Below are positions 1-64,000 of a stretch of DNA of 64,000 bases, in pieces (positions within the stretch are counted from its first letter, which is position 1; the number at the start of each line of letters is the position of its first letter). Location: IMG/VR virus record IMGVR_UViG_3300037993_001242, positions 62,001-126,000 of that record; one strand, 5' to 3'. A program made the translations under genes and the position numbers. A model generated the notes under the pieces. That model saw only the letters and a program-made list of their open reading frames with translations, was not told the DNA's origin and did not search any database. Origin of the DNA: a virus.

Positions 1-214
1 CCGTTTTATAACCAACGGACGGCGTGGGCTGGCCAGTGAGGCTCATATCCGCCGGATAATAACCTGTAAAGACACCGTCAGTGACTGAACCATCGGGATG
101 CTGAATTTTGATCGGAATTTCAAGATGCTTAATGCGTCCATATTCCAACAGCAAATCCACGATGTTGCGCGCATTTTCTTGGATGCGGGCGTTTTTTTCA
201 GCACTGTCACTCAT
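1..214 (-). CDS. Hypothetical protein, C-terminus cut by window edge
   Basis: The start is ATG at 214 and the frame is open to the left edge, so only about 71 N-terminal residues are seen. Residues 18-26 read NIVDLLLEY, followed by GRI. This resembles the N-terminus of the product of 2719-3072 (ALLEYGRIDYG), so the two are probably paralogs. Function is unknown. It lies just downstream of tRNA-Cys on the same strand. Confidence 0.6.
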   Translation of the reverse strand, partial: MSDSAEKNARIQENARNIVDLLLEYGRIKHLEIPIKIQHPDGSVTDGVFTGYYPADMSLTGQPTPSVGYKT

Positions 215-236
215 TACTTTAATTACCAAAGCAAAT

Positions 237-312
237 TGGAGACCAACCAGAGACTCGAACTCTGCTAAATCGGTTTTGCAGACCGTTCCGTTCACCCGCT
301 CGGTCGTTGGCC
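237..312 (-). tRNA. tRNA-Cys(GCA)
   Basis: The acceptor GGCCAAC pairs with GTTGGTC (one G-T wobble), the discriminator is T and CCA is encoded. The anticodon loop CTGCAAA gives GCA. The T-loop TTCGAGT is canonical, one of the few such in this array. Confidence 0.93.
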
Positions 313-372
313 GTTATTGGAGAAATTATGTTCTCCAATGTATGAAATTGAAAGTAAAAATCTTAAAATTAA

Positions 373-738
373 AAACGCAAAGGAATTTGCAACAAAGAGA
401 TAGCGGAAAAACTCGGATGCAGTCCAACAACCATAACGTATCATTGCAACGAAGCTTATCGTAAACGGCACACTTTTAACAGGCAACGACGACGTTCTGA
501 AATAAAAACCCAGATTGTAAATCAATTTGGTGGCAAGTGCAAAATTTGTGGTTACGACCGTTGCGTCGATGCCTTGGAGTTTCACCATACCAAAGATAAA
601 GACTCGGTTATTTTACTAAAAGGAAGCGCGGGTTTATCAAGATTACCATTCAAAATCTTAATGGCTGAACTCAAAAAGTGTATACTTTTGTGCTGTCGCT
701 GCCATCGTGAAGTCCATGCCGGTGTTGTTTCTATTTAA
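373..738 (+). pseudogene. HNH homing endonuclease-like gene without a start codon
   Basis: The frame is open from the stop at 370 to the TAA at 736-738. It encodes a helix-turn-helix-like stretch (NKEIAEKLGCSPTTITYHC) followed by an HNH zinc fold: CKICGY, then the FHH pair, then CCRCHREVH. No ATG, GTG or TTG occurs in frame before the domain. The nearest ATG (344) is in another frame, so the gene is either decayed by a frameshift or started at a rare codon. It is opposite in strand to the flanking tRNA genes, as expected for an invading homing gene. Confidence 0.65.
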
Positions 739-740
739 AT

Positions 741-815
741 TGGGGTGACGTACGAGATTCGGACTCGTGCTTTTTGTTCCACAAACAAAGGTGCTACCAC
801 TACACCAACGCCACC
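741..815 (-). tRNA. tRNA-His(GTG)
   Basis: An extra G at -1 faces discriminator C73, the hallmark of tRNA-His. The acceptor GTGGCGT pairs with ACGTCAC, CCA is encoded, and the anticodon loop is TTGTGGA. The T-loop is TCCGAAT, with C at position 55 where U is expected. Confidence 0.93.
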
Positions 816-825
816 ATTAAAGAAC

Positions 826-901
826 TGGAGCCTGTGGCCGGTGACGATCCGACAACCTGCGCATTACGAATGCGCCGCTCTGCCAATTGAGCTACACAGG
901 C
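826..901 (-). tRNA. tRNA-Thr(CGT)
   Basis: The acceptor GCCTGTG pairs with CACAGGC, followed by T and CCA. The anticodon loop is TTCGTAA. The T-loop ATCGTCA has A54 and T58 in place of T54 and A58. Confidence 0.93.
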
Positions 902-905
902 AAAA

Positions 906-982
906 TGGTAGGGGATGCAGCGTGACGTGCTGCGACCTCCTCGGTGTAGGCGAGGCGCTCTTGGCATCTGAGCTAATCCCCC
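906..982 (-). tRNA. tRNA-Val(TAC), divergent loops
   Basis: The acceptor GGGGGAT pairs with ATCCCCT, then A and CCA. The anticodon loop CCTACAC has C33 instead of U33. The T-stem GCAGC/GCTGC carries the loop ACGTCAC (A54, C55, G56). The D-loop AGATGCCAA has G18 C19, which would pair with C55 and G56. Confidence 0.85.
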
Positions 983-989
983 GTTAAAA

Positions 990-1066
990 TGGCGTTCCCG
1001 ACTGGACTTTAACCAGTGGCCTCCGCCTTCGCAGAGCGGCGCTCTATACAACTGAGCTACGGGAAC
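990..1066 (-). tRNA. tRNA-Arg(GCG)
   Basis: The acceptor GTTCCCG pairs with CGGGAAC, then G and CCA. The anticodon loop is CTGCGAA. The T-loop TTAAAGT has A56 and the D-loop AGTTGTATA has T19, a compensated 19:56 pair. Confidence 0.92.
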
Positions 1067-1069
1067 AAA

Positions 1070-1146
1070 GTGGGCAAAAATCGTCGGAGGACATTGACAG
1101 AAACGCTTAATAGGCATTTGTTGATAACCCTCAGACAGCGGCCCAC
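1070..1146 (-). ncRNA. Repeated stem-loop element, copy 1
   Basis: The closing stem GTGGGC/GCCCAC replaces the ACGGGC/GCCCGT of the other copies by paired changes. It is followed by CG, a second stem (GTC.GAGG with CCTC.GAC), the conserved GGTTATC, and a hairpin AAATGC/GCGTTT with the 7-nt loop CTATTAA. It lies between two tRNA-Arg genes. I do not recognise it as a known RNA class. Confidence 0.5.
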
Positions 1147-1150
1147 AAAA

Positions 1151-1227
1151 TGGTACTTCCGGCTGGAGTTTAACCAGTAACCTCTTCCTTCGGAGGGAAG
1201 CGCTCTATACAATTGAGCTACGGAAGC
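1151..1227 (-). tRNA. tRNA-Arg(CCG)
   Basis: The acceptor GCTTCCG pairs with CGGAAGT, then A and CCA. The anticodon loop is CTCCGAA. The T-loop TTAAACT has A56 and the D-loop AATTGTATA has T19. Confidence 0.92.
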
Positions 1228-1234
1228 GTCAAAA

Positions 1235-1630
1235 TTAAAGTTCAAAATCCTTGGCAAATCGGATGCGCTTTGATTGATTATTTACAGTGGGATCAACGCG
1301 TAAATATGCAATACTGCTGCCGGGAACAGAATCAACAGGAACCAAATAACAGCAACCTGTGTCAGGACAGTAAACTCCAAAAAGTTCAGCTTGACCTTTG
1401 TAATCACGCCGACCTGTTTTCCAACTGAAACCGCTGGCAGTATTAAAAACTATTGAACCGTTCCTAAGCCGACCTGTTTTACACTGTATACGCTTAAAAA
1501 TACCACCTTCATCCAAGAGCAAATCGTAACGGCTACCTTCTCCAAACGGACGCAACACATTCTTCCCAAGCTCTGTTAGCCTAACAGCAATTTTTAGCTC
1601 GGACAAATTTCCTTTTTGGGCCGTATTCAC
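1235..1630 (-). CDS. PD-(D/E)XK endonuclease, intron/homing type
   Basis: A protein of about 131 residues with the layout of the group I intron-associated PD-(D/E)XK family (I-Ssp6803I-like). It has an N-terminal Glu in NLSELKIA, then RYDLLLDEGG, then QCKTGR, which supplies the Q-x-K catalytic strand. I prefer the GTG at 1630 (VNTAQKGNLSE). The longer ATG at 1657 lies inside the acceptor arm of tRNA-Glu. Its position within a tRNA array fits a tRNA-targeting mobile endonuclease. The family assignment is from motif recognition only. Confidence 0.7.
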   Translation of the reverse strand: MNTAQKGNLSELKIAVRLTELGKNVLRPFGEGSRYDLLLDEGGIFKRIQCKTGRLRNGSIVFNTASGFSWKTGRRDYKGQAELFGVYCPDTGCCYLVPVDSVPGSSIAYLRVDPTVNNQSKRIRFAKDFEL

Positions 1631-1646
1631 GCAACAAAGAACAAAG

Positions 1647-1725
1647 TGGCAGCCCATACCGGTGTCGATCCGGTTTCTGCTGCTTGAGAAGCAGCCATCC
1701 TAAGCCAAACGTAGACGAATGGGCC
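1647..1725 (-). tRNA. tRNA-Glu(CTC)
   Basis: The acceptor GGCCCAT pairs with ATGGGCT, then G and CCA. The anticodon loop is TTCTCAA. The T-loop ATCGACA carries A54. Confidence 0.9.
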
Positions 1726-1733
1726 AAATTAAA

Positions 1734-1797
1734 TACGGGCAAGGTGTCAGACTGGGATGGTTCATTTCAAGTGATAACCCAATCAATTCGGCCCGTA
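1734..1797 (-). ncRNA. Repeated stem-loop element, copy 2
   Basis: The stem TACGGGC/GCCCGTA is followed by CGAA, a second stem ATTGGG/CCCAGT, GGTTATC, and a small hairpin with the anticodon-like 7-nt loop CTTGAAA. The 3' side is CCTT before the closing strand. It begins 4 nt after the stop codon of the gene at 1801-2043. Confidence 0.5.
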
Positions 1798-1800
1798 AAA

Positions 1801-2043
1801 TCATCGGCTGGTACCGAATATGACCGGCTGGCCGGTACCAAAGGGCGCACGTTCTTCGCTCGGCTGCGAAGCTTGTCCGGTCGGGCCAACCAGCACCGGC
1901 TGGCCCCATGGCTGGAACGTGCCGCGTAAAAACGGACTGCCAAAGCGTATACCAAGCTGCCGCCACGCATCGACCCAATCCGTGGCCGTGACCGACTGCG
2001 TGGCCTTGGTCTGGTAATTGTAAAACGTGAAGCTGTACAGCAC
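1801..2043 (-). CDS. Small hypothetical phage protein
   Basis: 80 residues starting at GTG 2043, five bases after a TAGTTA box. The N-terminal half (SFTFYNYQTKATQSVTATDW, then VDAWRQLG) reads as a compact beta-rich domain and the C-terminal half is Gly/Pro-rich. No family is recognised. The alternative frames over this region lack such composition, so I treat this as the real one. Confidence 0.5.
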   Translation of the reverse strand: MLYSFTFYNYQTKATQSVTATDWVDAWRQLGIRFGSPFLRGTFQPWGQPVLVGPTGQASQPSEERAPFGTGQPVIFGTSR

Positions 2044-2047
2044 GCCT

Positions 2048-2053
2048 TAACTA
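2048..2053 (-). promoter_or_regulatory. TAGTTA box before 1801-2043
   Basis: The minus strand reads CGTAGTTAAGGC then GTG. The spacing from the box to the start codon is four nt. It is one of about 22 such boxes (see finding). Confidence 0.5.
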
Positions 2054-2058
2054 CGAAA

Positions 2059-2137
2059 TGGCGGCCTGACGCTGGTTTTACTCCAGCGTGTTAGCCCGTC
2101 GCTCGTGCCCGTAAGCAGTTGCGTTGGGTTTCAGACC
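2059..2137 (-). tRNA. tRNA-like gene, identity unclear
   Basis: The acceptor GGTCTGA pairs with TCAGGCC, followed by G and CCA, and there is a T-arm-like stem around AGTAAAA. No normal D-arm or anticodon arm can be drawn in the 79 nt. It could be a decayed tRNA or a highly divergent one. Confidence 0.4.
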
Positions 2138-2141
2138 ATAA

Positions 2142-2218
2142 TGGTAGCCCGGATGGGTTTCGATCCCATGATCTCTGCCTTGAAGGGGCAGCGTGTTAGC
2201 CAGCTACACTACCGGGCC
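2142..2218 (-). tRNA. tRNA-Glu(TTC), C33
   Basis: The acceptor GGCCCGG pairs with CCGGGCT, then A and CCA. The anticodon stem CTGCC/GGCAG holds the loop CCTTCAA, so position 33 is C. The T-loop ATCGAAA has A54. Confidence 0.9.
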
Positions 2219-2224
2219 GTAAAA

Positions 2225-2301
2225 TGGTGCCAAGGGGTGGCTTCGATCCACCGACACAAAGATTTTCAGTCTTCTGCTCTACCGGGCTGAGCTACCTTGA
2301 C
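2225..2301 (-). tRNA. tRNA-Phe(GAA)
   Basis: The acceptor GTCAAGG pairs with CCTTGGC, then A and CCA. The anticodon loop is CTGAAAA. The T-loop ATCGAAG has A54. Confidence 0.92.
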
Positions 2302-2305
2302 AAAG

Positions 2306-2382
2306 TGGTCGTCACGGTTGGCTTCGATCCAACGGCCTGTCGGTTATCGACCGACTGCTCTACCGGGCTGAGCTACGTGACG
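2306..2382 (-). tRNA. tRNA-Ile(GAT), C33
   Basis: The acceptor CGTCACG pairs with CGTGACG, then A and CCA. The anticodon stem GTCGG/CCGAC holds the loop TCGATAA, with C33. The T-loop ATCGAAG has A54. Confidence 0.9.
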
Positions 2383-2387
2383 AAATA

Positions 2388-2520
2388 TAACGGGCAAGGA
2401 TCGGCGTGGATGTTTTTAGCGCTCTACCGTTGAGCTATCCCGGCATTGGAGCCGGGAACAGGACTCGAACCTGTATCTCCTCATTAGCATTGAGATAACC
2501 CACAACACTTCGGCCCGTTA
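2388..2520 (-). ncRNA. Repeated stem-loop element, copy 3, enclosing a permuted tRNA
   Basis: An 8-bp inverted repeat TAACGGGC (2513-2520 on the minus strand) with GCCCGTTA (2388-2395) is followed by CGAAG/CTT, a second stem GTGG/CCAC, and GGTTATC. The loop holds the permuted tRNA at 2420-2495. The clamp would hold together the two ends that a normal tRNA joins between positions 26 and 27. Confidence 0.5.
2420..2495 (-). tRNA. Candidate circularly permuted tRNA, anticodon GCT
   Basis: On the minus strand the order is anticodon arm (TCTCA, loop ATGCTAA, TGAGG; 2495-2479), AGAT, T-arm with loop TTCGAGT, acceptor 3' strand TCCCGGC, T, CCA (2449-2447), a 2-nt spacer, acceptor 5' strand GCCGGGA (2444-2438), TA, and D-arm GCTC/GAGC. 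The two acceptor strands match 7 of 7. The 3' half has no other 5' partner upstream. GCT would read Ser codons, but the variable loop is only 4 nt, so amino acid identity is open. A truncated tandem duplication is the alternative. Confidence 0.55.
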
Positions 2521-2523
2521 AAA

Positions 2524-2611
2524 TGGCGGCGGGTAAAGGAATCCAACCTCTGCTGCTGTTACGCAGGCCACAGTTTTCGGAACTGGCACCTTAGCGCTCG
2601 GTCAACCCGCC
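2524..2611 (-). tRNA. tRNA-Ser(CGA), C33
   Basis: The acceptor GGCGGGT pairs with ACCCGCC, then G and CCA, with a long variable arm. The anticodon loop TCCGAAA has C33. The T-loop TTGGATT has G56 and the D-loop has G18 C19 (GAGCGCTAAGG). Confidence 0.9.
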
Positions 2612-2626
2612 AAAAATCAATTACGG

Positions 2627-2716
2627 TGGCGGAGGGGCAAGGATTTGAACCTTGGCACGTATTACCGTGGCCTCAACTTTCCAAGCTGGCACCTTACCGG
2701 ACTCGGTCAACCCTCC
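2627..2716 (-). tRNA. tRNA-Ser(GGA)
   Basis: The acceptor GGAGGGT pairs with CCCCTCC (one mismatch), then G and CCA, with a long variable arm. The anticodon loop is TTGGAAA. The T-loop TTCAAAT and the D-loop GG are canonical. Confidence 0.9.
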
Positions 2717-2718
2717 AC

Positions 2719-3072
2719 TCAGGCGATGATCGCGTACTGAAGCTCGTATCCGCGCTCTTTAACAAAATCATCAACTGCTTCCCGTTGCATGGGATTTAGT
2801 GCTTCCGTGTTAGCGTACATAACGCGCCGCTCCACCGTGGCACGCACCCAACCAAGCTGTTTCATGTGCGAATACACATTCATGACTTTAGGATTTTTGA
2901 TGACGTTCTCCTGTGCCCATTTTTGGTGGCCACCCACCTTGGTTATTTTGCCCTCTGGGCTGATCCAGTAATTGTCGGGCATAGGCTGCCACATGGTGCG
3001 CCCGTATACATCTTTACCGTAATCGATGCGCCCATATTCGAGCAGTGCGTCCACGACTTGTTTTGCGTCCAC
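2719..3072 (-). CDS. Hypothetical protein with N-terminal L-L-E module
   Basis: I choose GTG 3072 as start because a TAGTTA box lies four nt upstream (3077-3082), and the resulting N-terminus VDAKQVVDALLEYG matches the A-K-x-L/V-V-x-x-L-L-E module shared by several proteins in this window. The rest of the 117 residues (a central GHQKWAQENV segment, C-terminal DDFVKERGYE) is not recognised. L-x-E at residues 10-12 would be a possible prohead-protease site. Confidence 0.65.
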   Translation of the reverse strand: MDAKQVVDALLEYGRIDYGKDVYGRTMWQPMPDNYWISPEGKITKVGGHQKWAQENVIKNPKVMNVYSHMKQLGWVRATVERRVMYANTEALNPMQREAVDDFVKERGYELQYAIIA

Positions 3073-3076
3073 GTCG

Positions 3077-3082
3077 TAACTA
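3077..3082 (-). promoter_or_regulatory. TAGTTA box before 2719-3072
   Basis: The box lies between the CCA end of tRNA-Ser(TGA), 5 nt away, and the GTG start. It decides the start codon of this gene. Confidence 0.5.
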
Positions 3083-3087
3083 CAAAA

Positions 3088-3175
3088 TGGCGGAGGGTAC
3101 AGGGATTCAACCTGTGCCGGTTTTACCCGGTCGACGGTTTTCAAGACCGTAGCATTCGCGCTCTGCCAACCCTCC
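3088..3175 (-). tRNA. tRNA-Ser(TGA)
   Basis: The acceptor GGAGGGT pairs with ACCCTCC, then G and CCA, with a long variable arm. The anticodon stem ACGGT/ACCGT holds CTTGAAA. The T-loop TTGAATC has G56, matched by C19 in the D-loop. Confidence 0.92.
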
Positions 3176-3176
3176 G

Positions 3177-3253
3177 TGGCGTCCCCGGCAGGAGTCCAAC
3201 CTGCGACACAGTCGTTTAGGAAACGACGGCTCTTGCAACTGAGCTACGGGGAC
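3177..3253 (-). tRNA. tRNA-Arg(CCT)
   Basis: The acceptor GTCCCCG pairs with CGGGGAC, then G and CCA. The anticodon loop is TTCCTAA. The T-loop TTGGACT has G56 and the D-loop AGTTGCAA has C19. Confidence 0.93.
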
Positions 3254-3257
3254 AAAA

Positions 3258-3875
3258 TCAAGTGACCAGATAACCACCACGCAGGAAACCGTGCCAGCCG
3301 CCACACACGATTGATCCGGCACCGGCGGCGCAGGTGTTCCCGTTCTTGTCTACGGTCAAATCTGGCGCAATGCCATGGCGCACCCAACATTCGTGCGGTT
3401 CCTTGGGCCGGGTGCAGTTGGAAGCCTGACTGTCAATCGACCACTCGCCGCCCGGCGTCCGGCAGACATAGTAATGCCCGTCCGAGCGTTTATAGCTGTC
3501 CGGCATCCACGCGGCGTCCCAGATAGCCCCCACGGGCGGCTGGCGCAGCGATGCAAGCTCCTGCGTGTCCGAACGCTGGTACAGCCGGTCGTAATTGACC
3601 TGCCATTCGTCACTTTCCAGAAACACATAGCCGCAGGCACATTGGCGGGGCCAGCGGAGATCATCGTGCGGAAACTGTTTCTCGTCATCGCCGCACGTCG
3701 GATGCTCGGCGTATTCAATCTTGGGATTGATTTCGGTGCTCACGTCGTGGTAGCCCTGTGGCAACGGGCATGGATTTTTGGGCGTATCCTCGCGCCAGTC
3801 CGACCGATACCGGCGCAGGGACAGGTTGTAAAAATTTGTGGGCGTCAGCAGAAAGCAACGGATCGGTTTACACAT
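3258..3875 (-). CDS. Conserved hypothetical phage protein, Cys-rich centre
   Basis: 205 residues. The middle carries a likely zinc or structural Cys pair (CACGYVF) and a conserved-looking block DEWQVNYDRLYQR. The C-terminal part ends in a Gly/Trp-rich motif (WHGFLRGGYL) preceded by DKNGNTCAAGAGSI. I have seen proteins of this build in unrelated phages but know no function. It is preceded by its own TATTTA box and sits between tRNA-Arg and a divergent PAS gene. Confidence 0.75.
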   Translation of the reverse strand: MCKPIRCFLLTPTNFYNLSLRRYRSDWREDTPKNPCPLPQGYHDVSTEINPKIEYAEHPTCGDDEKQFPHDDLRWPRQCACGYVFLESDEWQVNYDRLYQRSDTQELASLRQPPVGAIWDAAWMPDSYKRSDGHYYVCRTPGGEWSIDSQASNCTRPKEPHECWVRHGIAPDLTVDKNGNTCAAGAGSIVCGGWHGFLRGGYLVT

Positions 3876-3879
3876 GCCT

Positions 3880-3885
3880 TAAATA
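3880..3885 (-). promoter_or_regulatory. TATTTA box before 3258-3875
   Basis: The minus strand reads GGTATTTAAGGC directly before ATG. With the plus-strand box at 3902 it forms a divergent pair in a 39-nt intergenic gap. Confidence 0.55.
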
Positions 3886-3901
3886 CCGGCGATTATGACT
3901 G

Positions 3902-3907
3902 TATTTA
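3902..3907 (+). promoter_or_regulatory. TATTTA box before 3915-4373
   Basis: GTATTTAGGTAGCT is followed by ATGATG. It is divergent from the box at 3880-3885. Confidence 0.5.
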
Positions 3908-3914
3908 GGTAGCT

Positions 3915-4373
3915 ATGATGCCTGAAAGTCGTTCGATTGCGCTTCAGCTTGCGCAGCGGTTCGTCGAATACAAGGACAGGATCGAGGAGGTTGCCGCGCA
4001 GGTGCGCCGCCACAAACGAATCCTCGATCTTTGCCCGGTGCCGATGTTTTTGACGGATGAACACGGGAAATGCGTCTACGTCAATCCCGCCAAACTCAAA
4101 CTCGTCGGGGGCACCCTTGGCGAAATGCAGTACGACGGTTGGCAGCACTTTGTTTACCCGGAAGACCTGCCCCACTTGCTGAACGCGTGGACTCAATTCG
4201 TTTTAGACCACAACCAGCACACTTTTTCGTATACGTACCGGTATCAGCGCGCTGATGGCTCGGTGCTGGAAGTTGTGACCGAAGCCAGAATGCTGGACGA
4301 CCACAGCATTGTCGGTTTTGTGCTGCCCGTGAAATGCAGCGGCTGTTTCGATTTTTTCACTGTACACGGATAA
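3915..4373 (+). CDS. Stand-alone PAS-domain protein
   Basis: 152 residues, soluble. Residues about 38-145 read as one PAS fold: LCPVPMFLTDEHGKCVYVNP, a helical segment, the FVYPEDLPHLLNAW element typical of PAS_3, then FSYTYRYQRADGSVLEVVTE. An N-terminal helix (about 1-37) may act in dimerisation. No output domain is present. PAS domains sense ligands or mediate protein contacts, and here it could modulate a host sensor kinase (inference). Start 3915 or 3918 (MM). Confidence 0.8.
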   Translation: MMPESRSIALQLAQRFVEYKDRIEEVAAQVRRHKRILDLCPVPMFLTDEHGKCVYVNPAKLKLVGGTLGEMQYDGWQHFVYPEDLPHLLNAWTQFVLDHNQHTFSYTYRYQRADGSVLEVVTEARMLDDHSIVGFVLPVKCSGCFDFFTVHG

Positions 4374-4447
4374 TGCCTTTTTCATTTGGTGTATTTACTC
4401 CACAAGGTGTTTTTCCTTGAAGTTAAAATACGCAAAATCCATATAAA

Positions 4448-4903
4448 ATGAACAACATAATCAAAGCAACAACTGTCGGTTTGATCTGCACTGCGTCGCT
4501 GCTGGTCTGTCCGCTGTCCACGAAGGCGCAGTTCGTAACCAATCTCGTCACCTTCAGCAATGTGGTCATTCGGTCATCATCAGATGTCACCGGCCCTTAC
4601 ACTAATTTGTTTACGTTGCCGGATGTTACCCTTGAGTACCGGTATCACGTGGGATCGCTTCAACCGTTTTTTTATCATTTTAAGCTGAGCACGCCGGTCA
4701 TTGATGCTGATCTGTTTGAAACCAGCTTGACGCTCCAATATGCCTTCAATGCGGGCGGCCCTTACGATGACATTTATACTTATCCAACCATTGCTGTTAC
4801 CAATCCGGCAGGAAACGCCTTTTTCCGTTCTGCTTTCGATTTGACCGACACTAATTTTGTGTTCGTTGACCCTTACACCGTTCAGTTTGTACCGCCGCCA
4901 TAA
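4448..4903 (+). CDS. Secreted protein of verrucomicrobial style
   Basis: 151 residues with a clear signal peptide (basic MNNIIK, hydrophobic core, cleavage after STKAQ). The mature part is Thr/Ser/Asn/Tyr-rich and beta-like. It contains VTGPYTNLFTLPDVTLEY, a phrase style common in exported proteins of Verrucomicrobiota. No enzyme motif is seen. It ends 3 nt before the CCA end of tRNA-Arg(TCT) on the opposite strand. Confidence 0.7.
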   Translation: MNNIIKATTVGLICTASLLVCPLSTKAQFVTNLVTFSNVVIRSSSDVTGPYTNLFTLPDVTLEYRYHVGSLQPFFYHFKLSTPVIDADLFETSLTLQYAFNAGGPYDDIYTYPTIAVTNPAGNAFFRSAFDLTDTNFVFVDPYTVQFVPPP

Positions 4904-4906
4904 AAT

Positions 4907-4983
4907 TGGCACTCCCGGCAGGATTCCAACCTGCGACCTTGAATTTAGAAAATTCCTGCTCTATGCAACTGAGCTACGGGAGC
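4907..4983 (-). tRNA. tRNA-Arg(TCT)
   Basis: The acceptor GCTCCCG pairs with CGGGAGT, then G and CCA. The anticodon loop TTTCTAA sits in a weak AU stem. The T-loop TTGGAAT has G56 and the D-loop AGTTGCATA has C19. Confidence 0.92.
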
Positions 4984-5016
4984 AAAAACGCGCAGCCGAA
5001 TCAACGGCTGCGCGTA
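4984..5016 (-). terminator. Rho-independent terminator after 5036-5923
   Basis: The stem ACGCGCAGCCG/CGGCTGCGCGT with a 6-nt loop is followed by TTTTT on the minus strand, just before tRNA-Arg(TCT). Confidence 0.75.
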
Positions 5017-5035
5017 AAATAGGCACAGCAACGAG

Positions 5036-5923
5036 TCAAGGTGAAGCTAACCTGTAAAATTTATGTGGTACTGACGGGGAAGCAGGAATAATGACTCCTG
5101 ATGCCGAAGTCATCGTCGTCGCGTAACCATCACTATTAGTCACTGTATATCCACATGAGCCATTGGTCACGATTGGAATCCCTTGTGAATCATACACGAC
5201 GTAAACGATATTAGCCAATTTAGACGCACTATAGCCAAAATACGTACCCCAATCAGAAACTGGTTGGGATACCCAGTTGGGAATAGACGTATAGCTTACC
5301 CAACCGGTGGCCGAATAAATTTCCTGACTCCATTGTACCAAATCAGTGGTGGACTCAAGATGTGCCGTGGTCATGGGATTGCCCTGTGTATCAAGGATTC
5401 CGGCCCGTGGAACAAAATTGGTAAAAGTGGTGCTGAATGACCAAATGTAAATGTTCGTCTGCCAGTCAGTCCATCCATTGTCAATGGCGCTCCAATAGTA
5501 AACAGTAGAATTGTTGGTCGCTATCAGGGCTTGACTGCTGTTGGTCTGGCCACTATTCTCCGCTGCCGGTTGCATTATAGCCTGCTGTTTAAGCAGGGGA
5601 GGGAAAAACGGCGGCATTGGAGGGAAAAACGGCGGTGGTGGAGGCGCTGGAGTCGGGGGCGGCTGCGCCGGAGTCGGTGCCGGAGTCGCTGGCGCAGACG
5701 GAAGACAACTGTTCAACCACATTACAAGGACTACGCCGCCTGCCGTTACAATCACTATCATAATTGCACCACATATTTGCACCGTTTGGTTGGGCTGTAC
5801 GGGGTTAGCCGCAAGCTGTTTGTTGGTATTCTCAGCATACACAGGCAGTATAAGCAGGATGACCATGAGGCTGACTGCGATCAAACGACACATTATTGAT
5901 TGAGTGAATTTTGATGTTTTCAT
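5036..5923 (-). CDS. Exported proline-rich protein with C-terminal FYRLASP
   Basis: 295 residues. A signal peptide or anchor covers residues 1-30 and a second hydrophobic helix about 48-72. A run of Pro/Ala repeats (about 78-105, PTPAPPPPPF-type) is followed by a Ser/Thr/Tyr-rich domain (LESTTDLVQWSQE) ending PHKFYRLASP. The STTDLVQW and terminal FYRL pattern is typical of exported verrucomicrobial proteins, so this looks acquired from, or adapted to, the host envelope. It may be co-transcribed with 5928-6194 (4-nt gap). Confidence 0.7.
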   Translation of the reverse strand: MKTSKFTQSIMCRLIAVSLMVILLILPVYAENTNKQLAANPVQPNQTVQICGAIMIVIVTAGGVVLVMWLNSCLPSAPATPAPTPAQPPPTPAPPPPPFFPPMPPFFPPLLKQQAIMQPAAENSGQTNSSQALIATNNSTVYYWSAIDNGWTDWQTNIYIWSFSTTFTNFVPRAGILDTQGNPMTTAHLESTTDLVQWSQEIYSATGWVSYTSIPNWVSQPVSDWGTYFGYSASKLANIVYVVYDSQGIPIVTNGSCGYTVTNSDGYATTMTSASGVIIPASPSVPHKFYRLASP

Positions 5924-5927
5924 AGAC

Positions 5928-6194
5928 TTACTTTTTGAGCAATGCTGCGAGCGCCATCAAGAAACAGCCTGCATTCACACAGTGAAGACCAATCTGACCG
6001 ACTTTGGGTGAAACCCACGGGGAGACAAAAAACCCCACTATTAGAATGTAAGCAATCCAGCAGGCAGTAAATATGACAAGCCGATTTTGGTGCTCCTTAC
6101 ACCAATTTCCGTAAGCTTGCCATCCGCGTTGGAGCGGCGCACGCACCGACCTGATTAGTTTTTCAGGTTTCATACCCAAACTGTATGCGTCCAA
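5928..6194 (-). CDS. Small two-helix membrane protein
   Basis: 88 residues with two predicted membrane helices (about 42-62 and 68-86) and a basic N-terminal tail. An internal ATG at 6173 (MKPEKLIRS) is an alternative start. It sits 4 nt upstream of the proline-rich exported protein. A holin or envelope role is possible but unsupported. Confidence 0.6.
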   Translation of the reverse strand: MDAYSLGMKPEKLIRSVRAPLQRGWQAYGNWCKEHQNRLVIFTACWIAYILIVGFFVSPWVSPKVGQIGLHCVNAGCFLMALAALLKK

Positions 6195-6266
6195 CAGGCG
6201 ATTGTCAACAGGAAATTACAAGACTGTAAGCATACGGTGTAAACGATTTGTATACAATAAGTTAAA

Positions 6267-6342
6267 TGGCTCCAGAGGCTGGGCACGATCCAGCAACATC
6301 CCGGTTAACAGCCGGGTACTCTACCAATTGAGCTACTCTGGA
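6267..6342 (-). tRNA. tRNA-Asn(GTT)
   Basis: The acceptor TCCAGAG pairs with CTCTGGA, then G and CCA. The anticodon stem CCCGG/CCGGG holds CTGTTAA. The T-loop ATCGTGC has A54 and T58. Confidence 0.92.
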
Positions 6343-6351
6343 ATAAAAAGC

Positions 6352-6444
6352 TTTTCAGCGACGGCAGTGCCTATGCCTGCGGCCCTGTAGGGGCGGCTTT
6401 GCACACAGTAGGCTTGCCGTGTGCAATCTTTACGCCGCTGAAAA
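6352..6444 (-). ncRNA. Candidate pseudoknotted RNA
   Basis: A 9-bp outer stem pairs TTTTCAGCG (6352-6360) with CGCTGAAAA (6436-6444). Inside, GCACAC (6401-6406) pairs with GTGTGC (6419-6424), while the loop between them (6409-6419) pairs with 6362-6373 in two 5-bp runs. That is an H-type pseudoknot, or two alternative folds. A further small hairpin lies near 6380-6395. The strand is assumed from the neighbouring tRNAs. No class is recognised. Confidence 0.4.
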
Positions 6445-6445
6445 A

Positions 6446-6518
6446 TGGTCGCGCCGGACGGAGTTGAACACGTCATCTCGCACTTCCGGGTGCCGCTCTA
6501 ACATTAAGCTACGGCGCG
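6446..6518 (-). tRNA. tRNA with 6-nt anticodon loop, probably Pro-type
   Basis: The acceptor CGCGCCG pairs with CGGCGCG, then A and CCA. The stem GCAC/GTGC encloses only CCGGAA. If U33 is deleted the anticodon is CGG. C1:G72 and A73 match the three tRNA-Pro genes nearby. The T-stem has one bulged base. Confidence 0.6.
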
Positions 6519-6526
6519 TTTTAAAA

Positions 6527-6602
6527 TGGTCGGGACAACCGGGCACGATCCGGCAACCTCTCGGCCCCAAACCGAGCGCTCTACCAATTGAGCTATGCCC
6601 CG
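6527..6602 (-). tRNA. tRNA-Pro(TGG)
   Basis: The acceptor CGGGGCA pairs with TGTCCCG (C1:G72), then A and CCA. The anticodon loop is TTTGGGG. The T-loop ATCGTGC has A54 and T58. Confidence 0.93.
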
Positions 6603-6796
6603 TCAGCAATGTAAAAATTGTTTTCTTCTCGCGGACATTCCTCATTCAAAAGAACCAAGCATCGCCGTATGCTTACATCGGACGTTCCATAACTTTCCGT
6701 GCAATGATCGCAGCGAGAACACGTCACAATAACGCTTGGTACCGGCCCGTGATCACCGTCCAATTCTGTTTCTTCAACAGTACATTCAACACGCAT
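6593..6796 (-). CDS. Small zinc-ribbon-like phage protein
   Basis: 67 residues from ATG 6796. It contains VTCSRCDHCTE (CxxC-type) plus later cysteines (RRCLVLLNEECP), suggesting a small zinc-bound fold. The N-terminus MRVECTVEETELDGDHG is acidic. The stop lies inside the 5' end of tRNA-Pro(TGG). It belongs to a class of short Cys-rich cargo genes among phage tRNAs. Function is unknown. Confidence 0.6.
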   Translation of the reverse strand: MRVECTVEETELDGDHGPVPSVIVTCSRCDHCTESYGTSDVSIRRCLVLLNEECPREENNFYIADGA

Positions 6797-6814
6797 ACAG
6801 CGTAGAACTGAAAA

Positions 6815-6891
6815 TGGTCTGGGTGACAGGCTTCGATCCTGCAACCTCGTGTACCCGAAACACGCGCTCTACCAGATTGAGCTACACCCAG
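6815..6891 (-). tRNA. tRNA-Pro(CGG)
   Basis: The acceptor CTGGGTG pairs with CACCCAG, then A and CCA. The anticodon loop is TTCGGGT. The T-loop ATCGAAG has A54. Confidence 0.93.
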
Positions 6892-6900
6892 TTGAAATGG

Positions 6901-7200
6901 TCAGTCAATGATGACCGGAGAATCTGAATTAAGCCATGCAAAAAGAGTTGATCCTTTGTGCTGCTGAATAAGCAAACGCGACTGATGCCCGCAGCACGAG
7001 CAGTCAAAATTGATTATTATTGCGTTTCTACGCCCCTGCATTTTTGTTTCTGGAACTGCCTCACTTTTTGGAGGATACGTACCTTGGATGGTCATCTTAA
7101 TTCCGTCGCCATCTTCAAAATGGGGTCTCTCATATATTTCGATCATGCTGTGGTGCATGTCGGCTGTTTCCCGACAGTTTGGACAAGCTAGTGCGTTCAT
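6901..7200 (-). CDS. Hypothetical protein with two CxxC knuckles
   Basis: 99 residues. CPNCRE near the N-terminus and CSCCGH near residue 71 are arranged as a split zinc ribbon around a beta-rich middle. H16 and H17 (MHHSM) could add ligands. It lies between tRNA-Pro(CGG) and tRNA-Pro(GGG). No enzymatic motif is seen. Confidence 0.65.
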   Translation of the reverse strand: MNALACPNCRETADMHHSMIEIYERPHFEDGDGIKMTIQGTYPPKSEAVPETKMQGRRNAIIINFDCSCCGHQSRLLIQQHKGSTLFAWLNSDSPVIID

Positions 7201-7220
7201 ACGCCCACAAGAACGTAAAA

Positions 7221-7297
7221 TGGTCGGGATGACGGGCTTCGATCCCGTGACCTCCAGTCCCCCAGACTGGCGCGCTACCTGACTGCGCTACATCCCG
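7221..7297 (-). tRNA. tRNA-Pro(GGG)
   Basis: The acceptor CGGGATG pairs with CATCCCG, then A and CCA. The anticodon stem CCAGT/ACTGG holds CTGGGGG. The T-loop ATCGAAG has A54. Confidence 0.93.
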
Positions 7298-7298
7298 G

Positions 7299-7586
7299 TT
7301 AAGATTTGGTTGGTATGGCATCAGCCAGCCGCGCCAAAACATCACCATGACAGGGCATCGGCCAGCACCAGCAACCCAACGTTTTGTCCTTCAATTCGTG
7401 CAGGCTGGCCAACAACTCTGGCTGAGTTTTAATCCAGTCTTCATACATGGCGATGACTTCGTCGCGGGTGCCGTCGGCTCCGATCCGGTAGGGGTTGCCC
7501 CACTTTGAACCTTCTGGAAAATCACGCGTACCTCGTCCGATGTATACATCGAATTTACTGTGCTTGCAATGGACAACTTTAGTCAT
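7299..7586 (-). CDS. DUF4326 protein
   Basis: 95 residues from ATG 7586. It shows the DUF4326 pattern: VYIGRGT, KWGNPYRIG, then an Arg/Glu helix and the C-terminal LGCWCWPMPCHGDVLARL. This domain is common in phages and has no known biochemical function. The CWC and CHGD cluster may bind metal. Confidence 0.85.
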   Translation of the reverse strand: MTKVVHCKHSKFDVYIGRGTRDFPEGSKWGNPYRIGADGTRDEVIAMYEDWIKTQPELLASLHELKDKTLGCWCWPMPCHGDVLARLADAIPTKS

Positions 7587-7598
7587 ACTCCACAAGAA

Positions 7599-7754
7599 CC
7601 AAAAGTTCCCCAAGCGGCAGGAGCACCGCCCGCCCGCGTTACTTCGTCACTGCCTGACTAACAGACCGTTGCGATGCTCAGCTTGGGTAAATTGGCGGCC
7701 CTCGATATTACGGCGGCTGCGCCGCCACAAGAAGTGGCCACTTCTTGTATCTCA
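7599..7754 (-). ncRNA. Structured non-coding stretch with palindrome
   Basis: A 7-bp stem CCCAAGC/GCTTGGG encloses about 75 nt (near 7599-7689) with an inner hairpin GTTA.GTCA/TGAC.TAAC. To its right are GGCGGC/GCCGCC and an uninterrupted 22-nt palindrome whose half-site is ACAAGAAGTGG. No ORF is convincing. It may be an RNA with a terminator, or protein binding sites. Confidence 0.35.
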
Positions 7755-7761
7755 GGCCAAA

Positions 7762-7839
7762 TGGCGGGACGTACGGGCTTCGATCCCGTGACCTTCCGGT
7801 AGACAGCCGGTTGCTCTAGCCAGACTGAGCTAACGTCCC
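7762..7839 (-). tRNA. tRNA-Asp(GTC)
   Basis: The acceptor GGGACGT pairs with ACGTCCC, then G and CCA. The anticodon loop is CTGTCTA. The T-loop ATCGAAG has A54. Confidence 0.93.
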
Positions 7840-7844
7840 AAAAA

Positions 7845-8150
7845 TTATGATCCGACGAGTTCGTCAGTGCCTTCCCACGTAAACTCCGAAACCGGCAGGT
7901 GCATTCCACACTGACAACAGTAGGTCGCACCGTAAAATTTTGGGTCGCGAGCGTAAGTTTCAGCGATGGCCAAGGCCATGGTCGTTTTCGCCCGGCAGGT
8001 ATTGTGGATGTACGACTGACGTACCGGTCGAATGAATCCTTTGGCGCGCTCCTCTTCGGACAGCACGAGGTATTTTTTCATCTGCGGTGTCGGCACTTTG
8101 TCCGCACCGTATCCTAAATCGGGGTCTTTTGGATCAGTTGTCAAACTCAT
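7845..8150 (-). CDS. Conserved hypothetical phage protein
   Basis: 101 residues from ATG 8150, chosen because a TAGTTA box lies just upstream. It contains LSEEERAKGFIRPVR, then LAIAETYARDPKFYGATYCC and a C-terminal WEGTDELVGS. Proteins with this block order are frequent in unrelated phages and have no known role. CCQCGM suggests a metal site. The longer upstream frame overlaps a plus-strand phosphatase gene and is rejected. Confidence 0.75.
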   Translation of the reverse strand: MSLTTDPKDPDLGYGADKVPTPQMKKYLVLSEEERAKGFIRPVRQSYIHNTCRAKTTMALAIAETYARDPKFYGATYCCQCGMHLPVSEFTWEGTDELVGS

Positions 8151-8155
8151 ACCTT

Positions 8156-8161
8156 TAACTA
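8156..8161 (-). promoter_or_regulatory. TAGTTA box before 7845-8150
   Basis: CGTAGTTAAAGGT is followed by ATG. The spacing is 5 nt. Confidence 0.5.
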
Positions 8162-8231
8162 CGTTGGCGGGCTTGGCTGTTAATTCAGCCCGTAGCGCGC
8201 CACGCGGCGGATCAGGCCGCAAGCCCATAAA

Positions 8232-8322
8232 TGGTGGCAACGGCTGGAGTCGAACCAGCGGTGTTTTCCTCTTGGGTAGCGCTTTTACAGAGCGTTGTCT
8301 TCGCCACTTGACGCACGTTGCC
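8232..8322 (-). tRNA. tRNA-Tyr(GTA)
   Basis: The acceptor GGCAACG pairs with CGTTGCC, then A and CCA, with a long variable arm as for bacterial tRNA-Tyr. The anticodon loop is CTGTAAA. The T-loop TTCGACT is canonical. Confidence 0.93.
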
Positions 8323-8323
8323 G

Positions 8324-8329
8324 TATTTA
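8324..8329 (+). promoter_or_regulatory. TATTTA box before 8334-8846
   Basis: CGTATTTAAAAC is followed by ATG, 4 nt from the box. It overlaps the edge of tRNA-Tyr on the other strand. Confidence 0.5.
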
Positions 8330-8333
8330 AAAC

Positions 8334-8846
8334 ATGAAAATCATTTACGCTATGGTTGTGGCTCTTGTCCTGACTGGCTGTGCAACTCAGCGGGGATTCC
8401 CGCCGAATAACGGCATCGGCAACTTTGACCGCTTGGACGACAAAGTCTATCGCGGCGCACAACCCTCGCACGAAGCCATTGCCAAACTGGCAAAAGCTGG
8501 CGTGACCAGAGTAATCAATCTCCGCCTGCCCGGCGATACGGCACCGTACGAAAAATCGGCGTGTCGGGCCGAAGGCATCGAATACTTCAACGTACCCATT
8601 GGTGGTTTTTCCGCTCCCACTGATGCCCAAGTACACCGGGTATTTTCTTTGATTGAGACCGCCCATGGGCCGGTCTACATCCATTGCCAGTGGGGCTGTG
8701 ACCGCACCGGAACCATGTGCGCCTGCTGGCGAATCCATCACGATGGCTGGAGCAATGCACAGGCACTACAGGAAGCCGTCATTTACGGCCTGTCACCTTG
8801 GGAACAGAGCATGAGGTACTACATCCTGCATTACCACGAAAAATAA
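8334..8846 (+). CDS. Dual-specificity phosphatase-like lipoprotein
   Basis: 170 residues. The signal peptide ends in the lipobox LTGC (lipidated Cys16), so the product should sit on the envelope. The fold follows the DSP/PTP family: VYRGAQPSHEAIAKL, VTRVINLRLPG, and the P-loop HCQWGCDRTG with catalytic Cys118 and Arg124. An acidic general-acid residue is likely in the SAPTD loop. Related small lipoprotein phosphatases exist in bacteria. A role in modifying an envelope substrate is inferred. Confidence 0.85.
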   Translation: MKIIYAMVVALVLTGCATQRGFPPNNGIGNFDRLDDKVYRGAQPSHEAIAKLAKAGVTRVINLRLPGDTAPYEKSACRAEGIEYFNVPIGGFSAPTDAQVHRVFSLIETAHGPVYIHCQWGCDRTGTMCACWRIHHDGWSNAQALQEAVIYGLSPWEQSMRYYILHYHEK

Positions 8847-8932
8847 CGGGCAAGGTTTTGGCATCGGGTATGCTGGGTTTCCCCGGCGGTTTGTATCAAT
8901 AACAAGATAACCGACAGTCCATTCGGCCCGTA
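8844..8932 (-). ncRNA. Repeated stem-loop element, copy 4
   Basis: The stem TACGGGC/GCCCGTTA is followed by CGAA, GTCGG/CCGAT, GGTTATC, and a hairpin GGTT.TTGT/ACAA.ACC with the 7-nt loop TATTGAT. CCTT precedes the closing strand. It lies between tRNA-Trp and the phosphatase gene. Confidence 0.5.
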
Positions 8933-8935
8933 AAA

Positions 8936-9011
<76 letters not shown>

Positions 9012-9016
9012 AAAAG

Positions 9017-9457
9017 TTATTCTTCATCTGCTGATTCCCAGTTGTTGCAGCAACCGCCCCAAAAAATCGGGCCGGTTACTTCTTTGCAGGAGCCTTCGTC
9101 CTTGCCGCCGGAATAATACTCGCAGTTGCCACAATGTGTCGGCCCATCCTCGATGTATCCGACGGCTTCTTTGGGCAGCAACTCCAGTGGCGTCGCACCT
9201 TCTTTCAGGAAAGTTTTGCCCCCGATGAAGGCTGCGCACACGCCATGTTCACCATCACAAGCTGGCGGCGTTGTGACGAAGCACTCACTCTTGGGCGTGT
9301 TAAAGAATATGCACTTGCCACAACGCGCACCGGGATCGGTTTGACCGGATTTGTTGAGCATGTCCGGGGTCATGTATACAACCTGTGCTTGGAGCATTTT
9401 GCCATCTTCGGCTTCATGCTCTTGCAGTCCCATCACCCGGCGCAAAATCGGATTCAT
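9017..9457 (-). CDS. Cysteine-rich phage protein
   Basis: 146 residues with about ten cysteines in pairs: CGKCIFF, ECFVTT, ACDGEHGVC, HCGNCEYY, then CK and CCNNW. The spacing suggests two related metal- or iron-sulfur-binding halves, reminiscent of small Cys-rich phage proteins sometimes called HiPIP-like (weak). It has its own TATTTA box. Confidence 0.7.
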   Translation of the reverse strand: MNPILRRVMGLQEHEAEDGKMLQAQVVYMTPDMLNKSGQTDPGARCGKCIFFNTPKSECFVTTPPACDGEHGVCAAFIGGKTFLKEGATPLELLPKEAVGYIEDGPTHCGNCEYYSGGKDEGSCKEVTGPIFWGGCCNNWESADEE

Positions 9458-9461
9458 GCCC

Positions 9462-9467
9462 TAAATA
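9462..9467 (-). promoter_or_regulatory. TATTTA box before 9017-9457
   Basis: GGTATTTAGGGC is followed by ATG. It lies downstream of a strong hairpin on the same strand, so the gene should have its own transcript. Confidence 0.55.
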
Positions 9468-9483
9468 CCGGTCTGAAAATAGA

Positions 9484-9513
9484 AGGCCGGGGGGCTTCCA
9501 CGCTCCCCGGCCT
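9484..9513 (-). terminator. Strong GC hairpin, probable terminator
   Basis: AGGCCGGGG pairs with CCCCGGCCT around a short loop. It is T-rich on both sides (AAGTTTT on plus, TTCTATTTTC on minus). It separates the permuted tRNA region from the gene at 9017-9457. Confidence 0.65.
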
Positions 9514-9580
9514 AAGTTTTATACCAAGGCGTTTTTGAACTTTGATCGCCAACAGCCTGCTGTCCTTAGCTTAATCCCGG

Positions 9581-9666
9581 CGCTTTACCGCTGAGCTACA
9601 CCGCCATAGTTTTATGGGGGCGGTGACTGGATTTGAACCAGCGACTCCGGTTTGTTAGACAACACC
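9581..9666 (-). tRNA. Second candidate permuted tRNA, anticodon possibly CTA
   Basis: On the minus strand a 3' half (T-arm GCTGG/CCAGT with loop TTCAAAT, acceptor CACCGCC, C, CCA; ends 9615) is followed by a 9-nt spacer and then a 5' half (acceptor GGCGGTG at 9605-9599, TA, D-arm GCTC/AAGC). The acceptor strands pair 7 of 7. The anticodon arm is less sure: GGT.TT/AAACC with a bulged G around GTCTAAC would give CTA (reads UAG). Confidence 0.5.
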
Positions 9667-9740
9667 TGTCAGGTCACGTCTTGCTATTGTGTAACGCACT
9701 AGGTGCGCTACGGTTGAGCCTTCGGGTGATAGCCTGACAT
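9667..9740 (-). ncRNA. Structured leader before the second permuted tRNA
   Basis: TGTCAGG/CCTGACA closes a domain of about 72 nt that holds a hairpin CGCAC/GTGCG. It lies immediately upstream of the 3' half of the permuted tRNA. Copies of TTGAACTTT flank the whole region at about 9535 and 9742. Confidence 0.35.
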
Positions 9741-9818
9741 TGAACTTTAATTTTAACCATCACCTTGAGCTTGGGCGAGCGGCCCGTAAAATCAATTTAC
9801 AGGCCGCCGCACCCGAAA

Positions 9819-10013
9819 TTATGGTTTGCCCTCCAGTTGTTTCAGCCGTTCTTTATAGATTTTTTCAATCTCGCTTTCCCTTATACCCCGAAGATTGCGG
9901 CCACCGGCATTCATACACGTCGCGTGCTCTTGCGTATTCGTGGTCAGCCTCTGCGCTTTTTCCATTTCAGCACGCCGCCACACGTCCAGTCTGCGTTTTG
10001 CGCTTTCGTCCAT
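9819..10013 (-). CDS. Small charged hypothetical protein
   Basis: 64 residues from ATG 10013, five nt after the TAG of the upstream gene, so probably co-transcribed with it. It is almost entirely helical and charged (SAKRRLDVWRRAEMEKAQRL at the front, EIEKIYKERLKQLEG at the end), which suggests a short coiled coil. No family is recognised. Confidence 0.6.
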   Translation of the reverse strand: MDESAKRRLDVWRRAEMEKAQRLTTNTQEHATCMNAGGRNLRGIRESEIEKIYKERLKQLEGKP

Positions 10014-10017
10014 AAGA

Positions 10018-10782
10018 CTATTTGTTGCCACTGAACACGAAGCTCAGCAACTGCTTGCCGATCTTCTTGGTCAGGTCGACTTCTTCGTCGTTGGCCCGTG
10101 AGCGCGCCCGGCGGACGGCTCGCGTCAGGATTTCGATCCGGTCGAGCAGTTCGGCTTTTTCCGCCGGGGTGATCAACGAAGACCACTCCTTTTCCTCAAC
10201 CTTGCCTACCGGCACATCGATGGCCAGCAACTGAGTCTGAGCCGGATGTTCCTTGGTGGCGTCGTACAGCACAATCGGCTTGGACTGTTTCTGCGTGCGA
10301 ATCTTGATCACTTCGCGTGCTTTGTAAACACCAGCGCCGCGCTGCGCATCCGCCACGAAACCCTTGGCCGGATCGAGCGTCGGGATGACCGCGATCAACT
10401 GCTGGATTTCCGTGCAGCGCTTTTCAAGCTCCAGCAGCGCCGTCGCCGGGACATCCTTAATTAGCACGGTACCCGCGTCGTCATCAAGCACGATGTCGGC
10501 CTTCGCCCGTGTATTGGCGTCAGCCACCTGATACGAGGCGTCGAGTGCCTTGGTCAGATGACCCTGAATCCATGTCAGTTCCTTGCCGACCGAGGTCTGC
10601 AAGAAGGACTGGGCTTCGGTCTGCGGCTCGGCTTTTTCCGCGTCGGGTTTGAAGACGACGTGCTTTTCCTCGAAAAGATGCCGCTTCTTTTCAAAGGTGT
10701 TGGCCTGATCGGTGCGGCACTTTTCGGCCTGCTGTTTCAGGCTGGTTTCAACTGCCAAAAGTTCATGTAGTTTGGTTGACAT
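10018..10782 (-). CDS. Conserved protein of unknown function (DUF7873-like)
   Basis: 254 residues. The block order matches a family found in phages and actinobacteria: an N-terminal KLHELLAVE helix, then VLIKDVPATALLELEKRC, IPTLDPAKGF, a Lys-rich KIRTQKQSKPIVLYDAT, EHPAQTQLLAIDVPVG and a C-terminal coiled-coil ILTRAVRRARSRAND. It ends in TAG. Function is unknown. The DUF number is from memory and should be checked. Confidence 0.7.
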   Translation of the reverse strand: MSTKLHELLAVETSLKQQAEKCRTDQANTFEKKRHLFEEKHVVFKPDAEKAEPQTEAQSFLQTSVGKELTWIQGHLTKALDASYQVADANTRAKADIVLDDDAGTVLIKDVPATALLELEKRCTEIQQLIAVIPTLDPAKGFVADAQRGAGVYKAREVIKIRTQKQSKPIVLYDATKEHPAQTQLLAIDVPVGKVEEKEWSSLITPAEKAELLDRIEILTRAVRRARSRANDEEVDLTKKIGKQLLSFVFSGNK

Positions 10783-10829
10783 AGTGGTTGGAGTGTATAC
10801 GCGTTAGATTTCTTGTCAACTTAAAATTT

Positions 10830-10905
10830 TGGTGGAGCCGAGGGGGTACGATCCCCTGACCTCCTGAATGCCATTCAGGCGCTCTGCCAACTGAGCTACG
10901 ACCCC
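10830..10905 (-). tRNA. tRNA-Ala(GGC)
   Basis: The acceptor GGGGTCG pairs with CGGCTCC and includes the G3:U70 alanine identity pair, followed by A and CCA. The anticodon loop is ATGGCAT. The T-loop ATCGTAC has A54 and T58. Confidence 0.93.
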
Positions 10906-11184
10906 AAAAGGGTGCTGCTGCCCGTTTTTCGCAGGCGTCGCCTTCCCGTTCACGGCTGGTTAGGTCTCAATTCTCCAGACGCTTATGGACTTGGCGCAAT
11001 AGTTGGCATCACGCACACGCCGCCCAAGACCGGGGCGTGCTCCGCGCTTAGTACACCAACCCGCAGCATAAATTAAAGAGCCGGGCCGAGTTTGCGACAG
11101 CGATTGCAACCGCCGCGCCTGATCGTGTGGCCTCTGCGTCCACCTTCCGGTGCGCAACCGGAATACTCCCCGGATACCGTCGTC
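10906..11184 (-). other. Non-coding gap between two tRNA-Ala genes
   Basis: 279 nt, GC-rich, no convincing ORF. It has several inverted repeats: TTCCGGT/ACCGGAA near 11150, a GGCGTCGCC palindrome near 10940, and CGGGGCGTGC near 11035. It may encode a structured RNA. No tRNA, tmRNA or RNase P signature was found. Confidence 0.4.
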
Positions 11185-11259
11185 TGGTGGAGCCGATGGG
11201 GATTCAACCCACGACCTCCCGCGTGCGAGGCGGGCGCTCTGGCGCTGAGCTACGACCCC
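11185..11259 (-). tRNA. tRNA-Ala(CGC)
   Basis: The acceptor GGGGTCG pairs with CGGCTCC (G3:U70), then A and CCA. The anticodon stem CCCGC/GCGGG holds CTCGCAC. The T-loop TTGAATC has G56 and the D-loop AGCGCCA has C19. Confidence 0.93.
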
Positions 11260-11555
11260 AAATGAATTCCCCAGATGTCAGGAATCACCCAACATAGTCG
11301 CAAACGTGAGTCTTTATGAGTATTCGGCCATTTGGCTCCATCGGTAGCACTCCGACTTCGATACCAAAGCAGGGCTTTACCTGCAATACGGGTTGGTTTG
11401 ATTGGCACTTCCCGTAAACGACGTTAGCTGACCGAGCTACCTAATCAGCCTTAGCCACATTACGTTTGCCATGCTCTTCCCACGCTACGAGACGATTCCA
11501 AGCTTACGGAACCTGCCTTTGCCCCCACCAAAGAGGCTTCAGCCACTGGAGAAAT
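11260..11555 (-). other. Non-coding gap with tRNA-like fragments
   Basis: 296 nt without a convincing ORF. On the minus strand GATTAGG followed by TAGCTCGGTCAGCTA resembles a tRNA 5' end, GCAGG/CCTGC resembles an anticodon hairpin, and TACGGG/CCCGTA is an 18-nt-loop hairpin. I could not assemble these into one tRNA in normal or permuted order. Confidence 0.35.
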
Positions 11556-11631
11556 TGGTGGAATCGACCGGGAACGATCCGGCAACTTTCGGCTTGCAAA
11601 ACCGACGCTCTACCGATTGAGCTACGACCCC
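11556..11631 (-). tRNA. tRNA-Ala(TGC)
   Basis: The acceptor GGGGTCG pairs with CGATTCC (G3:U70), then A and CCA. The anticodon loop is TTTGCAA. The T-loop ATCGTTC has A54 and T58. Its 5' end overlaps the TAG stop of the gene at 11622-12071. Confidence 0.93.
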
Positions 11632-12071
11632 TTTGAAATTGATGCGCGATACGCTTTGAGTTTGACCCGCCGGTCATCGTCAAACGGAATTTCACCGCCC
11701 AAATGGACGCCTTCGTAAATGGCCTCCCGGAGCAGCAGTTCAACGTTCAGCGATTCCATGGCTTCGAGCAGCAGGTTGTCGCTTTGGTCTCTGGTCAACG
11801 TCGCCAACGTCCACGTACCGTCGCTGTTCAAAACTTGCAGGACGTTGCGGTAAGCGCCGTCGTGCAGGACGGTTCCCATCCAATAGGTGCCGAAAGGCGG
11901 AATGAGATTCCAGATCGCTTTGGGCGTGCTGGCCCCATCCGACGGGGAACCGGTCGGCATCATGTATTGGACGCCGTTTTTGGCCACGTACACGAGGTCT
12001 TCCAGCAGAACGATATGCCTGCCGTCACTGGTTTCGTTGGCAATCGTCGGCTTTTTGAATCCATATTCCAT
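11622..12071 (-). CDS. DUF1353 family phage protein
   Basis: 149 residues. It shows the DUF1353 signature: a beta-rich start, then PSDGASTPKAIWNLIPPFGTY and the conserved HDGAYRN motif near the middle, followed by helices. The family is common in phages near lysis or morphogenesis genes and has no proven function. The TAG stop lies inside the acceptor stem of tRNA-Ala(TGC). A TAGTTA box precedes it. Confidence 0.85.
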   Translation of the reverse strand: MEYGFKKPTIANETSDGRHIVLLEDLVYVAKNGVQYMMPTGSPSDGASTPKAIWNLIPPFGTYWMGTVLHDGAYRNVLQVLNSDGTWTLATLTRDQSDNLLLEAMESLNVELLLREAIYEGVHLGGEIPFDDDRRVKLKAYRASISKGS

Positions 12072-12075
12072 GCCC

Positions 12076-12081
12076 TAACTA
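12076..12081 (-). promoter_or_regulatory. TAGTTA box before 11622-12071
   Basis: CGTAGTTAGGGC is followed by ATG. It is 11 nt from the CCA end of tRNA-Gly. Confidence 0.5.
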
Positions 12082-12091
12082 CGCAACAAAA

Positions 12092-12165
12092 TGGAGCGAG
12101 TGAACGGTGTCGATCCGTCGTATCAGCCTTGGCAAGGCCGCGCTCTACCGTTGAGCTACACCCGC
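12092..12165 (-). tRNA. tRNA-Gly(GCC)
   Basis: The acceptor GCGGGTG pairs with CACTCGC, then T and CCA. The anticodon loop is TTGCCAA. The T-loop ATCGACA has A54. Confidence 0.93.
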
Positions 12166-12231
12166 GTCACGCCGCGACATAACCGCGCTAAATCACGTTT
12201 CTAACACGTGCCAATCATGCAGCGGCAAAAA

Positions 12232-12307
12232 TGGCTGCCCGAAGTGGGGACGATCCACTACTCTTCTGATCCAGAGTCAGACGTGTTACCAGTTACACCA
12301 TCGGGCA
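12232..12307 (-). tRNA. tRNA-Gln(CTG)
   Basis: The acceptor TGCCCGA pairs with TCGGGCA, then G and CCA. The anticodon stem TCTGA/TCAGA holds CTCTGGA. The T-loop ATCGTCC has A54 and T58. Confidence 0.93.
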
Positions 12308-12308
12308 T

Positions 12309-12623
12309 TTAAACAAAATCGTTTTCGGTACGAAAGACTGCGTAATTCTCGATGACGCTGGATTCGAGTTTGGGCTGGTTCGTACCGTAAAAAGCCATGT
12401 TGCGTTTGGGATCGGCGAATTCGTCGTAAACTTGTCGATTGGCAACGGCAATCTTAAAAGCTTCCTCGCGGTCGACAAATCGGCCCGTGTCCGTCACGTA
12501 ACCGTCCTCGGTTTTGGCTTCCGCCATACCGGGTAAATCAATGAATTTCCTCGACGCTTCAAAATGGGTTGATCCGATGTAAATGGTGCGCCCTATGCGC
12601 ACCGCCGCTGCCGCGATCTTCAT
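12309..12623 (-). CDS. Conserved small phage protein
   Basis: 104 residues. It begins IAAAAVRIGRTIYIGSTHFE and has the block EDGYVTDTGRFVDREEAFKI, a pattern seen in many short phage proteins of unknown role. A TACTTA box lies 7 nt before ATG. The stop is adjacent to tRNA-Gln. Confidence 0.75.
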   Translation of the reverse strand: MKIAAAAVRIGRTIYIGSTHFEASRKFIDLPGMAEAKTEDGYVTDTGRFVDREEAFKIAVANRQVYDEFADPKRNMAFYGTNQPKLESSVIENYAVFRTENDFV

Positions 12624-12630
12624 ATAGCAC

Positions 12631-12636
12631 TAAGTA
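12631..12636 (-). promoter_or_regulatory. TACTTA box before 12309-12623
   Basis: GGTACTTAGTGCTAT is followed by ATG, 7 nt from the box. It abuts the hairpin at 12635-12680. Confidence 0.45.
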
Positions 12637-12680
12637 CCCTGACCCCCCAGCCAAAGATCGCCGGACGGGGTCAGGGTCTT
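12635..12680 (+). terminator. Long GC hairpin with T-run on plus strand
   Basis: ACCCTGACCCC pairs with GGGGTCAGGGT, followed by CTTTT on the plus strand. On the minus strand there is no T-run, so it may also act as the base of a structured RNA. Confidence 0.5.
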
Positions 12681-12689
12681 TTAGTGAAT

Positions 12690-12830
12690 AAACACCCTAT
12701 CGCATCTTTCGATGCACCCACAGGTTTTCCGCCGGAATGAGCTTCCCTCGCTCGTCCCGACCTTCACGGTGGTCTTTACCGGATTATCGGCCCGGCTCTC
12801 GGCTCCTCGCGGAGCATAAACTGTAAAATG
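12690..12830 (-). ncRNA. Candidate structured RNA with GNRA-type hairpins
   Basis: On the minus strand several hairpins follow one another: GCTCC/GGAGC with loop GCGA, GACC/GGTC, CGGGA/TTCCG enclosing GAGC/GCTC, and GCATC/GATGC with loop GAAA. No ORF covers it. It is bounded by hairpin terminators on both sides. I cannot assign it to RNase P, tmRNA, 6S or a known riboswitch by eye. Confidence 0.4.
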
Positions 12831-12831
12831 A

Positions 12832-12870
12832 AAAACCCCTGCTTACTTTTTGGTAAGCAGGGGTTTTTCA
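12832..12870. terminator. Bidirectional terminator
   Basis: AACCCCTGCTTAC pairs with GTAAGCAGGGGTT, with A-runs and T-runs on both flanks (AAAAA at the left, TTTTT at the right). Confidence 0.85.
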
Positions 12871-12885
12871 CCAAGTATACGTCCG

Positions 12886-13155
12886 TTACCTGCTTACCTC
12901 CAGACCGGGTTCCTGTGTACGGACGGACAACGATATGACACAGGCTTTCGCCCAATCATGGTTGAGGGCAAAATTATACCCTCTACCCGTAATTGGGGTT
13001 TGCACTGACGGCATGTTTGCTAACCTGTTCAAAATGTTTATTCGTTGCCTCCGACGCACCATGCGCCGAAGTGTGATTAGAGATAGCACACCCTGCGGCA
13101 TGTATGCAAGAACTTTCTTAAAAAATCTTTTGGCGGCTGAAACGCCCGCCGCCAT
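12886..13155 (-). CDS. Small basic hypothetical protein
   Basis: 89 residues from ATG 13155, which overlaps the TAA of the upstream HTH gene (TAATG), indicating translational coupling. It is strongly basic in the first half (SAAKRFFKKVL, RRMVRRRQRINILNRL), so it may bind nucleic acid. A terminator lies 16 nt beyond its stop. No family is recognised. Confidence 0.55.
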   Translation of the reverse strand: MAAGVSAAKRFFKKVLAYMPQGVLSLITLRRMVRRRQRINILNRLANMPSVQTPITGRGYNFALNHDWAKACVISLSVRTQEPGLEVSR

Positions 13156-13490
13156 TACTGATTCAAGCGGGCCGACGCAAACGGCGCAAATTTCGGCGCG
13201 ATATTTTCCCTCACCACCACCGCCGCCATCCTTGTGATGACCGGCAATGCGCGCTGGGCAAAATCGCTGGTGCCATTCCGAAACTCCGCCCGTTTCACGC
13301 GGGCTTTGTGCAGCCGGTAAATGACCTGACTCTCCGTCAGTCCGGTCTGCTCCATGATGGCTCGCGTGCTTTGCCCGCACAGGGCAAGCCGGGCGGCAAT
13401 ATCCTCGTCGCTCCCGTTTTTGAAAACCACGATGTGGGTGTGCAGCTTACCGGCAGCCTGTTTAAACCTGCTGAGCTTGGTTGCTTTCAT
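13155..13490 (-). CDS. Helix-turn-helix protein
   Basis: 111 residues. The central part DEDIAARLALCGQ with TRAIMEQTGLTESQVIYRLHKA is a good helix-turn-helix of the sigma-region-4 or resolvase kind. The flanks are basic. It could be a transcription regulator of the phage. It is coupled to 12886-13155. Confidence 0.65.
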   Translation of the reverse strand: MKATKLSRFKQAAGKLHTHIVVFKNGSDEDIAARLALCGQSTRAIMEQTGLTESQVIYRLHKARVKRAEFRNGTSDFAQRALPVITRMAAVVVRENIAPKFAPFASARLNQ

Positions 13491-13522
13491 AGTGTTTTAG
13501 AGTGGACTTTTGAACCGATGGA

Positions 13523-13921
13523 TTAAACGTACTTGGTCAAAAGCTTTTCAACCTTGGCGCGCAGTTTGGGATTGCTGCGCATCAATCCGGCGAGCACATG
13601 ACCTTCAGCCTGTGCTTCAATCGAAGCACCGCATTTGTTACAGAAGTTAATTCTTACTTCCACACCGTTGGTCGCAGCCACCGCCGCCGGTGTAGCCGTT
13701 GGATGCTGACGGCGCGTATACGGGCGTCTGGCCGACTTGACGGGCGCGGGAACCGGCGATTCAGCGACGGCAGGAACTGTGTGCCGGTGCTTGGGCGTGC
13801 GGATGGTGTGGCTGTGTACGCGCCCGGTGTGCATACGTACGGCTTGTTCGGCCAGTACTTTGGTTTGTTTGGGTGTGCCTATCCAATTACAGCCTGCGTG
13901 ATTACATCTTGGTGTGAACAT
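13523..13921 (-). CDS. Zinc-finger protein with basic linker
   Basis: 132 residues. A C2H2-like finger lies at the N-terminus (CNHAGCNWIG ... HTGRVHSH). A Pro/Ala/basic linker with an AT-hook-like RRPYTRR follows, then a CNKCGA knuckle, then a charged C-terminal helix. A nucleic-acid-binding role is inferred. It lies 19 nt downstream of ligA's stop side on the same strand, but the order (ligA upstream) means it could be co-transcribed. Confidence 0.65.
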   Translation of the reverse strand: MFTPRCNHAGCNWIGTPKQTKVLAEQAVRMHTGRVHSHTIRTPKHRHTVPAVAESPVPAPVKSARRPYTRRQHPTATPAAVAATNGVEVRINFCNKCGASIEAQAEGHVLAGLMRSNPKLRAKVEKLLTKYV

Positions 13922-13939
13922 ATAGTTGATTTTTGATGG

Positions 13940-16102
<2,163 letters not shown>

Positions 16103-16173
16103 TCATAAAGCCGTTCTTTTACTATGTCGGTCTAATTGTATGCAATCACTTTGAAATGTAAACAACAAAATTT

Positions 16174-16548
16174 ATGCAATACATTGAACCCATTTTGGCT
16201 GTTTTGGCGGCTTTGGCTCTCGTAGAACTAATCGCCTTTGTTGGCCTGCTGATTATTGTCATTGTCCTCTTCATAAAGCGGTACCTGCCGCCCGACGCGC
16301 CCATGGTTTACTGCACGCCCACCGTCACCACCGGAACAACTCCAGTCGAGTTCAAGATGACTCCTTTGCCGGACATCAAAGCGGCAGTCGCCGCCCGGAA
16401 AGAACCGCTGGGACGAAGCTGCGGCCACTGCGGTACGCGCATCAAAACCGATCCCGTAAGAGGCGTCGTGGTGGGAGAAAACTCTTACCATGTATACGCC
16501 TGTCCGGCCTGCAAGCGAGAGACGTTGCTGCCTGCCAAACTTGTTTAG
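16174..16548 (+). CDS. Membrane-anchored zinc-ribbon protein
   Basis: 124 residues. One long N-terminal membrane helix (about 7-36) is followed by a cytoplasmic or periplasmic tail with a rubredoxin-like zinc knuckle pair: CGHCGT and CPACKR. It ends in TAG, overlapping the convergent gene 16545-17654 by four bases. Function is unknown. Confidence 0.7.
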   Translation: MQYIEPILAVLAALALVELIAFVGLLIIVIVLFIKRYLPPDAPMVYCTPTVTTGTTPVEFKMTPLPDIKAAVAARKEPLGRSCGHCGTRIKTDPVRGVVVGENSYHVYACPACKRETLLPAKLV

Positions 16549-17654
16549 CCCTGTTTGGAACGCAGCTTTTGAACAAGATCGCGGATGTAGCGTTGGCCTT
16601 CCGGGTCGCCGCGTATAACTTGGGTGACGATGCGCTTGAATTCCCGTGGGGGCTGATGGATTAAATAGTCGTAAACGTGGGGCAACATGGCCTGATCTTC
16701 CTCCGTGTCGCCGAAAGCGCGCATGAAGCGCCGCCAAGCGCCGGGGCCGAGCATCACATCCCATTGTTCGTCGGTCAGCGTGTCAGCCTTGCCCCGGACA
16801 TACTTTCGTGTTTCCGGGTCGGCATCGTCTTCGTAGGACAGGTACTCCATCAGACCTTTCACGATTTCCTGCACCAAGACCGGAAAGACCACCGCTTGCG
16901 CCCGGATCAAAGGCACGCCATCGTGGTCTTTGGTCAAGCTCACGCTGCCGCCCGCCGGAGCTTCGCTCATAAACGCTTTCCAGTGTTCTTCGGGAATGGC
17001 CCAATAGGCGAACTCGCCGACGGAAACCATCGTGCCGTACATGTTAAGTAAACGCGGATCAATCTGATTAAGCCGGTCGGCGGCGAGATGGAATGCGTAA
17101 TTTTTGTTTATCGCGTTGCCCTGAATCATCATGTTAACAAACCGCCGCTTGGCAACTTCGTCACCCAACTGCTGCGCGATTTCAGGTATCTGAAGATCGG
17201 TGCGTTCCGGGTCGTCCGGCTCCGGCTCCAGATGCTTGCGGCTCAAGGTGACGTTCTCCGTCAGTTCGGCTTGAATCTTCAAATCGCCGCTTTCAATGGC
17301 CTTTCTGGCTCCCCGGAATTCCGGCAGGTCGAGCACTAAATTGACGGCAAGCTGTTGCAGTTCATCCCGGTGTTCCTCTTCGATGCGCATGGCCGTCATC
17401 ACCGACTGCATCATCTGGCCCATCACCTGCTGAACATCAGCCCGGCTGCGGGGATGCACGCCGGTATAATGCTCGATCTTGCGGATCAGGGCCGGATAAG
17501 ACTCCGAAGCCGCCACGTCGCCGGGGAAGTCCGGGCCGTAAGGGTGCTCCCCGTGCTCGATCCGGCGCTTTTTCTCCGGGTCGATGTAATCGGGTTGGCC
17601 ACCAAAGTCAATGGGAGCCTCGGTGAGAATCCGTCTGGCCAGTGGCTTGGGCAT
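16545..17654 (-). CDS. Hypothetical protein, possibly virion-related
   Basis: 369 residues from ATG 17654, which overlaps the TAA of 17654-17920, so the two are translationally coupled. It is mostly helical and charged, with a conserved-looking middle (MIQGNAINKNYAFHLAADRL, DPRLLNMYGTMVSVGEFAYW) and an Asp/Glu-rich C-terminal third. I recall similar proteins only from large phages, function unknown. The start MPKPLARRILTEA has no L-x-E module. Confidence 0.65.
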   Translation of the reverse strand: MPKPLARRILTEAPIDFGGQPDYIDPEKKRRIEHGEHPYGPDFPGDVAASESYPALIRKIEHYTGVHPRSRADVQQVMGQMMQSVMTAMRIEEEHRDELQQLAVNLVLDLPEFRGARKAIESGDLKIQAELTENVTLSRKHLEPEPDDPERTDLQIPEIAQQLGDEVAKRRFVNMMIQGNAINKNYAFHLAADRLNQIDPRLLNMYGTMVSVGEFAYWAIPEEHWKAFMSEAPAGGSVSLTKDHDGVPLIRAQAVVFPVLVQEIVKGLMEYLSYEDDADPETRKYVRGKADTLTDEQWDVMLGPGAWRRFMRAFGDTEEDQAMLPHVYDYLIHQPPREFKRIVTQVIRGDPEGQRYIRDLVQKLRSKQG

Positions 17655-17920
17655 TAACAGCCTTTGTCGTCTTCCAACAGGTTGGCGATTACCTGCCGGG
17701 CATTGGAATCCGTGTAGGTTTGATCCATGCCGTAGGCCGCCTTGGGGGCTGGTTCTTGGCCCGGCTCCACGTCGCGCCGCCGCCATGGGGTTTCCGGCTC
17801 GTCAGGGCTTTTATCCGGTCGGGCTGGCTCAACACCGGGTTTAGTTGTGGGCGGAGCTTCCGTTGGAGCTTCAGTCCCACCAGCGGTCAACGGGCGTTTA
17901 AAAAATTGTCGTGCATTCAT
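17654..17920 (-). CDS. Small Pro/Glu-rich hypothetical protein
   Basis: 88 residues from ATG 17920 (MNARQFFKRPL). The middle is disordered (Pro, Thr, Glu, Asp, Arg). The C-terminus SNARQVIANLLEDD echoes the A-R-x-V-I-x-x-L-L-E module found at the N-termini of other proteins here. A TAGTTA box is placed 5 nt upstream. It is coupled to 16545-17654. Confidence 0.6.
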   Translation of the reverse strand: MNARQFFKRPLTAGGTEAPTEAPPTTKPGVEPARPDKSPDEPETPWRRRDVEPGQEPAPKAAYGMDQTYTDSNARQVIANLLEDDKGC

Positions 17921-17924
17921 TGAC

Positions 17925-20900
17925 TTAACTACCTTTCTCTTCGGTGGCCAGCAATTTGTCCCAATCAACGTTCTCCGGCGGTATCTTTTTGGTGTTCAGA
18001 TAATCCAGCCCAACTTCCGCATCCCCGCTGAAGGGCACCAACATCCAACTGGTATCGTAATTTTCACCAAAAACCACCGGCAAAACAATGTCAAAATGGT
18101 TCAACACCGACATTACAATATCGTGAACTTTTGGCAACTCTGATTGTATACAGTCAATCAGCAGCGAATCATGGACGGTGGACACCAGCAAGGACTCCAA
18201 ATCTTCCTCCCGCATCATCTGCTCAATCACGTGGAGGGCCATGAGCATCATGTCGGAGGCCGTGGATTGAATCAGGTGGTTACATCCGGCGCGTAGCGCC
18301 TTGGCCTTGGCTTCTTCATCCCCGCCAAAAACTTCCTCGAAAATACGTACCCGCCCGAAAATGGAAACCGCCACGCCGGTATCCAAAATGAACCGTTTGT
18401 AGTACTGCAACAGGCGGCGCAACGCCGGATACGAATCGAAAAAGGAATCAATGATGGATTCGCATTCTTCCAGCGGCAGGTAAATGGATTGATTGGCCAG
18501 CACATTTTGCAACCCGAACGCGCCACCGCCATAGCCCGTCAGGAAGTTGGTCGTTTTTGCGAGCACGCGCTTGAGTTCGAGGTCTTTGGCTTCCTTGTCC
18601 CGTTTGTTGGACTGGAGCCATTTCATGTGCTCCTTCGTGAACTGCTCGTACGGGATTTTGTAAATGCGGCTGGCCGTCAGGGAATGCAGGTCGATACCGT
18701 CGAAATATGCTTTGACCATCGTCGGATCGCCACACGCCGCCGCCATCAACCGCAATTCGATCTGGCTCAGGTCGGCGGCGTACAGGCAGCCGCGCTCCCC
18801 AAACCGGGACGTGTACAGAGATTTGACCTCGCCGTCACGGGGAAGCTGCTGCAAATTCGGATCGCGACAGGAAAGGCGTCCACCCCGCGTACCCGTGAGC
18901 ATGAAACTAGCATGGATGCACTGGTCAAAACACAGGTGCGGGTCTTTGCCTCTGGCCTTTTTGTCGATGCCCGCCGCTTGAATGTTGCGCAGCGGGCGCA
19001 CGTAGGTCGAATACAATTTGTATGCCTTCCGGTACTCCTGTAACGGGCGGATGTTCGCGTGGTCGACCGCCAGCCGGTTGAGCGTCCACTTGTCCATCGC
19101 GGCATATTTAAGCTGGTCTTCCCGCGACATCCTTTTGAATGCTTCCTCCGTGTCGCCGAAAAGTTTTTTACCGCCCTTGGTCAGCCGCTGCACCGGAAGA
19201 TTCAGCATGGCCTCGTCGAACAGGATGCGCTTCAAGTCCGCTTTGTTTTCCAAATCCAGATGCCATTCCTCGCCTTTGGCGGTCGCTTCCCTCTCCTTGG
19301 CGATGCACCAATCGACGATGTTCGGATTCACGTCCCGCAGCTTGTCGCGCAATTTGCCGACCTCCAGCGGCAGGCGCACTTCCATCTCGTTCAACTCCTT
19401 TTCGTTTACGAACATGCCCCGGCCCATCATTTTCATCAGCACCTTGGCTGCTGGAGACATGATGTTTTGGTAAACCCACATGCGGGGCGGCGGGGCAAAT
19501 TCACGAAAACGGCCCGCCTCGCCGGGCTTGGCCAGCGGCATCTTGTAGAGAGGCGTTTTTTCCAGCTTGGACTTGATCTGCTCAAAAGCCCGGTAGCAAA
19601 CCTCCACGTCACCCATGACGTAGGGAACAAGGTGCGATGCCCATTTGTCCCTCGGACAGTTCAGGTAATGACCGCCTTTGTTGTTGCCGGGGTGCATCAA
19701 ATCAGCGTGCAGATCAATCAGCAGGGTCATCTCCTCTTCGTACCCGGCCAGATCAGGCACAAAATCGTAGGCGATGGCTTCCAAGCCGAGCGAGCCGCGC
19801 TGCTGCCGGTTGGTGTAGGCCATGTGCCATGTATCGTAATCAGCCGCATCCGCCAATTGGCACAGCAACCCGTCACGCTGCCGGTTGTGCGCCGAATCGC
19901 TCCAGTCGATGAATTTCCCGTCCTTGACGTACTGGTCTTTCCAGAGGCACGCGTAGGTGAACAAAACGTCGAAGGTCAGGTTGTGCCCGATCAAACCGGA
20001 CTGGGTTAAAACTTTCCAGATCAAGGGCCGGAGCCGGGCCATGTGCGGGCGCACGGCGCTGCCTTCAAAATCCCACGGAAAACCAACGGACTGCGGCCCC
20101 GTCGCCGGATCAAGCCAGCGAAACATCATGCTGACGATGGCCGCACCTTGGCCCCACGGGCGCAGCCCCGTCGTTTCCGTGTCGTAGCAGAGCTTTATTT
20201 TCGGATGCCGAAGAATATCTTTCAGCGCCGCTTCGATCTCCTCGATATTTTCCGTAAATCGGTACCAATCTCGTGTATACACGTTCGGTTTGACGCCGTG
20301 CTTGGCCATCCACAACCCGTCGAGCAGGTTTTGTTTCCAGCGCCCAAAGACGTAGGGGTTGTTAATGGCGTGAATGATCCGGGGTGCCTGAATGGGCAGC
20401 ATGGGAATGCGCACGTCCGGCTTGGCCCCCATGACTGGATGGCCCAGCACCGTCTTGGTCGGATCAGCCGGATGGGGCTGGGGCAGATTGAAATCCGGCT
20501 TGGTAATCCAGTCGTCCGGCCAACCGCGCCACGTCAGCAGGCGTCCACCCCAATCCTGCGCGTTTGATTTATGGCTCAGCAATCCCAGTACCTGCGTGCC
20601 CACCGGCATGATCAAGTTGGGTGGGTGCAGCAACAAATCCTGAATGACGTGATACCGGCACCAGTTGCCCTTGATCTTGTAATTGACGAGTTTGTCCGCC
20701 CAATTGGCGCACCGGGTGATCGGCACCCACCGAACATCCTTGGGGGTCACTCCCGTTACGTCCGAAGTTTCATGGATGATGCGCTTCAAAACCGAAGCCG
20801 ATCCACCTGACGCCAGCGTGCCGTAGGTATCCTCATGACGGCTCACGCTGTCGTAAATAATCGTCACCAGCGGGTTGGTCGGCCCGGCATAGTCAATGAA

Positions 20901-21215
20901 CGGATGTTGCGCCCCATTATCCTTCAATCCGCATTTGGCGCACACTGGAGACATTTCGCCGGGCTTGAGCAACTTGCCCTGCAATGGATTTTTTGGGTCG
21001 TATACAATCTTGTGGTAAAGCTTTTTTGCGGTCACCGCCCCCTTTTTATTTTTTTTCTCCTCCTCCACGACTTCATAACCCGTGGCATAAACCACCATGC
21101 TCCGAAAAAATGAATCGACGTTCTCGCTCTTGAAAACCGTGCCGTCAGGCAGGGTAAAAACCTTCTTGATCGTATGGCGTTTGGGCTTTGATTCGATTTG
21201 TGCGGCGGCGTCCAT
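17925..21215 (-). CDS. Family A DNA polymerase with N-terminal UDG-like domain
   Basis: 1096 residues from ATG 21215. Residues about 80-330 resemble the uracil-DNA-glycosylase superfamily (CAKCGL, PITRCANWAD, PVGTQVLGLLSH), as in SPO1-type phage polymerases. A 3'-5' exonuclease follows with Exo I YDTETTGL (~345), Exo II GHNLTFDVLF (~413) and Exo III region YVMGDVEVCYRA (~537). The polymerase domain has motif A ADLSQIELR (~817), motif B RVLAKTTNFLTGYGGG (~888) and motif C VSTVHDSLLID (~1015). This is the replicative enzyme. UDG activity of the first domain is unproven. Confidence 0.95.
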   Translation of the reverse strand: MDAAAQIESKPKRHTIKKVFTLPDGTVFKSENVDSFFRSMVVYATGYEVVEEEKKNKKGAVTAKKLYHKIVYDPKNPLQGKLLKPGEMSPVCAKCGLKDNGAQHPFIDYAGPTNPLVTIIYDSVSRHEDTYGTLASGGSASVLKRIIHETSDVTGVTPKDVRWVPITRCANWADKLVNYKIKGNWCRYHVIQDLLLHPPNLIMPVGTQVLGLLSHKSNAQDWGGRLLTWRGWPDDWITKPDFNLPQPHPADPTKTVLGHPVMGAKPDVRIPMLPIQAPRIIHAINNPYVFGRWKQNLLDGLWMAKHGVKPNVYTRDWYRFTENIEEIEAALKDILRHPKIKLCYDTETTGLRPWGQGAAIVSMMFRWLDPATGPQSVGFPWDFEGSAVRPHMARLRPLIWKVLTQSGLIGHNLTFDVLFTYACLWKDQYVKDGKFIDWSDSAHNRQRDGLLCQLADAADYDTWHMAYTNRQQRGSLGLEAIAYDFVPDLAGYEEEMTLLIDLHADLMHPGNNKGGHYLNCPRDKWASHLVPYVMGDVEVCYRAFEQIKSKLEKTPLYKMPLAKPGEAGRFREFAPPPRMWVYQNIMSPAAKVLMKMMGRGMFVNEKELNEMEVRLPLEVGKLRDKLRDVNPNIVDWCIAKEREATAKGEEWHLDLENKADLKRILFDEAMLNLPVQRLTKGGKKLFGDTEEAFKRMSREDQLKYAAMDKWTLNRLAVDHANIRPLQEYRKAYKLYSTYVRPLRNIQAAGIDKKARGKDPHLCFDQCIHASFMLTGTRGGRLSCRDPNLQQLPRDGEVKSLYTSRFGERGCLYAADLSQIELRLMAAACGDPTMVKAYFDGIDLHSLTASRIYKIPYEQFTKEHMKWLQSNKRDKEAKDLELKRVLAKTTNFLTGYGGGAFGLQNVLANQSIYLPLEECESIIDSFFDSYPALRRLLQYYKRFILDTGVAVSIFGRVRIFEEVFGGDEEAKAKALRAGCNHLIQSTASDMMLMALHVIEQMMREEDLESLLVSTVHDSLLIDCIQSELPKVHDIVMSVLNHFDIVLPVVFGENYDTSWMLVPFSGDAEVGLDYLNTKKIPPENVDWDKLLATEEKGS
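17926..17931 (-). promoter_or_regulatory. TAGTTA box before 17654-17920
   Basis: GGTAGTTAAGTCA is followed by ATG. The box contains the TAA stop of the polymerase gene. Confidence 0.45.
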
Positions 21216-21248
21216 CACCCGGAATAGAACGCAGTTCTTAAAAAGCGT

Positions 21249-22289
21249 ATGACCGAATTGGTGCCGGTGCAAAAACCGCTTCCCTGCTACAGCCTTGAAT
21301 ACAACAAGGCTGATCCGCGCTGCCAAGCGTGCCCGCATCAATCCGGGTGCATCCAGCATTCAGGCCGCCGGGCCACCCAAGTTCCGCTGTCCAAGGCCAA
21401 GTTCAAACTGATCCCGGACGGCTACGAGAAAGCTTACGATTTCGATCTTGAAGACCCGGAACTGCCGCACGTCCAGCGCACCTATTTCGATTGCTACGAG
21501 ACCATCTTCAACCGGGCGACCCCCGATGACGTGACCCGCTTCGCCAAAGAGCTTTTGGCCGCCGCCCGCCAGACGCAGTGTTCCTTGCGGCTTTACCTTC
21601 TGGCTAACATGGTCGGCCACCGGGAATCGCAAAAAACCCGGATCGTCAAAACCGAGCAGGCGTTGCCCCGGCCTTTCCGGGCCAAAATGCTGCTGGGAAC
21701 AACCGCCCTCAAACGCGCCCGCATGTACGCCGAAATGTGCAACCGGGAATTCGGGACTTTCGCCCTGTCATCCCTGTCCTGTCTGGTGGAGGAAAACTTT
21801 ACCGACAAATCGCTCGAAAAGCACATGCTCCACAGCGAGACGGTCGTGGGAAAATATGTCGTCGGCTATAAAATTCTCCACGGCGGCCCGGCGTGGGATT
21901 CGCTCTTTGACGCCCACGAACTGACGCTTGATCCGTACTGGCTGGCAATTGACGAAACCTACCTGTTCACAAAACTGCAACCTTATTTAGAGAAGAAATG
22001 CGGCACGGAGCAAATTCAGCAGCATCGTTTTTCCGTTACCCAAGTACTGGGATACCTGAAGAAGCACAGCACCGCCGCCATCAACACTTTTCATGTCCGC
22101 GAAGCCATTATGCCTCAAGCTGTAGCCGAAGTACTTCACCACTATGGACACCATCCTGATGATTTCAACATTGACCCGGAACCCATCGTCAAACCACTGG
22201 AATTTTGGGTCTATCTGGGCCGGGCACTCCAGCAGTTTCAGTGTCTACTTTACCTCGAAGGAAAGCCCTCGCTCCTCACGCGCCGGTAA
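21249..22289 (+). CDS. Hypothetical replication-region protein
   Basis: 346 residues, divergent from the polymerase (33-nt gap) and upstream of the helicase. CQACPHQSGC near residue 25 is a compact metal-binding loop. The rest is helical with LRLYLLANMVGHRE and an acidic-aromatic C-terminal half. The position suggests a primase, loader or accessory role, but no catalytic motif is recognised. Confidence 0.7.
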   Translation: MTELVPVQKPLPCYSLEYNKADPRCQACPHQSGCIQHSGRRATQVPLSKAKFKLIPDGYEKAYDFDLEDPELPHVQRTYFDCYETIFNRATPDDVTRFAKELLAAARQTQCSLRLYLLANMVGHRESQKTRIVKTEQALPRPFRAKMLLGTTALKRARMYAEMCNREFGTFALSSLSCLVEENFTDKSLEKHMLHSETVVGKYVVGYKILHGGPAWDSLFDAHELTLDPYWLAIDETYLFTKLQPYLEKKCGTEQIQQHRFSVTQVLGYLKKHSTAAINTFHVREAIMPQAVAEVLHHYGHHPDDFNIDPEPIVKPLEFWVYLGRALQQFQCLLYLEGKPSLLTRR

Positions 22290-22317
22290 ACTTTTTAACT
22301 CACGTTCTTAATGCTGC

Positions 22318-23742
22318 ATGACGTGGGAAACGTACAATTTCTCGGATGATTTTCAGGACGCGATTCTCGCCTGCCTGATCCGATTTCCAGAGAAGTTCTG
22401 GCGCTTCGGGGAGATCGTAAAACCGGAGTACTTCAACGGCCCCAGCGCGGTTGAAGTCGTCTTCCGGCTCAAAGATCACGTGGCCAAATACGGCGCGTAT
22501 CCCAACTTCACCACACTGGGCAATTACGTCTTTGTCAGGACGGAGCGCAAAAACCCGGAACGGGCCAAGGAACTGATCGAGTACGTGGTCAAGCTGTCAC
22601 AGGTTGACTGCGCCGACGTGGATACCATCCTTGATCTATCGCTCAAATTTGCCAAGGAGCGCGCCATCTTCGACGCCCTGCGCAAAATCCATCTGGCCCA
22701 GCAGGAAGGCAAGGAAGAGACCGTCGATGCCGTCAAAGTCATGGAAGAGGCGATGAACGTCGGCTTCGATTACGAGGATTTGGGCATCGAATTGCGCCGT
22801 GACCTTGAAAAGATCATCGATAAGATGACCAACGTTAATCATGGCATCCACACGGGCTATCGTGAGTTTGACAAGCTTTGGAAGACCGGCTGGGCCGCCG
22901 GGCACCTGATCGTGCTCCTTGCCCCGCCCAAGGGCTATAAAACGACCTTTGCCGTCAATCTGGCGCTGAACATGGCCTCCAGCCACGCTATTGACGCCGA
23001 CGTGCTGTACTACGCCTGTGAAATCAAACAGGAAGAGGCGGCAATGCGCGCCATCTACAACCTGACGGGTACGACCGAAGCTATCCTGTGGGAAGGCGTT
23101 GAGAAGTTCAAACTTAACGCCCGAAAAGTTGTAGACGAGAAAATGTGGGGACACTTCTTTTTCAAAAGCTTCCCGGCCAAAACTACCACTATCGGCCAGA
23201 TCAAGGCCCACGCCAAACAGGCCATCCGCACGTTTGGCTTGAAACCCAAAGCTATTTTCATTGATTACGCCGACACAGTAAAGCCGGGCAACACCGGCAA
23301 GAACGTCCCGGATTACCGCCAGCAAGCGGACATCTACACCGAGGCCCGCGCCATGGGCGATGATCTGGGCTGCTGCATCGTTATGCCCGACCGCTGCAAC
23401 AAGGAAACTGTCGGTCGCACAGTTCCCAGCGTCGCTTCTTTTCAAGGTTCATTTGAAAAGGGCGGCGTCGTGGACGCGGCCATCGGCCTGTGTGCTACGG
23501 ATGCCGAGTACAAGCAGAATAAAATGCGGTTTTTTGTTTTCTTAAACCGCTCCGGCCCGCAAAACAAACATTACATCGGCACGGTCGACCGCGAAAAATA
23601 TCAAATCACCGTGGACGGCGAAATTGACTACAACCCGGAAGAAGACGAAGAACAAACCCGGTTTGTTAAAGGGCACGGCAAAAACCGAACCAAGGTGCAA
23701 AAAGAATTGACGCCCAACGCAGGCGCGACCCAGTGGGATTAA
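22318..23742 (+). CDS. Replicative DnaB-type helicase
   Basis: 474 residues. An N-terminal helical domain (about 10-130) is followed by a RecA-like ATPase: HTGYREFDKLWKTGWAAGHL, a Walker A variant APPKGYKTT (about 202-210), DVLYYACEIKQEEAAMR, the Walker B region AIFIDYADTV, and an Asp/Gln-rich catalytic loop. The C-terminal tail is charged (EEDEEQ, then KGHGKNRTKV). It should unwind the fork ahead of the polymerase encoded next to it. Confidence 0.9.
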   Translation: MTWETYNFSDDFQDAILACLIRFPEKFWRFGEIVKPEYFNGPSAVEVVFRLKDHVAKYGAYPNFTTLGNYVFVRTERKNPERAKELIEYVVKLSQVDCADVDTILDLSLKFAKERAIFDALRKIHLAQQEGKEETVDAVKVMEEAMNVGFDYEDLGIELRRDLEKIIDKMTNVNHGIHTGYREFDKLWKTGWAAGHLIVLLAPPKGYKTTFAVNLALNMASSHAIDADVLYYACEIKQEEAAMRAIYNLTGTTEAILWEGVEKFKLNARKVVDEKMWGHFFFKSFPAKTTTIGQIKAHAKQAIRTFGLKPKAIFIDYADTVKPGNTGKNVPDYRQQADIYTEARAMGDDLGCCIVMPDRCNKETVGRTVPSVASFQGSFEKGGVVDAAIGLCATDAEYKQNKMRFFVFLNRSGPQNKHYIGTVDREKYQITVDGEIDYNPEEDEEQTRFVKGHGKNRTKVQKELTPNAGATQWD

Positions 23743-24557
23743 GGTACTGGAAAAGTCAAACCGGTGACGGCCACCAGCGGCTTGGATTCATCCAGCTTTT
23801 TGTCATGGACGTAATCGTAACGTACCGCTCCCAAAGCCGCAATCAACTCCGTGGCCATTTCCAGTGAATTGGCCGTGTCGCTGACTTTGACACATTCGTT
23901 ATGGCTATGCCAGTTGTAGTAACCGCTCGGCAGGTTCATACAGGAAAAGCTGAACCGCTGGCGCAACGCCATCACGTCCGTAAACGGATGATGCTGCCAC
24001 TTGTTCACGCCCCATTTGTTGAGAACGGGCAGACCGGCCCGGATGAAATCGCCCGCATTATCAAACAGACGCATCCCGCTCGACGTGTAGGAAAACATGT
24101 CGCGGGCCGGGCAATCAAATTCCAACACGTAACCGATGCCATCGAACATCTTGGCCTCCGCGCTGAACGCGCCCCGGCAGCCGATTTCCTCGGCGGCAAA
24201 GAAAGCTGCCGCGATATTGGGAAAGCGGTCAAGCAGTTCAAGGCAGATGTAAACACCAGCCTTATCGTCGCCGCCAAAGCCCACCTGCTTGCATTTGCGG
24301 TCGTAACCGATCAAGGTGCCGTTCTTCTGGACGATCCGAAAATACCGTTCCACCGGTTGCACCGAATCAATGTGCGCCGCCACGCACGGGAAAAATTGAG
24401 CGGTACCTTTCCTCAAAAAGACATTGTTGTAGCTGTCGACCGTGCAGGTAACGCCGGGGCGGCTGGCCACTTGCGCCTTCAGGAATTCGACCATCTGGTC
24501 TTCCCGCATAGATTGAGTGGGGACAGCCAGCACCTGTTTGAGTCGATCAACGTTCAT
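23739..24557 (-). CDS. M20/M42-like zinc peptidase
   Basis: 272 residues. The metal-site pattern of di-zinc peptidases is visible in order: H62 in AAHIDSV, GFGGDDKAGVY (bridging Asp), AAEEIGC (catalytic and ligand Glu, 123-124), LEFDCP (Asp148), and a late WHSHNEC His. It is short because the dimerisation domain is reduced. It could process peptides in the infected cell. It is convergent with the helicase gene (4-nt overlap). Such enzymes are uncommon in phages. Confidence 0.8.
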   Translation of the reverse strand: MNVDRLKQVLAVPTQSMREDQMVEFLKAQVASRPGVTCTVDSYNNVFLRKGTAQFFPCVAAHIDSVQPVERYFRIVQKNGTLIGYDRKCKQVGFGGDDKAGVYICLELLDRFPNIAAAFFAAEEIGCRGAFSAEAKMFDGIGYVLEFDCPARDMFSYTSSGMRLFDNAGDFIRAGLPVLNKWGVNKWQHHPFTDVMALRQRFSFSCMNLPSGYYNWHSHNECVKVSDTANSLEMATELIAALGAVRYDYVHDKKLDESKPLVAVTGLTFPVP

Positions 24558-24602
24558 GCTTCCAATGTACTGGCTTCTGCCGCGCTGTCAACAGAAAAAT
24601 TT

Positions 24603-24640
24603 AATACGGCCAATGACGCCGAAACGCCATTGGCCGTACA
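24603..24640 (-). terminator. Terminator after 24658-25209
   Basis: TACGGCCAATG pairs with CATTGGCCGTA around a loop of about 12 nt. On the minus strand it is followed by TTAAATTTTTC. Confidence 0.75.
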
Positions 24641-24657
24641 CCAAAAGCAGCAACTGT

Positions 24658-25209
24658 TTACCACGTCAGACCGATACCAAGCTTCCAGAGGAATCCGCTA
24701 TCGCCTCGGCTGGGCAGATCGAAGTTACCCCCGGCAAAGAGGAAGGAACTGTCACCGATGTAGTATTCAAAACTGGCTTCCGGGCCGGTGTGCCAGATAA
24801 CCGACGAGGTTGTGTCATAGGAAACTCCAGCGCTCCACCCGGTGTTCAACCACAGTTGCTTGTAAAGATGCCACGAATAATCGGAAAAAATGTCCGTTTC
24901 ACCAGCGAAGGCAGGTTCCCACGACAAGCTTTGTGCCGCGCCCACCCAGACGTTGGGAGCCTTCTTGAACGGGTCAACCGAGAGGGAAACATCAATGCCA
25001 AACTGCGTGTCGCCAGTTTTGGGCGAGGTAACTCCGGTACCACCGAGCGTCAGTTCGTAAGAACCGTACTCCTTTCCCGCATCGCTGCTCGCAGTGTTGG
25101 TGCTGAGGGTTGGAGCCGCTGGGGTATTGGTGGTTATGTCATTTGTCTGGGCATTCAGGCCGACCTGTGCCCCGGCCAACAGGGCGAATGCAATAAAAAT
25201 TCGTTTCAT
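24658..25209 (-). CDS. Outer-membrane beta-barrel-like protein
   Basis: 183 residues. The signal peptide ends LNAQ. The mature part starts with a Thr/Asn/Ala linker, then alternating amphipathic strands (YELTLGGTGV, TQFGIDVSLSV, SGFLWKLGIGLTW) and a final aromatic residue Trp, as in outer-membrane barrels. It may alter the infected cell surface, for example in exclusion of other phages (inference). Confidence 0.7.
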   Translation of the reverse strand: MKRIFIAFALLAGAQVGLNAQTNDITTNTPAAPTLSTNTASSDAGKEYGSYELTLGGTGVTSPKTGDTQFGIDVSLSVDPFKKAPNVWVGAAQSLSWEPAFAGETDIFSDYSWHLYKQLWLNTGWSAGVSYDTTSSVIWHTGPEASFEYYIGDSSFLFAGGNFDLPSRGDSGFLWKLGIGLTW

Positions 25210-25243
25210 AATTTTACGGTGTTAATAATTGGTTGCTGCTGAT

Positions 25244-26359
25244 TTAGTCGGAATTCACGGGAACCACGGAGACGAATATAAGCATCTTGCCAAGAATCAT
25301 CGTCTCCTGTTTTGTGATGCCGTTGCCGCTGAGATCAATGGTAACCGCAGAAGTTAAAGTTGTAGCGTTCTTGCCGGTTGGATCGTTGACGGCGTCGACC
25401 GTACCTTGCTTAAAGCTGTCCTTATAGCTCATACTGCCAGTCAGCGCTGGAACCGAAGTGTCAACTTCAGTAAATGCTGCTTCATCCGACACCGCAGCGG
25501 AACTAGCCGACATTTCATTTGGGATTGGCTCATTAACGCGGACATCAAACACGTATTGTCCAAGGCCGCTGGTTGCACGATGGGCATCGGGCATCCAACG
25601 AATGGTGCCAGTCAAGCGATCAACCTTCGGCACATAACCACTACCGTCGGGTGCCGGAATTGAATAATTAACATTTACCTCTTTGATGAACCACTCTTCT
25701 TTTTTGTAGTCGTAGTACAGTTCACCGTTGGCAGTAGCGGTTTGATACATCGGAATTGGCCCGGCAGCCAACGTAAGCTGCTGGAATTCCATCTTATCAT
25801 ACTTTGTAACAACAACCTGCTGCTTTTTACCGTTGATCTGGCGAGTAATGTAAACAGGTGCAAGCTTGACCTTGGTGAACCAGTCTTCCGGCCTGTTCAA
25901 CGGTTTGCCTGCGGCAAGCCCGCTAAATTTGCTGTCGGAACCGGCACGCTTGTCCAGCACGCTGAACTGCAAATCGCCGGAATTGTAGTTGTAAACGCCA
26001 TCCAACCCGATGGGCACTCTTCCGCATAAGTGGCTGATATTTTTACCGATGACCTGACCGGTCTTGGGATTCATAACATCACAGGAAAGGTCATAATAGA
26101 GGCTGCGGGGGCGAGTGACCGCTTTGGTGATGTAGCCGCCCATGATCAGCGGAGTATCAGTGATGGTGCCGTGAAAGCCGCCGCTATTGCAGACATTGAT
26201 GTTCAAGGTGTAAACATCCTTTGCCGTCGGGCCGGGGTTGACCTTCGAGTTAAAATTAATCTGCATGTCCCCCCGGATGAAAGTGGGCGGATTGGTATTT
26301 TGGGCTGGCACGGCACAGGCGACGACCAGCATGATTGCGATGGTGAGTAGTGATTTCAT
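25244..26359 (-). CDS. Exported hypothetical protein
   Basis: 371 residues with a signal peptide (cleavage near AVPAQN). The mature part is beta-rich, with repeated-looking segments and many Thr/Asn/Tyr. No catalytic motif is found. It lies 34 nt upstream of the barrel gene and is probably co-transcribed with it. It could be an envelope or adhesion protein. Confidence 0.65.
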   Translation of the reverse strand: MKSLLTIAIMLVVACAVPAQNTNPPTFIRGDMQINFNSKVNPGPTAKDVYTLNINVCNSGGFHGTITDTPLIMGGYITKAVTRPRSLYYDLSCDVMNPKTGQVIGKNISHLCGRVPIGLDGVYNYNSGDLQFSVLDKRAGSDSKFSGLAAGKPLNRPEDWFTKVKLAPVYITRQINGKKQQVVVTKYDKMEFQQLTLAAGPIPMYQTATANGELYYDYKKEEWFIKEVNVNYSIPAPDGSGYVPKVDRLTGTIRWMPDAHRATSGLGQYVFDVRVNEPIPNEMSASSAAVSDEAAFTEVDTSVPALTGSMSYKDSFKQGTVDAVNDPTGKNATTLTSAVTIDLSGNGITKQETMILGKMLIFVSVVPVNSD

Positions 26360-26389
26360 GTGTTTTAACTGTTTATGGTTTGATGATTG

Positions 26390-26563
26390 TTAAGTGTTCT
26401 TCGCGGCAGGTTTGCGTTTCGCGATGTTTATCCTGATGCTGATGCGCCCATTCCACAGTTCACCAAGATTTTTGTTGATGCGATTCCGCAGCCGGTTTAA
26501 GCTTTCCTTGGTAGCTTCAAACTTTTTGCTCGGCTCGATTACAATTCTTATGTCGCGTTTCAT
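26390..26563 (-). CDS. Small basic hypothetical protein
   Basis: 57 residues, MKRDIRIVIEPSKKFEATKE at the start, then ESLNRLRNRINKNLGELWNG and a Lys/Arg-rich tail. It fits between two genes on the same strand. It looks like a short helix-forming, nucleic-acid- or membrane-associated peptide. No family is recognised. Confidence 0.55.
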   Translation of the reverse strand: MKRDIRIVIEPSKKFEATKESLNRLRNRINKNLGELWNGRISIRINIAKRKPAAKNT

Positions 26564-26612
26564 ATTTTGACTTCGGTTTACTGAAGTTGAGAAGTCGTTT
26601 GGTTATTTGAGA

Positions 26613-26744
26613 TTATTGCTGTTGTTGACCGTCCGGTTGTGCGTCGTCGGTGTCGATTGCCCCGCCTCCAAATACGAAGGTTAGGATAATAAAGAATACG
26701 ACCAGAACGATGCCCGCGATGATTGCGAATTTTCTTTTGTTCAT
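26613..26744 (-). CDS. Single-pass membrane peptide
   Basis: 43 residues: MNKRKF, a membrane helix (about 7-26), then GGGAIDTDD and a Gln-rich end. It is in the same orientation as its neighbours, with 30-nt gaps. It may be part of the membrane-protein operon at 24658-27596. Confidence 0.5.
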   Translation of the reverse strand: MNKRKFAIIAGIVLVVFFIILTFVFGGGAIDTDDAQPDGQQQQ

Positions 26745-26774
26745 GTACCTGTGGTGTTGATTTGGTGTTGTCGG

Positions 26775-27596
26775 TTATTTCCTGCCACGACGTTCCGGGA
26801 TCACTTCGGCGTCAACTGTGTTGTCGCTGCCCAAATCCAGATTAAGGTCGGGCGGAGCGTTCAGTTCCTTGGTGGACTGTGCTTTGGCAATGGGTGTCGC
26901 AGTGGGTGTGGTGGAAATGGTGGGCTGATTGCCCTGCGCTTCCATCAGACTGGAGTCAATTTGAGCAAAGGCCGTGTTGATGCCAGTTCTTACGGCGTCC
27001 AGTGCCGCATCGTGCATCAGCTTGGTCTGGAAAGTCTCCGTGGCTTTGGCCTGCTTCATTGCCTTGGCTACGCTTTGGGCAATCTTCCATTCCGACCGCT
27101 GTTCATCGAGCCAATCGGCATAGTCGGCGAGGTTTTTCTTCGCCACGACATACTGGTCGTTTTGGAAAACCAGAAGCTGGCGCAACTTCTGGTAATTTTC
27201 CATTTGCTGACTTGGTGTATTTGGATGAAGCCGGTCGTGTTCCTGAATTTGCCGCCAAATATCCCTCAAAGAAACGTTGATTTGCATGATGCTGTCCGCC
27301 TTGCCTCGTAACGCAACCATGCTGGCCTCATATTCCTTCTCGAACTGCTCAATCGGGTTCTGCGCTGCCACGGCTTTCAATGCCTTCAACCGCCAAGTGG
27401 CGACTAACTCGGCAAAGGCCGGAATGAATTTGCTGGTAACGAAAAGCGCCGCGACGGTGAATCCCAAAGCCGCCAATGCACCGATCCCGTGTAAAATTGT
27501 AATAAACAACGGGCCAAGGATGACCAAGGCCACCAATAGCGCGCCGGAGCCGACGATGATTTCCCAGCGTTTCTGTTTTTGTTCCAAGTCAGTCAT
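26775..27596 (-). CDS. Membrane protein with coiled-coil domain
   Basis: 273 residues from ATG 27596. Two membrane helices (about 18-40 and 43-62) are followed by a long charged helical region (about 70-210, rich in Gln/Lys/Ala) and an acidic, Thr/Pro-rich C-terminus. It is first in the minus-strand membrane/export block. It could be a phage envelope scaffold. No family is recognised. Confidence 0.65.
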   Translation of the reverse strand: MTDLEQKQKRWEIIVGSGALLVALVILGPLFITILHGIGALAALGFTVAALFVTSKFIPAFAELVATWRLKALKAVAAQNPIEQFEKEYEASMVALRGKADSIMQINVSLRDIWRQIQEHDRLHPNTPSQQMENYQKLRQLLVFQNDQYVVAKKNLADYADWLDEQRSEWKIAQSVAKAMKQAKATETFQTKLMHDAALDAVRTGINTAFAQIDSSLMEAQGNQPTISTTPTATPIAKAQSTKELNAPPDLNLDLGSDNTVDAEVIPERRGRK

Positions 27597-27758
27597 AAGT
27601 TTAATTCGGGACAATTCCCGGTTTGTTTTTCAGTTCTTCAGGTGTAGCGCATTTGCGCCCGTATGTCAGTTACAGTCCAGAACAACATTTGTAATCATAG
27701 ATTTGTATACAATGACCGGCCAAGTGTCAACAACAAATTTTAGCAACGTAAGGCACGC

Positions 27759-28454
27759 ATGAGCAACGAACAAAAGATGCTTGAGGATTTGCCGGAAATT
27801 CTGCCCACTTTTGGCGATCCGGTGCGCATCGTTGAACTGGGCGTCAATGACGGATACCACACCCGCGCCATCATCGACTGGCTCGACGGCCTGCACCGTC
27901 GTTTCATTTACGTTGGCCTTGAACCCGATCCTCGCATCCACCCGATCCTGCCCACCACCGTCAATTTCGTACGCGCCGCCATCGCGAGCGAAGACAAAAT
28001 GATGGCGCTCCACCTGTCTGAAGGCGTCAGCGATGACGGCGCGATTTACAGTGGCTCGTCCTCGTTGCATCCGCCGGGAGAACTGATCCATCAGTACTGG
28101 CCCAAGATGAAGTTCCTGAAGACCACGCAGGTCATGGGCGTCACCTACGACACACTTTGCGCGCATCACGGGCTGGATGAAGTTGACTTCGTGTGGTGTG
28201 ACACCCAAGGCTGCGAAGTGGACGCCATCAAGGGCGGTTCGCAGTTTTTTCCCAAAACAAAATGGTTCTTCACCGAGTATGCCGACGCCCGTATTTACAG
28301 CGGGCAAGCAACTTTTAAGGAACTGTGCGCGATGCTCCCGGACTGGGAGGTCTACACGGATTACGGCGGTGACGCCTTGCTCAGAAATAAACACTATGAT
28401 CATCCTCTGCGAGTACTGGAAAGACAAAAATGCGGAGCGCCAAAAGGAACTTGA
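27759..28454 (+). CDS. FkbM-family methyltransferase
   Basis: 231 residues. A class I SAM fold: RIVELGVNDGYHTRAIIDWL (motif I), YVGLEPDP, then the FkbM hallmark DFVWCDTQGCEVDAIKGG. Family members O-methylate sugars or small molecules. It is the first gene of the overlapping plus-strand cassette to 34574 and overlaps the next gene by 59 nt, so the cassette is probably one transcript. Confidence 0.85.
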   Translation: MSNEQKMLEDLPEILPTFGDPVRIVELGVNDGYHTRAIIDWLDGLHRRFIYVGLEPDPRIHPILPTTVNFVRAAIASEDKMMALHLSEGVSDDGAIYSGSSSLHPPGELIHQYWPKMKFLKTTQVMGVTYDTLCAHHGLDEVDFVWCDTQGCEVDAIKGGSQFFPKTKWFFTEYADARIYSGQATFKELCAMLPDWEVYTDYGGDALLRNKHYDHPLRVLERQKCGAPKGT

Positions 28455-28998
28455 TTTCGCGCTGTCCATCAATCAAAGCCTGCCGTTCGTCAGCAAAATT
28501 ATTTTGTTCACGGAAAACGGCGCAACTTTTGACGGCCCAAAAATCGAGCACATCCCCTGCCCGAAGCGACCGACCTATTTTGAAATTTTTCAAGTAGCCA
28601 ACCGGTATTCAGACACTTGCGCGGTCATCAACACCGACATCCACTTTTTGCCTGAAACGGAGGAATGTCTGAAACGTTTCGACCTGAATATCCACGTCCT
28701 TTGCCTTTCGCGGTGGGATGCGCAGCGCGACGGCTCGCTCGTGCCGTTTACCACCGGCGGCTCGTACGACACCTACATTTTCAAAAGCCCGCTGCCCATC
28801 AGAGAGCAGTTCAGCAACCACACCGCCGGTATTCCGGGATGCGACGCCAAGCTCTGCTTCGCCATGAATCAAATTCGTTCCGCGCTCAATCCTGCCATGA
28901 CGGTGGTCACTGTCCATGTTCACATGAGCGGCATCCGCAATCTCGACTGCAACACCCGTCTCTTTGGAAACTATCACGTTGTCCCGGTTTCCAAATGA
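28396..28998 (+). CDS. GT-A-like glycosyltransferase candidate
   Basis: 200 residues from ATG 28396. It has a Rossmann-like start (MIILCEYW, SKIILFTENGA) and the segment AVINTDIHFLPETEE, which resembles the metal-binding D-x-D region of GT-A enzymes. The C-terminus has HVHMSG. The match is structural in style, not a firm family call. Neighbouring genes support a sugar-related role. Confidence 0.55.
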   Translation: MIILCEYWKDKNAERQKELDFALSINQSLPFVSKIILFTENGATFDGPKIEHIPCPKRPTYFEIFQVANRYSDTCAVINTDIHFLPETEECLKRFDLNIHVLCLSRWDAQRDGSLVPFTTGGSYDTYIFKSPLPIREQFSNHTAGIPGCDAKLCFAMNQIRSALNPAMTVVTVHVHMSGIRNLDCNTRLFGNYHVVPVSK

Positions 28999-29774
28999 AC
29001 TACGACTATTTTAACAACTGGCATCTTGGCGACTGCCTGTGGCAATGCGTGTTCCTGCGCAAAGCCGCGACGGCGCATCCCGATCACAGTTTTACTTTTT
29101 ACTGCCGGGCCGATTACCTCAATCAGCTACAGGAAGTCATCGCCGATCTACCCAACGTCACACTTAAACCACTGGAGCAAAAGACACCGGGCGCTATTGA
29201 CTGCTGGATGGGCACTGGAGCCTACAACGGCAAGCAGTACTGGCACAATCATCCGCAGCGGAACGATGTCGTTTTCTTTTTCATCGACTGGTTCAACCGC
29301 CTGTGCGAGCAATCCAAAATAGAGCCGCTCTTTCGTGACCGAACGGACTGTCTTTTCGAGTATCCGGCGCTCCACAGCATCAATGCCCCGACCCCGGACT
29401 TTGATTATCTGGTCATCAATTCCGCACCCCTGAGCGGCCAATTTAACTGGAACCCGACCGCCATGAACCATCTGATCCAGCGGCTGTCGCAAAAACAACG
29501 CGTCATCACAACCAACGCCTCCGCTGTAACCCATTTATTCTGCACGGAAAAACAAGGCATGACGGTGACACAGATTGGCAACATTTCTTTGCGCGCCAAA
29601 GGCATTGTGATGGTGGCCAACGGCCCTTGCTGGCCCACTTACAATGTCCAGAATTTATCCAAACCACGCGTCGTTTTGCTAAATCAGGTAAAAATTGATT
29701 ATGGCGCTCCCAATCCACACTTCAACAGTACGGAAGCGGCTGAAGCATATCTTCAACAACAAGGACTGCTATGA
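28995..29774 (+). CDS. GT9/heptosyltransferase-like protein
   Basis: 259 residues, start overlapping the previous stop (ATGA). The N-terminus WHLGDCLWQCVFLRK resembles the donor-domain entry of glycosyltransferase family 9. A second Rossmann-like half follows (YLVINSAPLSG, then QRVITTNASAVTHLF), and GIVMVANGPCWPTY is like the donor-sugar loop. It could add a sugar to a phage or host glycan. Confidence 0.55.
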   Translation: MNYDYFNNWHLGDCLWQCVFLRKAATAHPDHSFTFYCRADYLNQLQEVIADLPNVTLKPLEQKTPGAIDCWMGTGAYNGKQYWHNHPQRNDVVFFFIDWFNRLCEQSKIEPLFRDRTDCLFEYPALHSINAPTPDFDYLVINSAPLSGQFNWNPTAMNHLIQRLSQKQRVITTNASAVTHLFCTEKQGMTVTQIGNISLRAKGIVMVANGPCWPTYNVQNLSKPRVVLLNQVKIDYGAPNPHFNSTEAAEAYLQQQGLL

Positions 29775-30307
29775 CCTATAAAGACGAACTTTGCCGAGCG
29801 ATGAAACACCTTTCAGCCCAACCTAAGATGCGTTTCATCGGCTACAATGTACGTTACAGCCACCGGGCGGAAGGAACCTTGGTTGATATTCCAGAGCAGC
29901 AATTGATCGAAACGCCGGTGGCCGAGAATTTGATCATTGGACTGGCAACCGGCTACGCCCTGCAAAATTTTACCGTCATGGCTTACATCGAGCGCTTCGA
30001 TTTTGTCCTTAACGCGCTTGATGCCCTGATCAATCACCTGTCCAAAATCAAAAGCATGTCGGGCGGCCAATTCAATCCGAACATCCTCATTCGCACCCTC
30101 GTTGGAAATAGAAAATATCCGCTTTTTAGCGGCATGACGCACACACAGGATTTTTCAGAACCTCTTAGCCAGATGTTAAGATTTCCTGTTGTTCAGCTTC
30201 ATACGCCCGATGCGGTATTTAGGGAATATGCCCGCGCTATCGATGAATTGCAGGAGCATTCAACGCTATTGGTCGAATATCGCGACAATTATACACTCGA
30301 ATGTTAA
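29771..30307 (+). CDS. Thiamine-diphosphate enzyme, E1 beta / pyrimidine-binding half
   Basis: 178 residues. The pyrimidine-binding fold of transketolase and 2-oxoacid dehydrogenase E1 beta: LIETPVAENLIIGLATGYAL carries the catalytic Glu52 that activates the cofactor, followed by VMAYIERFDFVLNALDALIN and ILIRTLVG. The C-terminal transketolase domain is missing, so it is short against ~330 residues for E1 beta. It should pair with the PP-binding half at 33145-33795. Confidence 0.8.
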   Translation: MTYKDELCRAMKHLSAQPKMRFIGYNVRYSHRAEGTLVDIPEQQLIETPVAENLIIGLATGYALQNFTVMAYIERFDFVLNALDALINHLSKIKSMSGGQFNPNILIRTLVGNRKYPLFSGMTHTQDFSEPLSQMLRFPVVQLHTPDAVFREYARAIDELQEHSTLLVEYRDNYTLEC

Positions 30308-32424
30308 CCAACAAGTACAGCGACCTGAAGATCGTCGGGTTTCCCGACAAACTTCAATCTTTTCGTGATGGGACGATCACGGCTCCCATCTACGTGCGCT
30401 TAAAGCCGATAAATCGTTGCAATCACGATTGTTTTTTCTGCCTCGTTGCGGGCACTCGTGTAGTTACAGAAAATGGTGAAAGTGCAATCGAAAACATTAA
30501 AACTGGCGACCGCGTATTCGCGCCTGATGGAAGCCTGAACACAGTAACCGCCGTAAGCAAACGCCTTGTACATGAAACAGTTATCCTCAAATGCGGCAGT
30601 TATTCCATCGAAGCTTCTCCTGAACACCCGCTACTCACGCTGGAAAGCTGGAAGGCTGCTGGTGAATTTCACAAAGGGGATACCGCCTTTGTGCGCGTGC
30701 GGATGCGGACAAATAGTGAAAGCACACCGCCAAACGTGGAATCTTTACGTGGTAAAACACCAACCAAGAATGGCAGCTTCCGAGGAACATTACCGGCGCA
30801 TATCAAAATTGATGACAGCCAACAACCCAATGAAACGCCCAGAAGTAGCCCAAAAAATGGCGTTATCACGCAGAGGCGTAAAAACAAAATTCAGCCCAGC
30901 ACACCGCGAATTTTTATCAAAAACAGCCCGCCAACGAATGTTGTCCGACAAAAATCCAATGAAAAATCCAAAAATAGCTCAAAAAGCTTTTCGGAATCGA
31001 GTGCAGCGACCAACATCGTTGCACGAATCCGCCTTCAAAGACTGGCTGGAAGCAAACAACTTTCCAATTCAGCACACGGGCAACAATTTCATGTGGATCA
31101 ATCGAAGGAACCCGGATTTCAGAGTAACTGGACAGAAAAAAGCAATCGAATTAACACAAGGCCAGTGCTTCAACAATCATCGTATATTGCGAACAATGGA
31201 GAATTATGCCAGACCAACAATTCAACATTACCAAGCCAGCAAATGGCAATGTCTTGTGATATTCTTAAAAAAGAACACCGAACCTTGTCTACAACTGAAA
31301 AACGCGCTGATAAATTTTATGCTGCCGGAATGCAACTGGAGCGGGGTCTGGAACTACGACAAATTGATTCTGTTCGGAAAATTGCAAAAACTAAATTAGT
31401 CTATAACTTTTCTTGCAGCCCTATTGAAGCTTACGAAGCCAACGGATTTGTGGTTCATAACTGTGTATACGCACAAAGCAACCGCAAAGAAATTCCCGCC
31501 ACCGAAGACGGTCTGGATCACATTATATCCAAAATGCACGAGGACATGAATGAAGCCGACGTGATCCCAACCGACAAAATGCTGGAAGTGCTCGATGACT
31601 TCAAAGAAATCGGCGTGCGCGCCGTGACCTACTCCGGCGGCGGCGAACCGCTGATGCACCGTGACATCGTTCTTTTTATGGAGCGCACCCTGCAATACGG
31701 CATCGATCTTTCGATCATCACCAACGGTCAGTTGTTGCGCGGACGGCGGGCCGAGGTTCTGGCAGCGGCAAAATGGGTTCGCGTCAGCGTCGATTACACC
31801 ACCGCCGGACAGATGGCCTTGTCCCGCCGCGTACCCGAACGCCTTTTTGACGAAGTGCTTGATAATATCCGGCAGTTTGCAAAAATCAAACAACCGGCCT
31901 GCGACCTTGGCGTCAATTACATCATCCACCGCCAAAATTATCACGGGTTGGTGCCTTTCACCAAAGCGCTCAAAGACTGCGGCGTCACCAACGTCCGTTT
32001 CAGCCCCATGTGGATGCCTGATTTCATCAACTACCATGCACCCATTAAAGACGAGGTTGGTGCCCAGTTGCGTGAAGCCCAAAAGCTTGTGGATCATGCG
32101 TTCACGGTCAATTCAACCTTCGATCTCGGCAGCAGCGCGCATCTGCCAAATCGAAGCTATACCCGCTGTTTTTTCATGCAGATGGTGCCCGTGATCGGTG
32201 CAGACCAGAAAGTATACGCCTGCCACAACAAAGCCTACGACCATACTGGATGCCTCGGCTCCATCGCAGACAAACGTTTCAAAGACCTTTGGTTCAGCAA
32301 TGAAACCAAGCGCTTTTTTGAAACACTGAATCCGATGGAGACTTGTCGCCATCAGTGCGCCAACGACTCCAAAAACCGCAACATCCTTAACCTGATAGAC
32401 GCGCACATTGATAATTTCGTATGA
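30301..32424 (+). CDS. Radical SAM enzyme interrupted by an intein
   Basis: 707-residue precursor. Exteins are residues 1-46 and 388-707. After splicing, C40-x3-C44-x2-C(388) forms the radical SAM cluster motif (RCNHDCFF joined to CVYAQS). The TIM-barrel part includes AVTYSGGGEPLMHRD (GGE motif). The C-terminal region has several further cysteines (YACHNKAYDHTGCLG, METCRHQC), like SPASM auxiliary-cluster domains. It lies between the two thiamine-enzyme halves. The substrate is unknown, and sugar or peptide modification is inferred. Confidence 0.9.
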   Translation: MLTNKYSDLKIVGFPDKLQSFRDGTITAPIYVRLKPINRCNHDCFFCLVAGTRVVTENGESAIENIKTGDRVFAPDGSLNTVTAVSKRLVHETVILKCGSYSIEASPEHPLLTLESWKAAGEFHKGDTAFVRVRMRTNSESTPPNVESLRGKTPTKNGSFRGTLPAHIKIDDSQQPNETPRSSPKNGVITQRRKNKIQPSTPRIFIKNSPPTNVVRQKSNEKSKNSSKSFSESSAATNIVARIRLQRLAGSKQLSNSAHGQQFHVDQSKEPGFQSNWTEKSNRINTRPVLQQSSYIANNGELCQTNNSTLPSQQMAMSCDILKKEHRTLSTTEKRADKFYAAGMQLERGLELRQIDSVRKIAKTKLVYNFSCSPIEAYEANGFVVHNCVYAQSNRKEIPATEDGLDHIISKMHEDMNEADVIPTDKMLEVLDDFKEIGVRAVTYSGGGEPLMHRDIVLFMERTLQYGIDLSIITNGQLLRGRRAEVLAAAKWVRVSVDYTTAGQMALSRRVPERLFDEVLDNIRQFAKIKQPACDLGVNYIIHRQNYHGLVPFTKALKDCGVTNVRFSPMWMPDFINYHAPIKDEVGAQLREAQKLVDHAFTVNSTFDLGSSAHLPNRSYTRCFFMQMVPVIGADQKVYACHNKAYDHTGCLGSIADKRFKDLWFSNETKRFFETLNPMETCRHQCANDSKNRNILNLIDAHIDNFV
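30439..31461 (+). other. Intein within the radical SAM gene
   Basis: 341 residues. It starts CLVAGTRVVTENG (block A, nucleophile Cys), with block B GSYSIEASPEHPLLT (His). It ends VYNFSCSPIEAYEANGFVVH then N, followed by extein Cys+1. The middle in this frame is low-complexity Ser/Asn/Thr/Gln/Lys with no endonuclease, because that DNA encodes an endonuclease in another frame. All splicing residues seem present. Confidence 0.9.
30566..31399 (+). CDS. Homing endonuclease nested out of frame inside the intein
   Basis: A frame of 277 codons shifted +1 against the intein frame. It encodes a CACGCGQIV zinc loop (from about 30680), two NUMOD3 repeats (NNPMKRPEVAQKMALSRRG, KNPMKNPKIAQKAF), and a nuclease-like end: HESAFKDWLEANNF, then NPDFRVTGQKKAIELTQ, which fits a Vsr/PD-(D/E)XK core. 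The true start is uncertain (30566, 30572 or internal 30770). Both frames stay open over about 830 nt. Confidence 0.75.
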   Translation: MYMKQLSSNAAVIPSKLLLNTRYSRWKAGRLLVNFTKGIPPLCACGCGQIVKAHRQTWNLYVVKHQPRMAASEEHYRRISKLMTANNPMKRPEVAQKMALSRRGVKTKFSPAHREFLSKTARQRMLSDKNPMKNPKIAQKAFRNRVQRPTSLHESAFKDWLEANNFPIQHTGNNFMWINRRNPDFRVTGQKKAIELTQGQCFNNHRILRTMENYARPTIQHYQASKWQCLVIFLKKNTEPCLQLKNALINFMLPECNWSGVWNYDKLILFGKLQKLN

Positions 32425-33161
32425 GCAACGCACATCCCAGCACCCATATTCCCAATATCCGTCGTCTTGAAATCCACATCACGTATCGGTGCAACCTGCG
32501 CTGTACCCACTGTTCAAACAACATCTCGCAAGCTCCCAGTCAGGAGATCATGCCCGCCGAACGAATCGAAAACCTGCTCAATGAGTCGGCGCGGCTAAAC
32601 TGGCTGTGGGACTGGCTGGTCTTGCACGGCGGCGAACCCACACTGCATCCAGAGTTTGAGCGCATCTGTGCCCTGCTGGCCGATTACAAAAAGCGCTCAA
32701 ATCCCGCCGTGAATCTGTTTGTATGCACCAACGGTCACGGCGAGTTCGTGCGCAAGCAGCTTGCCGTAACGCAACAATACGGCATTACAAACTGCAACAG
32801 CGACAAAAACGGCAGTCCACTCATAGTGTACCACGTTCCGCTTAGCGTCAGTCCTGAAGACTGCGGCGAGGACTACTACCTCGGATGCTTTCAAACCAGC
32901 CGCTGCGGCATATCCTATACCAACAGCGGATTTTACGAATGCTCCCCCGCCGGAGCTTCGGAACGTCTTTTCGGTTATCCACCGCTGGTCGCGGAACTCA
33001 AAGACTTAACCGCAGAAAAATTAGCCGAAGGTTTTAAAGTTCATTGCAAGCACTGCGGATATTCCAGACTGCAATTGATACCCCATCCCGACGCACCCAT
33101 GAGCAAAACTTGGCTCGAAGCCATCGAACGATACAAAAACCGACATGAAACAGCGCACTAA
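32421..33161 (+). CDS. Second radical SAM protein
   Basis: 246 residues. The cluster motif CNLRCTHC (Cys24, 28, 31) is preceded by LEIHITYR and followed by VLHGGEPTLHPEFE (GGE motif), typical of radical SAM enzymes. Additional cysteines lie near residues 165-175 and in HCKHCGYSRLQ. It is shorter than most, so the barrel is partial. It overlaps both neighbours, indicating one operon. Confidence 0.85.
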   Translation: MSNAHPSTHIPNIRRLEIHITYRCNLRCTHCSNNISQAPSQEIMPAERIENLLNESARLNWLWDWLVLHGGEPTLHPEFERICALLADYKKRSNPAVNLFVCTNGHGEFVRKQLAVTQQYGITNCNSDKNGSPLIVYHVPLSVSPEDCGEDYYLGCFQTSRCGISYTNSGFYECSPAGASERLFGYPPLVAELKDLTAEKLAEGFKVHCKHCGYSRLQLIPHPDAPMSKTWLEAIERYKNRHETAH

Positions 33162-33795
33162 AGAGCAACTCATTGCGTTTGAAAAGCATATCCAAGACCT
33201 CTTTGAGAACGGCCAGCTACCTTTTAAAATTCATCTGGCTGGGGGCAACGAGGAACAGTTGATCGAGCTTTTCGGGCACATTCAAAGCGATGACTGGATT
33301 TTTTCCAATCACCGATCCCATTACCACTACTTGCTGGCGGGTGGAACCGAAGAAAAACTCGAAAAGATGATTCGAGCAGGCGACAGCATGTTTGTCTTCG
33401 ACCGAAGCGTAAACTTCCTGACCTCCTCGGTTCTGGCAGGCTCTTCTTGCATCGCGGCGGGCGTGGCTGCCGCGATCAAGGAACAAAACGGCAAGAACCA
33501 CGTCTGGTGCTTTATCGGCGACGGCGGAGAAGATGAAGGCCATTTTTACGAAGCCGTGCGCTACGTTGATGGCCATGATCTTCCGTGTACTTTCGTAATC
33601 GAGGACAACGACCGCAGTTGCGACGCCACCAAATTACAACGGCGAGGGCACTCGGAAATCACATGGCCACGATGCGTCTGGCGTTACCACTACGTAGCCA
33701 CCTTTCCACACGGCGGCACCGGCTGCAAACAATGGATAAAATTTGATCCCGAAATTTTAAAAGCGCAAGAAACCGCGAACAAGCATCAACTATGA
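33145..33795 (+). CDS. Thiamine-diphosphate enzyme, E1 alpha / PP-binding half
   Basis: 216 residues. The cofactor-binding motif begins GDG at residues 125-127 (FIGDGGEDEGHFYEAVRYVD) and ends near 154-156 (VIEDND), as in E1 alpha and transketolase N-domains. The upstream SNHRSHYHYLL and SVLAGSSCIAAGVAAA fit the family. It is shorter than typical E1 alpha (~320). With the product of 29771-30307 it would make an alpha2beta2-type enzyme that transfers or decarboxylates a keto-sugar. Confidence 0.85.
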   Translation: MKQRTKEQLIAFEKHIQDLFENGQLPFKIHLAGGNEEQLIELFGHIQSDDWIFSNHRSHYHYLLAGGTEEKLEKMIRAGDSMFVFDRSVNFLTSSVLAGSSCIAAGVAAAIKEQNGKNHVWCFIGDGGEDEGHFYEAVRYVDGHDLPCTFVIEDNDRSCDATKLQRRGHSEITWPRCVWRYHYVATFPHGGTGCKQWIKFDPEILKAQETANKHQL

Positions 33796-34574
33796 ATACC
33801 GCAGAAATTCAGATAGAAATCGGCAAATATAAATGGTACCACTGTATCGAGGTTGGCGGTTGTATGACGCCGGGCATCGAAGGATTCATGCCTGTGTGTC
33901 ACTGGGCGCTCAATCTGCTCAAGAAGTATGACCTGAATGGCAAAAACGTGCTCGACGTTGGAGCGCGGGACTGCTTTTTCAGCCTGAATATCGAGCGCAT
34001 GGGAGCCGCCGAAATTGACGCTATCGATAATGATTTATCCGCCGGGGCCAAAAACTTCCTGCTGCCCTTTTTCAATTCCAAGACCAATCTCCAGCACCTA
34101 AGCTTATACGACTTGCCGGGCAGCAAACTTTACGACGCCATCGTCTTCTTTGGCGTGCTCTACCACCTGCGCTATCCGTTCCGTGGCCTGCGCACCTTGG
34201 TTGACAATCTAAAGATTGGCGGCACGCTTTTTATCGAAGGTGGATTTCTTTCCGAACCTTCGCTTCAACACCTTGAACTGCTGCATTGCCCGGTCGACAC
34301 CAGCCCGTATGATCCTTCATCCTGCACCTTTTTCAATCCGTTGGCGCTCGACACCACCCTGCGGCACATGGGCTGTGAAAAAATCGAAGGAATGCAGTGG
34401 TATGGAGCCGGACATCCGGTTGACCGAGGATTCGCCGTTTACCGCAAAGTCCGGGATCAATACTACGATTACTGGGAACCCGGCGGGAAACACACTTATC
34501 ACACTCGCGCTGCCCACAGCCGGGAAGATTTTCAGCCGACGACGGCAGCACCTTATAAATCCGCCGCCAGTTAA
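33792..34574 (+). CDS. CmoB-like SAM methyltransferase
   Basis: 260 residues. EIGKYKWYHCIEVGG, VTPGIEG-like MTPGIEGFMP and VLDVGARDCFFSLNIERMGA match the N-terminal and SAM-binding layout of CmoB/DUF1698 proteins. YDAIVFFGVLYHLRYPFRGL follows. CmoB acts on tRNA U34, but the neighbours are sugar enzymes, so a sugar substrate is equally likely. It is the last gene of the cassette and converges with the baseplate gene. Confidence 0.75.
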   Translation: MNTAEIQIEIGKYKWYHCIEVGGCMTPGIEGFMPVCHWALNLLKKYDLNGKNVLDVGARDCFFSLNIERMGAAEIDAIDNDLSAGAKNFLLPFFNSKTNLQHLSLYDLPGSKLYDAIVFFGVLYHLRYPFRGLRTLVDNLKIGGTLFIEGGFLSEPSLQHLELLHCPVDTSPYDPSSCTFFNPLALDTTLRHMGCEKIEGMQWYGAGHPVDRGFAVYRKVRDQYYDYWEPGGKHTYHTRAAHSREDFQPTTAAPYKSAAS

Positions 34575-34577
34575 AAA

Positions 34578-36920
34578 TCAATCTGTGTTGTTGTTGAGCA
34601 CAATGTTGCCCAACTGAAGCAACTCGAAATCCGCTGCCGTGATCATGTTGGCGGCGTTGGCGGGAGTGTCCAAAGCCACCCGTGTTACGTAATCCACGCT
34701 GGTCACCGCTTCCACCACGTCCGTAATACTGACGTTGGATGCCAGCACACCCGGCGCTCTGGCCGCGTAGACCGTGCCACCAATAGCCAAGCCATTACTC
34801 CACGCCCGCAAGGCCGCCCGAATCTGTTGGCGTTCCGTAGCCGTGTTGTCACCCGTATAGCCAATGTATACATTGACCACGCGCAGGGCCGAATAGCCCT
34901 GAGCCGTTATCAACTGCATCGTCAAATCGCCCGGCGCGCCGATCAACCACAGCGTGACCTGCCCCGTCAACAAGTTGACCACCGACGGGAAATTGTCGTC
35001 TGTCGTAATGTTCGTACCGAAAACGCGGGCCTGACCGGAAGCCACATACGGCACCACGGTCAATTGATTGGTGCCCAAAAACAACTCGAAGGCCCATGCT
35101 TGCAGCGGGAAAATCGGCAACTGCGCCGTGTACGGGCTGACCTGATTGCCGGACACGTCAGTATCCGGGTTGCCTGCTCCGTTGCGCATGATGTCGTAGA
35201 CGAAAGTATCCTGCGGCGGAGTAAACAGCGTCGTACTATTGGGCGCGATCAAATCCGACAGCGGCGTGGCCACGTTGAACGTCGACAGGCCAAAAACACC
35301 TTCCAGTGTCAGCATCAAATCGGAAAAAAGTAGCGTCTGACCGGGCACCAGACTGTTGATGAAAGCGGTAATGGCGCTGATCACGTTTTGCTGAACGTCC
35401 GCAACGGTGGAACCGGTCGTAACCTCAAAGCGCAGGGCCACCGGCACCGGCTGGTTCACGCCGTCAAAAATTTCGACCAAGTCCGTTCCCACCGCCTTAG
35501 TTTGCAAATAATCCTGAAGGGACAACTTCAACTGCGGCGTCAAGTTGACCAGACCACCGCCGGTGCCTGTCGTCCACGCGTAAATCACAACGATGTTGCC
35601 TTCCAGAAACGAGTTTTCAGAGCGAACGGCAGCGCGGGCAAAAGCCACGGAACCGGCCAACGGGTTGTTGAACTGCGACGCAAGGGCTTGATAATCGGCC
35701 AGCGTGACCGCCCGGTCATTAGTGCGCGTGTAAAACGGAATGTTGAGGCGCGCCTGCTCCAGCGTCTCCGCGTCTTGACCGCCAATACCGGTGGACGAGG
35801 CGTTGGTGATGGCCACCGGCACCGGATTGGACAGGCTGGTGACCAACCCGGTGATCGTCGTATTGATCGTATTCAGCCCGATGTTGCCCGTCACGCCACC
35901 GCCTACCCGGTACACAACAGCAATAGCCGCTTCGACCGGGATAACCGCACCAAAAGTGCCGTCGCCAAAAACAATGGCCGAGTTGCCGGAAACGTACGTT
36001 GTCACCTGATAAACCGTATCGGTAGCACTCCTGAAGTCCGTGGGCTTGACCTGCGTCCAAAGTTCGCCGTTGACGGTAACTTGAACCGAGTTATCAATAA
36101 CCGGTGTGCGACTCAACTTGATGGCATAGCTGGGCGTTACCGTGGCAGGGGCCACGAACATGTCGGTGATGGTCTGTCCCTGAACCAACTGAATGCGCTG
36201 CTCGTAAACCTGCGCAGCGAGGGTGCCTGTGGTTCCAGCAAAAGCACGATCCAGCACCATCCGCGTAAAATTGCTCGCCGCGCCCGGCGCATTTTCCAAA
36301 CCCTGAATCGTGTAAATGTTGATCGTGTCGCCCACCAGATTGAACGACTGGCCGGAGCTAACAAACTGTGAAAGGTCAATGCTCGAATCAACCAAATCAA
36401 CGTTGACTGAACCATTTACGACGGAAACAAAGCTGTTAATAACTTTGGCTCCGTTGATCAGCGGCGAGAAGGTCACCACTAGACTGCGCGGCGTCAAATT
36501 CCCGGCCAGAATCGTGTAGTCTCGCGCCGCTTCAAATGGAAGTCCTGAACCATCGGACGTGCGGATCAGCGTTCCTTTGGCGATTACCGTATCGGCAGAC
36601 TGCGCCGAGGTCAAGATCGCCTCACAGGAAACCGTCGCGGGAAGCGGACTGTGCAAATTGTAGCCAACCAGACTGCCCAAACGCACGGCGGACTCCCGCA
36701 AGGTCATCGTGGAGACGAAGTTCTCGGCTCCAATCCGGTTCAGCAGGAATGCCAGCGTGGCCAACCCCCACGCCACGATGTCCACAAGGACAATGCCGAA
36801 GCTGTTGGCCAGAAAATCATTCCAGTTGCGCGGCCAGCGGTCGCGAATGCGCTGCAACAAGGCGTCCTTGTGCGCCTGATAATCAACCTTCAAATACCGC
36901 AGTGTGCTTTCGGTGGCCAT
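34578..36920 (-). CDS. Baseplate wedge protein, gp6/J-like
   Basis: 780 residues. The N-terminal part (FLANSFGIVLVDIVAWGLAT, LRESAVRLGSLVGY) and the later ETLEQARLNIPFYTRTNDRA block with DYQALASQF are characteristic of the baseplate J / T4 gp6 family. It should form the ring of the tail baseplate around the hub, which points to a contractile-tailed phage. It is on the minus strand opposite the enzyme cassette. A small L-x-E-module gene follows on the left side of its start. Confidence 0.9.
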   Translation of the reverse strand: MATESTLRYLKVDYQAHKDALLQRIRDRWPRNWNDFLANSFGIVLVDIVAWGLATLAFLLNRIGAENFVSTMTLRESAVRLGSLVGYNLHSPLPATVSCEAILTSAQSADTVIAKGTLIRTSDGSGLPFEAARDYTILAGNLTPRSLVVTFSPLINGAKVINSFVSVVNGSVNVDLVDSSIDLSQFVSSGQSFNLVGDTINIYTIQGLENAPGAASNFTRMVLDRAFAGTTGTLAAQVYEQRIQLVQGQTITDMFVAPATVTPSYAIKLSRTPVIDNSVQVTVNGELWTQVKPTDFRSATDTVYQVTTYVSGNSAIVFGDGTFGAVIPVEAAIAVVYRVGGGVTGNIGLNTINTTITGLVTSLSNPVPVAITNASSTGIGGQDAETLEQARLNIPFYTRTNDRAVTLADYQALASQFNNPLAGSVAFARAAVRSENSFLEGNIVVIYAWTTGTGGGLVNLTPQLKLSLQDYLQTKAVGTDLVEIFDGVNQPVPVALRFEVTTGSTVADVQQNVISAITAFINSLVPGQTLLFSDLMLTLEGVFGLSTFNVATPLSDLIAPNSTTLFTPPQDTFVYDIMRNGAGNPDTDVSGNQVSPYTAQLPIFPLQAWAFELFLGTNQLTVVPYVASGQARVFGTNITTDDNFPSVVNLLTGQVTLWLIGAPGDLTMQLITAQGYSALRVVNVYIGYTGDNTATERQQIRAALRAWSNGLAIGGTVYAARAPGVLASNVSITDVVEAVTSVDYVTRVALDTPANAANMITAADFELLQLGNIVLNNNTD

Positions 36921-36921
36921 A

Positions 36922-37242
36922 TCAGAAATTGTAGTAATTCAACCGTTTCATTGCCCGGTATGCGTTTTTGGCACCAAGGGAACCGCGCCGCTCAATCGCC
37001 CGCTGAAGAATGGCCTGCGCGATGGACGCGTTGTCAAACGGAGACTGGCGGCGTTCACCCTGCAAGGTGCTAATGGTGCCATCCTTGACCAGTCGCTGAT
37101 AAAGCTCGCGGGCGTCACGGGTGATGTCATCGACTCCCTCGTCAAAATCGACGGTTTCCATGTACTGCGCAGCCACTGTGCGCGGATTAAATTCATCCGG
37201 GCCAGTTTCCAGCAAAGTGTCAACGACTACGCGGGCCGTCAT
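36922..37242 (-). CDS. L-x-E-module protein
   Basis: 106 residues. The N-terminus MTARVVVDTLLETGPDEFNP is a clear copy of the shared module. The remainder is helical and charged (ARELYQRLVKDG, AQAILQRAIERRG). It is next to the baseplate gene, so a virion role is plausible. Cleavage after LLE would remove 12 residues. A TAGTTA box lies 4 nt before ATG. Confidence 0.75.
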   Translation of the reverse strand: MTARVVVDTLLETGPDEFNPRTVAAQYMETVDFDEGVDDITRDARELYQRLVKDGTISTLQGERRQSPFDNASIAQAILQRAIERRGSLGAKNAYRAMKRLNYYNF

Positions 37243-37246
37243 GCTC

Positions 37247-37252
37247 TAACTA
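37247..37252 (-). promoter_or_regulatory. TAGTTA box before 36922-37242
   Basis: CGTAGTTAGAGC is followed by ATG. The TAG in the box is the stop codon of the upstream gene 37250-37492. Confidence 0.5.
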
Positions 37253-37492
37253 CGCCCGTTGTAGCTGGAGCAGATCGATCAACAGATTGGACATTTCATC
37301 GGATGCCCGCTCGGCGTCTTCCTTGTAAATCGTACCCAAACGCTCGCTCAAATCCTGCAAACCAAACAACGTCCGCTCAGCGGCCTCCAGTTGAGCCAGT
37401 TGATGCGGGGAAAATAAGTTGTGCTTCCAGCGCAGCAAACTGCGGATGGCCATCGCCTGTTCATTCAGCGTGATTTGATTTTCCATGCCCAT
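37250..37492 (-). CDS. Small helical hypothetical protein
   Basis: 80 residues from ATG 37492 (or 37486). It is a continuous amphipathic helix pattern: EQAMAIRSLLRWKHNLF, LAQLEAAERTLFGLQDLSER and NLLIDLLQLQRA, likely coiled coil. It ends in TAG. It is probably in one transcript with neighbouring structural genes. Confidence 0.6.
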   Translation of the reverse strand: MGMENQITLNEQAMAIRSLLRWKHNLFSPHQLAQLEAAERTLFGLQDLSERLGTIYKEDAERASDEMSNLLIDLLQLQRA

Positions 37493-37502
37493 CAGAACAG
37501 AT

Positions 37503-37910
37503 TTACAACACAAATATACGACTGGAGCCGTTGTCCCACGCGATGGTGATCGGGTTGCCATTGGGCTGGAGCGGCAATCCGGCGACCGCCTTATCCAAAT
37601 AGGCAACCAGCGGTGAGTTGATGTCCGTACCCGTGTCGGAACACAAGACCACGGCGTTTACGACGCTGCCATACACGGTGCCAAAAGTCACGTCGTTGGC
37701 ATCCGCAACACCCAAGGAAGCCGTCCGGTTGGCCAGTGTGCCAGACACGGCAATGCGGGCGGCCAAGGGCACATCCGCCAACGTGGCATGGGCGGCAGAG
37801 TACGTGTAATCCGCCGTTCCCACCAGAACACAGACGATGGGATCGGTCAGCCAATTCAGCGTATTGCTGAGAAATCCTTCTTTTGCTGCTGGATAAATTG
37901 CGTCTGACAC
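37503..37910 (-). CDS. Conserved phage structural-type protein
   Basis: 135 residues from GTG 37910. It matches a widespread phage protein pattern: AKEGFLSNTLNWLTDPIVCV, YTYSAAHATLADV, then SGTLANRTASLGVADANDVT and TIAWDNGSSRIFVL at the end. Such proteins lie in morphogenesis regions and are thought to be virion or tail components. Biochemical function is unknown. Confidence 0.8.
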   Translation of the reverse strand: MSDAIYPAAKEGFLSNTLNWLTDPIVCVLVGTADYTYSAAHATLADVPLAARIAVSGTLANRTASLGVADANDVTFGTVYGSVVNAVVLCSDTGTDINSPLVAYLDKAVAGLPLQPNGNPITIAWDNGSSRIFVL

Positions 37911-37914
37911 AACT

Positions 37915-37920
37915 TAACTA
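37915..37920 (-). promoter_or_regulatory. TAGTTA box before 37503-37910
   Basis: CGTAGTTAAGTT is followed by GTG. The divergent helicase gene starts 24-33 nt to the right. Confidence 0.5.
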
Positions 37921-37943
37921 CGAATACGTTCTTTGTGGCGTAT

Positions 37944-39563
37944 ATGGCCAACGCGCCCTTGAATTATTTTCCGCTGCCGGTGCCCCGCAGCAAGCAAATC
38001 AGGAGTCTGGAGTTCATCCAGCGCGCACTGGATTTGAACTACACCGACATTGTTGTCGCCGCGCCCACGGGCATCGGCAAAACCGGGATCGGTGTGGCGG
38101 TCTGCCTCTGGGCGGCGCAGGGCACCGTGCCGAATTACAAAGCGGGCGGCTACTATCTGGTCACCCAAAAGCTTTTGCAGGATCAACTGGAGAACGATTT
38201 CCCGCGCTATTTGGTTCCCCACCGGGACAAGGGCTGCTCACTCAAATCCGCCATCGAATATGAGTGCCCCAAATACACGACTTGCATGGCCGGAAGCCGG
38301 ATGCCCGAAGGACTGCGCTGTCACGAGCGCGCCGCCGGTTTTTGCCTGTATACAATCCAAAAAGAAAGATTTTGCCGTGCGCCGGTGGCCATCACCAACT
38401 ACCCGTACTTTTTTACCGAACGCACATACGTCAAACAACTGGTGCCACGGGCCGTGCTGGTGGCCGACGAGTGCCACACGCTGGAAAAACAAATCCTCAA
38501 CTTCGTGGATGTTCATATCACCCGCGAATCACTGGAGGAATGGACGCCTTTTTTGCGCCCGGTGCCAGCCATGCCCACCATCGAGGAGTTTGCCGTCTGG
38601 CTCAAAACCAAGTACGTCGGCGCGGTTGAAGACCGCCTGTCCATTTTGCAGGAAAACCTGATCACCGACCACGCCAACCAAAAACTCCAGATCGAGTTCA
38701 ACAAGGCTGAAAATCATTTGAACCGGGTCAAGGCCGCCATTGTGGACATCCTGCGGGCACCTGACAACTGGGTGTACTGGCAGGAGGAAAAAGACGGTCA
38801 GTTGGAGAGCATCGCCAAGCCGCTGTTCGCCCAGTCTTTCGTCAAGCCGCTGCTTTTGGAACCGGCGCGCATCCGCATTTACATGTCGGCCTATCCGGGG
38901 CCAAAAAAGGTCTTTTGCCGCAATCTCGGCCTTGATCCGGCCAAAGTCGCCCGCCTCGACCTCAACAGCACATTCCACGTGGAACATCGTCCGATCCATC
39001 TGCTGCTTTGCGGCTCCATGGGCCGCAAAAGCATTGATGAAACGACGCCGCGCCTGCTGCGGGTAGCGGACAAAATTCTGGCGGCGCATCCCAACGAAAA
39101 AGGGCTGATCCACTGTCACAGCTACAAACTGGGCGACACCATCTTCAAGTATTTGAAAACGACCGAGCACGCCAAGCGCATCCTGTACCCGCGCAAAGCC
39201 GACGAGCGCGAGGAAGCTTTCAAAAAGCACACTGGGAACGGCGCGCCGACCGTCCTGCTCAGTCCCTCCATGACCGAAGGTTTCAGCCTCGATGACGATC
39301 TGGCCCGGTTCCAGATCATTGCCAAAATACCTTATCCCAATCTGGGAGACAAACAGGTCGAAGCCAAAAAGGACATCGATCAGGAATGGTATACCCTGCA
39401 AACCATCACTGCCATCGTACAGGCGTGTGGGCGCATCGTGCGCTCCGACACCGACCACGGCGTGACCTACGTGCTCGACGGCGATTTTATGCCCCTGTTT
39501 GAGAAAAATCCTGAGTTCTTTCCGAAGTGGTTCCAAGACGCTTTTGTCTGGCACAACCGATAA
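37944..39563 (+). CDS. DinG/XPD-like superfamily 2 helicase
   Basis: 539 residues (ATG 37944; GTG 37935 is an alternative). Walker A APTGIGKTG (Lys46), DEAH-type box ADECHTLEK (~174), and a Cys-rich segment between them (CPKYTTC ... RCHERAAGFC ... FC) that fits the iron-sulfur domain of XPD/DinG helicases. The C-terminal domain has LSPSMTEGFSLDDDLARFQI and QACGRIVRSDTDHG (motif VI). A role in DNA repair or recombination is likely. Confidence 0.9.
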   Translation: MANAPLNYFPLPVPRSKQIRSLEFIQRALDLNYTDIVVAAPTGIGKTGIGVAVCLWAAQGTVPNYKAGGYYLVTQKLLQDQLENDFPRYLVPHRDKGCSLKSAIEYECPKYTTCMAGSRMPEGLRCHERAAGFCLYTIQKERFCRAPVAITNYPYFFTERTYVKQLVPRAVLVADECHTLEKQILNFVDVHITRESLEEWTPFLRPVPAMPTIEEFAVWLKTKYVGAVEDRLSILQENLITDHANQKLQIEFNKAENHLNRVKAAIVDILRAPDNWVYWQEEKDGQLESIAKPLFAQSFVKPLLLEPARIRIYMSAYPGPKKVFCRNLGLDPAKVARLDLNSTFHVEHRPIHLLLCGSMGRKSIDETTPRLLRVADKILAAHPNEKGLIHCHSYKLGDTIFKYLKTTEHAKRILYPRKADEREEAFKKHTGNGAPTVLLSPSMTEGFSLDDDLARFQIIAKIPYPNLGDKQVEAKKDIDQEWYTLQTITAIVQACGRIVRSDTDHGVTYVLDGDFMPLFEKNPEFFPKWFQDAFVWHNR

Positions 39564-39568
39564 AACCT

Positions 39569-40090
39569 ATGCAAACCGAACAGGATCAAGTCAAATACCT
39601 AATGTCGCACTCTCAGCAGGAAACACCTGATCGACCGACAGTACCGTCAAAAGCTGTCCGCGTGGGCAGGCTCAAATGGCTGGCCGAAGAATTGTGCGAA
39701 CTGGCCAACGCATGGGGCATTGAATTCGACCTCAACAACACCGGCGGTACAACTGATAATTTCACGGCATGGCCCGCTCCGAAGCCCTTGTTCAAGGAAG
39801 ACTCCGTCGAAGCCATCGTCGAAGCTTACGACGCCAGTCTTGATCTGATTGTTTTTGCCGTCGGCAACGGCGTCGCCATGGGTGCGGACTTGCAGCCCGG
39901 TTGGGATGAAGTCCACCGTTCCAATGTCAGCAAATTTACCGACGGTTGGATGCGCGTGCGCGAAGATGGAAAGTGGATAAAAGGCCCCAACTACAGTGCC
40001 CCTCAGTTGGGCGTCTTAATCAACCGCCAAATCGAAACCGCCAAAGCCAAGGACAAACAGTTACTGCTGGAAAGTCAGCCGCCGACCTGA
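39569..40090 (+). CDS. MazG/PRA-PH-like nucleotide pyrophosphohydrolase
   Basis: 173 residues from ATG 39569. All-alpha NTP-pyrophosphatase pattern: LKWLAEELCELANAWG (E-x-x-E), then SVEAIVEAYDASLDLIVFAV (E..D) and GWDEVHRSNVSKF. The C-terminus RVREDGKWIKGPNYSAPQL is typical of phage forms. It may clean or rebalance nucleotide pools during infection. Confidence 0.8.
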   Translation: MQTEQDQVKYLMSHSQQETPDRPTVPSKAVRVGRLKWLAEELCELANAWGIEFDLNNTGGTTDNFTAWPAPKPLFKEDSVEAIVEAYDASLDLIVFAVGNGVAMGADLQPGWDEVHRSNVSKFTDGWMRVREDGKWIKGPNYSAPQLGVLINRQIETAKAKDKQLLLESQPPT

Positions 40091-40131
40091 CGTATACACG
40101 TGTAGGCTACCGGCAACTCGGACGGCCCGCG

Positions 40132-40137
40132 TAATTA
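40132..40137 (+). promoter_or_regulatory. TAATTA box before 40145-41014
   Basis: GCGTAATTAAGCTGAG is followed by ATG. The spacing is 7 nt. Confidence 0.4.
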
Positions 40138-40144
40138 AGCTGAG

Positions 40145-41014
40145 ATGCTTATGCGAAAAAACCTGCTTGAATTTCTGTTCGGCGAAGTAGCCGTTCGCCA
40201 GACAAGCGCTGATCTTGGCGAAAATATCGTCAAAATCTTCGAGGAAGCGGACGAACTGGAGGCCGTGCAAATGGTCGCCAACAAAAAGCCGCTGGCGGAC
40301 GCGCTCAAGTCCATCGGCATTGGCCAAGCCGTCGAAGCTGGATACCAGATGGCGGAAGTCAAATTTACCGATGCCGAAGCCTATCGGGCCGCCGTCCAGT
40401 TGCTTTCCGAGCCGGAAAACATCCACAAACTGGCCGAACTGGGCTGGGTCGCCACGCGGGGTGACGGCGATATTGCCCAGACCAATGAACCGCCGGAATA
40501 CAAAATGAATTTTGTCGAAATCAGCGTGGCCTCCGAGCTTGACAACAAGCAGGAAGCTCCTGATCTCGAAAAAGTGCTCAAAAAGGGACAGGAGTTTGCC
40601 GCAACCCCCGTGGACAGAGACGATGATCTCAACCCGGTGGACAACACCCGGTCGGACAAGAAGGGCGAAAAACAGGCGGGCGTGGGCAAAGCCAAAGAGG
40701 GCGAAGACCCGGAAGGCAAACCCAAAGGATCAACCAAAAAGACGGAGTCCCGGAAGGCGGCTGAATTGGCCAACGAACTTCTGGAATCACCCGACGTGAG
40801 CGAATGCGTCCTCGGCAGCAAACGCAAGCAAGCTCCCTTTTTTCGCACCGACCATAACCTCGGCAAAAAGAAGAAAAAGGTGAGCGAAACCACCATGGCT
40901 TCCGCCATCGCTCCGGTTGAGACCGGCATGGGCGTCCAAAAAACTTGGAACTCCCGGCTCGCTCGGCTACGCAGACGCCGCGATCCCAAAGGCATTGAAA
41001 AACGCGAAGAATAA
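40145..41014 (+). CDS. Hypothetical protein, lysine-rich C-terminus
   Basis: 289 residues. The first 110 are helical (LLEFLFGEVA, then NIVKIFEEADELEAVQMVAN). The second half is disordered and Lys/Glu/Asp-rich, and the end is very basic (KKKKKVSE ... RLRRRRDPKG). It resembles scaffold or internal virion proteins in composition only. It starts a plus-strand run of eight genes to 44969. Confidence 0.6.
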   Translation: MLMRKNLLEFLFGEVAVRQTSADLGENIVKIFEEADELEAVQMVANKKPLADALKSIGIGQAVEAGYQMAEVKFTDAEAYRAAVQLLSEPENIHKLAELGWVATRGDGDIAQTNEPPEYKMNFVEISVASELDNKQEAPDLEKVLKKGQEFAATPVDRDDDLNPVDNTRSDKKGEKQAGVGKAKEGEDPEGKPKGSTKKTESRKAAELANELLESPDVSECVLGSKRKQAPFFRTDHNLGKKKKKVSETTMASAIAPVETGMGVQKTWNSRLARLRRRRDPKGIEKREE

Positions 41015-41022
41015 CGCCGTCC

Positions 41023-41640
41023 ATGAACACATTTCACGACTACGAAAGCATGGGCTGCGTGGACTTTGACCGCCACAATGCCGTCGTGCTTGAAACGTAT
41101 TCCGGTGTGGACATCATCAAGTGGCACGGGCGTATCACCGATCAGTTGGTCGGGATGGTAGAAGAAGCTGAAAAAGGCCGCAATTTCCCGTATGCCGACA
41201 AAGTCCGGGAATTCCTGAAGGCGTGGCGCGCCAACGAAATCACCGGCTCCATCAACCGCGAAACTCTCGAAATCCTCAAAGCGGCGGCGGACATGCTGGC
41301 CGTGGACAACTGGAATTTCCGTTCCTATTTTTCCAGTCTGGCCACTCAGTTGAAGGTCTTGATTGGCTCCGAAGAGCAGCTTCCTCGCGACGTGGATATG
41401 GCGCAAAACGAGCCGCTGGCCGGTACTGGCGGCGCTGGACGCGGCGCTCCGCCCATGTCACCCACCTTTGGGCCGGAGGGCAAGCCGGAAGACGAAATTC
41501 CACCCGGCGGTGCTGCTCCCGATGAAGGCGGCGCACCCGGCGCAGCGCCTCCCGGTGAAGGCCCCGTCCCACCCGGTGAGGAAGATGAAGAAGAAAAAAA
41601 GAAAAAACTGCCCGGTGAGGAGGCCATTGCCAGTGCATGA
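41023..41640 (+). CDS. Hypothetical protein with acidic proline-rich tail
   Basis: 205 residues. A folded N-terminal part (about 1-125, helical, NWNFRSYFSSLATQLKVLI) is followed by a Gly/Pro/Glu tail (GAPGAAPPGEGPVPPGEEDE). It overlaps the next gene by 4 nt. A structural or scaffold role is possible. Confidence 0.6.
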   Translation: MNTFHDYESMGCVDFDRHNAVVLETYSGVDIIKWHGRITDQLVGMVEEAEKGRNFPYADKVREFLKAWRANEITGSINRETLEILKAAADMLAVDNWNFRSYFSSLATQLKVLIGSEEQLPRDVDMAQNEPLAGTGGAGRGAPPMSPTFGPEGKPEDEIPPGGAAPDEGGAPGAAPPGEGPVPPGEEDEEEKKKKLPGEEAIASA

Positions 41641-41933
41641 ACCGCGCTCAACAGTTAGTCCGAAAGCTGGTTGAAGCTGGCCCTGACGAACTTCGCCCCA
41701 AAGGTGAAGTACTGCGCCTTCCTGATCCTGTTCCAGAAATCTATTACGTTGATCCCGAAAACGAAGAGGCTGGTTTAAGCTGGCACAATGATTTGGCCAG
41801 ACAGTTAAATCGTTTATCCGGCTTGACCGAAAGGCTCAAACGCGCCAACCAGAATCAAGACGCAGCCGACCTCGCTGAAATCATCGAGCGCGTTGCTGAG
41901 TTTGAAAATGTGGGCAAGGTTCAGCAACAATGA
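41637..41933 (+). CDS. L-x-E-module protein
   Basis: 98 residues. The N-terminus MNRAQQLVRKLVEAGPDELR is the shared module with LVE in place of LLE. The C-terminal part is helical (ARQLNRLSGLTERLKRANQN). ATGA overlaps at both ends place it in a tight translational unit with 41023 and 41930. Confidence 0.75.
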   Translation: MNRAQQLVRKLVEAGPDELRPKGEVLRLPDPVPEIYYVDPENEEAGLSWHNDLARQLNRLSGLTERLKRANQNQDAADLAEIIERVAEFENVGKVQQQ

Positions 41934-42262
41934 CGCGTGCCCAACACATTGTATACGATCTGCTGGAAGCTGACCCGGATGAAGTTGATCCACAGCATTA
42001 CGTAGATGCGGTTTACGGCGAAGTCACCCGTGGCGAAGTTAACGCGATTTCGGCCATGACGGCGAATATGTTTTATCATCGCACCGCCACAACTAGAGAC
42101 GGCAAATCGCCGCTGCGTGCCCGCCGGAATGGCCGAACCAAGACGTGGAAGCGCCAACCGGGCGTTTTTCGCATCCCGGTCAAATATGGCCTGTACGATT
42201 ACTTTTACATCGACAACAACAATGCTGACGAATGGTCAACCATCCCCAATCCGCCCAAATGA
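41930..42262 (+). CDS. L-x-E-module protein
   Basis: 110 residues. The module is MTRAQHIVYDLLEADPDEVD, then P. The rest has a basic patch (SPLRARRNGRTKTWKRQPG) and a Tyr-rich end (YGLYDYFYID). It overlaps the next ATG by 4 nt. It may be an internal virion protein (inference from the module). Confidence 0.75.
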   Translation: MTRAQHIVYDLLEADPDEVDPQHYVDAVYGEVTRGEVNAISAMTANMFYHRTATTRDGKSPLRARRNGRTKTWKRQPGVFRIPVKYGLYDYFYIDNNNADEWSTIPNPPK

Positions 42263-42573
42263 AAGCCAAACAGCTAGTCGCCACCCTGCTGGAGCAGCAA
42301 CCCGATCCTGATGCGCTCCCGGCCAAGGCCGAGGCCCATCGGCTGATCGGTCAAACGCTTTACATGCTCGTGCTGTACAGCCAGCGCGACGATATGATCG
42401 CGGTGGATGCGCACAACCTCTCCCTTGAGCAAGTTGGCGTTGAAGTCACCAAATGGCGCGCTAAGGGTATGCCTGCCTTCAGGCAGGAGCAGCAAGAAGC
42501 GCACGATGACTCATTTGAACCGGAGGATTGTCCGCAGTGCGACGAAGAAATAAAACGGATAACACAACAGTAG
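42259..42573 (+). CDS. L-x-E-module protein with C-terminal CxxC
   Basis: 104 residues. The module is MKAKQLVATLLEQQPDPDAL. The middle is helical (LIGQTLYMLVLYSQRDDMIA) and the end has EDCPQCDEEIKR. It stops at TAG inside the TAGTTA box of the next gene. Confidence 0.75.
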   Translation: MKAKQLVATLLEQQPDPDALPAKAEAHRLIGQTLYMLVLYSQRDDMIAVDAHNLSLEQVGVEVTKWRAKGMPAFRQEQQEAHDDSFEPEDCPQCDEEIKRITQQ

Positions 42574-42576
42574 TTA
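42571..42576 (+). promoter_or_regulatory. TAGTTA box before 42587-43192
   Basis: CAGTAGTTAAGGTCAGACT is followed by ATG. The TAG is also the preceding stop. Confidence 0.4.
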
Positions 42577-42586
42577 AGGTCAGACT

Positions 42587-43192
42587 ATGAAAACGACACA
42601 GGAAATTGCCCAGACAATTTTGGATCGGCGCAACCGGATGAACCCGGTCATCATGAACGGCGAAATGATCGCCTCACTGGGCGCGGAAGGGATGCAGGAA
42701 GCCCTCCAGCGCCGCTGGCTCGTCCCGGACACCGACACCGGCCACCTGCAAGTTTCCAATGATCTGGCCGCCGTGGAAGAACTGCGCACTGCCGCCGGGA
42801 CACCGGCTCTCAAGCAGGTGGAAAGCGTTGTCGTAGACGCGACCCACAACATTGCCTTGTCCCATGCCCACCGCAATATCGACGAATTGCTGGCTCCCGG
42901 AACCGGCCACGACAACAGCGCCCCTTTCAGGCCGCGAACTCCTAATTCACCGGTTGCCAGTCCGGCTGCTCCAGCAGCCCCTGCTGCCGCCGCTGCACCC
43001 GGCGCTGCACCTGCTGCTGCTGGAATCGGTGACGAAGTGCTGGTCGCCGAAGGTGGTAAAACCTACATGGGCACCATCGGCGCAGTTGGCAACGACGGCA
43101 AATTCAAGCTGACTTTCGGCATGGAGAAACCGCCGATGACTCGCGACTACAGCCCGAACGAATTCAAAGTTACAAAAAAGGCGACGCCTTGA
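42587..43192 (+). CDS. Hypothetical protein, Ala/Pro-rich linker
   Basis: 201 residues. The start MKTTQEIAQTILDRRN resembles T4 targeting peptides in style but has no L-x-E. The first domain (about 1-115) is joined by an Ala/Pro linker (about 120-145) to a small beta domain (GIGDEVLVAEGGKTYMGTIG) like a KOW/SH3 barrel. Function is unknown. Confidence 0.6.
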   Translation: MKTTQEIAQTILDRRNRMNPVIMNGEMIASLGAEGMQEALQRRWLVPDTDTGHLQVSNDLAAVEELRTAAGTPALKQVESVVVDATHNIALSHAHRNIDELLAPGTGHDNSAPFRPRTPNSPVASPAAPAAPAAAAAPGAAPAAAGIGDEVLVAEGGKTYMGTIGAVGNDGKFKLTFGMEKPPMTRDYSPNEFKVTKKATP

Positions 43193-44263
43193 GTGAACGC
43201 AAAGGACATTGTCATCCTCGTTTGCGAGAAGAAAGCTCCAGCCCCCTACTGGTCGCACACTCGCGGCATCTACGCTGACCTCTCCGAGTGGCCGCGCCAC
43301 ATCGATTACTACGTAAAATGCCCAGAATGCGGTAACGTTCATGGTTTTTACAAAAGCCTCGCTGACGCCCGGAGCAAGCGGCTGTGCCAGAACTGCGATC
43401 ACGACCGCGTTGAAAAGCTCAAAAAGGAAATCGCCAAGGTAACGGAAAACGAACAGCCGCCGGTGCCGTTTGACCCTGATCTCCCAGTCAATCCCAAAGC
43501 CGAAATTAAACGCTATATTGGCGCGGACTGGATCGATCTGGCCAAATGGGAACTTTCAAAAGATTTGGGCGAAGAGCTTGTGTTCGACCCTGACCACTAC
43601 ACAAACAAGGATATAGACCCTGAGCTTCCAGACGATTACGTCAAAGTTACTTTTAAAGCGATTGACAGCGATATAAATTACATCGTATACAAGACCGAAG
43701 GTGACGCCGAGAAAGAAGCGCTGGAAGACCTTAAAAACAGTTTTGAGGATGAACCTGATACCTATTCGGAATGGCTGATTAACTTTATCGACACGGATAA
43801 ACTTCGTGACACACTTATGTCAGACGAAGAAAACATGATCCGGGAGCAATTCGAGGAAGAGCATTCCGATTACGAAGACAAAGCCAAAGCCATGGTTGAA
43901 GCTGGCAAGTTGGATGAAGATTCGTTCTTCAAACTTAATGGTGAATTTCGTAAATTAACACCGCAACGCGAGCGTCTGATTGATCTGGCTGTGGATGAAT
44001 GGGTTGAAGAAAGCGCTAAAGACCGTTTGAGCGATCCGGTTGAGTACATGAAAGAATTGGGTTGGGGTGACAGGACTGAAACCGACCGGTATACAGGTAG
44101 AAAAATTCCTTCCATGTTTGAGCAAATAAAAGACTGGGGTGCGCTGGACTATGAAAAAGCTGCCGAACAGGCCGTTGCGGCTGATGGCTGGCAGCACAGT
44201 CTTTCAAGATATGATGGCAAATCAATTAACCTGCCCGGTGGATCAGTGGCAATAAGAGAATAA
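43193..44263 (+). CDS. Hypothetical protein with zinc knuckle and acidic body
   Basis: 356 residues from GTG 43193, abutting the previous TGA. The N-terminal NAKDIVILVCEKK is module-like but lacks LxE. A Cys4 ribbon follows (VKCPECGNVH ... LCQNCDHD, about 43-66), then a long acidic helical body (LEDLKNSFEDEPD, FEEEHSDYEDKAKAM). No family is recognised. Confidence 0.65.
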   Translation: MNAKDIVILVCEKKAPAPYWSHTRGIYADLSEWPRHIDYYVKCPECGNVHGFYKSLADARSKRLCQNCDHDRVEKLKKEIAKVTENEQPPVPFDPDLPVNPKAEIKRYIGADWIDLAKWELSKDLGEELVFDPDHYTNKDIDPELPDDYVKVTFKAIDSDINYIVYKTEGDAEKEALEDLKNSFEDEPDTYSEWLINFIDTDKLRDTLMSDEENMIREQFEEEHSDYEDKAKAMVEAGKLDEDSFFKLNGEFRKLTPQRERLIDLAVDEWVEESAKDRLSDPVEYMKELGWGDRTETDRYTGRKIPSMFEQIKDWGALDYEKAAEQAVAADGWQHSLSRYDGKSINLPGGSVAIRE

Positions 44264-44267
44264 ATTT

Positions 44268-44969
44268 ATGGCTACCTTAAAGGATGTCGTCGTGGAAACC
44301 GGTCAAATCCTGATCGACCACCCCCTGTGGTCGGAACTGCGGGAACTGTGGCACACCATCCAATGGCAGCAGGCCCCCAACGATTCTGGCGATGGCGTCG
44401 CCCTGAGTCCGGCGGCTGAGCCTATCGTCCGGCTCCATCCAAACCTCCTCCAAAATCCAAATGCGGGCAAAGCGGTGCTGCGTGAATTTGGGAAGTTCAT
44501 CCTGCGCCGGGGCGGCGACCGCGCTGAGACCATCTGGGACAAAAAGCTCGGCGTTCCTGACGAAGAACACATTGATGAATTTGCCAAAAAGCTCAGTGAC
44601 CCGGAATTGCGCAAGACCTGCAAAACGTACGAAGAACTCCTCCAGAGCTACCCCCAGCGGGGCCACTCCGTCGAACGGCTGATCGCCATCCACATGGCCA
44701 ACGCTTTGATCGCCAATAACATTCCCTATCCTGACAGCGTGGGTGTAAACATTAAGACATGGGGGCCAACCGCTGAGTTCGCCAACCACAAAAAATATCA
44801 TTCGTTGGTGCCCCTGACCTCGGCCTATTGCCCACCGATAATCCATGCAGATTTCGGGACGGCCTTTGCCGAACTGATCATCGACGACCTTCACAGCGTG
44901 CAGGATACGTCCGTGGCTTACGCCCTGAAGGGAGTCATCCGCAACGTGCTCAAACGCGCCGAAGACTAA
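44268..44969 (+). CDS. Hypothetical structural-region protein
   Basis: 233 residues, mostly helical, no motif recognised. Notable segments: IDHPLWSELRELWHTIQW at the front, RGHSVERLIAIHMANALIAN and SVGVNIKTWGPTAEFANHKK in the middle. It is last in the plus-strand run and converges with 44966-45451 (4-nt overlap). Confidence 0.6.
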   Translation: MATLKDVVVETGQILIDHPLWSELRELWHTIQWQQAPNDSGDGVALSPAAEPIVRLHPNLLQNPNAGKAVLREFGKFILRRGGDRAETIWDKKLGVPDEEHIDEFAKKLSDPELRKTCKTYEELLQSYPQRGHSVERLIAIHMANALIANNIPYPDSVGVNIKTWGPTAEFANHKKYHSLVPLTSAYCPPIIHADFGTAFAELIIDDLHSVQDTSVAYALKGVIRNVLKRAED

Positions 44970-45451
44970 TCCTGATAAATGAGCTTGTCGTCACCGACGT
45001 AAAGGTAAACTTCTCCGTAGTGTCTGGCAGCCTCTTGCAGCCGGTCGCGAGCATCTTCCGGTAAATTATCACGGTCAAAAAATCCGGCTCCATGGCCGTT
45101 TCGGCTTAACCAAAAATCGTGACCTCCTTGCGCAGCCGCGCTCCACTCAACGTTGGTCATGTCGTACAGCGCCAAATCCGCCGCATTTTCCTGCTGAAAG
45201 CGCGCACAATCCTGCATCATCTGATCCACTGTTTCACGGGCAATATCCTTGGTGCTGTAGTTTTTATCGAGAGGTTCGCCGCCGGAAGGAGTGCTTTCGT
45301 CGTTGGTCGACCACAGCGCCGCCTCCATGTAAGCTTTCGTGAAATCGTCCAAATCTTCCCACCACGGCGTAGTTGTCCTGACATACTGCCGTGGATCAAC
45401 TTCGTCCGGGCCAACTTCGAGCAGCCGATTTACCAATTGTTTAGCACGCAC
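44966..45451 (-). CDS. L-x-E-module protein of a common phage family
   Basis: 161 residues from GTG 45451. The module MRAKQLVNRLLEVGPDEVDP is followed by a domain common in phages: FTKAYMEAALWSTNDES, PLDKNYSTKDIARETVDQMM, GHDFWLSRNGHGAGFFDRDN and VYLYVGDDKLIY at the end. In other phages that domain occurs without the module, which supports the view that the module is an added targeting piece. Confidence 0.8.
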   Translation of the reverse strand: MRAKQLVNRLLEVGPDEVDPRQYVRTTTPWWEDLDDFTKAYMEAALWSTNDESTPSGGEPLDKNYSTKDIARETVDQMMQDCARFQQENAADLALYDMTNVEWSAAAQGGHDFWLSRNGHGAGFFDRDNLPEDARDRLQEAARHYGEVYLYVGDDKLIYQD

Positions 45452-45455
45452 ACCG

Positions 45456-45461
45456 TAACTA
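45456..45461 (-). promoter_or_regulatory. TAGTTA box before 44966-45451
   Basis: AATAGTTACGGT is followed by GTG. The box lies in the gap after 45459-46715. Confidence 0.45.
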
Positions 45462-46715
45462 TTCTTCGCCGGTGCCCAAAGTCAAAGCATTTGACTTAAC
45501 CCGCTTCGGATTGAACGTGCGCGCCCACTTGATGATGGCTTCCACCGCCTTGTTGAGATGCCAAACCACCTGTTGGGCTTCTTCGGCGGTCTTGTAGACA
45601 TTCGGCCCACGCTTAATGGGAATTTCATCATCTTGGGGATCAGGCGCTTTGGTCGGTTCATCCAAAATCATCTGCTTGATGTCGCCCAGACGCCGGGTGT
45701 TCATGTTTTCCTCGTCCCACAAAACGATGTCGTCAGGATTAACCCGCTTGAGTGTGTCTCGATTTATTTCCAGCGCCAGATTGGTCAGACGCCGACGTTC
45801 AAACTGGCTTGATTTGCGGCTGATCCAGCAGGGTACCGGCACCTTGAACATCAAGTATACATAGACCTTGCCCTGTGTAGTGTTGGACTGCCACTGGTCG
45901 TTGTAGCCGTGGCCTTCGCCGCTGAGGACTTCATCAAATTTTGCGCGATTGGCCCACGCCCATTCATCGTGGCCGTATTTGACGGCGGCGGCATAAGTCA
46001 GCGGAGCCAGCGCGGTGACAAAATCGTCGTCGTAGATCACGTCCACCCGAATGTCGTCTCGCGCCACTTTAGAGGCAAAATATCGGTCAACCTTCTTGGT
46101 GATCTGCTCCATCTGCTCGACACTGCCGATTTGGGACGGTTCGGCGGGCAGTTCCTCCCGACTTTCCCGGCGCAGTTCCTTGTTCATCTGGAGCAGCTTC
46201 GGGTACAGCTTCAAAAAGCTCGTGATGGCTTTCTCGACTTTGGCGTAAATCTGGGCCTGACCGGGCCACTGCCGGAAAAAGCCAAAGACGCGCAGTTTTT
46301 TAACCGAATCCTGATCGGCGATGTCCACGATCTCCTTGAACTTGTACTTGGCTTTTTCCCAGCGCGCTTCCGCTTCCGCCCGTGGCACACCGGAGTAGTA
46401 TTCCTTGCTGAGCGGATGCTGAAAACCATTGACGCGCTCTTCGATGAAGCGCTTTTTGATCTGCTCCAAAGCACGCTTGGACGCTTCCTTGCCTTTGTCC
46501 CCGCCTGCCGCTTGATAAAAAATCCACGAGAGCCATTTTTTGTTGGGGGTGGTATCCGCTGCCAACAGCTTGTTTACGGCTCCCGGTTCGAGCAACGGGC
46601 CATGGCCGAGGGGACGTTCTTCCGGTTGCTCCAAATCAACCTGCGACAGCTTGCCTTGATCGTCGATGATACCGTATTCGCGCAGGACTTTAAATTCAGG
46701 TTCTGAATATGGCAT
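45459..46715 (-). CDS. Hypothetical protein
   Basis: 418 residues, charged and helical in the first half (ASKRALEQIKKRFIEERVNG, KAKYKFKEIVDIAD), with a more globular middle (DDDFVTALAPLTYAAAVKYG, YVYLMFKVPVPCWISRK). No motif identified. It lies divergent from the RusA gene, each with its own box. Confidence 0.65.
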   Translation of the reverse strand: MPYSEPEFKVLREYGIIDDQGKLSQVDLEQPEERPLGHGPLLEPGAVNKLLAADTTPNKKWLSWIFYQAAGGDKGKEASKRALEQIKKRFIEERVNGFQHPLSKEYYSGVPRAEAEARWEKAKYKFKEIVDIADQDSVKKLRVFGFFRQWPGQAQIYAKVEKAITSFLKLYPKLLQMNKELRRESREELPAEPSQIGSVEQMEQITKKVDRYFASKVARDDIRVDVIYDDDFVTALAPLTYAAAVKYGHDEWAWANRAKFDEVLSGEGHGYNDQWQSNTTQGKVYVYLMFKVPVPCWISRKSSQFERRRLTNLALEINRDTLKRVNPDDIVLWDEENMNTRRLGDIKQMILDEPTKAPDPQDDEIPIKRGPNVYKTAEEAQQVVWHLNKAVEAIIKWARTFNPKRVKSNALTLGTGEE

Positions 46716-46719
46716 AAAT

Positions 46720-46725
46720 TAACTA
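46720..46725 (-). promoter_or_regulatory. TAGTTA box before 45459-46715
   Basis: AATAGTTAATTT is followed by ATG. With 46738 it forms a divergent pair in a 32-nt gap. Confidence 0.5.
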
Positions 46726-46737
46726 TTGTTGCCCGCT

Positions 46738-46743
46738 TATTTA
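46738..46743 (+). promoter_or_regulatory. TATTTA box before 46748-47317
   Basis: GCTTATTTAAAGC is followed by ATG, 4 nt from the box. Confidence 0.55.
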
Positions 46744-46747
46744 AAGC

Positions 46748-47317
46748 ATGTCAAACCGCAATCGATGGACACTTGAGATTCTCATGAATCATCCCAAGCG
46801 AGATTCGCTGCTGGGAGTAAACACAAAAATACAACAACCGTCAATCGCAAAAGAACCGGAAAAACAAATTTCTGCGCCTGCCCCACAATCTCTCATAGCG
46901 TCAACTGTAAATCATTGTAGCAGATATAGTTTCGTTGTTGCTGCAAATCCAATGGGAAAACCCCGACAAACGCACTCTGACATTTGGAAAAAACGTCCAG
47001 TGGTCATACGCTATCGGAAATACTGCGACCAAATCCGGGCCGCATCTGGAAAACTGCCAGATAATGTATACAGTATCATCGTCTTCGCTTACATCCCAAT
47101 GCCTGAATCATGGCCAAAGAAAAAACGCGCCGAAATGAATGGACAGTTTCACCGGCAAAAACCAGATGTAGACAACATTTGCAAAGGAATTTTAGACGCT
47201 TTATTTAAAGATGATTCCGCCATCGCTGGCTGTTGTGGCTGGAAATTTTGGTGCGAACAGAAGCAGGAACACGCTGAAATTCACGTTCTTTACTTGCAAG
47301 ATGTTCGTTCAATATAA
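46748..47317 (+). CDS. RusA-like Holliday junction resolvase
   Basis: 189 residues. The RusA core occupies about 60-185: NPMGKPRQTHS, IIVFAYIPMPESWPKKKRAE, and QKPDVDNICKGILDALFKDD, which carries the conserved Asp residues that bind metal. An N-terminal extension of about 55 residues is unusual. It would resolve branched DNA before packaging. Confidence 0.85.
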   Translation: MSNRNRWTLEILMNHPKRDSLLGVNTKIQQPSIAKEPEKQISAPAPQSLIASTVNHCSRYSFVVAANPMGKPRQTHSDIWKKRPVVIRYRKYCDQIRAASGKLPDNVYSIIVFAYIPMPESWPKKKRAEMNGQFHRQKPDVDNICKGILDALFKDDSAIAGCCGWKFWCEQKQEHAEIHVLYLQDVRSI

Positions 47318-47636
47318 ATTCATCGACCCAAACCATCACGTCGCCCTGCAATCGTGCGTCCGCAACCATCCGGTCGTGACCGCGTCGCTTCTGGCCCGGC
47401 TTTACAGCGCAGCGCTGGCCTGCGTGGAAAAGCCCGGCGGCGAAACGGGCCTGCTGGTTTCTCACATCAACGCGGGCACTTACCAGATTGGTACCGCCAC
47501 AGACGAAAAAACCGGCATATACGTCCAACTGGCCAAAATGAAAGACCGGCCCAGCCACCTGCTGACTGCCGGTCAAAAATGGGCGGTGGAACGCGACAAT
47601 GCGGTTCAAGGCAACACATCCACCCTGCTGTGGTGA
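47301..47636 (+). CDS. Small hypothetical protein
   Basis: 111 residues from ATG 47301, overlapping the RusA end by 17 nt. It has ALQSCVRNHPVVTASLLARL, GLLVSHINAGTYQIGTATDE and a C-terminal AGQKWAVERDNAV. No family is recognised. The stop meets the stop of the convergent membrane protein gene. Confidence 0.55.
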   Translation: MFVQYKFIDPNHHVALQSCVRNHPVVTASLLARLYSAALACVEKPGGETGLLVSHINAGTYQIGTATDEKTGIYVQLAKMKDRPSHLLTAGQKWAVERDNAVQGNTSTLLW

Positions 47637-49184
47637 TCAATCCTCAAAATGGAAATAAGGGCAGACTTTGTGCTTTTTGGCTTTGATTAACATCCACATG
47701 AACGACACGAAAATAACCAGTTGCCTGAACACCCATAAGAAAGCGTATCCCATGCCTTTGGCTCCTGTAGCAATGCCCCGGCCCACCATTTTGGCTGCGT
47801 CCAAAATGCCAGTGGTAATTTCCACGCAGGCTTTGTGCATGGGTGACTCCGCTGCCCGCTGCATCTTTTCTTCGCATTTGCGCCGCATTGCCGCGTAGCG
47901 CGCCGTCGCCGCCTCGATCTGCTGTTGGAATTGCGCATCCCGTTGCGCTGTGTAAATGCTGGCCTTCATGCGCTCTTCGTCAAACACCCAGTCGGACAAC
48001 TTATTCTTGACGGAATCATAGGGCACATTGTCCCATGCGGCCCTGATCCTCTTTTGCGCACCGTCGATGGCTTTTATTTGCTTGAAAACTGATGTCGGAT
48101 AGTAGGGTGCGTATTCCTGAAGTACGTCTAACTGGTCTTTCCAGTAAATCTCACAGGCCCGGCGCACAACGTATGGAGCCACCGTCTTCAACGCTTTGCT
48201 CCTGTCTATGTTGCCGTCACTGGTGGCCTGATTGACCCAGTATTCCTTCCACATCAATTCGGACAACACGTCCACCCAGCGCTGGCGATTACGGGCGCGA
48301 AGTTCTCTGGCGTCCATGCGCTGTTCGATCCATTGAAGCCAGCGGTCGGCAATCCAACCGTAACTGGCAGTCAACACCACGATAGCGACAAAGTAGACCC
48401 ACCACGGAATTGACCACGAACCGGGGGAATACTTAAAAATTGCCCACAGGTAATGACCCAAAAACCAGAGCGAAACCCACAGTGCATAGCCGAGCCATTT
48501 GATCCCCGCGCTGATCCCATAGCCGATGACTTTTATAATCACCCATAAATCCGCGCAGAAGTCTATTGCCAAATTCTTACATTGGCCGGGCGCAAAAATG
48601 AGCAAGGCCACAATGACGAGAATCGCCCACACGTAGAGGTACGCTTCCGTACGACAACGGGGCAGGTTTTTACGCGAACGTATGGCGGCATGAATCAAGG
48701 AGGCGATGACGATGATAATGCCACCGGCAATTGCCCAGAACTCAACCATGAACAGCGGCTCCTGCGTCACGTCGTGGATATACCACCGGCACAATGCAAA
48801 AAATCCGAAATTGAGCAATACGAGCAATGTGAACGCACAGATCATAACCACGACGCCGAAGCCGGGCGTATCGTTGTATTCCTCGTCCTCCGCCCGCCGA
48901 CCGATAATCAACCGGCGCAACTGGAGCAGAAGCCATTTATCAACGGACACAAAGGGCCGTCCCACGGTGGCCAGAAACAGTGGCCCGATCACCCGCGACA
49001 ACGCCACCGCAAAGGGCCGGAAAACCAGCAGACTGAAGAGACTGAGCCAGAAGTAAGGGCAAATCGAAAATCCGGCGGGCGGCTCTTTTGTCCAGAGCGG
49101 ATTTTTGAAAAGATATTCAAAATTTCGATGAACCCAACTGTTTCGTTTGTACCAACGGCGCGCTCTTTCTTCGGAGACTAACAT
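47637..49184 (-). CDS. Large multi-pass membrane protein
   Basis: 515 residues. About seven hydrophobic helices in two groups (about 45-75, 105-180, 185-275) and a C-terminal cytoplasmic part with basic and helical stretches. EPPAGFSICPYFWLSLFSLL near the N-terminus is a pattern I recall from proteins of other large phages. Function is unknown. Candidate roles are membrane remodelling, lysis control or exclusion. Confidence 0.7.
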   Translation of the reverse strand: MLVSEERARRWYKRNSWVHRNFEYLFKNPLWTKEPPAGFSICPYFWLSLFSLLVFRPFAVALSRVIGPLFLATVGRPFVSVDKWLLLQLRRLIIGRRAEDEEYNDTPGFGVVVMICAFTLLVLLNFGFFALCRWYIHDVTQEPLFMVEFWAIAGGIIIVIASLIHAAIRSRKNLPRCRTEAYLYVWAILVIVALLIFAPGQCKNLAIDFCADLWVIIKVIGYGISAGIKWLGYALWVSLWFLGHYLWAIFKYSPGSWSIPWWVYFVAIVVLTASYGWIADRWLQWIEQRMDARELRARNRQRWVDVLSELMWKEYWVNQATSDGNIDRSKALKTVAPYVVRRACEIYWKDQLDVLQEYAPYYPTSVFKQIKAIDGAQKRIRAAWDNVPYDSVKNKLSDWVFDEERMKASIYTAQRDAQFQQQIEAATARYAAMRRKCEEKMQRAAESPMHKACVEITTGILDAAKMVGRGIATGAKGMGYAFLWVFRQLVIFVSFMWMLIKAKKHKVCPYFHFED

Positions 49185-49231
49185 AATCGTGATGGTGTAT
49201 ACGTTGTTGTCTGATTTGTCAACTCAAAATT

Positions 49232-49540
49232 TTATATCTGCTTTTTGAAGGCATCGGAGAAGCGCTTTTTGCCGAAGGCCCGCTGGAATGCCGGGCTGGC
49301 TTGCTCGATCAGCGCATCAACCTTTTTACACAGCCGTCGCAGTTTGCGATCCCGATTGCGCTGGCATCGCAGCGCGATCTGCATCTTTGGATGACGATAA
49401 CCCTTTTGTGTGCGCTTGCGCGACAACTTTTCAAGCTCCATCTTTTCAGCCACCGTGGCAGTGGAAAGCGCCTCTTTCACCACCAGTTCGCGAAAGCGCG
49501 CCTCGTCTTTCCGGTTGAGCTTGTATTTTGGTTCGTACAT
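49232..49540 (-). CDS. Small basic hypothetical protein
   Basis: 102 residues from ATG 49540 (MYEPKYKLNRKDEARF). It is very Lys/Arg-rich and helical (KLSRKRTQKGYRHPKMQIAL, QRNRDRKLRRLCKKVD), which suggests RNA or DNA binding. It is followed on the left by a gap and the membrane protein gene. Confidence 0.6.
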   Translation of the reverse strand: MYEPKYKLNRKDEARFRELVVKEALSTATVAEKMELEKLSRKRTQKGYRHPKMQIALRCQRNRDRKLRRLCKKVDALIEQASPAFQRAFGKKRFSDAFKKQI

Positions 49541-49559
49541 CTGACTCGAAGAACGCAAT

Positions 49560-49633
49560 TGGCGCTTCCGACGGGGATCGAACCCGCGTGCTCCGTTTTA
49601 GAGACGAATGCCTTGCCACTAGGCTACGGAAGC
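49560..49633 (-). tRNA. tRNA-Sup(CTA), amber suppressor
   Basis: The acceptor GCTTCCG pairs with CGGAAGC, then G and CCA. The anticodon stem TTCGT/ACGGA holds CTCTAAA, so the anticodon CTA reads UAG. The D-loop and T-loop (TTCGATC) are canonical. It lies alone, far from the main array. Confidence 0.9.
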
Positions 49634-49696
49634 GTTTTATCTATTATTCACGATTTTGCGTTGACTGTCAAATATCGTCGTATACATTTAGCTGGC

Positions 49697-50326
49697 ATGA
49701 GCATCATTACCGCTGCCGCCCAATTAGCTGCGCGCTACCACAAAGAACAGACGCGCAAAAACAATGGCCGTCCTTACATCACGCATCTCATTCGCGTGGC
49801 GGGACGGGTGGCCACCCTTCCCGGAACGGAAGACGCTGACGTGGCTGGAAGTTTTCTCCACGACATACTGGAAGATATTCCCAAAACCCTCGATGTCTTC
49901 CACCAGATGCAGTTTGAAATTTTGGAAACGTGCGGGCAGGAAACCCTCGATATTGTGGTCGCCCTGACCAATCCCAGCAAGGGCATGAAACTGCCCCGTC
50001 CCGAACGCAAGCAGATTGACCGCGATCATCTGGCCAAATGCCCCCGGCGGGTCAAGCGGATCAAGCTGGTCGACCGGATCGACAACGTTGAAGAGTCCAT
50101 TGTTGACTTGTCGCTGGGTCTCGACAAAAGCACCAAATTCAACGAAATATACGCGAACGAATCCGAACAACTTTTGACTGAAGCCCTGTGCGGTGCAGAC
50201 GTGGAATTGGAAACGGAATTGGCGCGCAGCATCCAAAATTTGCGCTTCGTCTGTTCCCGCATCAAGCTGGGCCAATCAATTGCCGAATTCCGCGACGCGC
50301 TTCGAGGAAAAATCCTTAGTAGTTAA
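49697..50326 (+). CDS. HD-domain hydrolase, RelA/SpoT (MESH1)-like
   Basis: 209 residues from ATG 49697. The HD-fold ligands are in place: YITHLIRVAGRV (His30), GSFLHDILED (HD at 55-56) and KLVDRIDNVEES (late Asp). Length and layout match small ppGpp hydrolases of the SpoT/MESH1 type, but other nucleotide substrates are possible. If it degrades ppGpp, it would keep the host from a starvation response. Confidence 0.8.
   Translation: MSIITAAAQLAARYHKEQTRKNNGRPYITHLIRVAGRVATLPGTEDADVAGSFLHDILEDIPKTLDVFHQMQFEILETCGQETLDIVVALTNPSKGMKLPRPERKQIDRDHLAKCPRRVKRIKLVDRIDNVEESIVDLSLGLDKSTKFNEIYANESEQLLTEALCGADVELETELARSIQNLRFVCSRIKLGQSIAEFRDALRGKILSS
50320..50325 (+). promoter_or_regulatory. TAGTTA box before 50332-50772
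   Basis: TAGTAGTTAATACAC is followed by ATG. The box overlaps the stop of the HD gene. Confidence 0.4.
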
Positions 50327-50331
50327 TACAC

Positions 50332-50772
50332 ATGAAAGCAAAAGACTTGATCACCGGAAGACATTTACACGAAGGCGCAGAAGACGAGGCCCGCCGAGGC
50401 CCTCAACCGCCGCCGGGAAGTACCAGCGGCCAAATGCCGCCAGCAGGCACTACGAGTAATCCGCTTGATCCGCGCCGGATGCGCCGGGGAGGCCCGCCCG
50501 GACGACTGCCGGGGCCGCCGCGTCTCTTTGCCGGGCCGGAAGAAAGTGCCCTGAAAGACATCATGCTGCTTTTCCTGACCGAAGTCGCGGGCAACAGCTA
50601 CGACGGCGCAATCGTGCGCAAACTGGTGGAAGGAAAAGACCTCGACCGGGGCGAACTCCAGCACATTTTGGACGAAGGAGCGCGCATCGAAAGACTGCCG
50701 GAATCACACGCCAAAGTTCTGGAAAAAATCCATCAGTTGATCCAAAGAATGCCCGCCGCGCCGCCGCGTTAA
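50332..50772 (+). CDS. L-x-E-module-like protein, Pro/Gly-rich
   Basis: 146 residues. The start MKAKDLITGRHLHEGAEDEA is a looser copy of the module (L-H-E at 12-14). A disordered Arg/Gly/Pro section (RRMRRGGPPGRLPGPPRLFA) is followed by a helical C-terminal domain (MLLFLTEVAGNSYDGAIVRK). Function is unknown. Confidence 0.6.
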   Translation: MKAKDLITGRHLHEGAEDEARRGPQPPPGSTSGQMPPAGTTSNPLDPRRMRRGGPPGRLPGPPRLFAGPEESALKDIMLLFLTEVAGNSYDGAIVRKLVEGKDLDRGELQHILDEGARIERLPESHAKVLEKIHQLIQRMPAAPPR

Positions 50773-51201
50773 TCACGCAGGCTGCGGTTCCAAAGCAACA
50801 GCGTACTCACGGCGGGGAATTGCCCGGATACCGTAGGTGCGGAATATGTTGGCAAAATTGACCGAAGAAAGCGGCTTGGACAGGAAACCCACCACTCCCA
50901 GATTCGCGCCATCCATACAGCCGGTGGCCTCAGCGCGCTCGGCAACCACGATGACCGGCAATGTGGGCTTTTCTTCCTTGATGTAGCGCAAAACTTCGAT
51001 GCCGCTTTTTATTGGCAGTGACAGATCGAGAAAAACAACGTCGTAGGGCTTTTCCCCAACAAAATCAATGGCGCGCTCGCCGTCGATGACCCAGTCAATG
51101 TCGCATTCGTACTGATCACGAATGTTGACTAAAAAAAGATTGCCGACCGTGTAGTCATCCTCCGCCAAAAGAATACGCGGTGGCCGCAACAATTTTGACA
51201 T
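50773..51201 (-). CDS. Single-domain response regulator
   Basis: 142 residues from ATG 51201, which overlaps the TAA of the next gene upstream. A complete receiver fold: acidic pocket LLAEDDYT (14-16), phospho-acceptor Asp59 in VVFLDLSLP, and Lys109 in GFLSKPLSS. The usual Thr/Ser of the switch is replaced by Ala in VIVVAERAE. No output domain. It may tap or compete with host two-component signalling. Confidence 0.85.
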   Translation of the reverse strand: MSKLLRPPRILLAEDDYTVGNLFLVNIRDQYECDIDWVIDGERAIDFVGEKPYDVVFLDLSLPIKSGIEVLRYIKEEKPTLPVIVVAERAEATGCMDGANLGVVGFLSKPLSSVNFANIFRTYGIRAIPRREYAVALEPQPA

Positions 51202-51563
51202 TAAGGCTTCAACAAGTGCCATAAAGCATCAAATACCATTTTGAGTAACGCGGATAAAACAACCAGACCAAGGGCGGCAACCACTGCCCATTTGCCCGAA
51301 ATCAACTGCTTCCAGTCCGATAACGTAGCTATGGTCTTGCTGGTCTCAGTTATGCGCCGGTCGCAATCCAGCACGTCTTTGTTGACCTTGAGCAGCGCGC
51401 TGACCAACCAGTTGTTCTGGTTTTCCAACCTGCTCATTGTCTCCACTAAATACCGCTCGCTCTCCGAAAGCTTACACAGCAAATGGGGCGGTATCGTGCT
51501 TTTGAATTCTTTAAGCTCAAGTAGCTCATAGGCCCGTGGCGCGCTCGGTTGCTCATTGCTCAT
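51201..51563 (-). CDS. Coiled-coil membrane-anchored protein
   Basis: 120 residues. A helical, coiled-coil-prone region (about 35-88, LENQNNWLVSALLKVNKDVL) is followed by a C-terminal membrane helix (about 93-113). Coupled to the response regulator (TAATG). A role in anchoring or sensing is possible but unsupported. Confidence 0.65.
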   Translation of the reverse strand: MSNEQPSAPRAYELLELKEFKSTIPPHLLCKLSESERYLVETMSRLENQNNWLVSALLKVNKDVLDCDRRITETSKTIATLSDWKQLISGKWAVVAALGLVVLSALLKMVFDALWHLLKP

Positions 51564-51575
51564 AATGCGTCCACT

Positions 51576-51581
51576 TAAATA
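51576..51581 (-). promoter_or_regulatory. TATTTA box before 51201-51563
   Basis: GGTATTTAAGTGGACGCATT is followed by ATG, with a longer 12-nt spacing. Confidence 0.4.
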
Positions 51582-51648
51582 CCAGCCTGTTGGACGGGTT
51601 CTTCCGAATTTTGTGGACGGCCCGATTCCGGCCCAATAGATTCAATCC

Positions 51649-52080
51649 ATGGATGACATCACAAAATTTGTAACCGAAAGCAACCGTATTGAAGGCATAC
51701 GGCGGCGGCCAACACGGGCCGAACTGGAGGAATTCCAAAGATTTTTGGCTCTGGAGGAGGTCACCGTCGAGGAGTTGGAGCACTTCGTAAGGGTTTATCA
51801 GCCCGGCGCAAGACTTCGCGACCAATTCGGTCTTGATGTCCGTGTGGGCCGCCATCTGCCACCGCGAGGCGGCCCGGAGATACGCAATCATCTGCTTGAT
51901 CTGCTGCTTAATGACGACCTGAGTGCTTACGAGCAGCACGTTGCTTACGAAGTCCTGCATCCCTTCACCGACGGCAACGGACGTTCAGGCCGAGCACTCT
52001 GGGCGTGGCGCGTGAGAGATTTTCCTTTGGGCTTTCTTCACACGTTTTATTACCAGACACTGGACTCGTCGCGTCATTGA
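51649..52080 (+). CDS. Fic-domain protein with internal inhibitory motif
   Basis: 143 residues. The Fic core EVLHPFTDGNGRSGRALW (His104) matches HxFx(D/E)GNGRxxR, the AMP-transfer active site. Near the N-terminus, TESNRIEGIRRR contains S-x-x-x-E-G (11-16), the inhibitory helix motif, here on the same chain. It would modify (AMPylate) a host protein when inhibition is relieved. It is short for the family. Confidence 0.88.
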   Translation: MDDITKFVTESNRIEGIRRRPTRAELEEFQRFLALEEVTVEELEHFVRVYQPGARLRDQFGLDVRVGRHLPPRGGPEIRNHLLDLLLNDDLSAYEQHVAYEVLHPFTDGNGRSGRALWAWRVRDFPLGFLHTFYYQTLDSSRH

Positions 52081-52125
52081 ATTTTCCCGTTGACAGACTG
52101 TCTTTCGGCGTATACAGTTTCAGGA

Positions 52126-52722
52126 ATGCTCCTGACCGGAATCAAAGAAATTGAACGCCGAATAAAGTGGCCTGTCGCCCGCTGGAATGGCAATTGCTAC
52201 GCCGTCGCCGTGGCTATTTTCAAGGCCAAGCTGGTTCCTGCCAAATCCCATGTCCGTTACGGCGTCTGGCACGGGCCGATTGCTTCCACCAGTTCCTTCG
52301 CCGGAAGACCTTTTACCCATCATGGATGGATTGAACTGCCCGATAACCAAATTTACGATCCGACGCGCTTTGTTTTTGAAGCTCAACGACCCTACATCTG
52401 GATTGGCACCGATGAAAAGGGCTACTATGATGTTGCCGGTCAGCGGTTGAACAAAATCTTTTATCGTGAATGCCCGGCTGCCGAAGAAAAACCTGTCAAG
52501 CTGACCGACCGACAACGCCAAGTCCTCGGACAGTTCCTCCCCTCCATCTGCAAACGTGATCCTGATTTTGGTCAGTTGATGTGGTTGGGAAACATGCCGC
52601 CGGATGAAATGAACGGCCAAGCCAAAGCTGTATACATTGTCCTTGAGGAATTAAATTTACAGGCATTGATCCCACTGGATTTCCGAAGATATGTTCTGGA
52701 AGACGACAAAGTTTACGCATGA
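52126..52722 (+). CDS. Papain-like cysteine hydrolase candidate
   Basis: 198 residues from ATG 52126. RWNGNCYAVAVAIFKAK (Cys24) followed by FTHHGWIELPDNQIYDPT (His65 or 66, Asp78) is the Cys-His-Asp order of papain/NlpC-like or transglutaminase-like folds. The C-terminal half is helical. It overlaps the kinase-like gene by 4 nt, so they are probably expressed together. A protease, amidase or deamidase function is inferred. Confidence 0.5.
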   Translation: MLLTGIKEIERRIKWPVARWNGNCYAVAVAIFKAKLVPAKSHVRYGVWHGPIASTSSFAGRPFTHHGWIELPDNQIYDPTRFVFEAQRPYIWIGTDEKGYYDVAGQRLNKIFYRECPAAEEKPVKLTDRQRQVLGQFLPSICKRDPDFGQLMWLGNMPPDEMNGQAKAVYIVLEELNLQALIPLDFRRYVLEDDKVYA

Positions 52723-53837
52723 CCGGTAGAACTTTAACCCAAGCCTTTCGCGTCCTGAACAAGGCGATATGCCCGGAAGATGTCTTCGGCCCACTCGACG
52801 ATGATCCCCCGGCGTCACTTAAAACGGAGTACCGGGAATGGGCCAAATTGACGCATAGCGACAGATATACTGGCACAGCCGACAAGAAAAAAGCGCAGGA
52901 TGCTTTCGTGTTGCTCCAGAAGTGGCACAAGCTCGCCGAACAAAAAGTCAAGGACGGCAAGTACGGCGACCGCAGCGCCATAACCGAGATAACGGTCAAA
53001 ACCAAAACCGGTGTCTACACGGTTACTGAGCGGGTCGCGTCCGGTGATCTATGCGAAATCTACGGTGGCACGAATCAAGCTAAAGAACGCGTCGTGCTCA
53101 AAGTCACCCGTACACCGGCCAATAACGACCTGATCGCCAATGAAAGTGCCCAGCTTCGCTATCTGTGGGACAACCCCAAACGGGCGAAATTGAAGTTGAT
53201 GCAGCACATTCCCCAACTGCTGGACGCTTTCGAGTTGAAGCAGGACAAGATCACCAAGCGGGTCAACGTTTTTCGCAGACTCGACGGGTACTTCACAATG
53301 CAGGACGTGCTGGACGAATACCCGGAAGGTCTTGATCCGCATGACGCCGCGTGGATGTGGAACCGGCAGTTAAGTTCGCTGGTCATCACCCATGAGGCCG
53401 GTATCGTACACGGTGCCGTGTTGCCCCGGAATTTCATGCTCTGCCCAACCGACCCCGTGCCCCACGACGGCATCTTGATCGACTGGGCATATTCGGTCAA
53501 AACCGGCGGCCAATTCAGAGCCATCTGCCCGGACGAAAAGGTCAACTATCCGCCGGAAATCTTTGTCAAAAAACCCGCCAGCCCCGCCACCGACATCTAC
53601 ATGTCAGCGGTCTGCATGATCCGGCTGCTCGGTGGGCAAATGACCAAGAGCGGAGCGGAGTTGCCGCCCACGGTACCACGTCCGATCAAAGGTTTGCTGC
53701 GCTCGTGCTTGCTGTCTGTGGCGCATCGGCCCAAGGACGTGTTCGAGGTCTTCCGCGACTTTGAACAGATTTTGAAACAACTTTATGGCCCGCGAAAATT
53801 TCGTCCGTTCTCAATGCCACGAGCAACAATTAAATAA
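52719..53837 (+). CDS. J-domain-like / protein pseudokinase fusion
   Basis: 372 residues. About 20-80 resembles a J-domain with HSD (46-48) instead of HPD (EYREWAKLTHSDRY, then KKAQDAFVLLQKW). About 95-350 is a kinase fold: ERVASGDLCEIYGGT (glycine-rich loop), VVLKVTR (Lys128), and AGIVHGAVLPRNFML, where the HRD catalytic Asp is Ala233, then LIDWAYS (metal Asp255). Loss of the catalytic Asp suggests a pseudokinase or unusual transferase. Confidence 0.75.
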   Translation: MTGRTLTQAFRVLNKAICPEDVFGPLDDDPPASLKTEYREWAKLTHSDRYTGTADKKKAQDAFVLLQKWHKLAEQKVKDGKYGDRSAITEITVKTKTGVYTVTERVASGDLCEIYGGTNQAKERVVLKVTRTPANNDLIANESAQLRYLWDNPKRAKLKLMQHIPQLLDAFELKQDKITKRVNVFRRLDGYFTMQDVLDEYPEGLDPHDAAWMWNRQLSSLVITHEAGIVHGAVLPRNFMLCPTDPVPHDGILIDWAYSVKTGGQFRAICPDEKVNYPPEIFVKKPASPATDIYMSAVCMIRLLGGQMTKSGAELPPTVPRPIKGLLRSCLLSVAHRPKDVFEVFRDFEQILKQLYGPRKFRPFSMPRATIK

Positions 53838-53840
53838 TCT

Positions 53841-54080
53841 ATGGAAAAAACAATCCAAGAGCGTGTTCAAACGATTTTAATCGACCAACTGGGCGTTAAG
53901 CCAGAACAAGTGACACCAGAAGCCGATCTCGTCAAAGACTTGGGCGCAGATGAACTGGACATCATTGAAGTGGCCATGGCCGTCGAAGAGGCGTTCAGCC
54001 TCGAACTGCCCGACCAAGACCTTGAGAAAATCAAGACCGTCGGCGACATGGTTCAGTACATCCAAAAGCGACTTGCATAA
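53841..54080 (+). CDS. Acyl-carrier-protein homolog lacking the pantetheine serine
   Basis: 79 residues, the normal ACP length, four-helix acidic pattern: [20 protein letters not shown], then [20 protein letters not shown]. In ACPs the sequence is GADSLD; here the attachment Ser is Glu38. So it cannot carry phosphopantetheine in the usual way. It may act as a structural ACP mimic that binds ACP partners. Confidence 0.88.
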
Positions 54081-54084
54081 ATTT

Positions 54085-54261
54085 ATGGGAAAACCTGACG
54101 ATACTGAAATTGAAACTGTCGAGGAGCACCGCCATGACTGCGGTTGTGACTGCGGCTTTGATGACGAACCAACAACCGCCAGAAGCTGGGTCATATATGC
54201 TGTTGCCACCATCGGCGTGCTGATCTGTCTCGGCATCCTCTGGTACCTCCACAACCACTGA
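54085..54261 (+). CDS. Small membrane protein with Cys/His cluster
   Basis: 58 residues from ATG 54085. EEHRHDCGCDCGFDDE is a compact metal-binding stretch, followed by one membrane helix (about 35-54) and a His/Asn end. It lies 4 nt after the ACP-like gene, in the same run. Confidence 0.6.
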   Translation: MGKPDDTEIETVEEHRHDCGCDCGFDDEPTTARSWVIYAVATIGVLICLGILWYLHNH

Positions 54262-54266
54262 CCATT

Positions 54267-54743
54267 ATGGGAAAACAAGACGAAACTGACGAGGCCGATG
54301 TGCCCAACACCACCACACCACCTGAACCGGCGGAACTTGCTTACAGTGCATACTGCACCATCCGCAACTGGAAAGCCGTCAACGGCGATCCGCTTCCGCT
54401 TTGGGCCGATGTCACGGAAGACATCAAAGAAGGCTGGCGCGCCGCTGTTAAAGCTGTCCTGCCTGCGAAAGAAACCGTCGTAGATAAAGGCGAGACCCTG
54501 CGACTGGCAACCAATCCAGCAGATGTGGAATTGCCCTTGCTCACCGAGGATCAGATCAACACCATGGATTTGGAGGAAGCTTGCTCCCAACTTGGCAACC
54601 GTGTATACAAGGTCTGCCTGCTGTACGAGCAACTTGAACACCGGGGCGTCGTTCGGGGCAACGGACATCACGCGGCACAGCATATTGCGAAGCTGGCTGA
54701 AACAGAGTTACGCGAACGCTGGATTACCAAACCGGCGGCATAA
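54267..54743 (+). CDS. Hypothetical phage protein
   Basis: 158 residues. The front AYSAYCTIRNWKAVNGDPLP followed by WADVTEDIKEGWRAAVKAVL resembles a short domain common in phage proteins of unknown role. The end is helical (LEEACSQLGNRVYKVCLLYE). No catalytic residues recognised. Confidence 0.6.
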   Translation: MGKQDETDEADVPNTTTPPEPAELAYSAYCTIRNWKAVNGDPLPLWADVTEDIKEGWRAAVKAVLPAKETVVDKGETLRLATNPADVELPLLTEDQINTMDLEEACSQLGNRVYKVCLLYEQLEHRGVVRGNGHHAAQHIAKLAETELRERWITKPAA

Positions 54744-54786
54744 GCAGCACCAACAACCACTAAAACAAAACGAAAGGTATAAGCCT

Positions 54787-55251
54787 ATGGGCTATAGAGA
54801 CTACAGTCACGAAACATACACCGCCCGTATGCGGGAGCATACGGAAAAAGGAACCGATCCGTTTACGCACAGTGCGGAAATCCGCTCTGGCCACACGGAG
54901 ATGAAGGTTCACGAAAAACTCGATCCGTCCAAGAAAAACAAGGCGGGCCGGAACATCCGGGAAAGCTTTGACAGCGACACCCATCCCGAAAGTCACCCTG
55001 TTGCCGTCATCTTCGACGTAACCGGTTCCATGGCGAGCGTTCCCCGCATCTTCGTGGAAAAACTCGGCACCCTCATGGCGACGCTGGTCAAGAAGGACTT
55101 CCTCCAGCATCCGCACATCCTGTTCGGTGCGGTCGGCGACGCCACCGTCTGGATCGACGCCGAAACCCACCTGCGCTCGCACGGCGATCAGATTTTTGAT
55201 CTCACAAAAGTTCGAGCCTTTTTGACTGCCGCCCGGCCCTTCATAAAATAG
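54787..55251 (+). CDS. vWA-domain protein, shorter than usual
   Basis: 154 residues from ATG 54787. A von Willebrand A fold begins at about residue 70: PVAVIFDVTGSMASVPRIFV has the MIDAS motif D77-x-T-x-S, then HPHILFGAVGDATVWIDAET. Related phage and bacterial proteins that I recall continue for another 100-150 residues after this point, whereas this one ends soon after. So it may be truncated. Confidence 0.7.
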   Translation: MGYRDYSHETYTARMREHTEKGTDPFTHSAEIRSGHTEMKVHEKLDPSKKNKAGRNIRESFDSDTHPESHPVAVIFDVTGSMASVPRIFVEKLGTLMATLVKKDFLQHPHILFGAVGDATVWIDAETHLRSHGDQIFDLTKVRAFLTAARPFIK

Positions 55252-55486
55252 TCCCGCCAACTCTTTTTGTAATGCTGATTTTCAACAGCTTACAAATTTC
55301 TCGCCGCCATCTCGCCGTTGTAAACATTGGTAATTTTGCCCGAATCCGCTGTCAACAAATTATTTTAGTTCAATGTTGACGCGGGTTTTATGACTTAAAA
55401 CCAGCCCGTTCTTAACTTCCATCAATTATCGTTTGGTAAAATAGTGTGACGGTTGAACGAATCAACCGTACGACAGAAAGACAAAT
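55252..55486. other. Intergenic gap with hairpin
   Basis: 235 nt, AT-rich for this genome, no ORF. It ends with an inverted repeat ACGGTTGA/TCAACCGT (55449-55469) shortly before the next start. It may be a regulatory site or the remains of the truncated vWA gene. Confidence 0.4.
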
Positions 55487-55714
55487 ATGAACGAAACAGA
55501 AAACATAAATCCGACTCCCCACCTGAACCGGAGCAAGGTAAAACAAACGGCACTGGAGTTCGCCGCCACCCAACACTTCACCTTCACCGGCGGCAAAAAG
55601 CCAAGGTTCAATCGCGTCAGCCTGAACTTTTTGCAGCGCATCGAAGGCCGGGTCAAAGCGATGATCGCCGATGAAGTTAAGCAGCAGCCCAGAATAGGAA
55701 AGACCCTGCAATGA
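55487..55714 (+). CDS. Small basic phage protein
   Basis: 75 residues. LNRSKVKQTALEFAATQHF, then FTGGKKPRFNRVSLNFLQRI and a helical C-terminus. Short proteins of this order (KVK...AL, FTRVS, helix) occur beside vWA and peptidase genes in other phages. A DNA-binding role is possible. The next gene overlaps by 4 nt. Confidence 0.6.
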   Translation: MNETENINPTPHLNRSKVKQTALEFAATQHFTFTGGKKPRFNRVSLNFLQRIEGRVKAMIADEVKQQPRIGKTLQ

Positions 55715-56514
55715 AACTGGAACTCAAAATCACCAACCGCAGCCGGTACGACGACATCGAAGTCGACATCCTCGTCCGGTTTGCGCTCAGTACCGTGCAT
55801 CAAGTGTGGCCCATCGAACGCTCGCCTTTGAGACTCAAAGTAACGAACACCCGCAAAAGCTGGGGCGGCTACGGTTACATCCGGGGCTATGGAACGGACG
55901 CCGAGGGCTTTCATGCCTGTATACGCATCGGAGCACCTGCCCGTTTCGTTAATCCCCGCCGCATTTCCTACGACTATAAATGGAAGGACATGCCCGTGAT
56001 GTTCCTGAACAATTATCGCGAAGCACTGGTATACGTAACCGCGCACGAACTCGCCCACAACGCGGGCAAGTCGGGGCGCAAAGATGGCGAGATGCGCTGT
56101 GACTTTGCCGGGCAAGATGCCGTCGACCAGTACCGGAAACAACAAGCGGTAATCGACGGCCAGATCGCTGACCGCATCCGCCGCCGCGACGAACGCCAGA
56201 GCAGCACTGAACAGCGCCATGCAACACGGGCGGCTTTTGTAAAATCCGCCGCCGGTCGATTGCAAAAATCCGAACGGATGCTGGTTTACTGGAAACGCCG
56301 GGCCAAGATCGCCAAAACCAAAATCAGCCGGTACCAGCGCAGTGTTACGGCTTTGCGAAAGAGCGCGGCCCGCGCAGTCAATCCTCCAGCAGGTAGCCCA
56401 CCACCTGCTGCGCCACAGGACTCTCCGCCGTCATGCCCGCTGGAAGCGGCGGCAGGTTATCCACCGGTGTCTCCGCCGGACTCGGTTCCTCACTGTGCGC
56501 CGCAATGCGGTTAA
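55711..56514 (+). CDS. HExxH metalloprotease-like protein
   Basis: 267 residues. The zinc motif is VTAHELAHNAGK (His112, Glu113, His116). GYIRGYGTDAEGFHACIRIG precedes it, and DGEMRCDFAGQDAV after it could supply the third ligand. The C-terminus after about 222 is Pro/Ala/Ser-rich, and its DNA is shared with the opposite-strand gene 56378-56686, so that tail may be a by-product of the overlap. The fold resembles SprT/zincin domains in outline. Confidence 0.7.
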   Translation: MKLELKITNRSRYDDIEVDILVRFALSTVHQVWPIERSPLRLKVTNTRKSWGGYGYIRGYGTDAEGFHACIRIGAPARFVNPRRISYDYKWKDMPVMFLNNYREALVYVTAHELAHNAGKSGRKDGEMRCDFAGQDAVDQYRKQQAVIDGQIADRIRRRDERQSSTEQRHATRAAFVKSAAGRLQKSERMLVYWKRRAKIAKTKISRYQRSVTALRKSAARAVNPPAGSPPPAAPQDSPPSCPLEAAAGYPPVSPPDSVPHCAPQCG

Positions 56515-56686
56515 AGTAATCGTGGGCGCGCCGCTGAGCGTAGTCTTCGCTGACGTTTTCACCTTCCGCTTCGTAGGACGTGAACTTGTCCTTTATCTGG
56601 CCGCCCTGAAGCACCAAAAATTGTGTCCCGCCGAAATTGACAACTTCCATTCCGGGGAACCGCTCGTCGGTGTAAATGCGCTTCAT
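56378..56686 (-). CDS. Conserved small phage protein, antisense overlap
   Basis: 102 residues from ATG 56686. It begins MKRIYTDERFPGMEVVNFGG and has FTSYEAEGENVSEDYAQRRA, a pattern I recall from several phages. It overlaps the 3' end of the metalloprotease gene by 137 nt on the opposite strand. A TAGTTA box supports this start. Confidence 0.7.
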   Translation of the reverse strand: MKRIYTDERFPGMEVVNFGGTQFLVLQGGQIKDKFTSYEAEGENVSEDYAQRRAHDYFNRIAAHSEEPSPAETPVDNLPPLPAGMTAESPVAQQVVGYLLED

Positions 56687-56692
56687 TTTCAA

Positions 56693-56698
56693 TAACTA
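56693..56698 (-). promoter_or_regulatory. TAGTTA box before 56378-56686
   Basis: AGTAGTTATTGAAA is followed by ATG. It forms a divergent pair with the box at 56707 in a 30-nt gap. Confidence 0.5.
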
Positions 56699-56706
56699 CT
56701 GCGTCG

Positions 56707-56712
56707 TATTTA
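56707..56712 (+). promoter_or_regulatory. TATTTA box before 56717-57022
   Basis: CGTATTTAATGC is followed by GTG, 4 nt from the box. Confidence 0.55.
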
Positions 56713-56716
56713 ATGC

Positions 56717-57022
56717 GTGAAGCTGATCTTCATCGCGTGCGCGCTGTTCCTGACTGGATGCGTGAGCTTCAATCGTGGGGGTACAACCCACCACGTCATC
56801 TTGGGCTTTGGCATCGTTAGCGTCAACAGCACCAATACGGCTGCCGCCGATGTCATCAAAACTCAGGTCATTGGCCTCGGTTTCAATGACAGCGGTGCTG
56901 GCGCGCACTTCGACCTCGGCTACGGCGTGACCACCGTCGTCCGGGTCGCCACCAATCAGAACATCGTAATTGAGGTTTCAGATGTTCCCGGAAAACCATT
57001 AACTGTAAATATACCCAAATGA
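56717..57022 (+). CDS. Small lipoprotein
   Basis: 101 residues from GTG 56717. The lipobox LTGC marks lipidated Cys15. The rest is beta-rich (HVILGFGIVSVNSTN, AHFDLGYGVTTVVRVATN). It overlaps the next lipoprotein by 4 nt. It may act at the outer membrane, for example in lysis or superinfection control (inference). Confidence 0.75.
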   Translation: MKLIFIACALFLTGCVSFNRGGTTHHVILGFGIVSVNSTNTAAADVIKTQVIGLGFNDSGAGAHFDLGYGVTTVVRVATNQNIVIEVSDVPGKPLTVNIPK

Positions 57023-57453
57023 AACGTATCTTTTTTGCCAGCCTGCTTTGTGCAATTGCCACCGGATGCACCAGTCTTCATGACACGGTGATCTCGTCCA
57101 CGGCCACGACCCTTGGCGTTGAAGTCTCCCAAAACCCCGCCACGCAGCTTTATCAAGCCAAGCTGGGCTATTGCCGGGCGGAACTGGCCTTCGTGCCCAC
57201 GGATCGTGGGCAAGCCACCAACCAAATCGGCGGGGCCGCCAGCACTGGCAACGTGATCATGGAATTGAGCTTGAAGAATATCTTTGCGGGTGGCGGAGTA
57301 TACCAACGGCTGGCCATCGGCAGCACAGCGGTAAGCCAACCCGGCGCAGTGTTCATGTTTGCCAAAGATCAAAACGGACAGATTTCAACCAACACCGCCG
57401 CCATCATTCAGCAAAATCTGCCGCTGATGCTGAACCGGCCAATGAAACCATAA
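57019..57453 (+). CDS. Second lipoprotein
   Basis: 144 residues. The lipobox ATGC gives a lipidated Cys near residue 17. The mature part is beta/loop-like (LGVEVSQNPATQLYQAKLGY, GGGVYQRLAIGSTAVSQPG). It is coupled to 56717-57022 and lies just before the tail-fiber gene. Confidence 0.7.
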   Translation: MKRIFFASLLCAIATGCTSLHDTVISSTATTLGVEVSQNPATQLYQAKLGYCRAELAFVPTDRGQATNQIGGAASTGNVIMELSLKNIFAGGGVYQRLAIGSTAVSQPGAVFMFAKDQNGQISTNTAAIIQQNLPLMLNRPMKP

Positions 57454-57454
57454 C

Positions 57455-59137
57455 ATGCTTGCTGTATACACTTATTTTGATGCAAACGGCATTCAGCGTA
57501 ACGCTGAATCTAACGCATTTAATTTTGTCGGCACGTGGACACGGTCAGGAACTTATTCGTCCACTACACTGGACACGGTCAATTACAGCAACGGCCAGTT
57601 TACTTGCATCATAAACAACTATGGCAGCATTCCCGCAAATTCCTCAGCGTGGTCACCCCTCGTTTTGCGTATACCTGCATCCGGCACCGGCGTTGATGAA
57701 GCTTTAATCGTAGCTGAAGCAGCCTACTCTATTGCCGTTATAGGCACCAATGCTGCCGCACAGGCTCAACTCACTGCCAACACTGCCTTTTCGATTGCAG
57801 TTATTGGAACAAACACAGGGTCTAGTGCCTATGCACTGGCGGCAACCGCCGATGCTGTTGCACAGGAAGCGCTCAGCATCGCCATCATCGGGACTAACAT
57901 TGGAACCACAGCGTATAGCATAGCTACAACGGGAAGTAATGCAGTGTATCAAGGCTACACACTGTCCGGCATTGTAATTGCCACGGGAAGTAACTTTGCT
58001 AGTTTGGGTTTTACTCCACCGCCAAACACGCGGTTGATCAACACTGCTGCGCCTTTGGATGGCGGCGGTGATCTGAGTGCCGACCGGACAATCTCCATCA
58101 CTCAGTCCGGCACCAATACCGATGGTTATCTGTCCAGCACCGACTGGATTACATTCGAGACCGCTTCAACCAACGCTTCCGCTGCCCTTTTGGCTGCTGG
58201 AGCCGCCAGCGCCATTGCATCAACCGGCACTAACACAGCAAACGAAGCACTCAGTATTGCCATCATCGGTACCGATGTTGGAACCAATGCGTATACGTTA
58301 GCTACAACGGGAAGTAATACAGCTTGGGAAGCTCTTAGTATTGCTATCATAGGAACAAATGCTGCTGCTGCTGCTGTCCAGCCAGCACGCAACATCAACA
58401 CTAATACACCCTTGTCGGGTGGTGGCGATTTGAGCGCTGATCGCACACTTTCCATAACTCAATCCGGTTCCAACACCAGCGGTTATCTCTCGAACACCGA
58501 CTGGGGCACTTTCAATGCCAAAGTTACAACGACCCGCGCCATCAACACTAATGCACCTTTAACCGGCGGCGGAGATTTGTCCGCTGACCGGACGTTGTCA
58601 ATCACTCAATCGGGCAGCAATACCGACGGCTATCTATCCAGCACCGACTGGGGCACTTTCAATGCCAAACAAAACTCATTGGGCAATCTCAACGGAATCA
58701 TCAAAGGCAACGGCAGCAACACTTATACCGTGGCCACTTCGGGCACCGATTACGCTCCGGGATATTCTGGAGTTCCCGTTGGTGGCATCATCGCATGGGC
58801 AAAATCGCTAACCAACACGCCCGCACTGCCCATAGGCTACGTGGAATGCAATGGACAAACTTTAAGCGACGCAAACAGCGTCTATAACGGAATTGTCATT
58901 CCCAATCTGAACGGCTCCACGGACGCCACCAAGCGTTTCCTGCGCGGAGCCACAACTTCCGGCGGCACGGGTGGATCAGCCACACACACGCATAGTGTAG
59001 GCTCTGCTACCGATAACCATTTTATAACCAGTGCCTCTCCCATAGCCACTGCCGTAACCAGTATCTCTGTGTCCACCGGTTCAGCTTCCACGATACCAAC
59101 ATACTACGAAGTAGTCTATGTCATGCGCGTAAAATGA
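57455..59137 (+). CDS. Tail fiber with repeats and collar domain
   Basis: 560 residues. The middle repeats (SIAIIGTN- and TTGSNT-like; three copies of a ~45-residue unit with GGGDLSADRTLSITQSGSNT and GYLSSTDWGTFNAK) are typical of trimeric fibers. The end is a phage tail-collar domain (VPVGGIIAWAKS, GYVECNGQTLSD, then GGTGGSATHTHSV). It should mediate receptor binding. The Ser/Thr/Asn surface fits glycosylation by a nearby enzyme (inference). Confidence 0.9.
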   Translation: MLAVYTYFDANGIQRNAESNAFNFVGTWTRSGTYSSTTLDTVNYSNGQFTCIINNYGSIPANSSAWSPLVLRIPASGTGVDEALIVAEAAYSIAVIGTNAAAQAQLTANTAFSIAVIGTNTGSSAYALAATADAVAQEALSIAIIGTNIGTTAYSIATTGSNAVYQGYTLSGIVIATGSNFASLGFTPPPNTRLINTAAPLDGGGDLSADRTISITQSGTNTDGYLSSTDWITFETASTNASAALLAAGAASAIASTGTNTANEALSIAIIGTDVGTNAYTLATTGSNTAWEALSIAIIGTNAAAAAVQPARNINTNTPLSGGGDLSADRTLSITQSGSNTSGYLSNTDWGTFNAKVTTTRAINTNAPLTGGGDLSADRTLSITQSGSNTDGYLSSTDWGTFNAKQNSLGNLNGIIKGNGSNTYTVATSGTDYAPGYSGVPVGGIIAWAKSLTNTPALPIGYVECNGQTLSDANSVYNGIVIPNLNGSTDATKRFLRGATTSGGTGGSATHTHSVGSATDNHFITSASPIATAVTSISVSTGSASTIPTYYEVVYVMRVK

Positions 59138-59757
59138 ATACGACCATCATCATTTCGACAGACAAAACCGTCCATCCACGGTGTCTGGAAGCAGTCTGGT
59201 CGCAGTCGGTCAGCGATTTTAACGTGCTGATCACCCGGCGTGCTGCCGTCCTTGAGAATAATGATCCGATTGTCGCCAAGGAACTTAACATCGCCGCCAA
59301 CCGGGAGGATGCCCGAAAACTGGCGCTGGCTTTTGGAAGCGAGCATTACCTGTGGCTGGACTCGGACGTGGTCATGCCTCCCAACGCCTTGGCGGAACTT
59401 TTGATTCAAGCGGAAAACTCCGGCAAGGAAGCCGTGTCGGGTTATTACCCCATGAGACATTCTCCCCACTTGTTCGCCAGCGGACGACTCACGCCTGATG
59501 GCGTTGTTGTTCACTTCAGCGCCATAGCTCCCAGTCTGGTGCAGGCTGATTTTGCCGGTTTTGGCTGCATGTTGGTGTCGCGGCGTTTGATGGAATTGTG
59601 CCGGATCAATTCAGGCACGGACAAGATGCTCCGACTCACGGACGGACAAACTGTTTATTTCGACGATTCGGTGGATTTCTGCGAGCAGCTATACCAGCAC
59701 GGGGCAACACTTTACATGGATGGAAACGTGATTTGTGAGCATTTGGTAGCTAGTTAA
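59134..59757 (+). CDS. GT-A glycosyltransferase
   Basis: 207 residues. MNTTIIISTDKTVHPRCLEA, AANREDARKLALAFGSEHYL, and WLDSDVVMPPNALAELLIQA, where D-S-D is the metal motif of GT-A enzymes. A later YFDDSVDFCEQLYQHGA fits the acceptor side. It overlaps the tail-fiber stop by 4 nt, so the fiber or its receptor is a possible substrate. Confidence 0.8.
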   Translation: MNTTIIISTDKTVHPRCLEAVWSQSVSDFNVLITRRAAVLENNDPIVAKELNIAANREDARKLALAFGSEHYLWLDSDVVMPPNALAELLIQAENSGKEAVSGYYPMRHSPHLFASGRLTPDGVVVHFSAIAPSLVQADFAGFGCMLVSRRLMELCRINSGTDKMLRLTDGQTVYFDDSVDFCEQLYQHGATLYMDGNVICEHLVAS

Positions 59758-59774
59758 ATAAGCGCTCATAATCT

Positions 59775-60224
59775 TTAACCATTAAGCATCAAATCAACAA
59801 GTTCTTGTGCCGACTCAATGGCGAATTTGGACTTGATCCGGCTCAATCGGTTTTGAGCAACGCCAAGTTCACGCTCGCTACGAAGAACGTGCTTACCAGC
59901 GATGTGTGCCAATGCGCGCTTGAGCGTGGTGACCACCAACGGTGGCAAGGTTCTGCCCCTTTCAGGATCGTGGACAAGGCCCCCACCGATGGCTTTTAAC
60001 AATTCCGAAAATGCCTGATCTGGCTCCAAGTCCAGAAACTTGTCAACCTGCTCCGGCGTAACCTTGCGCTGTGCCAGCCAGTCGTAAAGCGCTTGGGTGA
60101 CGTTTTCAGACGAATCCCCGCCGTCGAGAGCCTGCTTCAGCATCAAAAAAGCCGGGCTGAGAATCCCCGTGGGATTCGTCGGCCCGGATAGATCACTGAA
60201 TTTTGCAATGCCAAATTTTGGCAT
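59775..60224 (-). CDS. Hypothetical protein
   Basis: 149 residues, helical. LKQALDGGDSSENVTQALYD and QRKVTPEQVDKFLDLEPDQA are the clearest segments, followed by a C-terminal HTH-like part (LGVAQNRLSRIKSKFAIESA). It lies 2 nt after the stop of the holin-like gene on the same strand, so probably shares a transcript with it. Confidence 0.6.
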   Translation of the reverse strand: MPKFGIAKFSDLSGPTNPTGILSPAFLMLKQALDGGDSSENVTQALYDWLAQRKVTPEQVDKFLDLEPDQAFSELLKAIGGGLVHDPERGRTLPPLVVTTLKRALAHIAGKHVLRSERELGVAQNRLSRIKSKFAIESAQELVDLMLNG

Positions 60225-60225
60225 A

Positions 60226-60648
60226 TTACGCAGGTTTTGACGGCGTTGCCGGTGGTGACGGCGGAATTACGCCAGACTGCTTGCCCAACTGGTGCAACCA
60301 CGTGGCCAAACCACCCAAGGCGGCTCCAGCCAGCGCCGAATTGACCAGACCTTGGCTGCCCCACAGCCCGACCAAGTTCGACAGCAAATCGACCAATGCG
60401 CCTACGAGAGCCGCTGCCACCGGCAGCAAACCAGAAGGCACAACGGGCAGGTACTTTTTGATCAGCGCCACCAACACCAACGTAAGCGGCATGATCAGCA
60501 CCTGCAACCACTGGGGGATCGCCGACAGCGACGGCAGGCCGCCGTTAACGACCGGGGGAACGTTGGTTCCGGGCACGTTTGTCTGTGCCCAGACAAAACC
60601 AATACCCAGCACTGTGAATAGAATTGCGAGAAACGTTGTTCTTTTCAT
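60226..60648 (-). CDS. Holin-like membrane protein
   Basis: 140 residues from ATG 60648. A signal-like first helix (ending WAQ) is followed by three hydrophobic segments: LQVLIMPLTLVLVALIKKYL, LLPVAAALVGALVDLLSNLV and SALAGAALGGLATWLHQLGK, then a Pro-rich tail. The layout resembles small phage holins. It could instead be another envelope protein. Confidence 0.6.
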   Translation of the reverse strand: MKRTTFLAILFTVLGIGFVWAQTNVPGTNVPPVVNGGLPSLSAIPQWLQVLIMPLTLVLVALIKKYLPVVPSGLLPVAAALVGALVDLLSNLVGLWGSQGLVNSALAGAALGGLATWLHQLGKQSGVIPPSPPATPSKPA

Positions 60649-60652
60649 GCAA

Positions 60653-60658
60653 TAACTA
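60653..60658 (-). promoter_or_regulatory. TAGTTA box before 60226-60648
   Basis: CGTAGTTATTGC is followed by ATG. It is divergent from the box at 60675. Confidence 0.5.
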
Positions 60659-60674
60659 CGACGGTCAATCATTG

Positions 60675-60680
60675 TATTTA
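60675..60680 (+). promoter_or_regulatory. TATTTA box before 60685-62124
   Basis: TTGTATTTAGAGC is followed by GTG, 4 nt from the box. It decides the GTG start. Confidence 0.55.
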
Positions 60681-60684
60681 GAGC

Positions 60685-62124
60685 GTGAAAGCTGACGTGC
60701 TTGTTAATCTGCTACTCGAACTGAACGTGCTAAACGTTCAGGATATAGACAGAGAACTCAAAAAGCTCGCCGCCTACGTCGAAGACCCCCGCGCCCAGAA
60801 GTGGCTGATGCGGGTCGCCCGGAATTTCATCATCAACATCGATCAGTTGCTGAAACAGCCCTACCGCGCCAAAGCCGAACCTCGCGGCCATTTTGGCAGC
60901 AAGTATCGTTACGAACCCACCGGCGGATTTGATCCCAAGCAGGCTCCCGCCGAACCGTCATCGGAAACCAGAATCAAATGGTGGGGCGAACAGCCGATGG
61001 CCGGTGATCCCAATGCCTGCCACACCTGCGGCGGCAGCGGTTACGTCCAGACGATCAAACACACGGAAACGGGCGAAGAAGTCCAAGCTCCGTGGACAAC
61101 CCGTGATCCTGAAGAAGAGCGCAAACGCTGCCCAGACTGTAAAGGCACCGGAAAACGAAAATATCAAAAGCCAAGCGGGGGCGAAGGTTTCTTTCCTGAA
61201 TCCAAAACCCTTATCGAAGCCGGGCGCAAAAGAGCAGCAGCAATGTCACCCGAAGAGCCAATAGAACCTGATCCGGCGGGTGTCTACACCAGCACACTGC
61301 ATGAGCCTGCGATCCAACGGCACATCGACCAAAACTTCCGGCCTTATCGAACCAAGACCGCGCCCAAAAAAGAACTTTTTGGCGGGCCGCCACCGGCTTC
61401 AAAAGTGGAGCCGTGGGTCAAAGAGCGAGAAACGGAACAGGAACTGCATCATTTCGACCCGATCCAAGTGCGCCGCCGGGAACTCTGGATTAACCTCGAA
61501 AATCTGGTCAATTATTTCAACTGGAAGTCCAGCGTGCTGGCCAAAAGAGACAGTGAAAAACCGGAGGAACAAAACCGGGCCAGAAGCGCTGAACTGTTCT
61601 TCCGCCAACTGGAGACGATGCCGACTGCCGATCTCGAAGGTTTCCGGGACATCATGCGCCAAGGGCAGGATTACGCTTACGACGTGGAAAACCGGCCATG
61701 GCTGTACATGACCGACCCGAAGTTGGTCTCCGAATACCGGGGTTTGAAGCTGATCCGAGCCACACTCTGGCAGACAGTTTATCATTTGAGCCGACGCAAG
61801 ACAGCGAAGGACGATGAACCCACGTGGTGTACCAATACGGAGCACCACGCCAAGAGCTATTCAAGTCAGGGGCCGCTTTATTTCGTCGACAAAAACGGCT
61901 ACCCGTACGTCCTGCTGCATTTTGAAACCACGCAAGCTAAAGGTCTGAACGATGCTGAAATCGAAGCACCGGTAGCCAAAGAAATCGCTCCTCTCTTCGC
62001 CGATCCCCAACGCTTCCCTCTTGAAAAATTTGGCGAAACCGAAAGACGATTTGGCGGCGGCGGGCTGGCCCTTTTGAAGGCGGCGGTCAAAGCCTATCGG
62101 CAAAAAGCCGGTATACAGGGTTAA
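60685..62124 (+). CDS. PcfJ-related protein with L-x-E module and DnaJ-type zinc finger
   Basis: 479 residues. The start MKADVLVNLLLELNVLN carries the LLE module. DIDRELKKLAAYVEDPRAQK matches the paralog at 62183. A DnaJ-like zinc finger follows (CHTCGGSGYVQT ... CPDCKGTGKR, about 112-155). HHFDPIQVRRRELWINLENL and WCTNTEHHAKSYSSQGPLYF are PcfJ-like blocks. Function is unknown. Confidence 0.7.
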   Translation: MKADVLVNLLLELNVLNVQDIDRELKKLAAYVEDPRAQKWLMRVARNFIINIDQLLKQPYRAKAEPRGHFGSKYRYEPTGGFDPKQAPAEPSSETRIKWWGEQPMAGDPNACHTCGGSGYVQTIKHTETGEEVQAPWTTRDPEEERKRCPDCKGTGKRKYQKPSGGEGFFPESKTLIEAGRKRAAAMSPEEPIEPDPAGVYTSTLHEPAIQRHIDQNFRPYRTKTAPKKELFGGPPPASKVEPWVKERETEQELHHFDPIQVRRRELWINLENLVNYFNWKSSVLAKRDSEKPEEQNRARSAELFFRQLETMPTADLEGFRDIMRQGQDYAYDVENRPWLYMTDPKLVSEYRGLKLIRATLWQTVYHLSRRKTAKDDEPTWCTNTEHHAKSYSSQGPLYFVDKNGYPYVLLHFETTQAKGLNDAEIEAPVAKEIAPLFADPQRFPLEKFGETERRFGGGGLALLKAAVKAYRQKAGIQG

Positions 62125-62182
62125 AATTTCGTAAATACGAAATTTTATTGACGTTTGGCCCGGAATTTAGTTCTCTGTGGGC

Positions 62183-62983
62183 ATGAACGTAATCAACGTC
62201 AATGACGTGGAACGTGAATTGCGCAAAATCGCGGCACATGCCATCTATCCACAGGCGCAGCAATGGGTGCTCTCCGTTGGCCGAAACCATATTCTTGGCA
62301 AAATCGGCGAAAAAGACGCGGATATGAATTTCCGGGTTTACGATCCGGCCAAGATCAGACCTGATGTATACGGTGAACCACCACCCGTCGCCAAATTGCC
62401 GGAGTGGGCCAAGGAAGCGATCAAACAAGGCGAGGAACTCCATTGGTTTGACCCGGTTCAAGTGCAGCGCCGACCTTTGTGGCAGGCCATCAACGTCATC
62501 GTGACGTGGTTTAACATCTGGCCGCCCACCGACACCCGCTTGCGCCGCCTTGACCGTGTCAATTTCCACACGGCCTTGGCTGGAGCCGCCATGTGGTTTC
62601 AGGATGTTCAGCAAAACATCTGGGAGTACGTCAAAGACAAGCCGCCGGTGATGAAAACCTACGAGCACGGCTTCTTTTGGGTGCGACTGGTGACTGCCCT
62701 TCACTTCGAGCGCGAAGGACGCCTGATGAACCATTGCGTCGGCAACGGTTCCTATTACGAGCGCTGGCGCAACGCCAAGTCAGAGTACTACTCGCTGCGC
62801 GACAAGCACAACAAACCCCATGCCACGGTCGAAGTCACGGTGGATATGCGCCGCCGGGGAGCCGTACTCCAGTGCAAAGGAAACAGCAATCACAAGCCCG
62901 CACCAATTTACCAGCCGTACATCCGCCGGTTTTTCAACGACATGGGCTGGACGATCTCCGGTGATCAGCATAACATCGATTAA
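62183..62983 (+). CDS. PcfJ-like protein
   Basis: 266 residues from ATG 62183. The C-terminal third has the PcfJ signature: EGRLMNHCVGNGSYYERWRN, EYYSLRDKHNKPHATVEVTV and VLQCKGNSNHKPAP. The N-terminal part is a paralog of the 60685 product (DVERELRKIAAHA, HWFDPVQVQRRPLWQAINVI) but has no zinc finger. PcfJ-like proteins occur on plasmids and phages with no settled function. Confidence 0.8.
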   Translation: MNVINVNDVERELRKIAAHAIYPQAQQWVLSVGRNHILGKIGEKDADMNFRVYDPAKIRPDVYGEPPPVAKLPEWAKEAIKQGEELHWFDPVQVQRRPLWQAINVIVTWFNIWPPTDTRLRRLDRVNFHTALAGAAMWFQDVQQNIWEYVKDKPPVMKTYEHGFFWVRLVTALHFEREGRLMNHCVGNGSYYERWRNAKSEYYSLRDKHNKPHATVEVTVDMRRRGAVLQCKGNSNHKPAPIYQPYIRRFFNDMGWTISGDQHNID

Positions 62984-62988
62984 AGCGT

Positions 62989-63264
62989 ATGCCCGACGCC
63001 GTCAAAGCGGCAGTCGTCTCCGCCGTCACTCAACACGCCATCGACCGCTACTTGGAGCGGACGGGTGGCAAGAAAGCACATCGGGCTACGAACACACTGT
63101 TCTGCCTTGCCGAATCAGCTATACCCATTGGCAACAACCGCTATTATGCGCGGGGCTGGATCGTGGTGCTCAAAGATGGTGTGGTCAAAACCGCCTACCG
63201 GCCAAAAACGCGTGAACAAATGGACGCCGTATACCGCGCCTGTTCAGCCAAAAAACCGACATGA
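62989..63264 (+). CDS. Small hypothetical protein
   Basis: 91 residues. TQHAIDRYLERTGGKKAHRA, then a beta-rich RYYARGWIVVLKDGVVKTAY. The H-x-x-x-R-Y-x-E-R start resembles small RelE/BrnT-like phage proteins (weak). It overlaps the next gene by 4 nt. Confidence 0.55.
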   Translation: MPDAVKAAVVSAVTQHAIDRYLERTGGKKAHRATNTLFCLAESAIPIGNNRYYARGWIVVLKDGVVKTAYRPKTREQMDAVYRACSAKKPT

Positions 63265-63521
63265 AAGTACCGCCTTCAATTTGTCCCACCTGCCAATACC
63301 TCAACGACGCTGCCACGTATTTGCAGGATGAAACGGTTCAACCCAAACCCGATGATTTTTCCATCTGTCTTAATTGCGGCGAGATTTTGATCTTCAACGC
63401 TGACCTGACCACACGGAGCGTGACCTTGAATGACTTGGTCGATCTGCCACCGGAAATTCACGCTGAATTAACCCGGATGCAGCGGGCTGTCCGCCGACTG
63501 CCAGAACAACCACAAAAATAA
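63261..63521 (+). CDS. Zinc-ribbon protein
   Basis: 86 residues. CPTCQYLN and ICLNCGEI form a zinc ribbon (about 8-40), followed by a helical tail (LPPEIHAELTRMQRAVRRLP). It is last in the short run before a bidirectional terminator. Confidence 0.7.
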   Translation: MKVPPSICPTCQYLNDAATYLQDETVQPKPDDFSICLNCGEILIFNADLTTRSVTLNDLVDLPPEIHAELTRMQRAVRRLPEQPQK

Positions 63522-63551
63522 AACTGGCCAGCGCACTCACGCTGGCCAGTT
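63522..63551. terminator. Hairpin between convergent genes
   Basis: ACTGGCCAGCG pairs with CGCTGGCCAGT around a 6-nt loop. It lies between the converging stops at 63521 and 63578. Confidence 0.75.
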
Positions 63552-63577
63552 GACGACTGCCGAAGCAGACTGATTGA

Positions 63578-64000
63578 TTATTTGTTGTCCGAGCGTACTG
63601 CCGGACGTTTCAGCGTCGCCAAAGGCATTACCGGCGCATTGCCCGATTCACCCAGTTTGATCCCGGCCACAATCGCCCCCAAGTACGACTTGGCGGCGTA
63701 GCTGCCGTTCACAGCATCTTTGACATCGGATGCCCAGTAAATCTGATAAATGCTTTCGATGGTGGTCGTCAGGATGCCTGCGATTGGCGTCTGGAGCACG
63801 GCTACAGGCAGCTTTTGCAGCGCGGCTTCCAAGGCACCCGGCGAGTAGTCTGTCCCGCCCAGAACGTCGCCAATGGCAGCCGCCGCAAGATTGGCGTAAT
63901 TGGTGGTCTCCGCCGCATTTTGCGTCATGCCGTAAGCCACCCCTTCAGCCACCGCTGTTGACATGTAATTGGAAACCGTGTTGATGGTATTGGTGCTGGT
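63578..64000 (-). CDS. Hypothetical protein, N-terminus beyond window edge
   Basis: The frame is open from the right edge (12 codons before the internal ATG at 63964) to the stop at 63578, so the start lies outside. The visible part is Ala/Thr/Asn-rich with TTNYANLAAAAIGDVLGGTD, then VAVLQTPIAGILTTTIESIY. The composition suggests an exported or structural helix-rich protein. Confidence 0.5.
   Translation of the reverse strand, partial: TSTNTINTVSNYMSTAVAEGVAYGMTQNAAETTNYANLAAAAIGDVLGGTDYSPGALEAALQKLPVAVLQTPIAGILTTTIESIYQIYWASDVKDAVNGSYAAKSYLGAIVAGIKLGESGNAPVMPLATLKRPAVRSDNK

Follow-up and report, generated by a model that had tools for sequence, protein, structure and literature searches.

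A phage-encoded acyl carrier protein with glutamate at the prosthetic-group serine position, a candidate cargo-free docking module with Ser-less counterparts in other phages

In an acyl carrier protein (ACP), the Ser of the DSL motif receives the 4'-phosphopantetheine, and the viral gene considered here encodes an ACP from which this Ser is absent, Glu38 being found instead. What could a phage ACP that presumably cannot be charged be used for? In the present study, we analysed a window of 64,000 nucleotides, positions 62001-126000 of a 199,098-base IMG/VR virus record, the rest of the record being searched by protein family only. The question is raised by the following two features.

53841..54080, plus strand: Ser-less acyl carrier protein of 79 aa, assigned by HMM families and predicted fold.
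53952..53954, plus strand: codon 38 of this gene, GAA (Glu), at the phosphopantetheine-Ser position; residue 1 of helix II in the model.

An earlier note, made from the letters of the DNA, had described the product as a normal ACP apart from Glu at the prosthetic-group Ser position, and both parts of this description were borne out. In the translation of ORF 53841-54080 the DSL motif reads DEL, and there is no alternative Ser nearby: Ser53, the sole Ser of the protein, is located 15 residues downstream of codon 38 and outside the DSL motif. GAA differs from the Ser codons (TCN/AGY) by two or three bases, therefore a single sequencing error cannot account for Glu38. An error of sequencing or assembly at a Ser codon is made conceivable by the metagenomic assembly from which the record comes, but it demands at least two substitutions within one codon and the same Ser-less state is seen in isolated phages, so that we consider it very improbable.

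The window ACP was matched by PF00550 (1.8e-14; 54.2 bits vs cut-off 20.8), TIGR00517 (89.8 bits vs cut-off 70.45) and PHROG 5934 (1.3e-21). Since the family-library scores are above their cut-offs, an automatic pipeline would label this protein a working ACP. The fold was predicted by AlphaFold2 with a mean pLDDT of 93.9, and ACPs of the PDB match the model at TM ~0.9 (9ka7_C, 2ehs). Helix II of the model comprises residues 38-52 with Glu38 at its start, where this acidic first residue is predicted to cap the helix. The acidic docking residues of helix II are present as D37, D40, E43 and E49, which correspond to D35, D38, E41 and E47 of E. coli. Thus, the protein has the sequence family, length, predicted fold and acidic helix II of bacterial AcpP (PF00550, TIGR00517) and differs from it in the phosphopantetheine Ser. 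The closest cellular ACP, from a Verrucomicrobiae bacterium (61% identity), bears Ser, and in a tree built without the Ser column, which is weakly resolved over its 70 columns, the window ACP clusters with Ser-bearing ACPs of Verrucomicrobiota/Lentisphaerota. A direct viral scan with the window ACP found no close viral relatives. The simplest reading of these comparisons is a host-derived gene in which the Ser may have been lost later.

The genes that surround the ACP are listed below.

49301..50326, plus strand: HD_4 (SpoT/MESH1-type) hydrolase, PF13328 2.6e-9, in the flank and in another gene block; its true start is probably internal.
52090..52722, plus strand: 210-aa protein, overlapping the kinase-like gene by 4 nt.
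52719..53837, plus strand: J-domain and protein-kinase-like protein of 372 aa, PHROG 3043 4.5e-37, ending 3 nt before the ACP.
54085..54261, plus strand: 58-aa protein containing a single hydrophobic stretch; the gap from the ACP is 4 nt.
54267..54743, plus strand: 158-aa protein with the N-terminus MGK, as in the 54085..54261 protein.
54787..55251, plus strand: truncated vWA-like protein; compared with its intact 331-aa homologue in phage L209, similarity ends at residue 114 of the latter.

By family search, the 199-kb record contains no second ACP, and searches of it for a phosphopantetheinyl transferase (PF01648), a ketosynthase (PF00109) and a PF01553 acyltransferase likewise found none. 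The kinase-like protein 52719-53837 (~28% to the kinases of Bixzunavirus mycobacteriophages) has HGA in place of HRD in the catalytic loop, likewise in several relatives, and it is therefore predicted to be a pseudokinase, probably a conserved one; the direct viral scan gave no close viral relatives of it. The vWA gene is reduced to about its first third, and a look through the window for the remainder found nothing. Two other phages, mycobacteriophage Alice and L209 (225 kb), have a vWA gene immediately after the kinase-like gene and, close behind it, an adenylosuccinate-synthetase-like (PurZ-like) gene, with no ACP; in the window, the ACP and the two small genes are placed between the kinase-like gene and the truncated vWA gene. 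A SpoT-type HD hydrolase 3.5 kb from the ACP had also been pointed out in the earlier note. The hydrolase is real and lies at about that distance, but opposite-strand genes (50773-51563) intervene, so that by position it does not form one transcription unit with the ACP, and no TGS domain was detected in it. Near the ACP operon there are also a response-regulator receiver protein (50773-51222, minus strand; PF00072 8.7e-19) and a Fic-family protein (51649-52080, plus strand). The window further carries an array of 25 tRNA genes (237-12307, minus strand) and a separate tRNA (49560-49633, minus strand) with the anticodon CUA, which was given the tRNA-Pyl label by ARAGORN and is a possible amber suppressor.

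Is the loss of the Ser peculiar to this gene? Comparison with the ACPs of other phages, which the earlier note had proposed, revealed recurrence of the loss. With search patterns that do not touch the residue, a viral scan recovered 42 ACPs (39 with Ser, 3 with Glu and nothing else). In a second scan, in which the residue was left free, 12 of the 101 matches listed were Ser-less (89 Ser, 4 Asp, 3 Glu, 2 Pro, 1 Val, 1 Ile and 1 Leu); both scans are samples in which near-copies were counted more than once. A viral scan directed at DLGADE(L/F)D showed that Glu-ACPs occur in several groups dissimilar to one another, and both GAA and GAG are used as the Glu codon. At the Ser position of one marine clade, Pro, Val and Ile are seen as well. 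Between Ser and not-Ser, about 13 changes were counted on a weakly resolved tree that does not contain the Ackermannviridae, at least two of them being forced by the starred branches. Among the named phage ACPs that are near by BLAST, those of PhiXhv-12, Bajun, ZS04, 10AMN, P-HM2 and CcrMagneto were tried as Ser-less candidates and rejected, as all keep Ser. The ACPs compared from PHROG 5934 (Erythrobacter ZS04, Xanthomonas PhiXhv-12 and Brevundimonas Bajun) are stand-alone and phage-encoded, as is the window ACP, but unlike it they keep the Ser. The function of phage-encoded stand-alone ACPs has been called unclear (PMC5463345), and our search of open-access papers found no description of Ser-less ones.

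The same state was found in isolated phages. In the Serratia phages phiMAM1, 2050H1, 3M, Kevin and KNP4, Glu is at the Ser position in five of five, and a related ACP-like protein of the Ackermannviridae is present in about 270 phage records. In a sample of this family, the residue was acidic in 10/10 and Ser in none: Asp in Vi01, SFP10 and PhiSH19, and Glu in RA148, LIMEstone1, YX22, pSal-SNUABM-02, May, Magnus and phiMAM1. The sampled proteins are mostly annotated as acyl carrier protein, the remainder as hypothetical. The Ackermannviridae ACPs (Vi01, SFP10, LIMEstone1, phiMAM1 and kin) thus resemble the window ACP in the acidic residue, but they are ~105-113 aa long in all against its 79 aa, with a longer N-terminal part in most, and they have other gene neighbours and no close sequence relation to it. 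Furthermore, the rIIB protein of Aeromonas phage Aswh_1 (L233 2483-3727) opens with a domain that resembles ACP and bears Glu (PF00550, 32.3 bits vs cut-off 20.8), which is followed by an HTH region, and the rIIB of ZPAH1 is 97.8% identical over the ACP-like part. A 636-kb phage (L207 3617-4737) has two tandem ACP-like genes with Glu in both and an IF-3 gene directly after them. In three marine phages (L018, L029 and L040), the Ser-less ACP gene is directly upstream of an Rz-like spanin gene, and an endolysin gene also precedes the ACP in L018; another marine setting is beside a tail-sheath-stabiliser gene. By Glu or Asp at the Ser position together with a kept docking helix, the window ACP belongs to an informal group that we propose here, the Ser-less acidic phage ACPs. 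The recurrence in unrelated phages suggests that the ACP fold may have been kept as a docking piece rather than as a cargo carrier.

As a control, cellular genomes of the phyla of the two located genomes were searched, which covers ACPs of the DLGADE(L/F)D type only. The Glu form of this motif was not found as an ACP in 588 genomes (289 Verrucomicrobiota and 299 Pseudomonadota). The six cellular matches to the Glu pattern, five from Verrucomicrobiota and one from Pseudomonadota, were unrelated sequences and not ACPs. The Ser form, by contrast, was present in 36/39 Verrucomicrobiota and 40/40 Pseudomonadota genomes. Within these samples, Glu in an ACP of this motif thus seems to be restricted to viruses. 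A separate observation concerns circularly permuted ACP-like ORFs in a Verrucomicrobia MAG and a Methylococcaceae MAG (L009 ~4890-5306 and L010 ~4965-5252), which begin just after the Ser position and finish just before it, the attachment Ser being missing at the break.

We found that dN/dS among the five Serratia phage Glu-ACP genes is 0.03-0.25, and that values in the marine lysis-cassette group are mostly similar with one higher pair. These two groups of Glu-ACPs, to which the window gene does not belong, are under purifying selection. When 15 Ser-less ACPs were compared with 102 Ser ACPs, the Ser column alone differed strongly (p 3e-19), and conservation of the helix-II docking residues, acidic as well as hydrophobic, was equal in both; in the Ser-less set (E. 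coli numbering) D35 was kept in 14/15, D38 in 15/15, E41 in 14/15, M44 in 14/15 and E47 in 14/15. Relaxation of the acyl-pocket residues gave a hint only at E. coli position 59 (p 0.045), which was non-significant after correction. As judged from the sequences, Ser-less ACPs are retained, and their partner-binding face too. These findings also bear on the view that the window gene is a captured host ACP which lost its function and is drifting. In the weakly resolved ACP tree it has a longer branch than its cellular neighbours, and the adjoining vWA gene is truncated, as such drift would have it; but the frame is intact, the docking residues are kept, the predicted fold is confident and this very change is also found in groups that evolve under purifying selection, so that we regard drift as rather unlikely.

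The predominance of acidic replacements admits another explanation, in which Glu mimics the negative charge of the Ser-phosphopantetheine phosphate and partners read the protein as permanently holo-like. Helix N1 positions favour Glu, Asp and Pro, and these three make up most of the replacements. As helix II begins at Glu38 in the model, this preference accounts for the bias and mimicry is not needed; moreover, Pro, Val and Ile were also found in the marine clade. The replacements are mostly Glu or Asp, and the phosphate of the arm contacts an Arg in the MukB structure (PMC8669397), which would suit mimicry, but we hold it to be unlikely, slightly more so than drift.

Because the attachment site is absent and the docking face is kept, an unloadable ACP that docks or competes is the best available reading. 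We propose, with a probability of about 50%, that the window gene is a bacterial ACP captured by a phage and turned into a cargo-free docking module, either a decoy or an adaptor. The main rival gives the Ser-less ACP a role among phage proteins (in the window, the kinase-like and vWA proteins), which it would serve as an internal adaptor or as a structural component, host ACP enzymes not being its target. The window ACP is located between genes that are direct neighbours in other phages, and the LIMEstone1 ACP comes after a vWA gene annotated 'confirmed structural protein'. A putative ACP appears once in the mass-spectrometry protein table of phage Sajous1 (PMC10892097). The lysis-cassette and tail-sheath-stabiliser settings of the marine ACPs and the fusion to rIIB also agree with a role inside the phage, whose proteins could be served by the kept docking residues as well as those of the host. 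Against it, the ACP neighbours vary between phages, other phages have the kinase-vWA pair but no ACP, the vWA of the window is a truncated one, and no sequence similarity to it was detected in the vWA-annotated protein of Ackermannviridae (phiMAM1 counterpart). We regard this alternative as possible, at a clearly lower probability than the docking module.

As a docking module, the window ACP would not be phosphopantetheinylated, hence would be unloaded, and would act by occupying ACP-binding surfaces. In the decoy variant, host lipid metabolism would be turned down or redirected; in the adaptor variant, a host ACP-binding protein would be recruited. Its likely clients would be those that accept apo-ACP, such as AcpS, glycerol-3-phosphate acyltransferase and other phosphopantetheine-independent binders. 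Apo-ACP is the substrate of AcpS. It reportedly also inhibits glycerol-3-phosphate acyltransferase more strongly than holo-ACP (PMC3896788), and both enzymes are plausible clients. The idea in the earlier note of a dead ACP competing for ACP partners thus stands in its core, but not with SpoT as the target. Clients that need the prosthetic group, namely SpoT and IscS, are unlikely: apo-ACP reportedly fails to bind SpoT (PMC3896788), and E. coli ACP S36T no longer binds IscS (PMC13343975). The nearby HD protein, with no TGS detected and in another block, does not favour SpoT either. For MukB, also named there, the suggestion holds in part. As far as is known, MukBEF belongs to gamma-proteobacteria, and the cellular ACPs nearest to the window protein are those of Verrucomicrobiota/Lentisphaerota. 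Apo- and holo-ACP stimulate MukB to the same degree (PMC8602292), which is compatible with this proposal, and where it is present it is a plausible client. E. coli apo-ACP and the S36T mutant, as ACPs without the prosthetic group, provide a working model for an unloadable ACP; however, the former is a biosynthetic intermediate and the latter a laboratory mutant, whereas the window ACP is an evolved protein.

Usually, phage ACPs are counted among the auxiliary metabolic genes and assigned to fatty-acid synthesis. If many of them cannot carry an acyl group, this annotation is wrong for those. We would give even odds to the wider proposal that phages, repeatedly and independently, made ACP into an acidic docking domain free of cargo, which occurs by itself, as a tandem pair or as part of rIIB, is conserved across the Ackermannviridae and goes unnoticed under the label 'acyl carrier protein'. 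The question can be tested directly in phages that have been isolated (phiMAM1, Vi01 and its relatives, and Aeromonas Aswh_1). If cargo-free, phage ACPs would be candidates for host takeover or for adaptors in the phage's own machinery.
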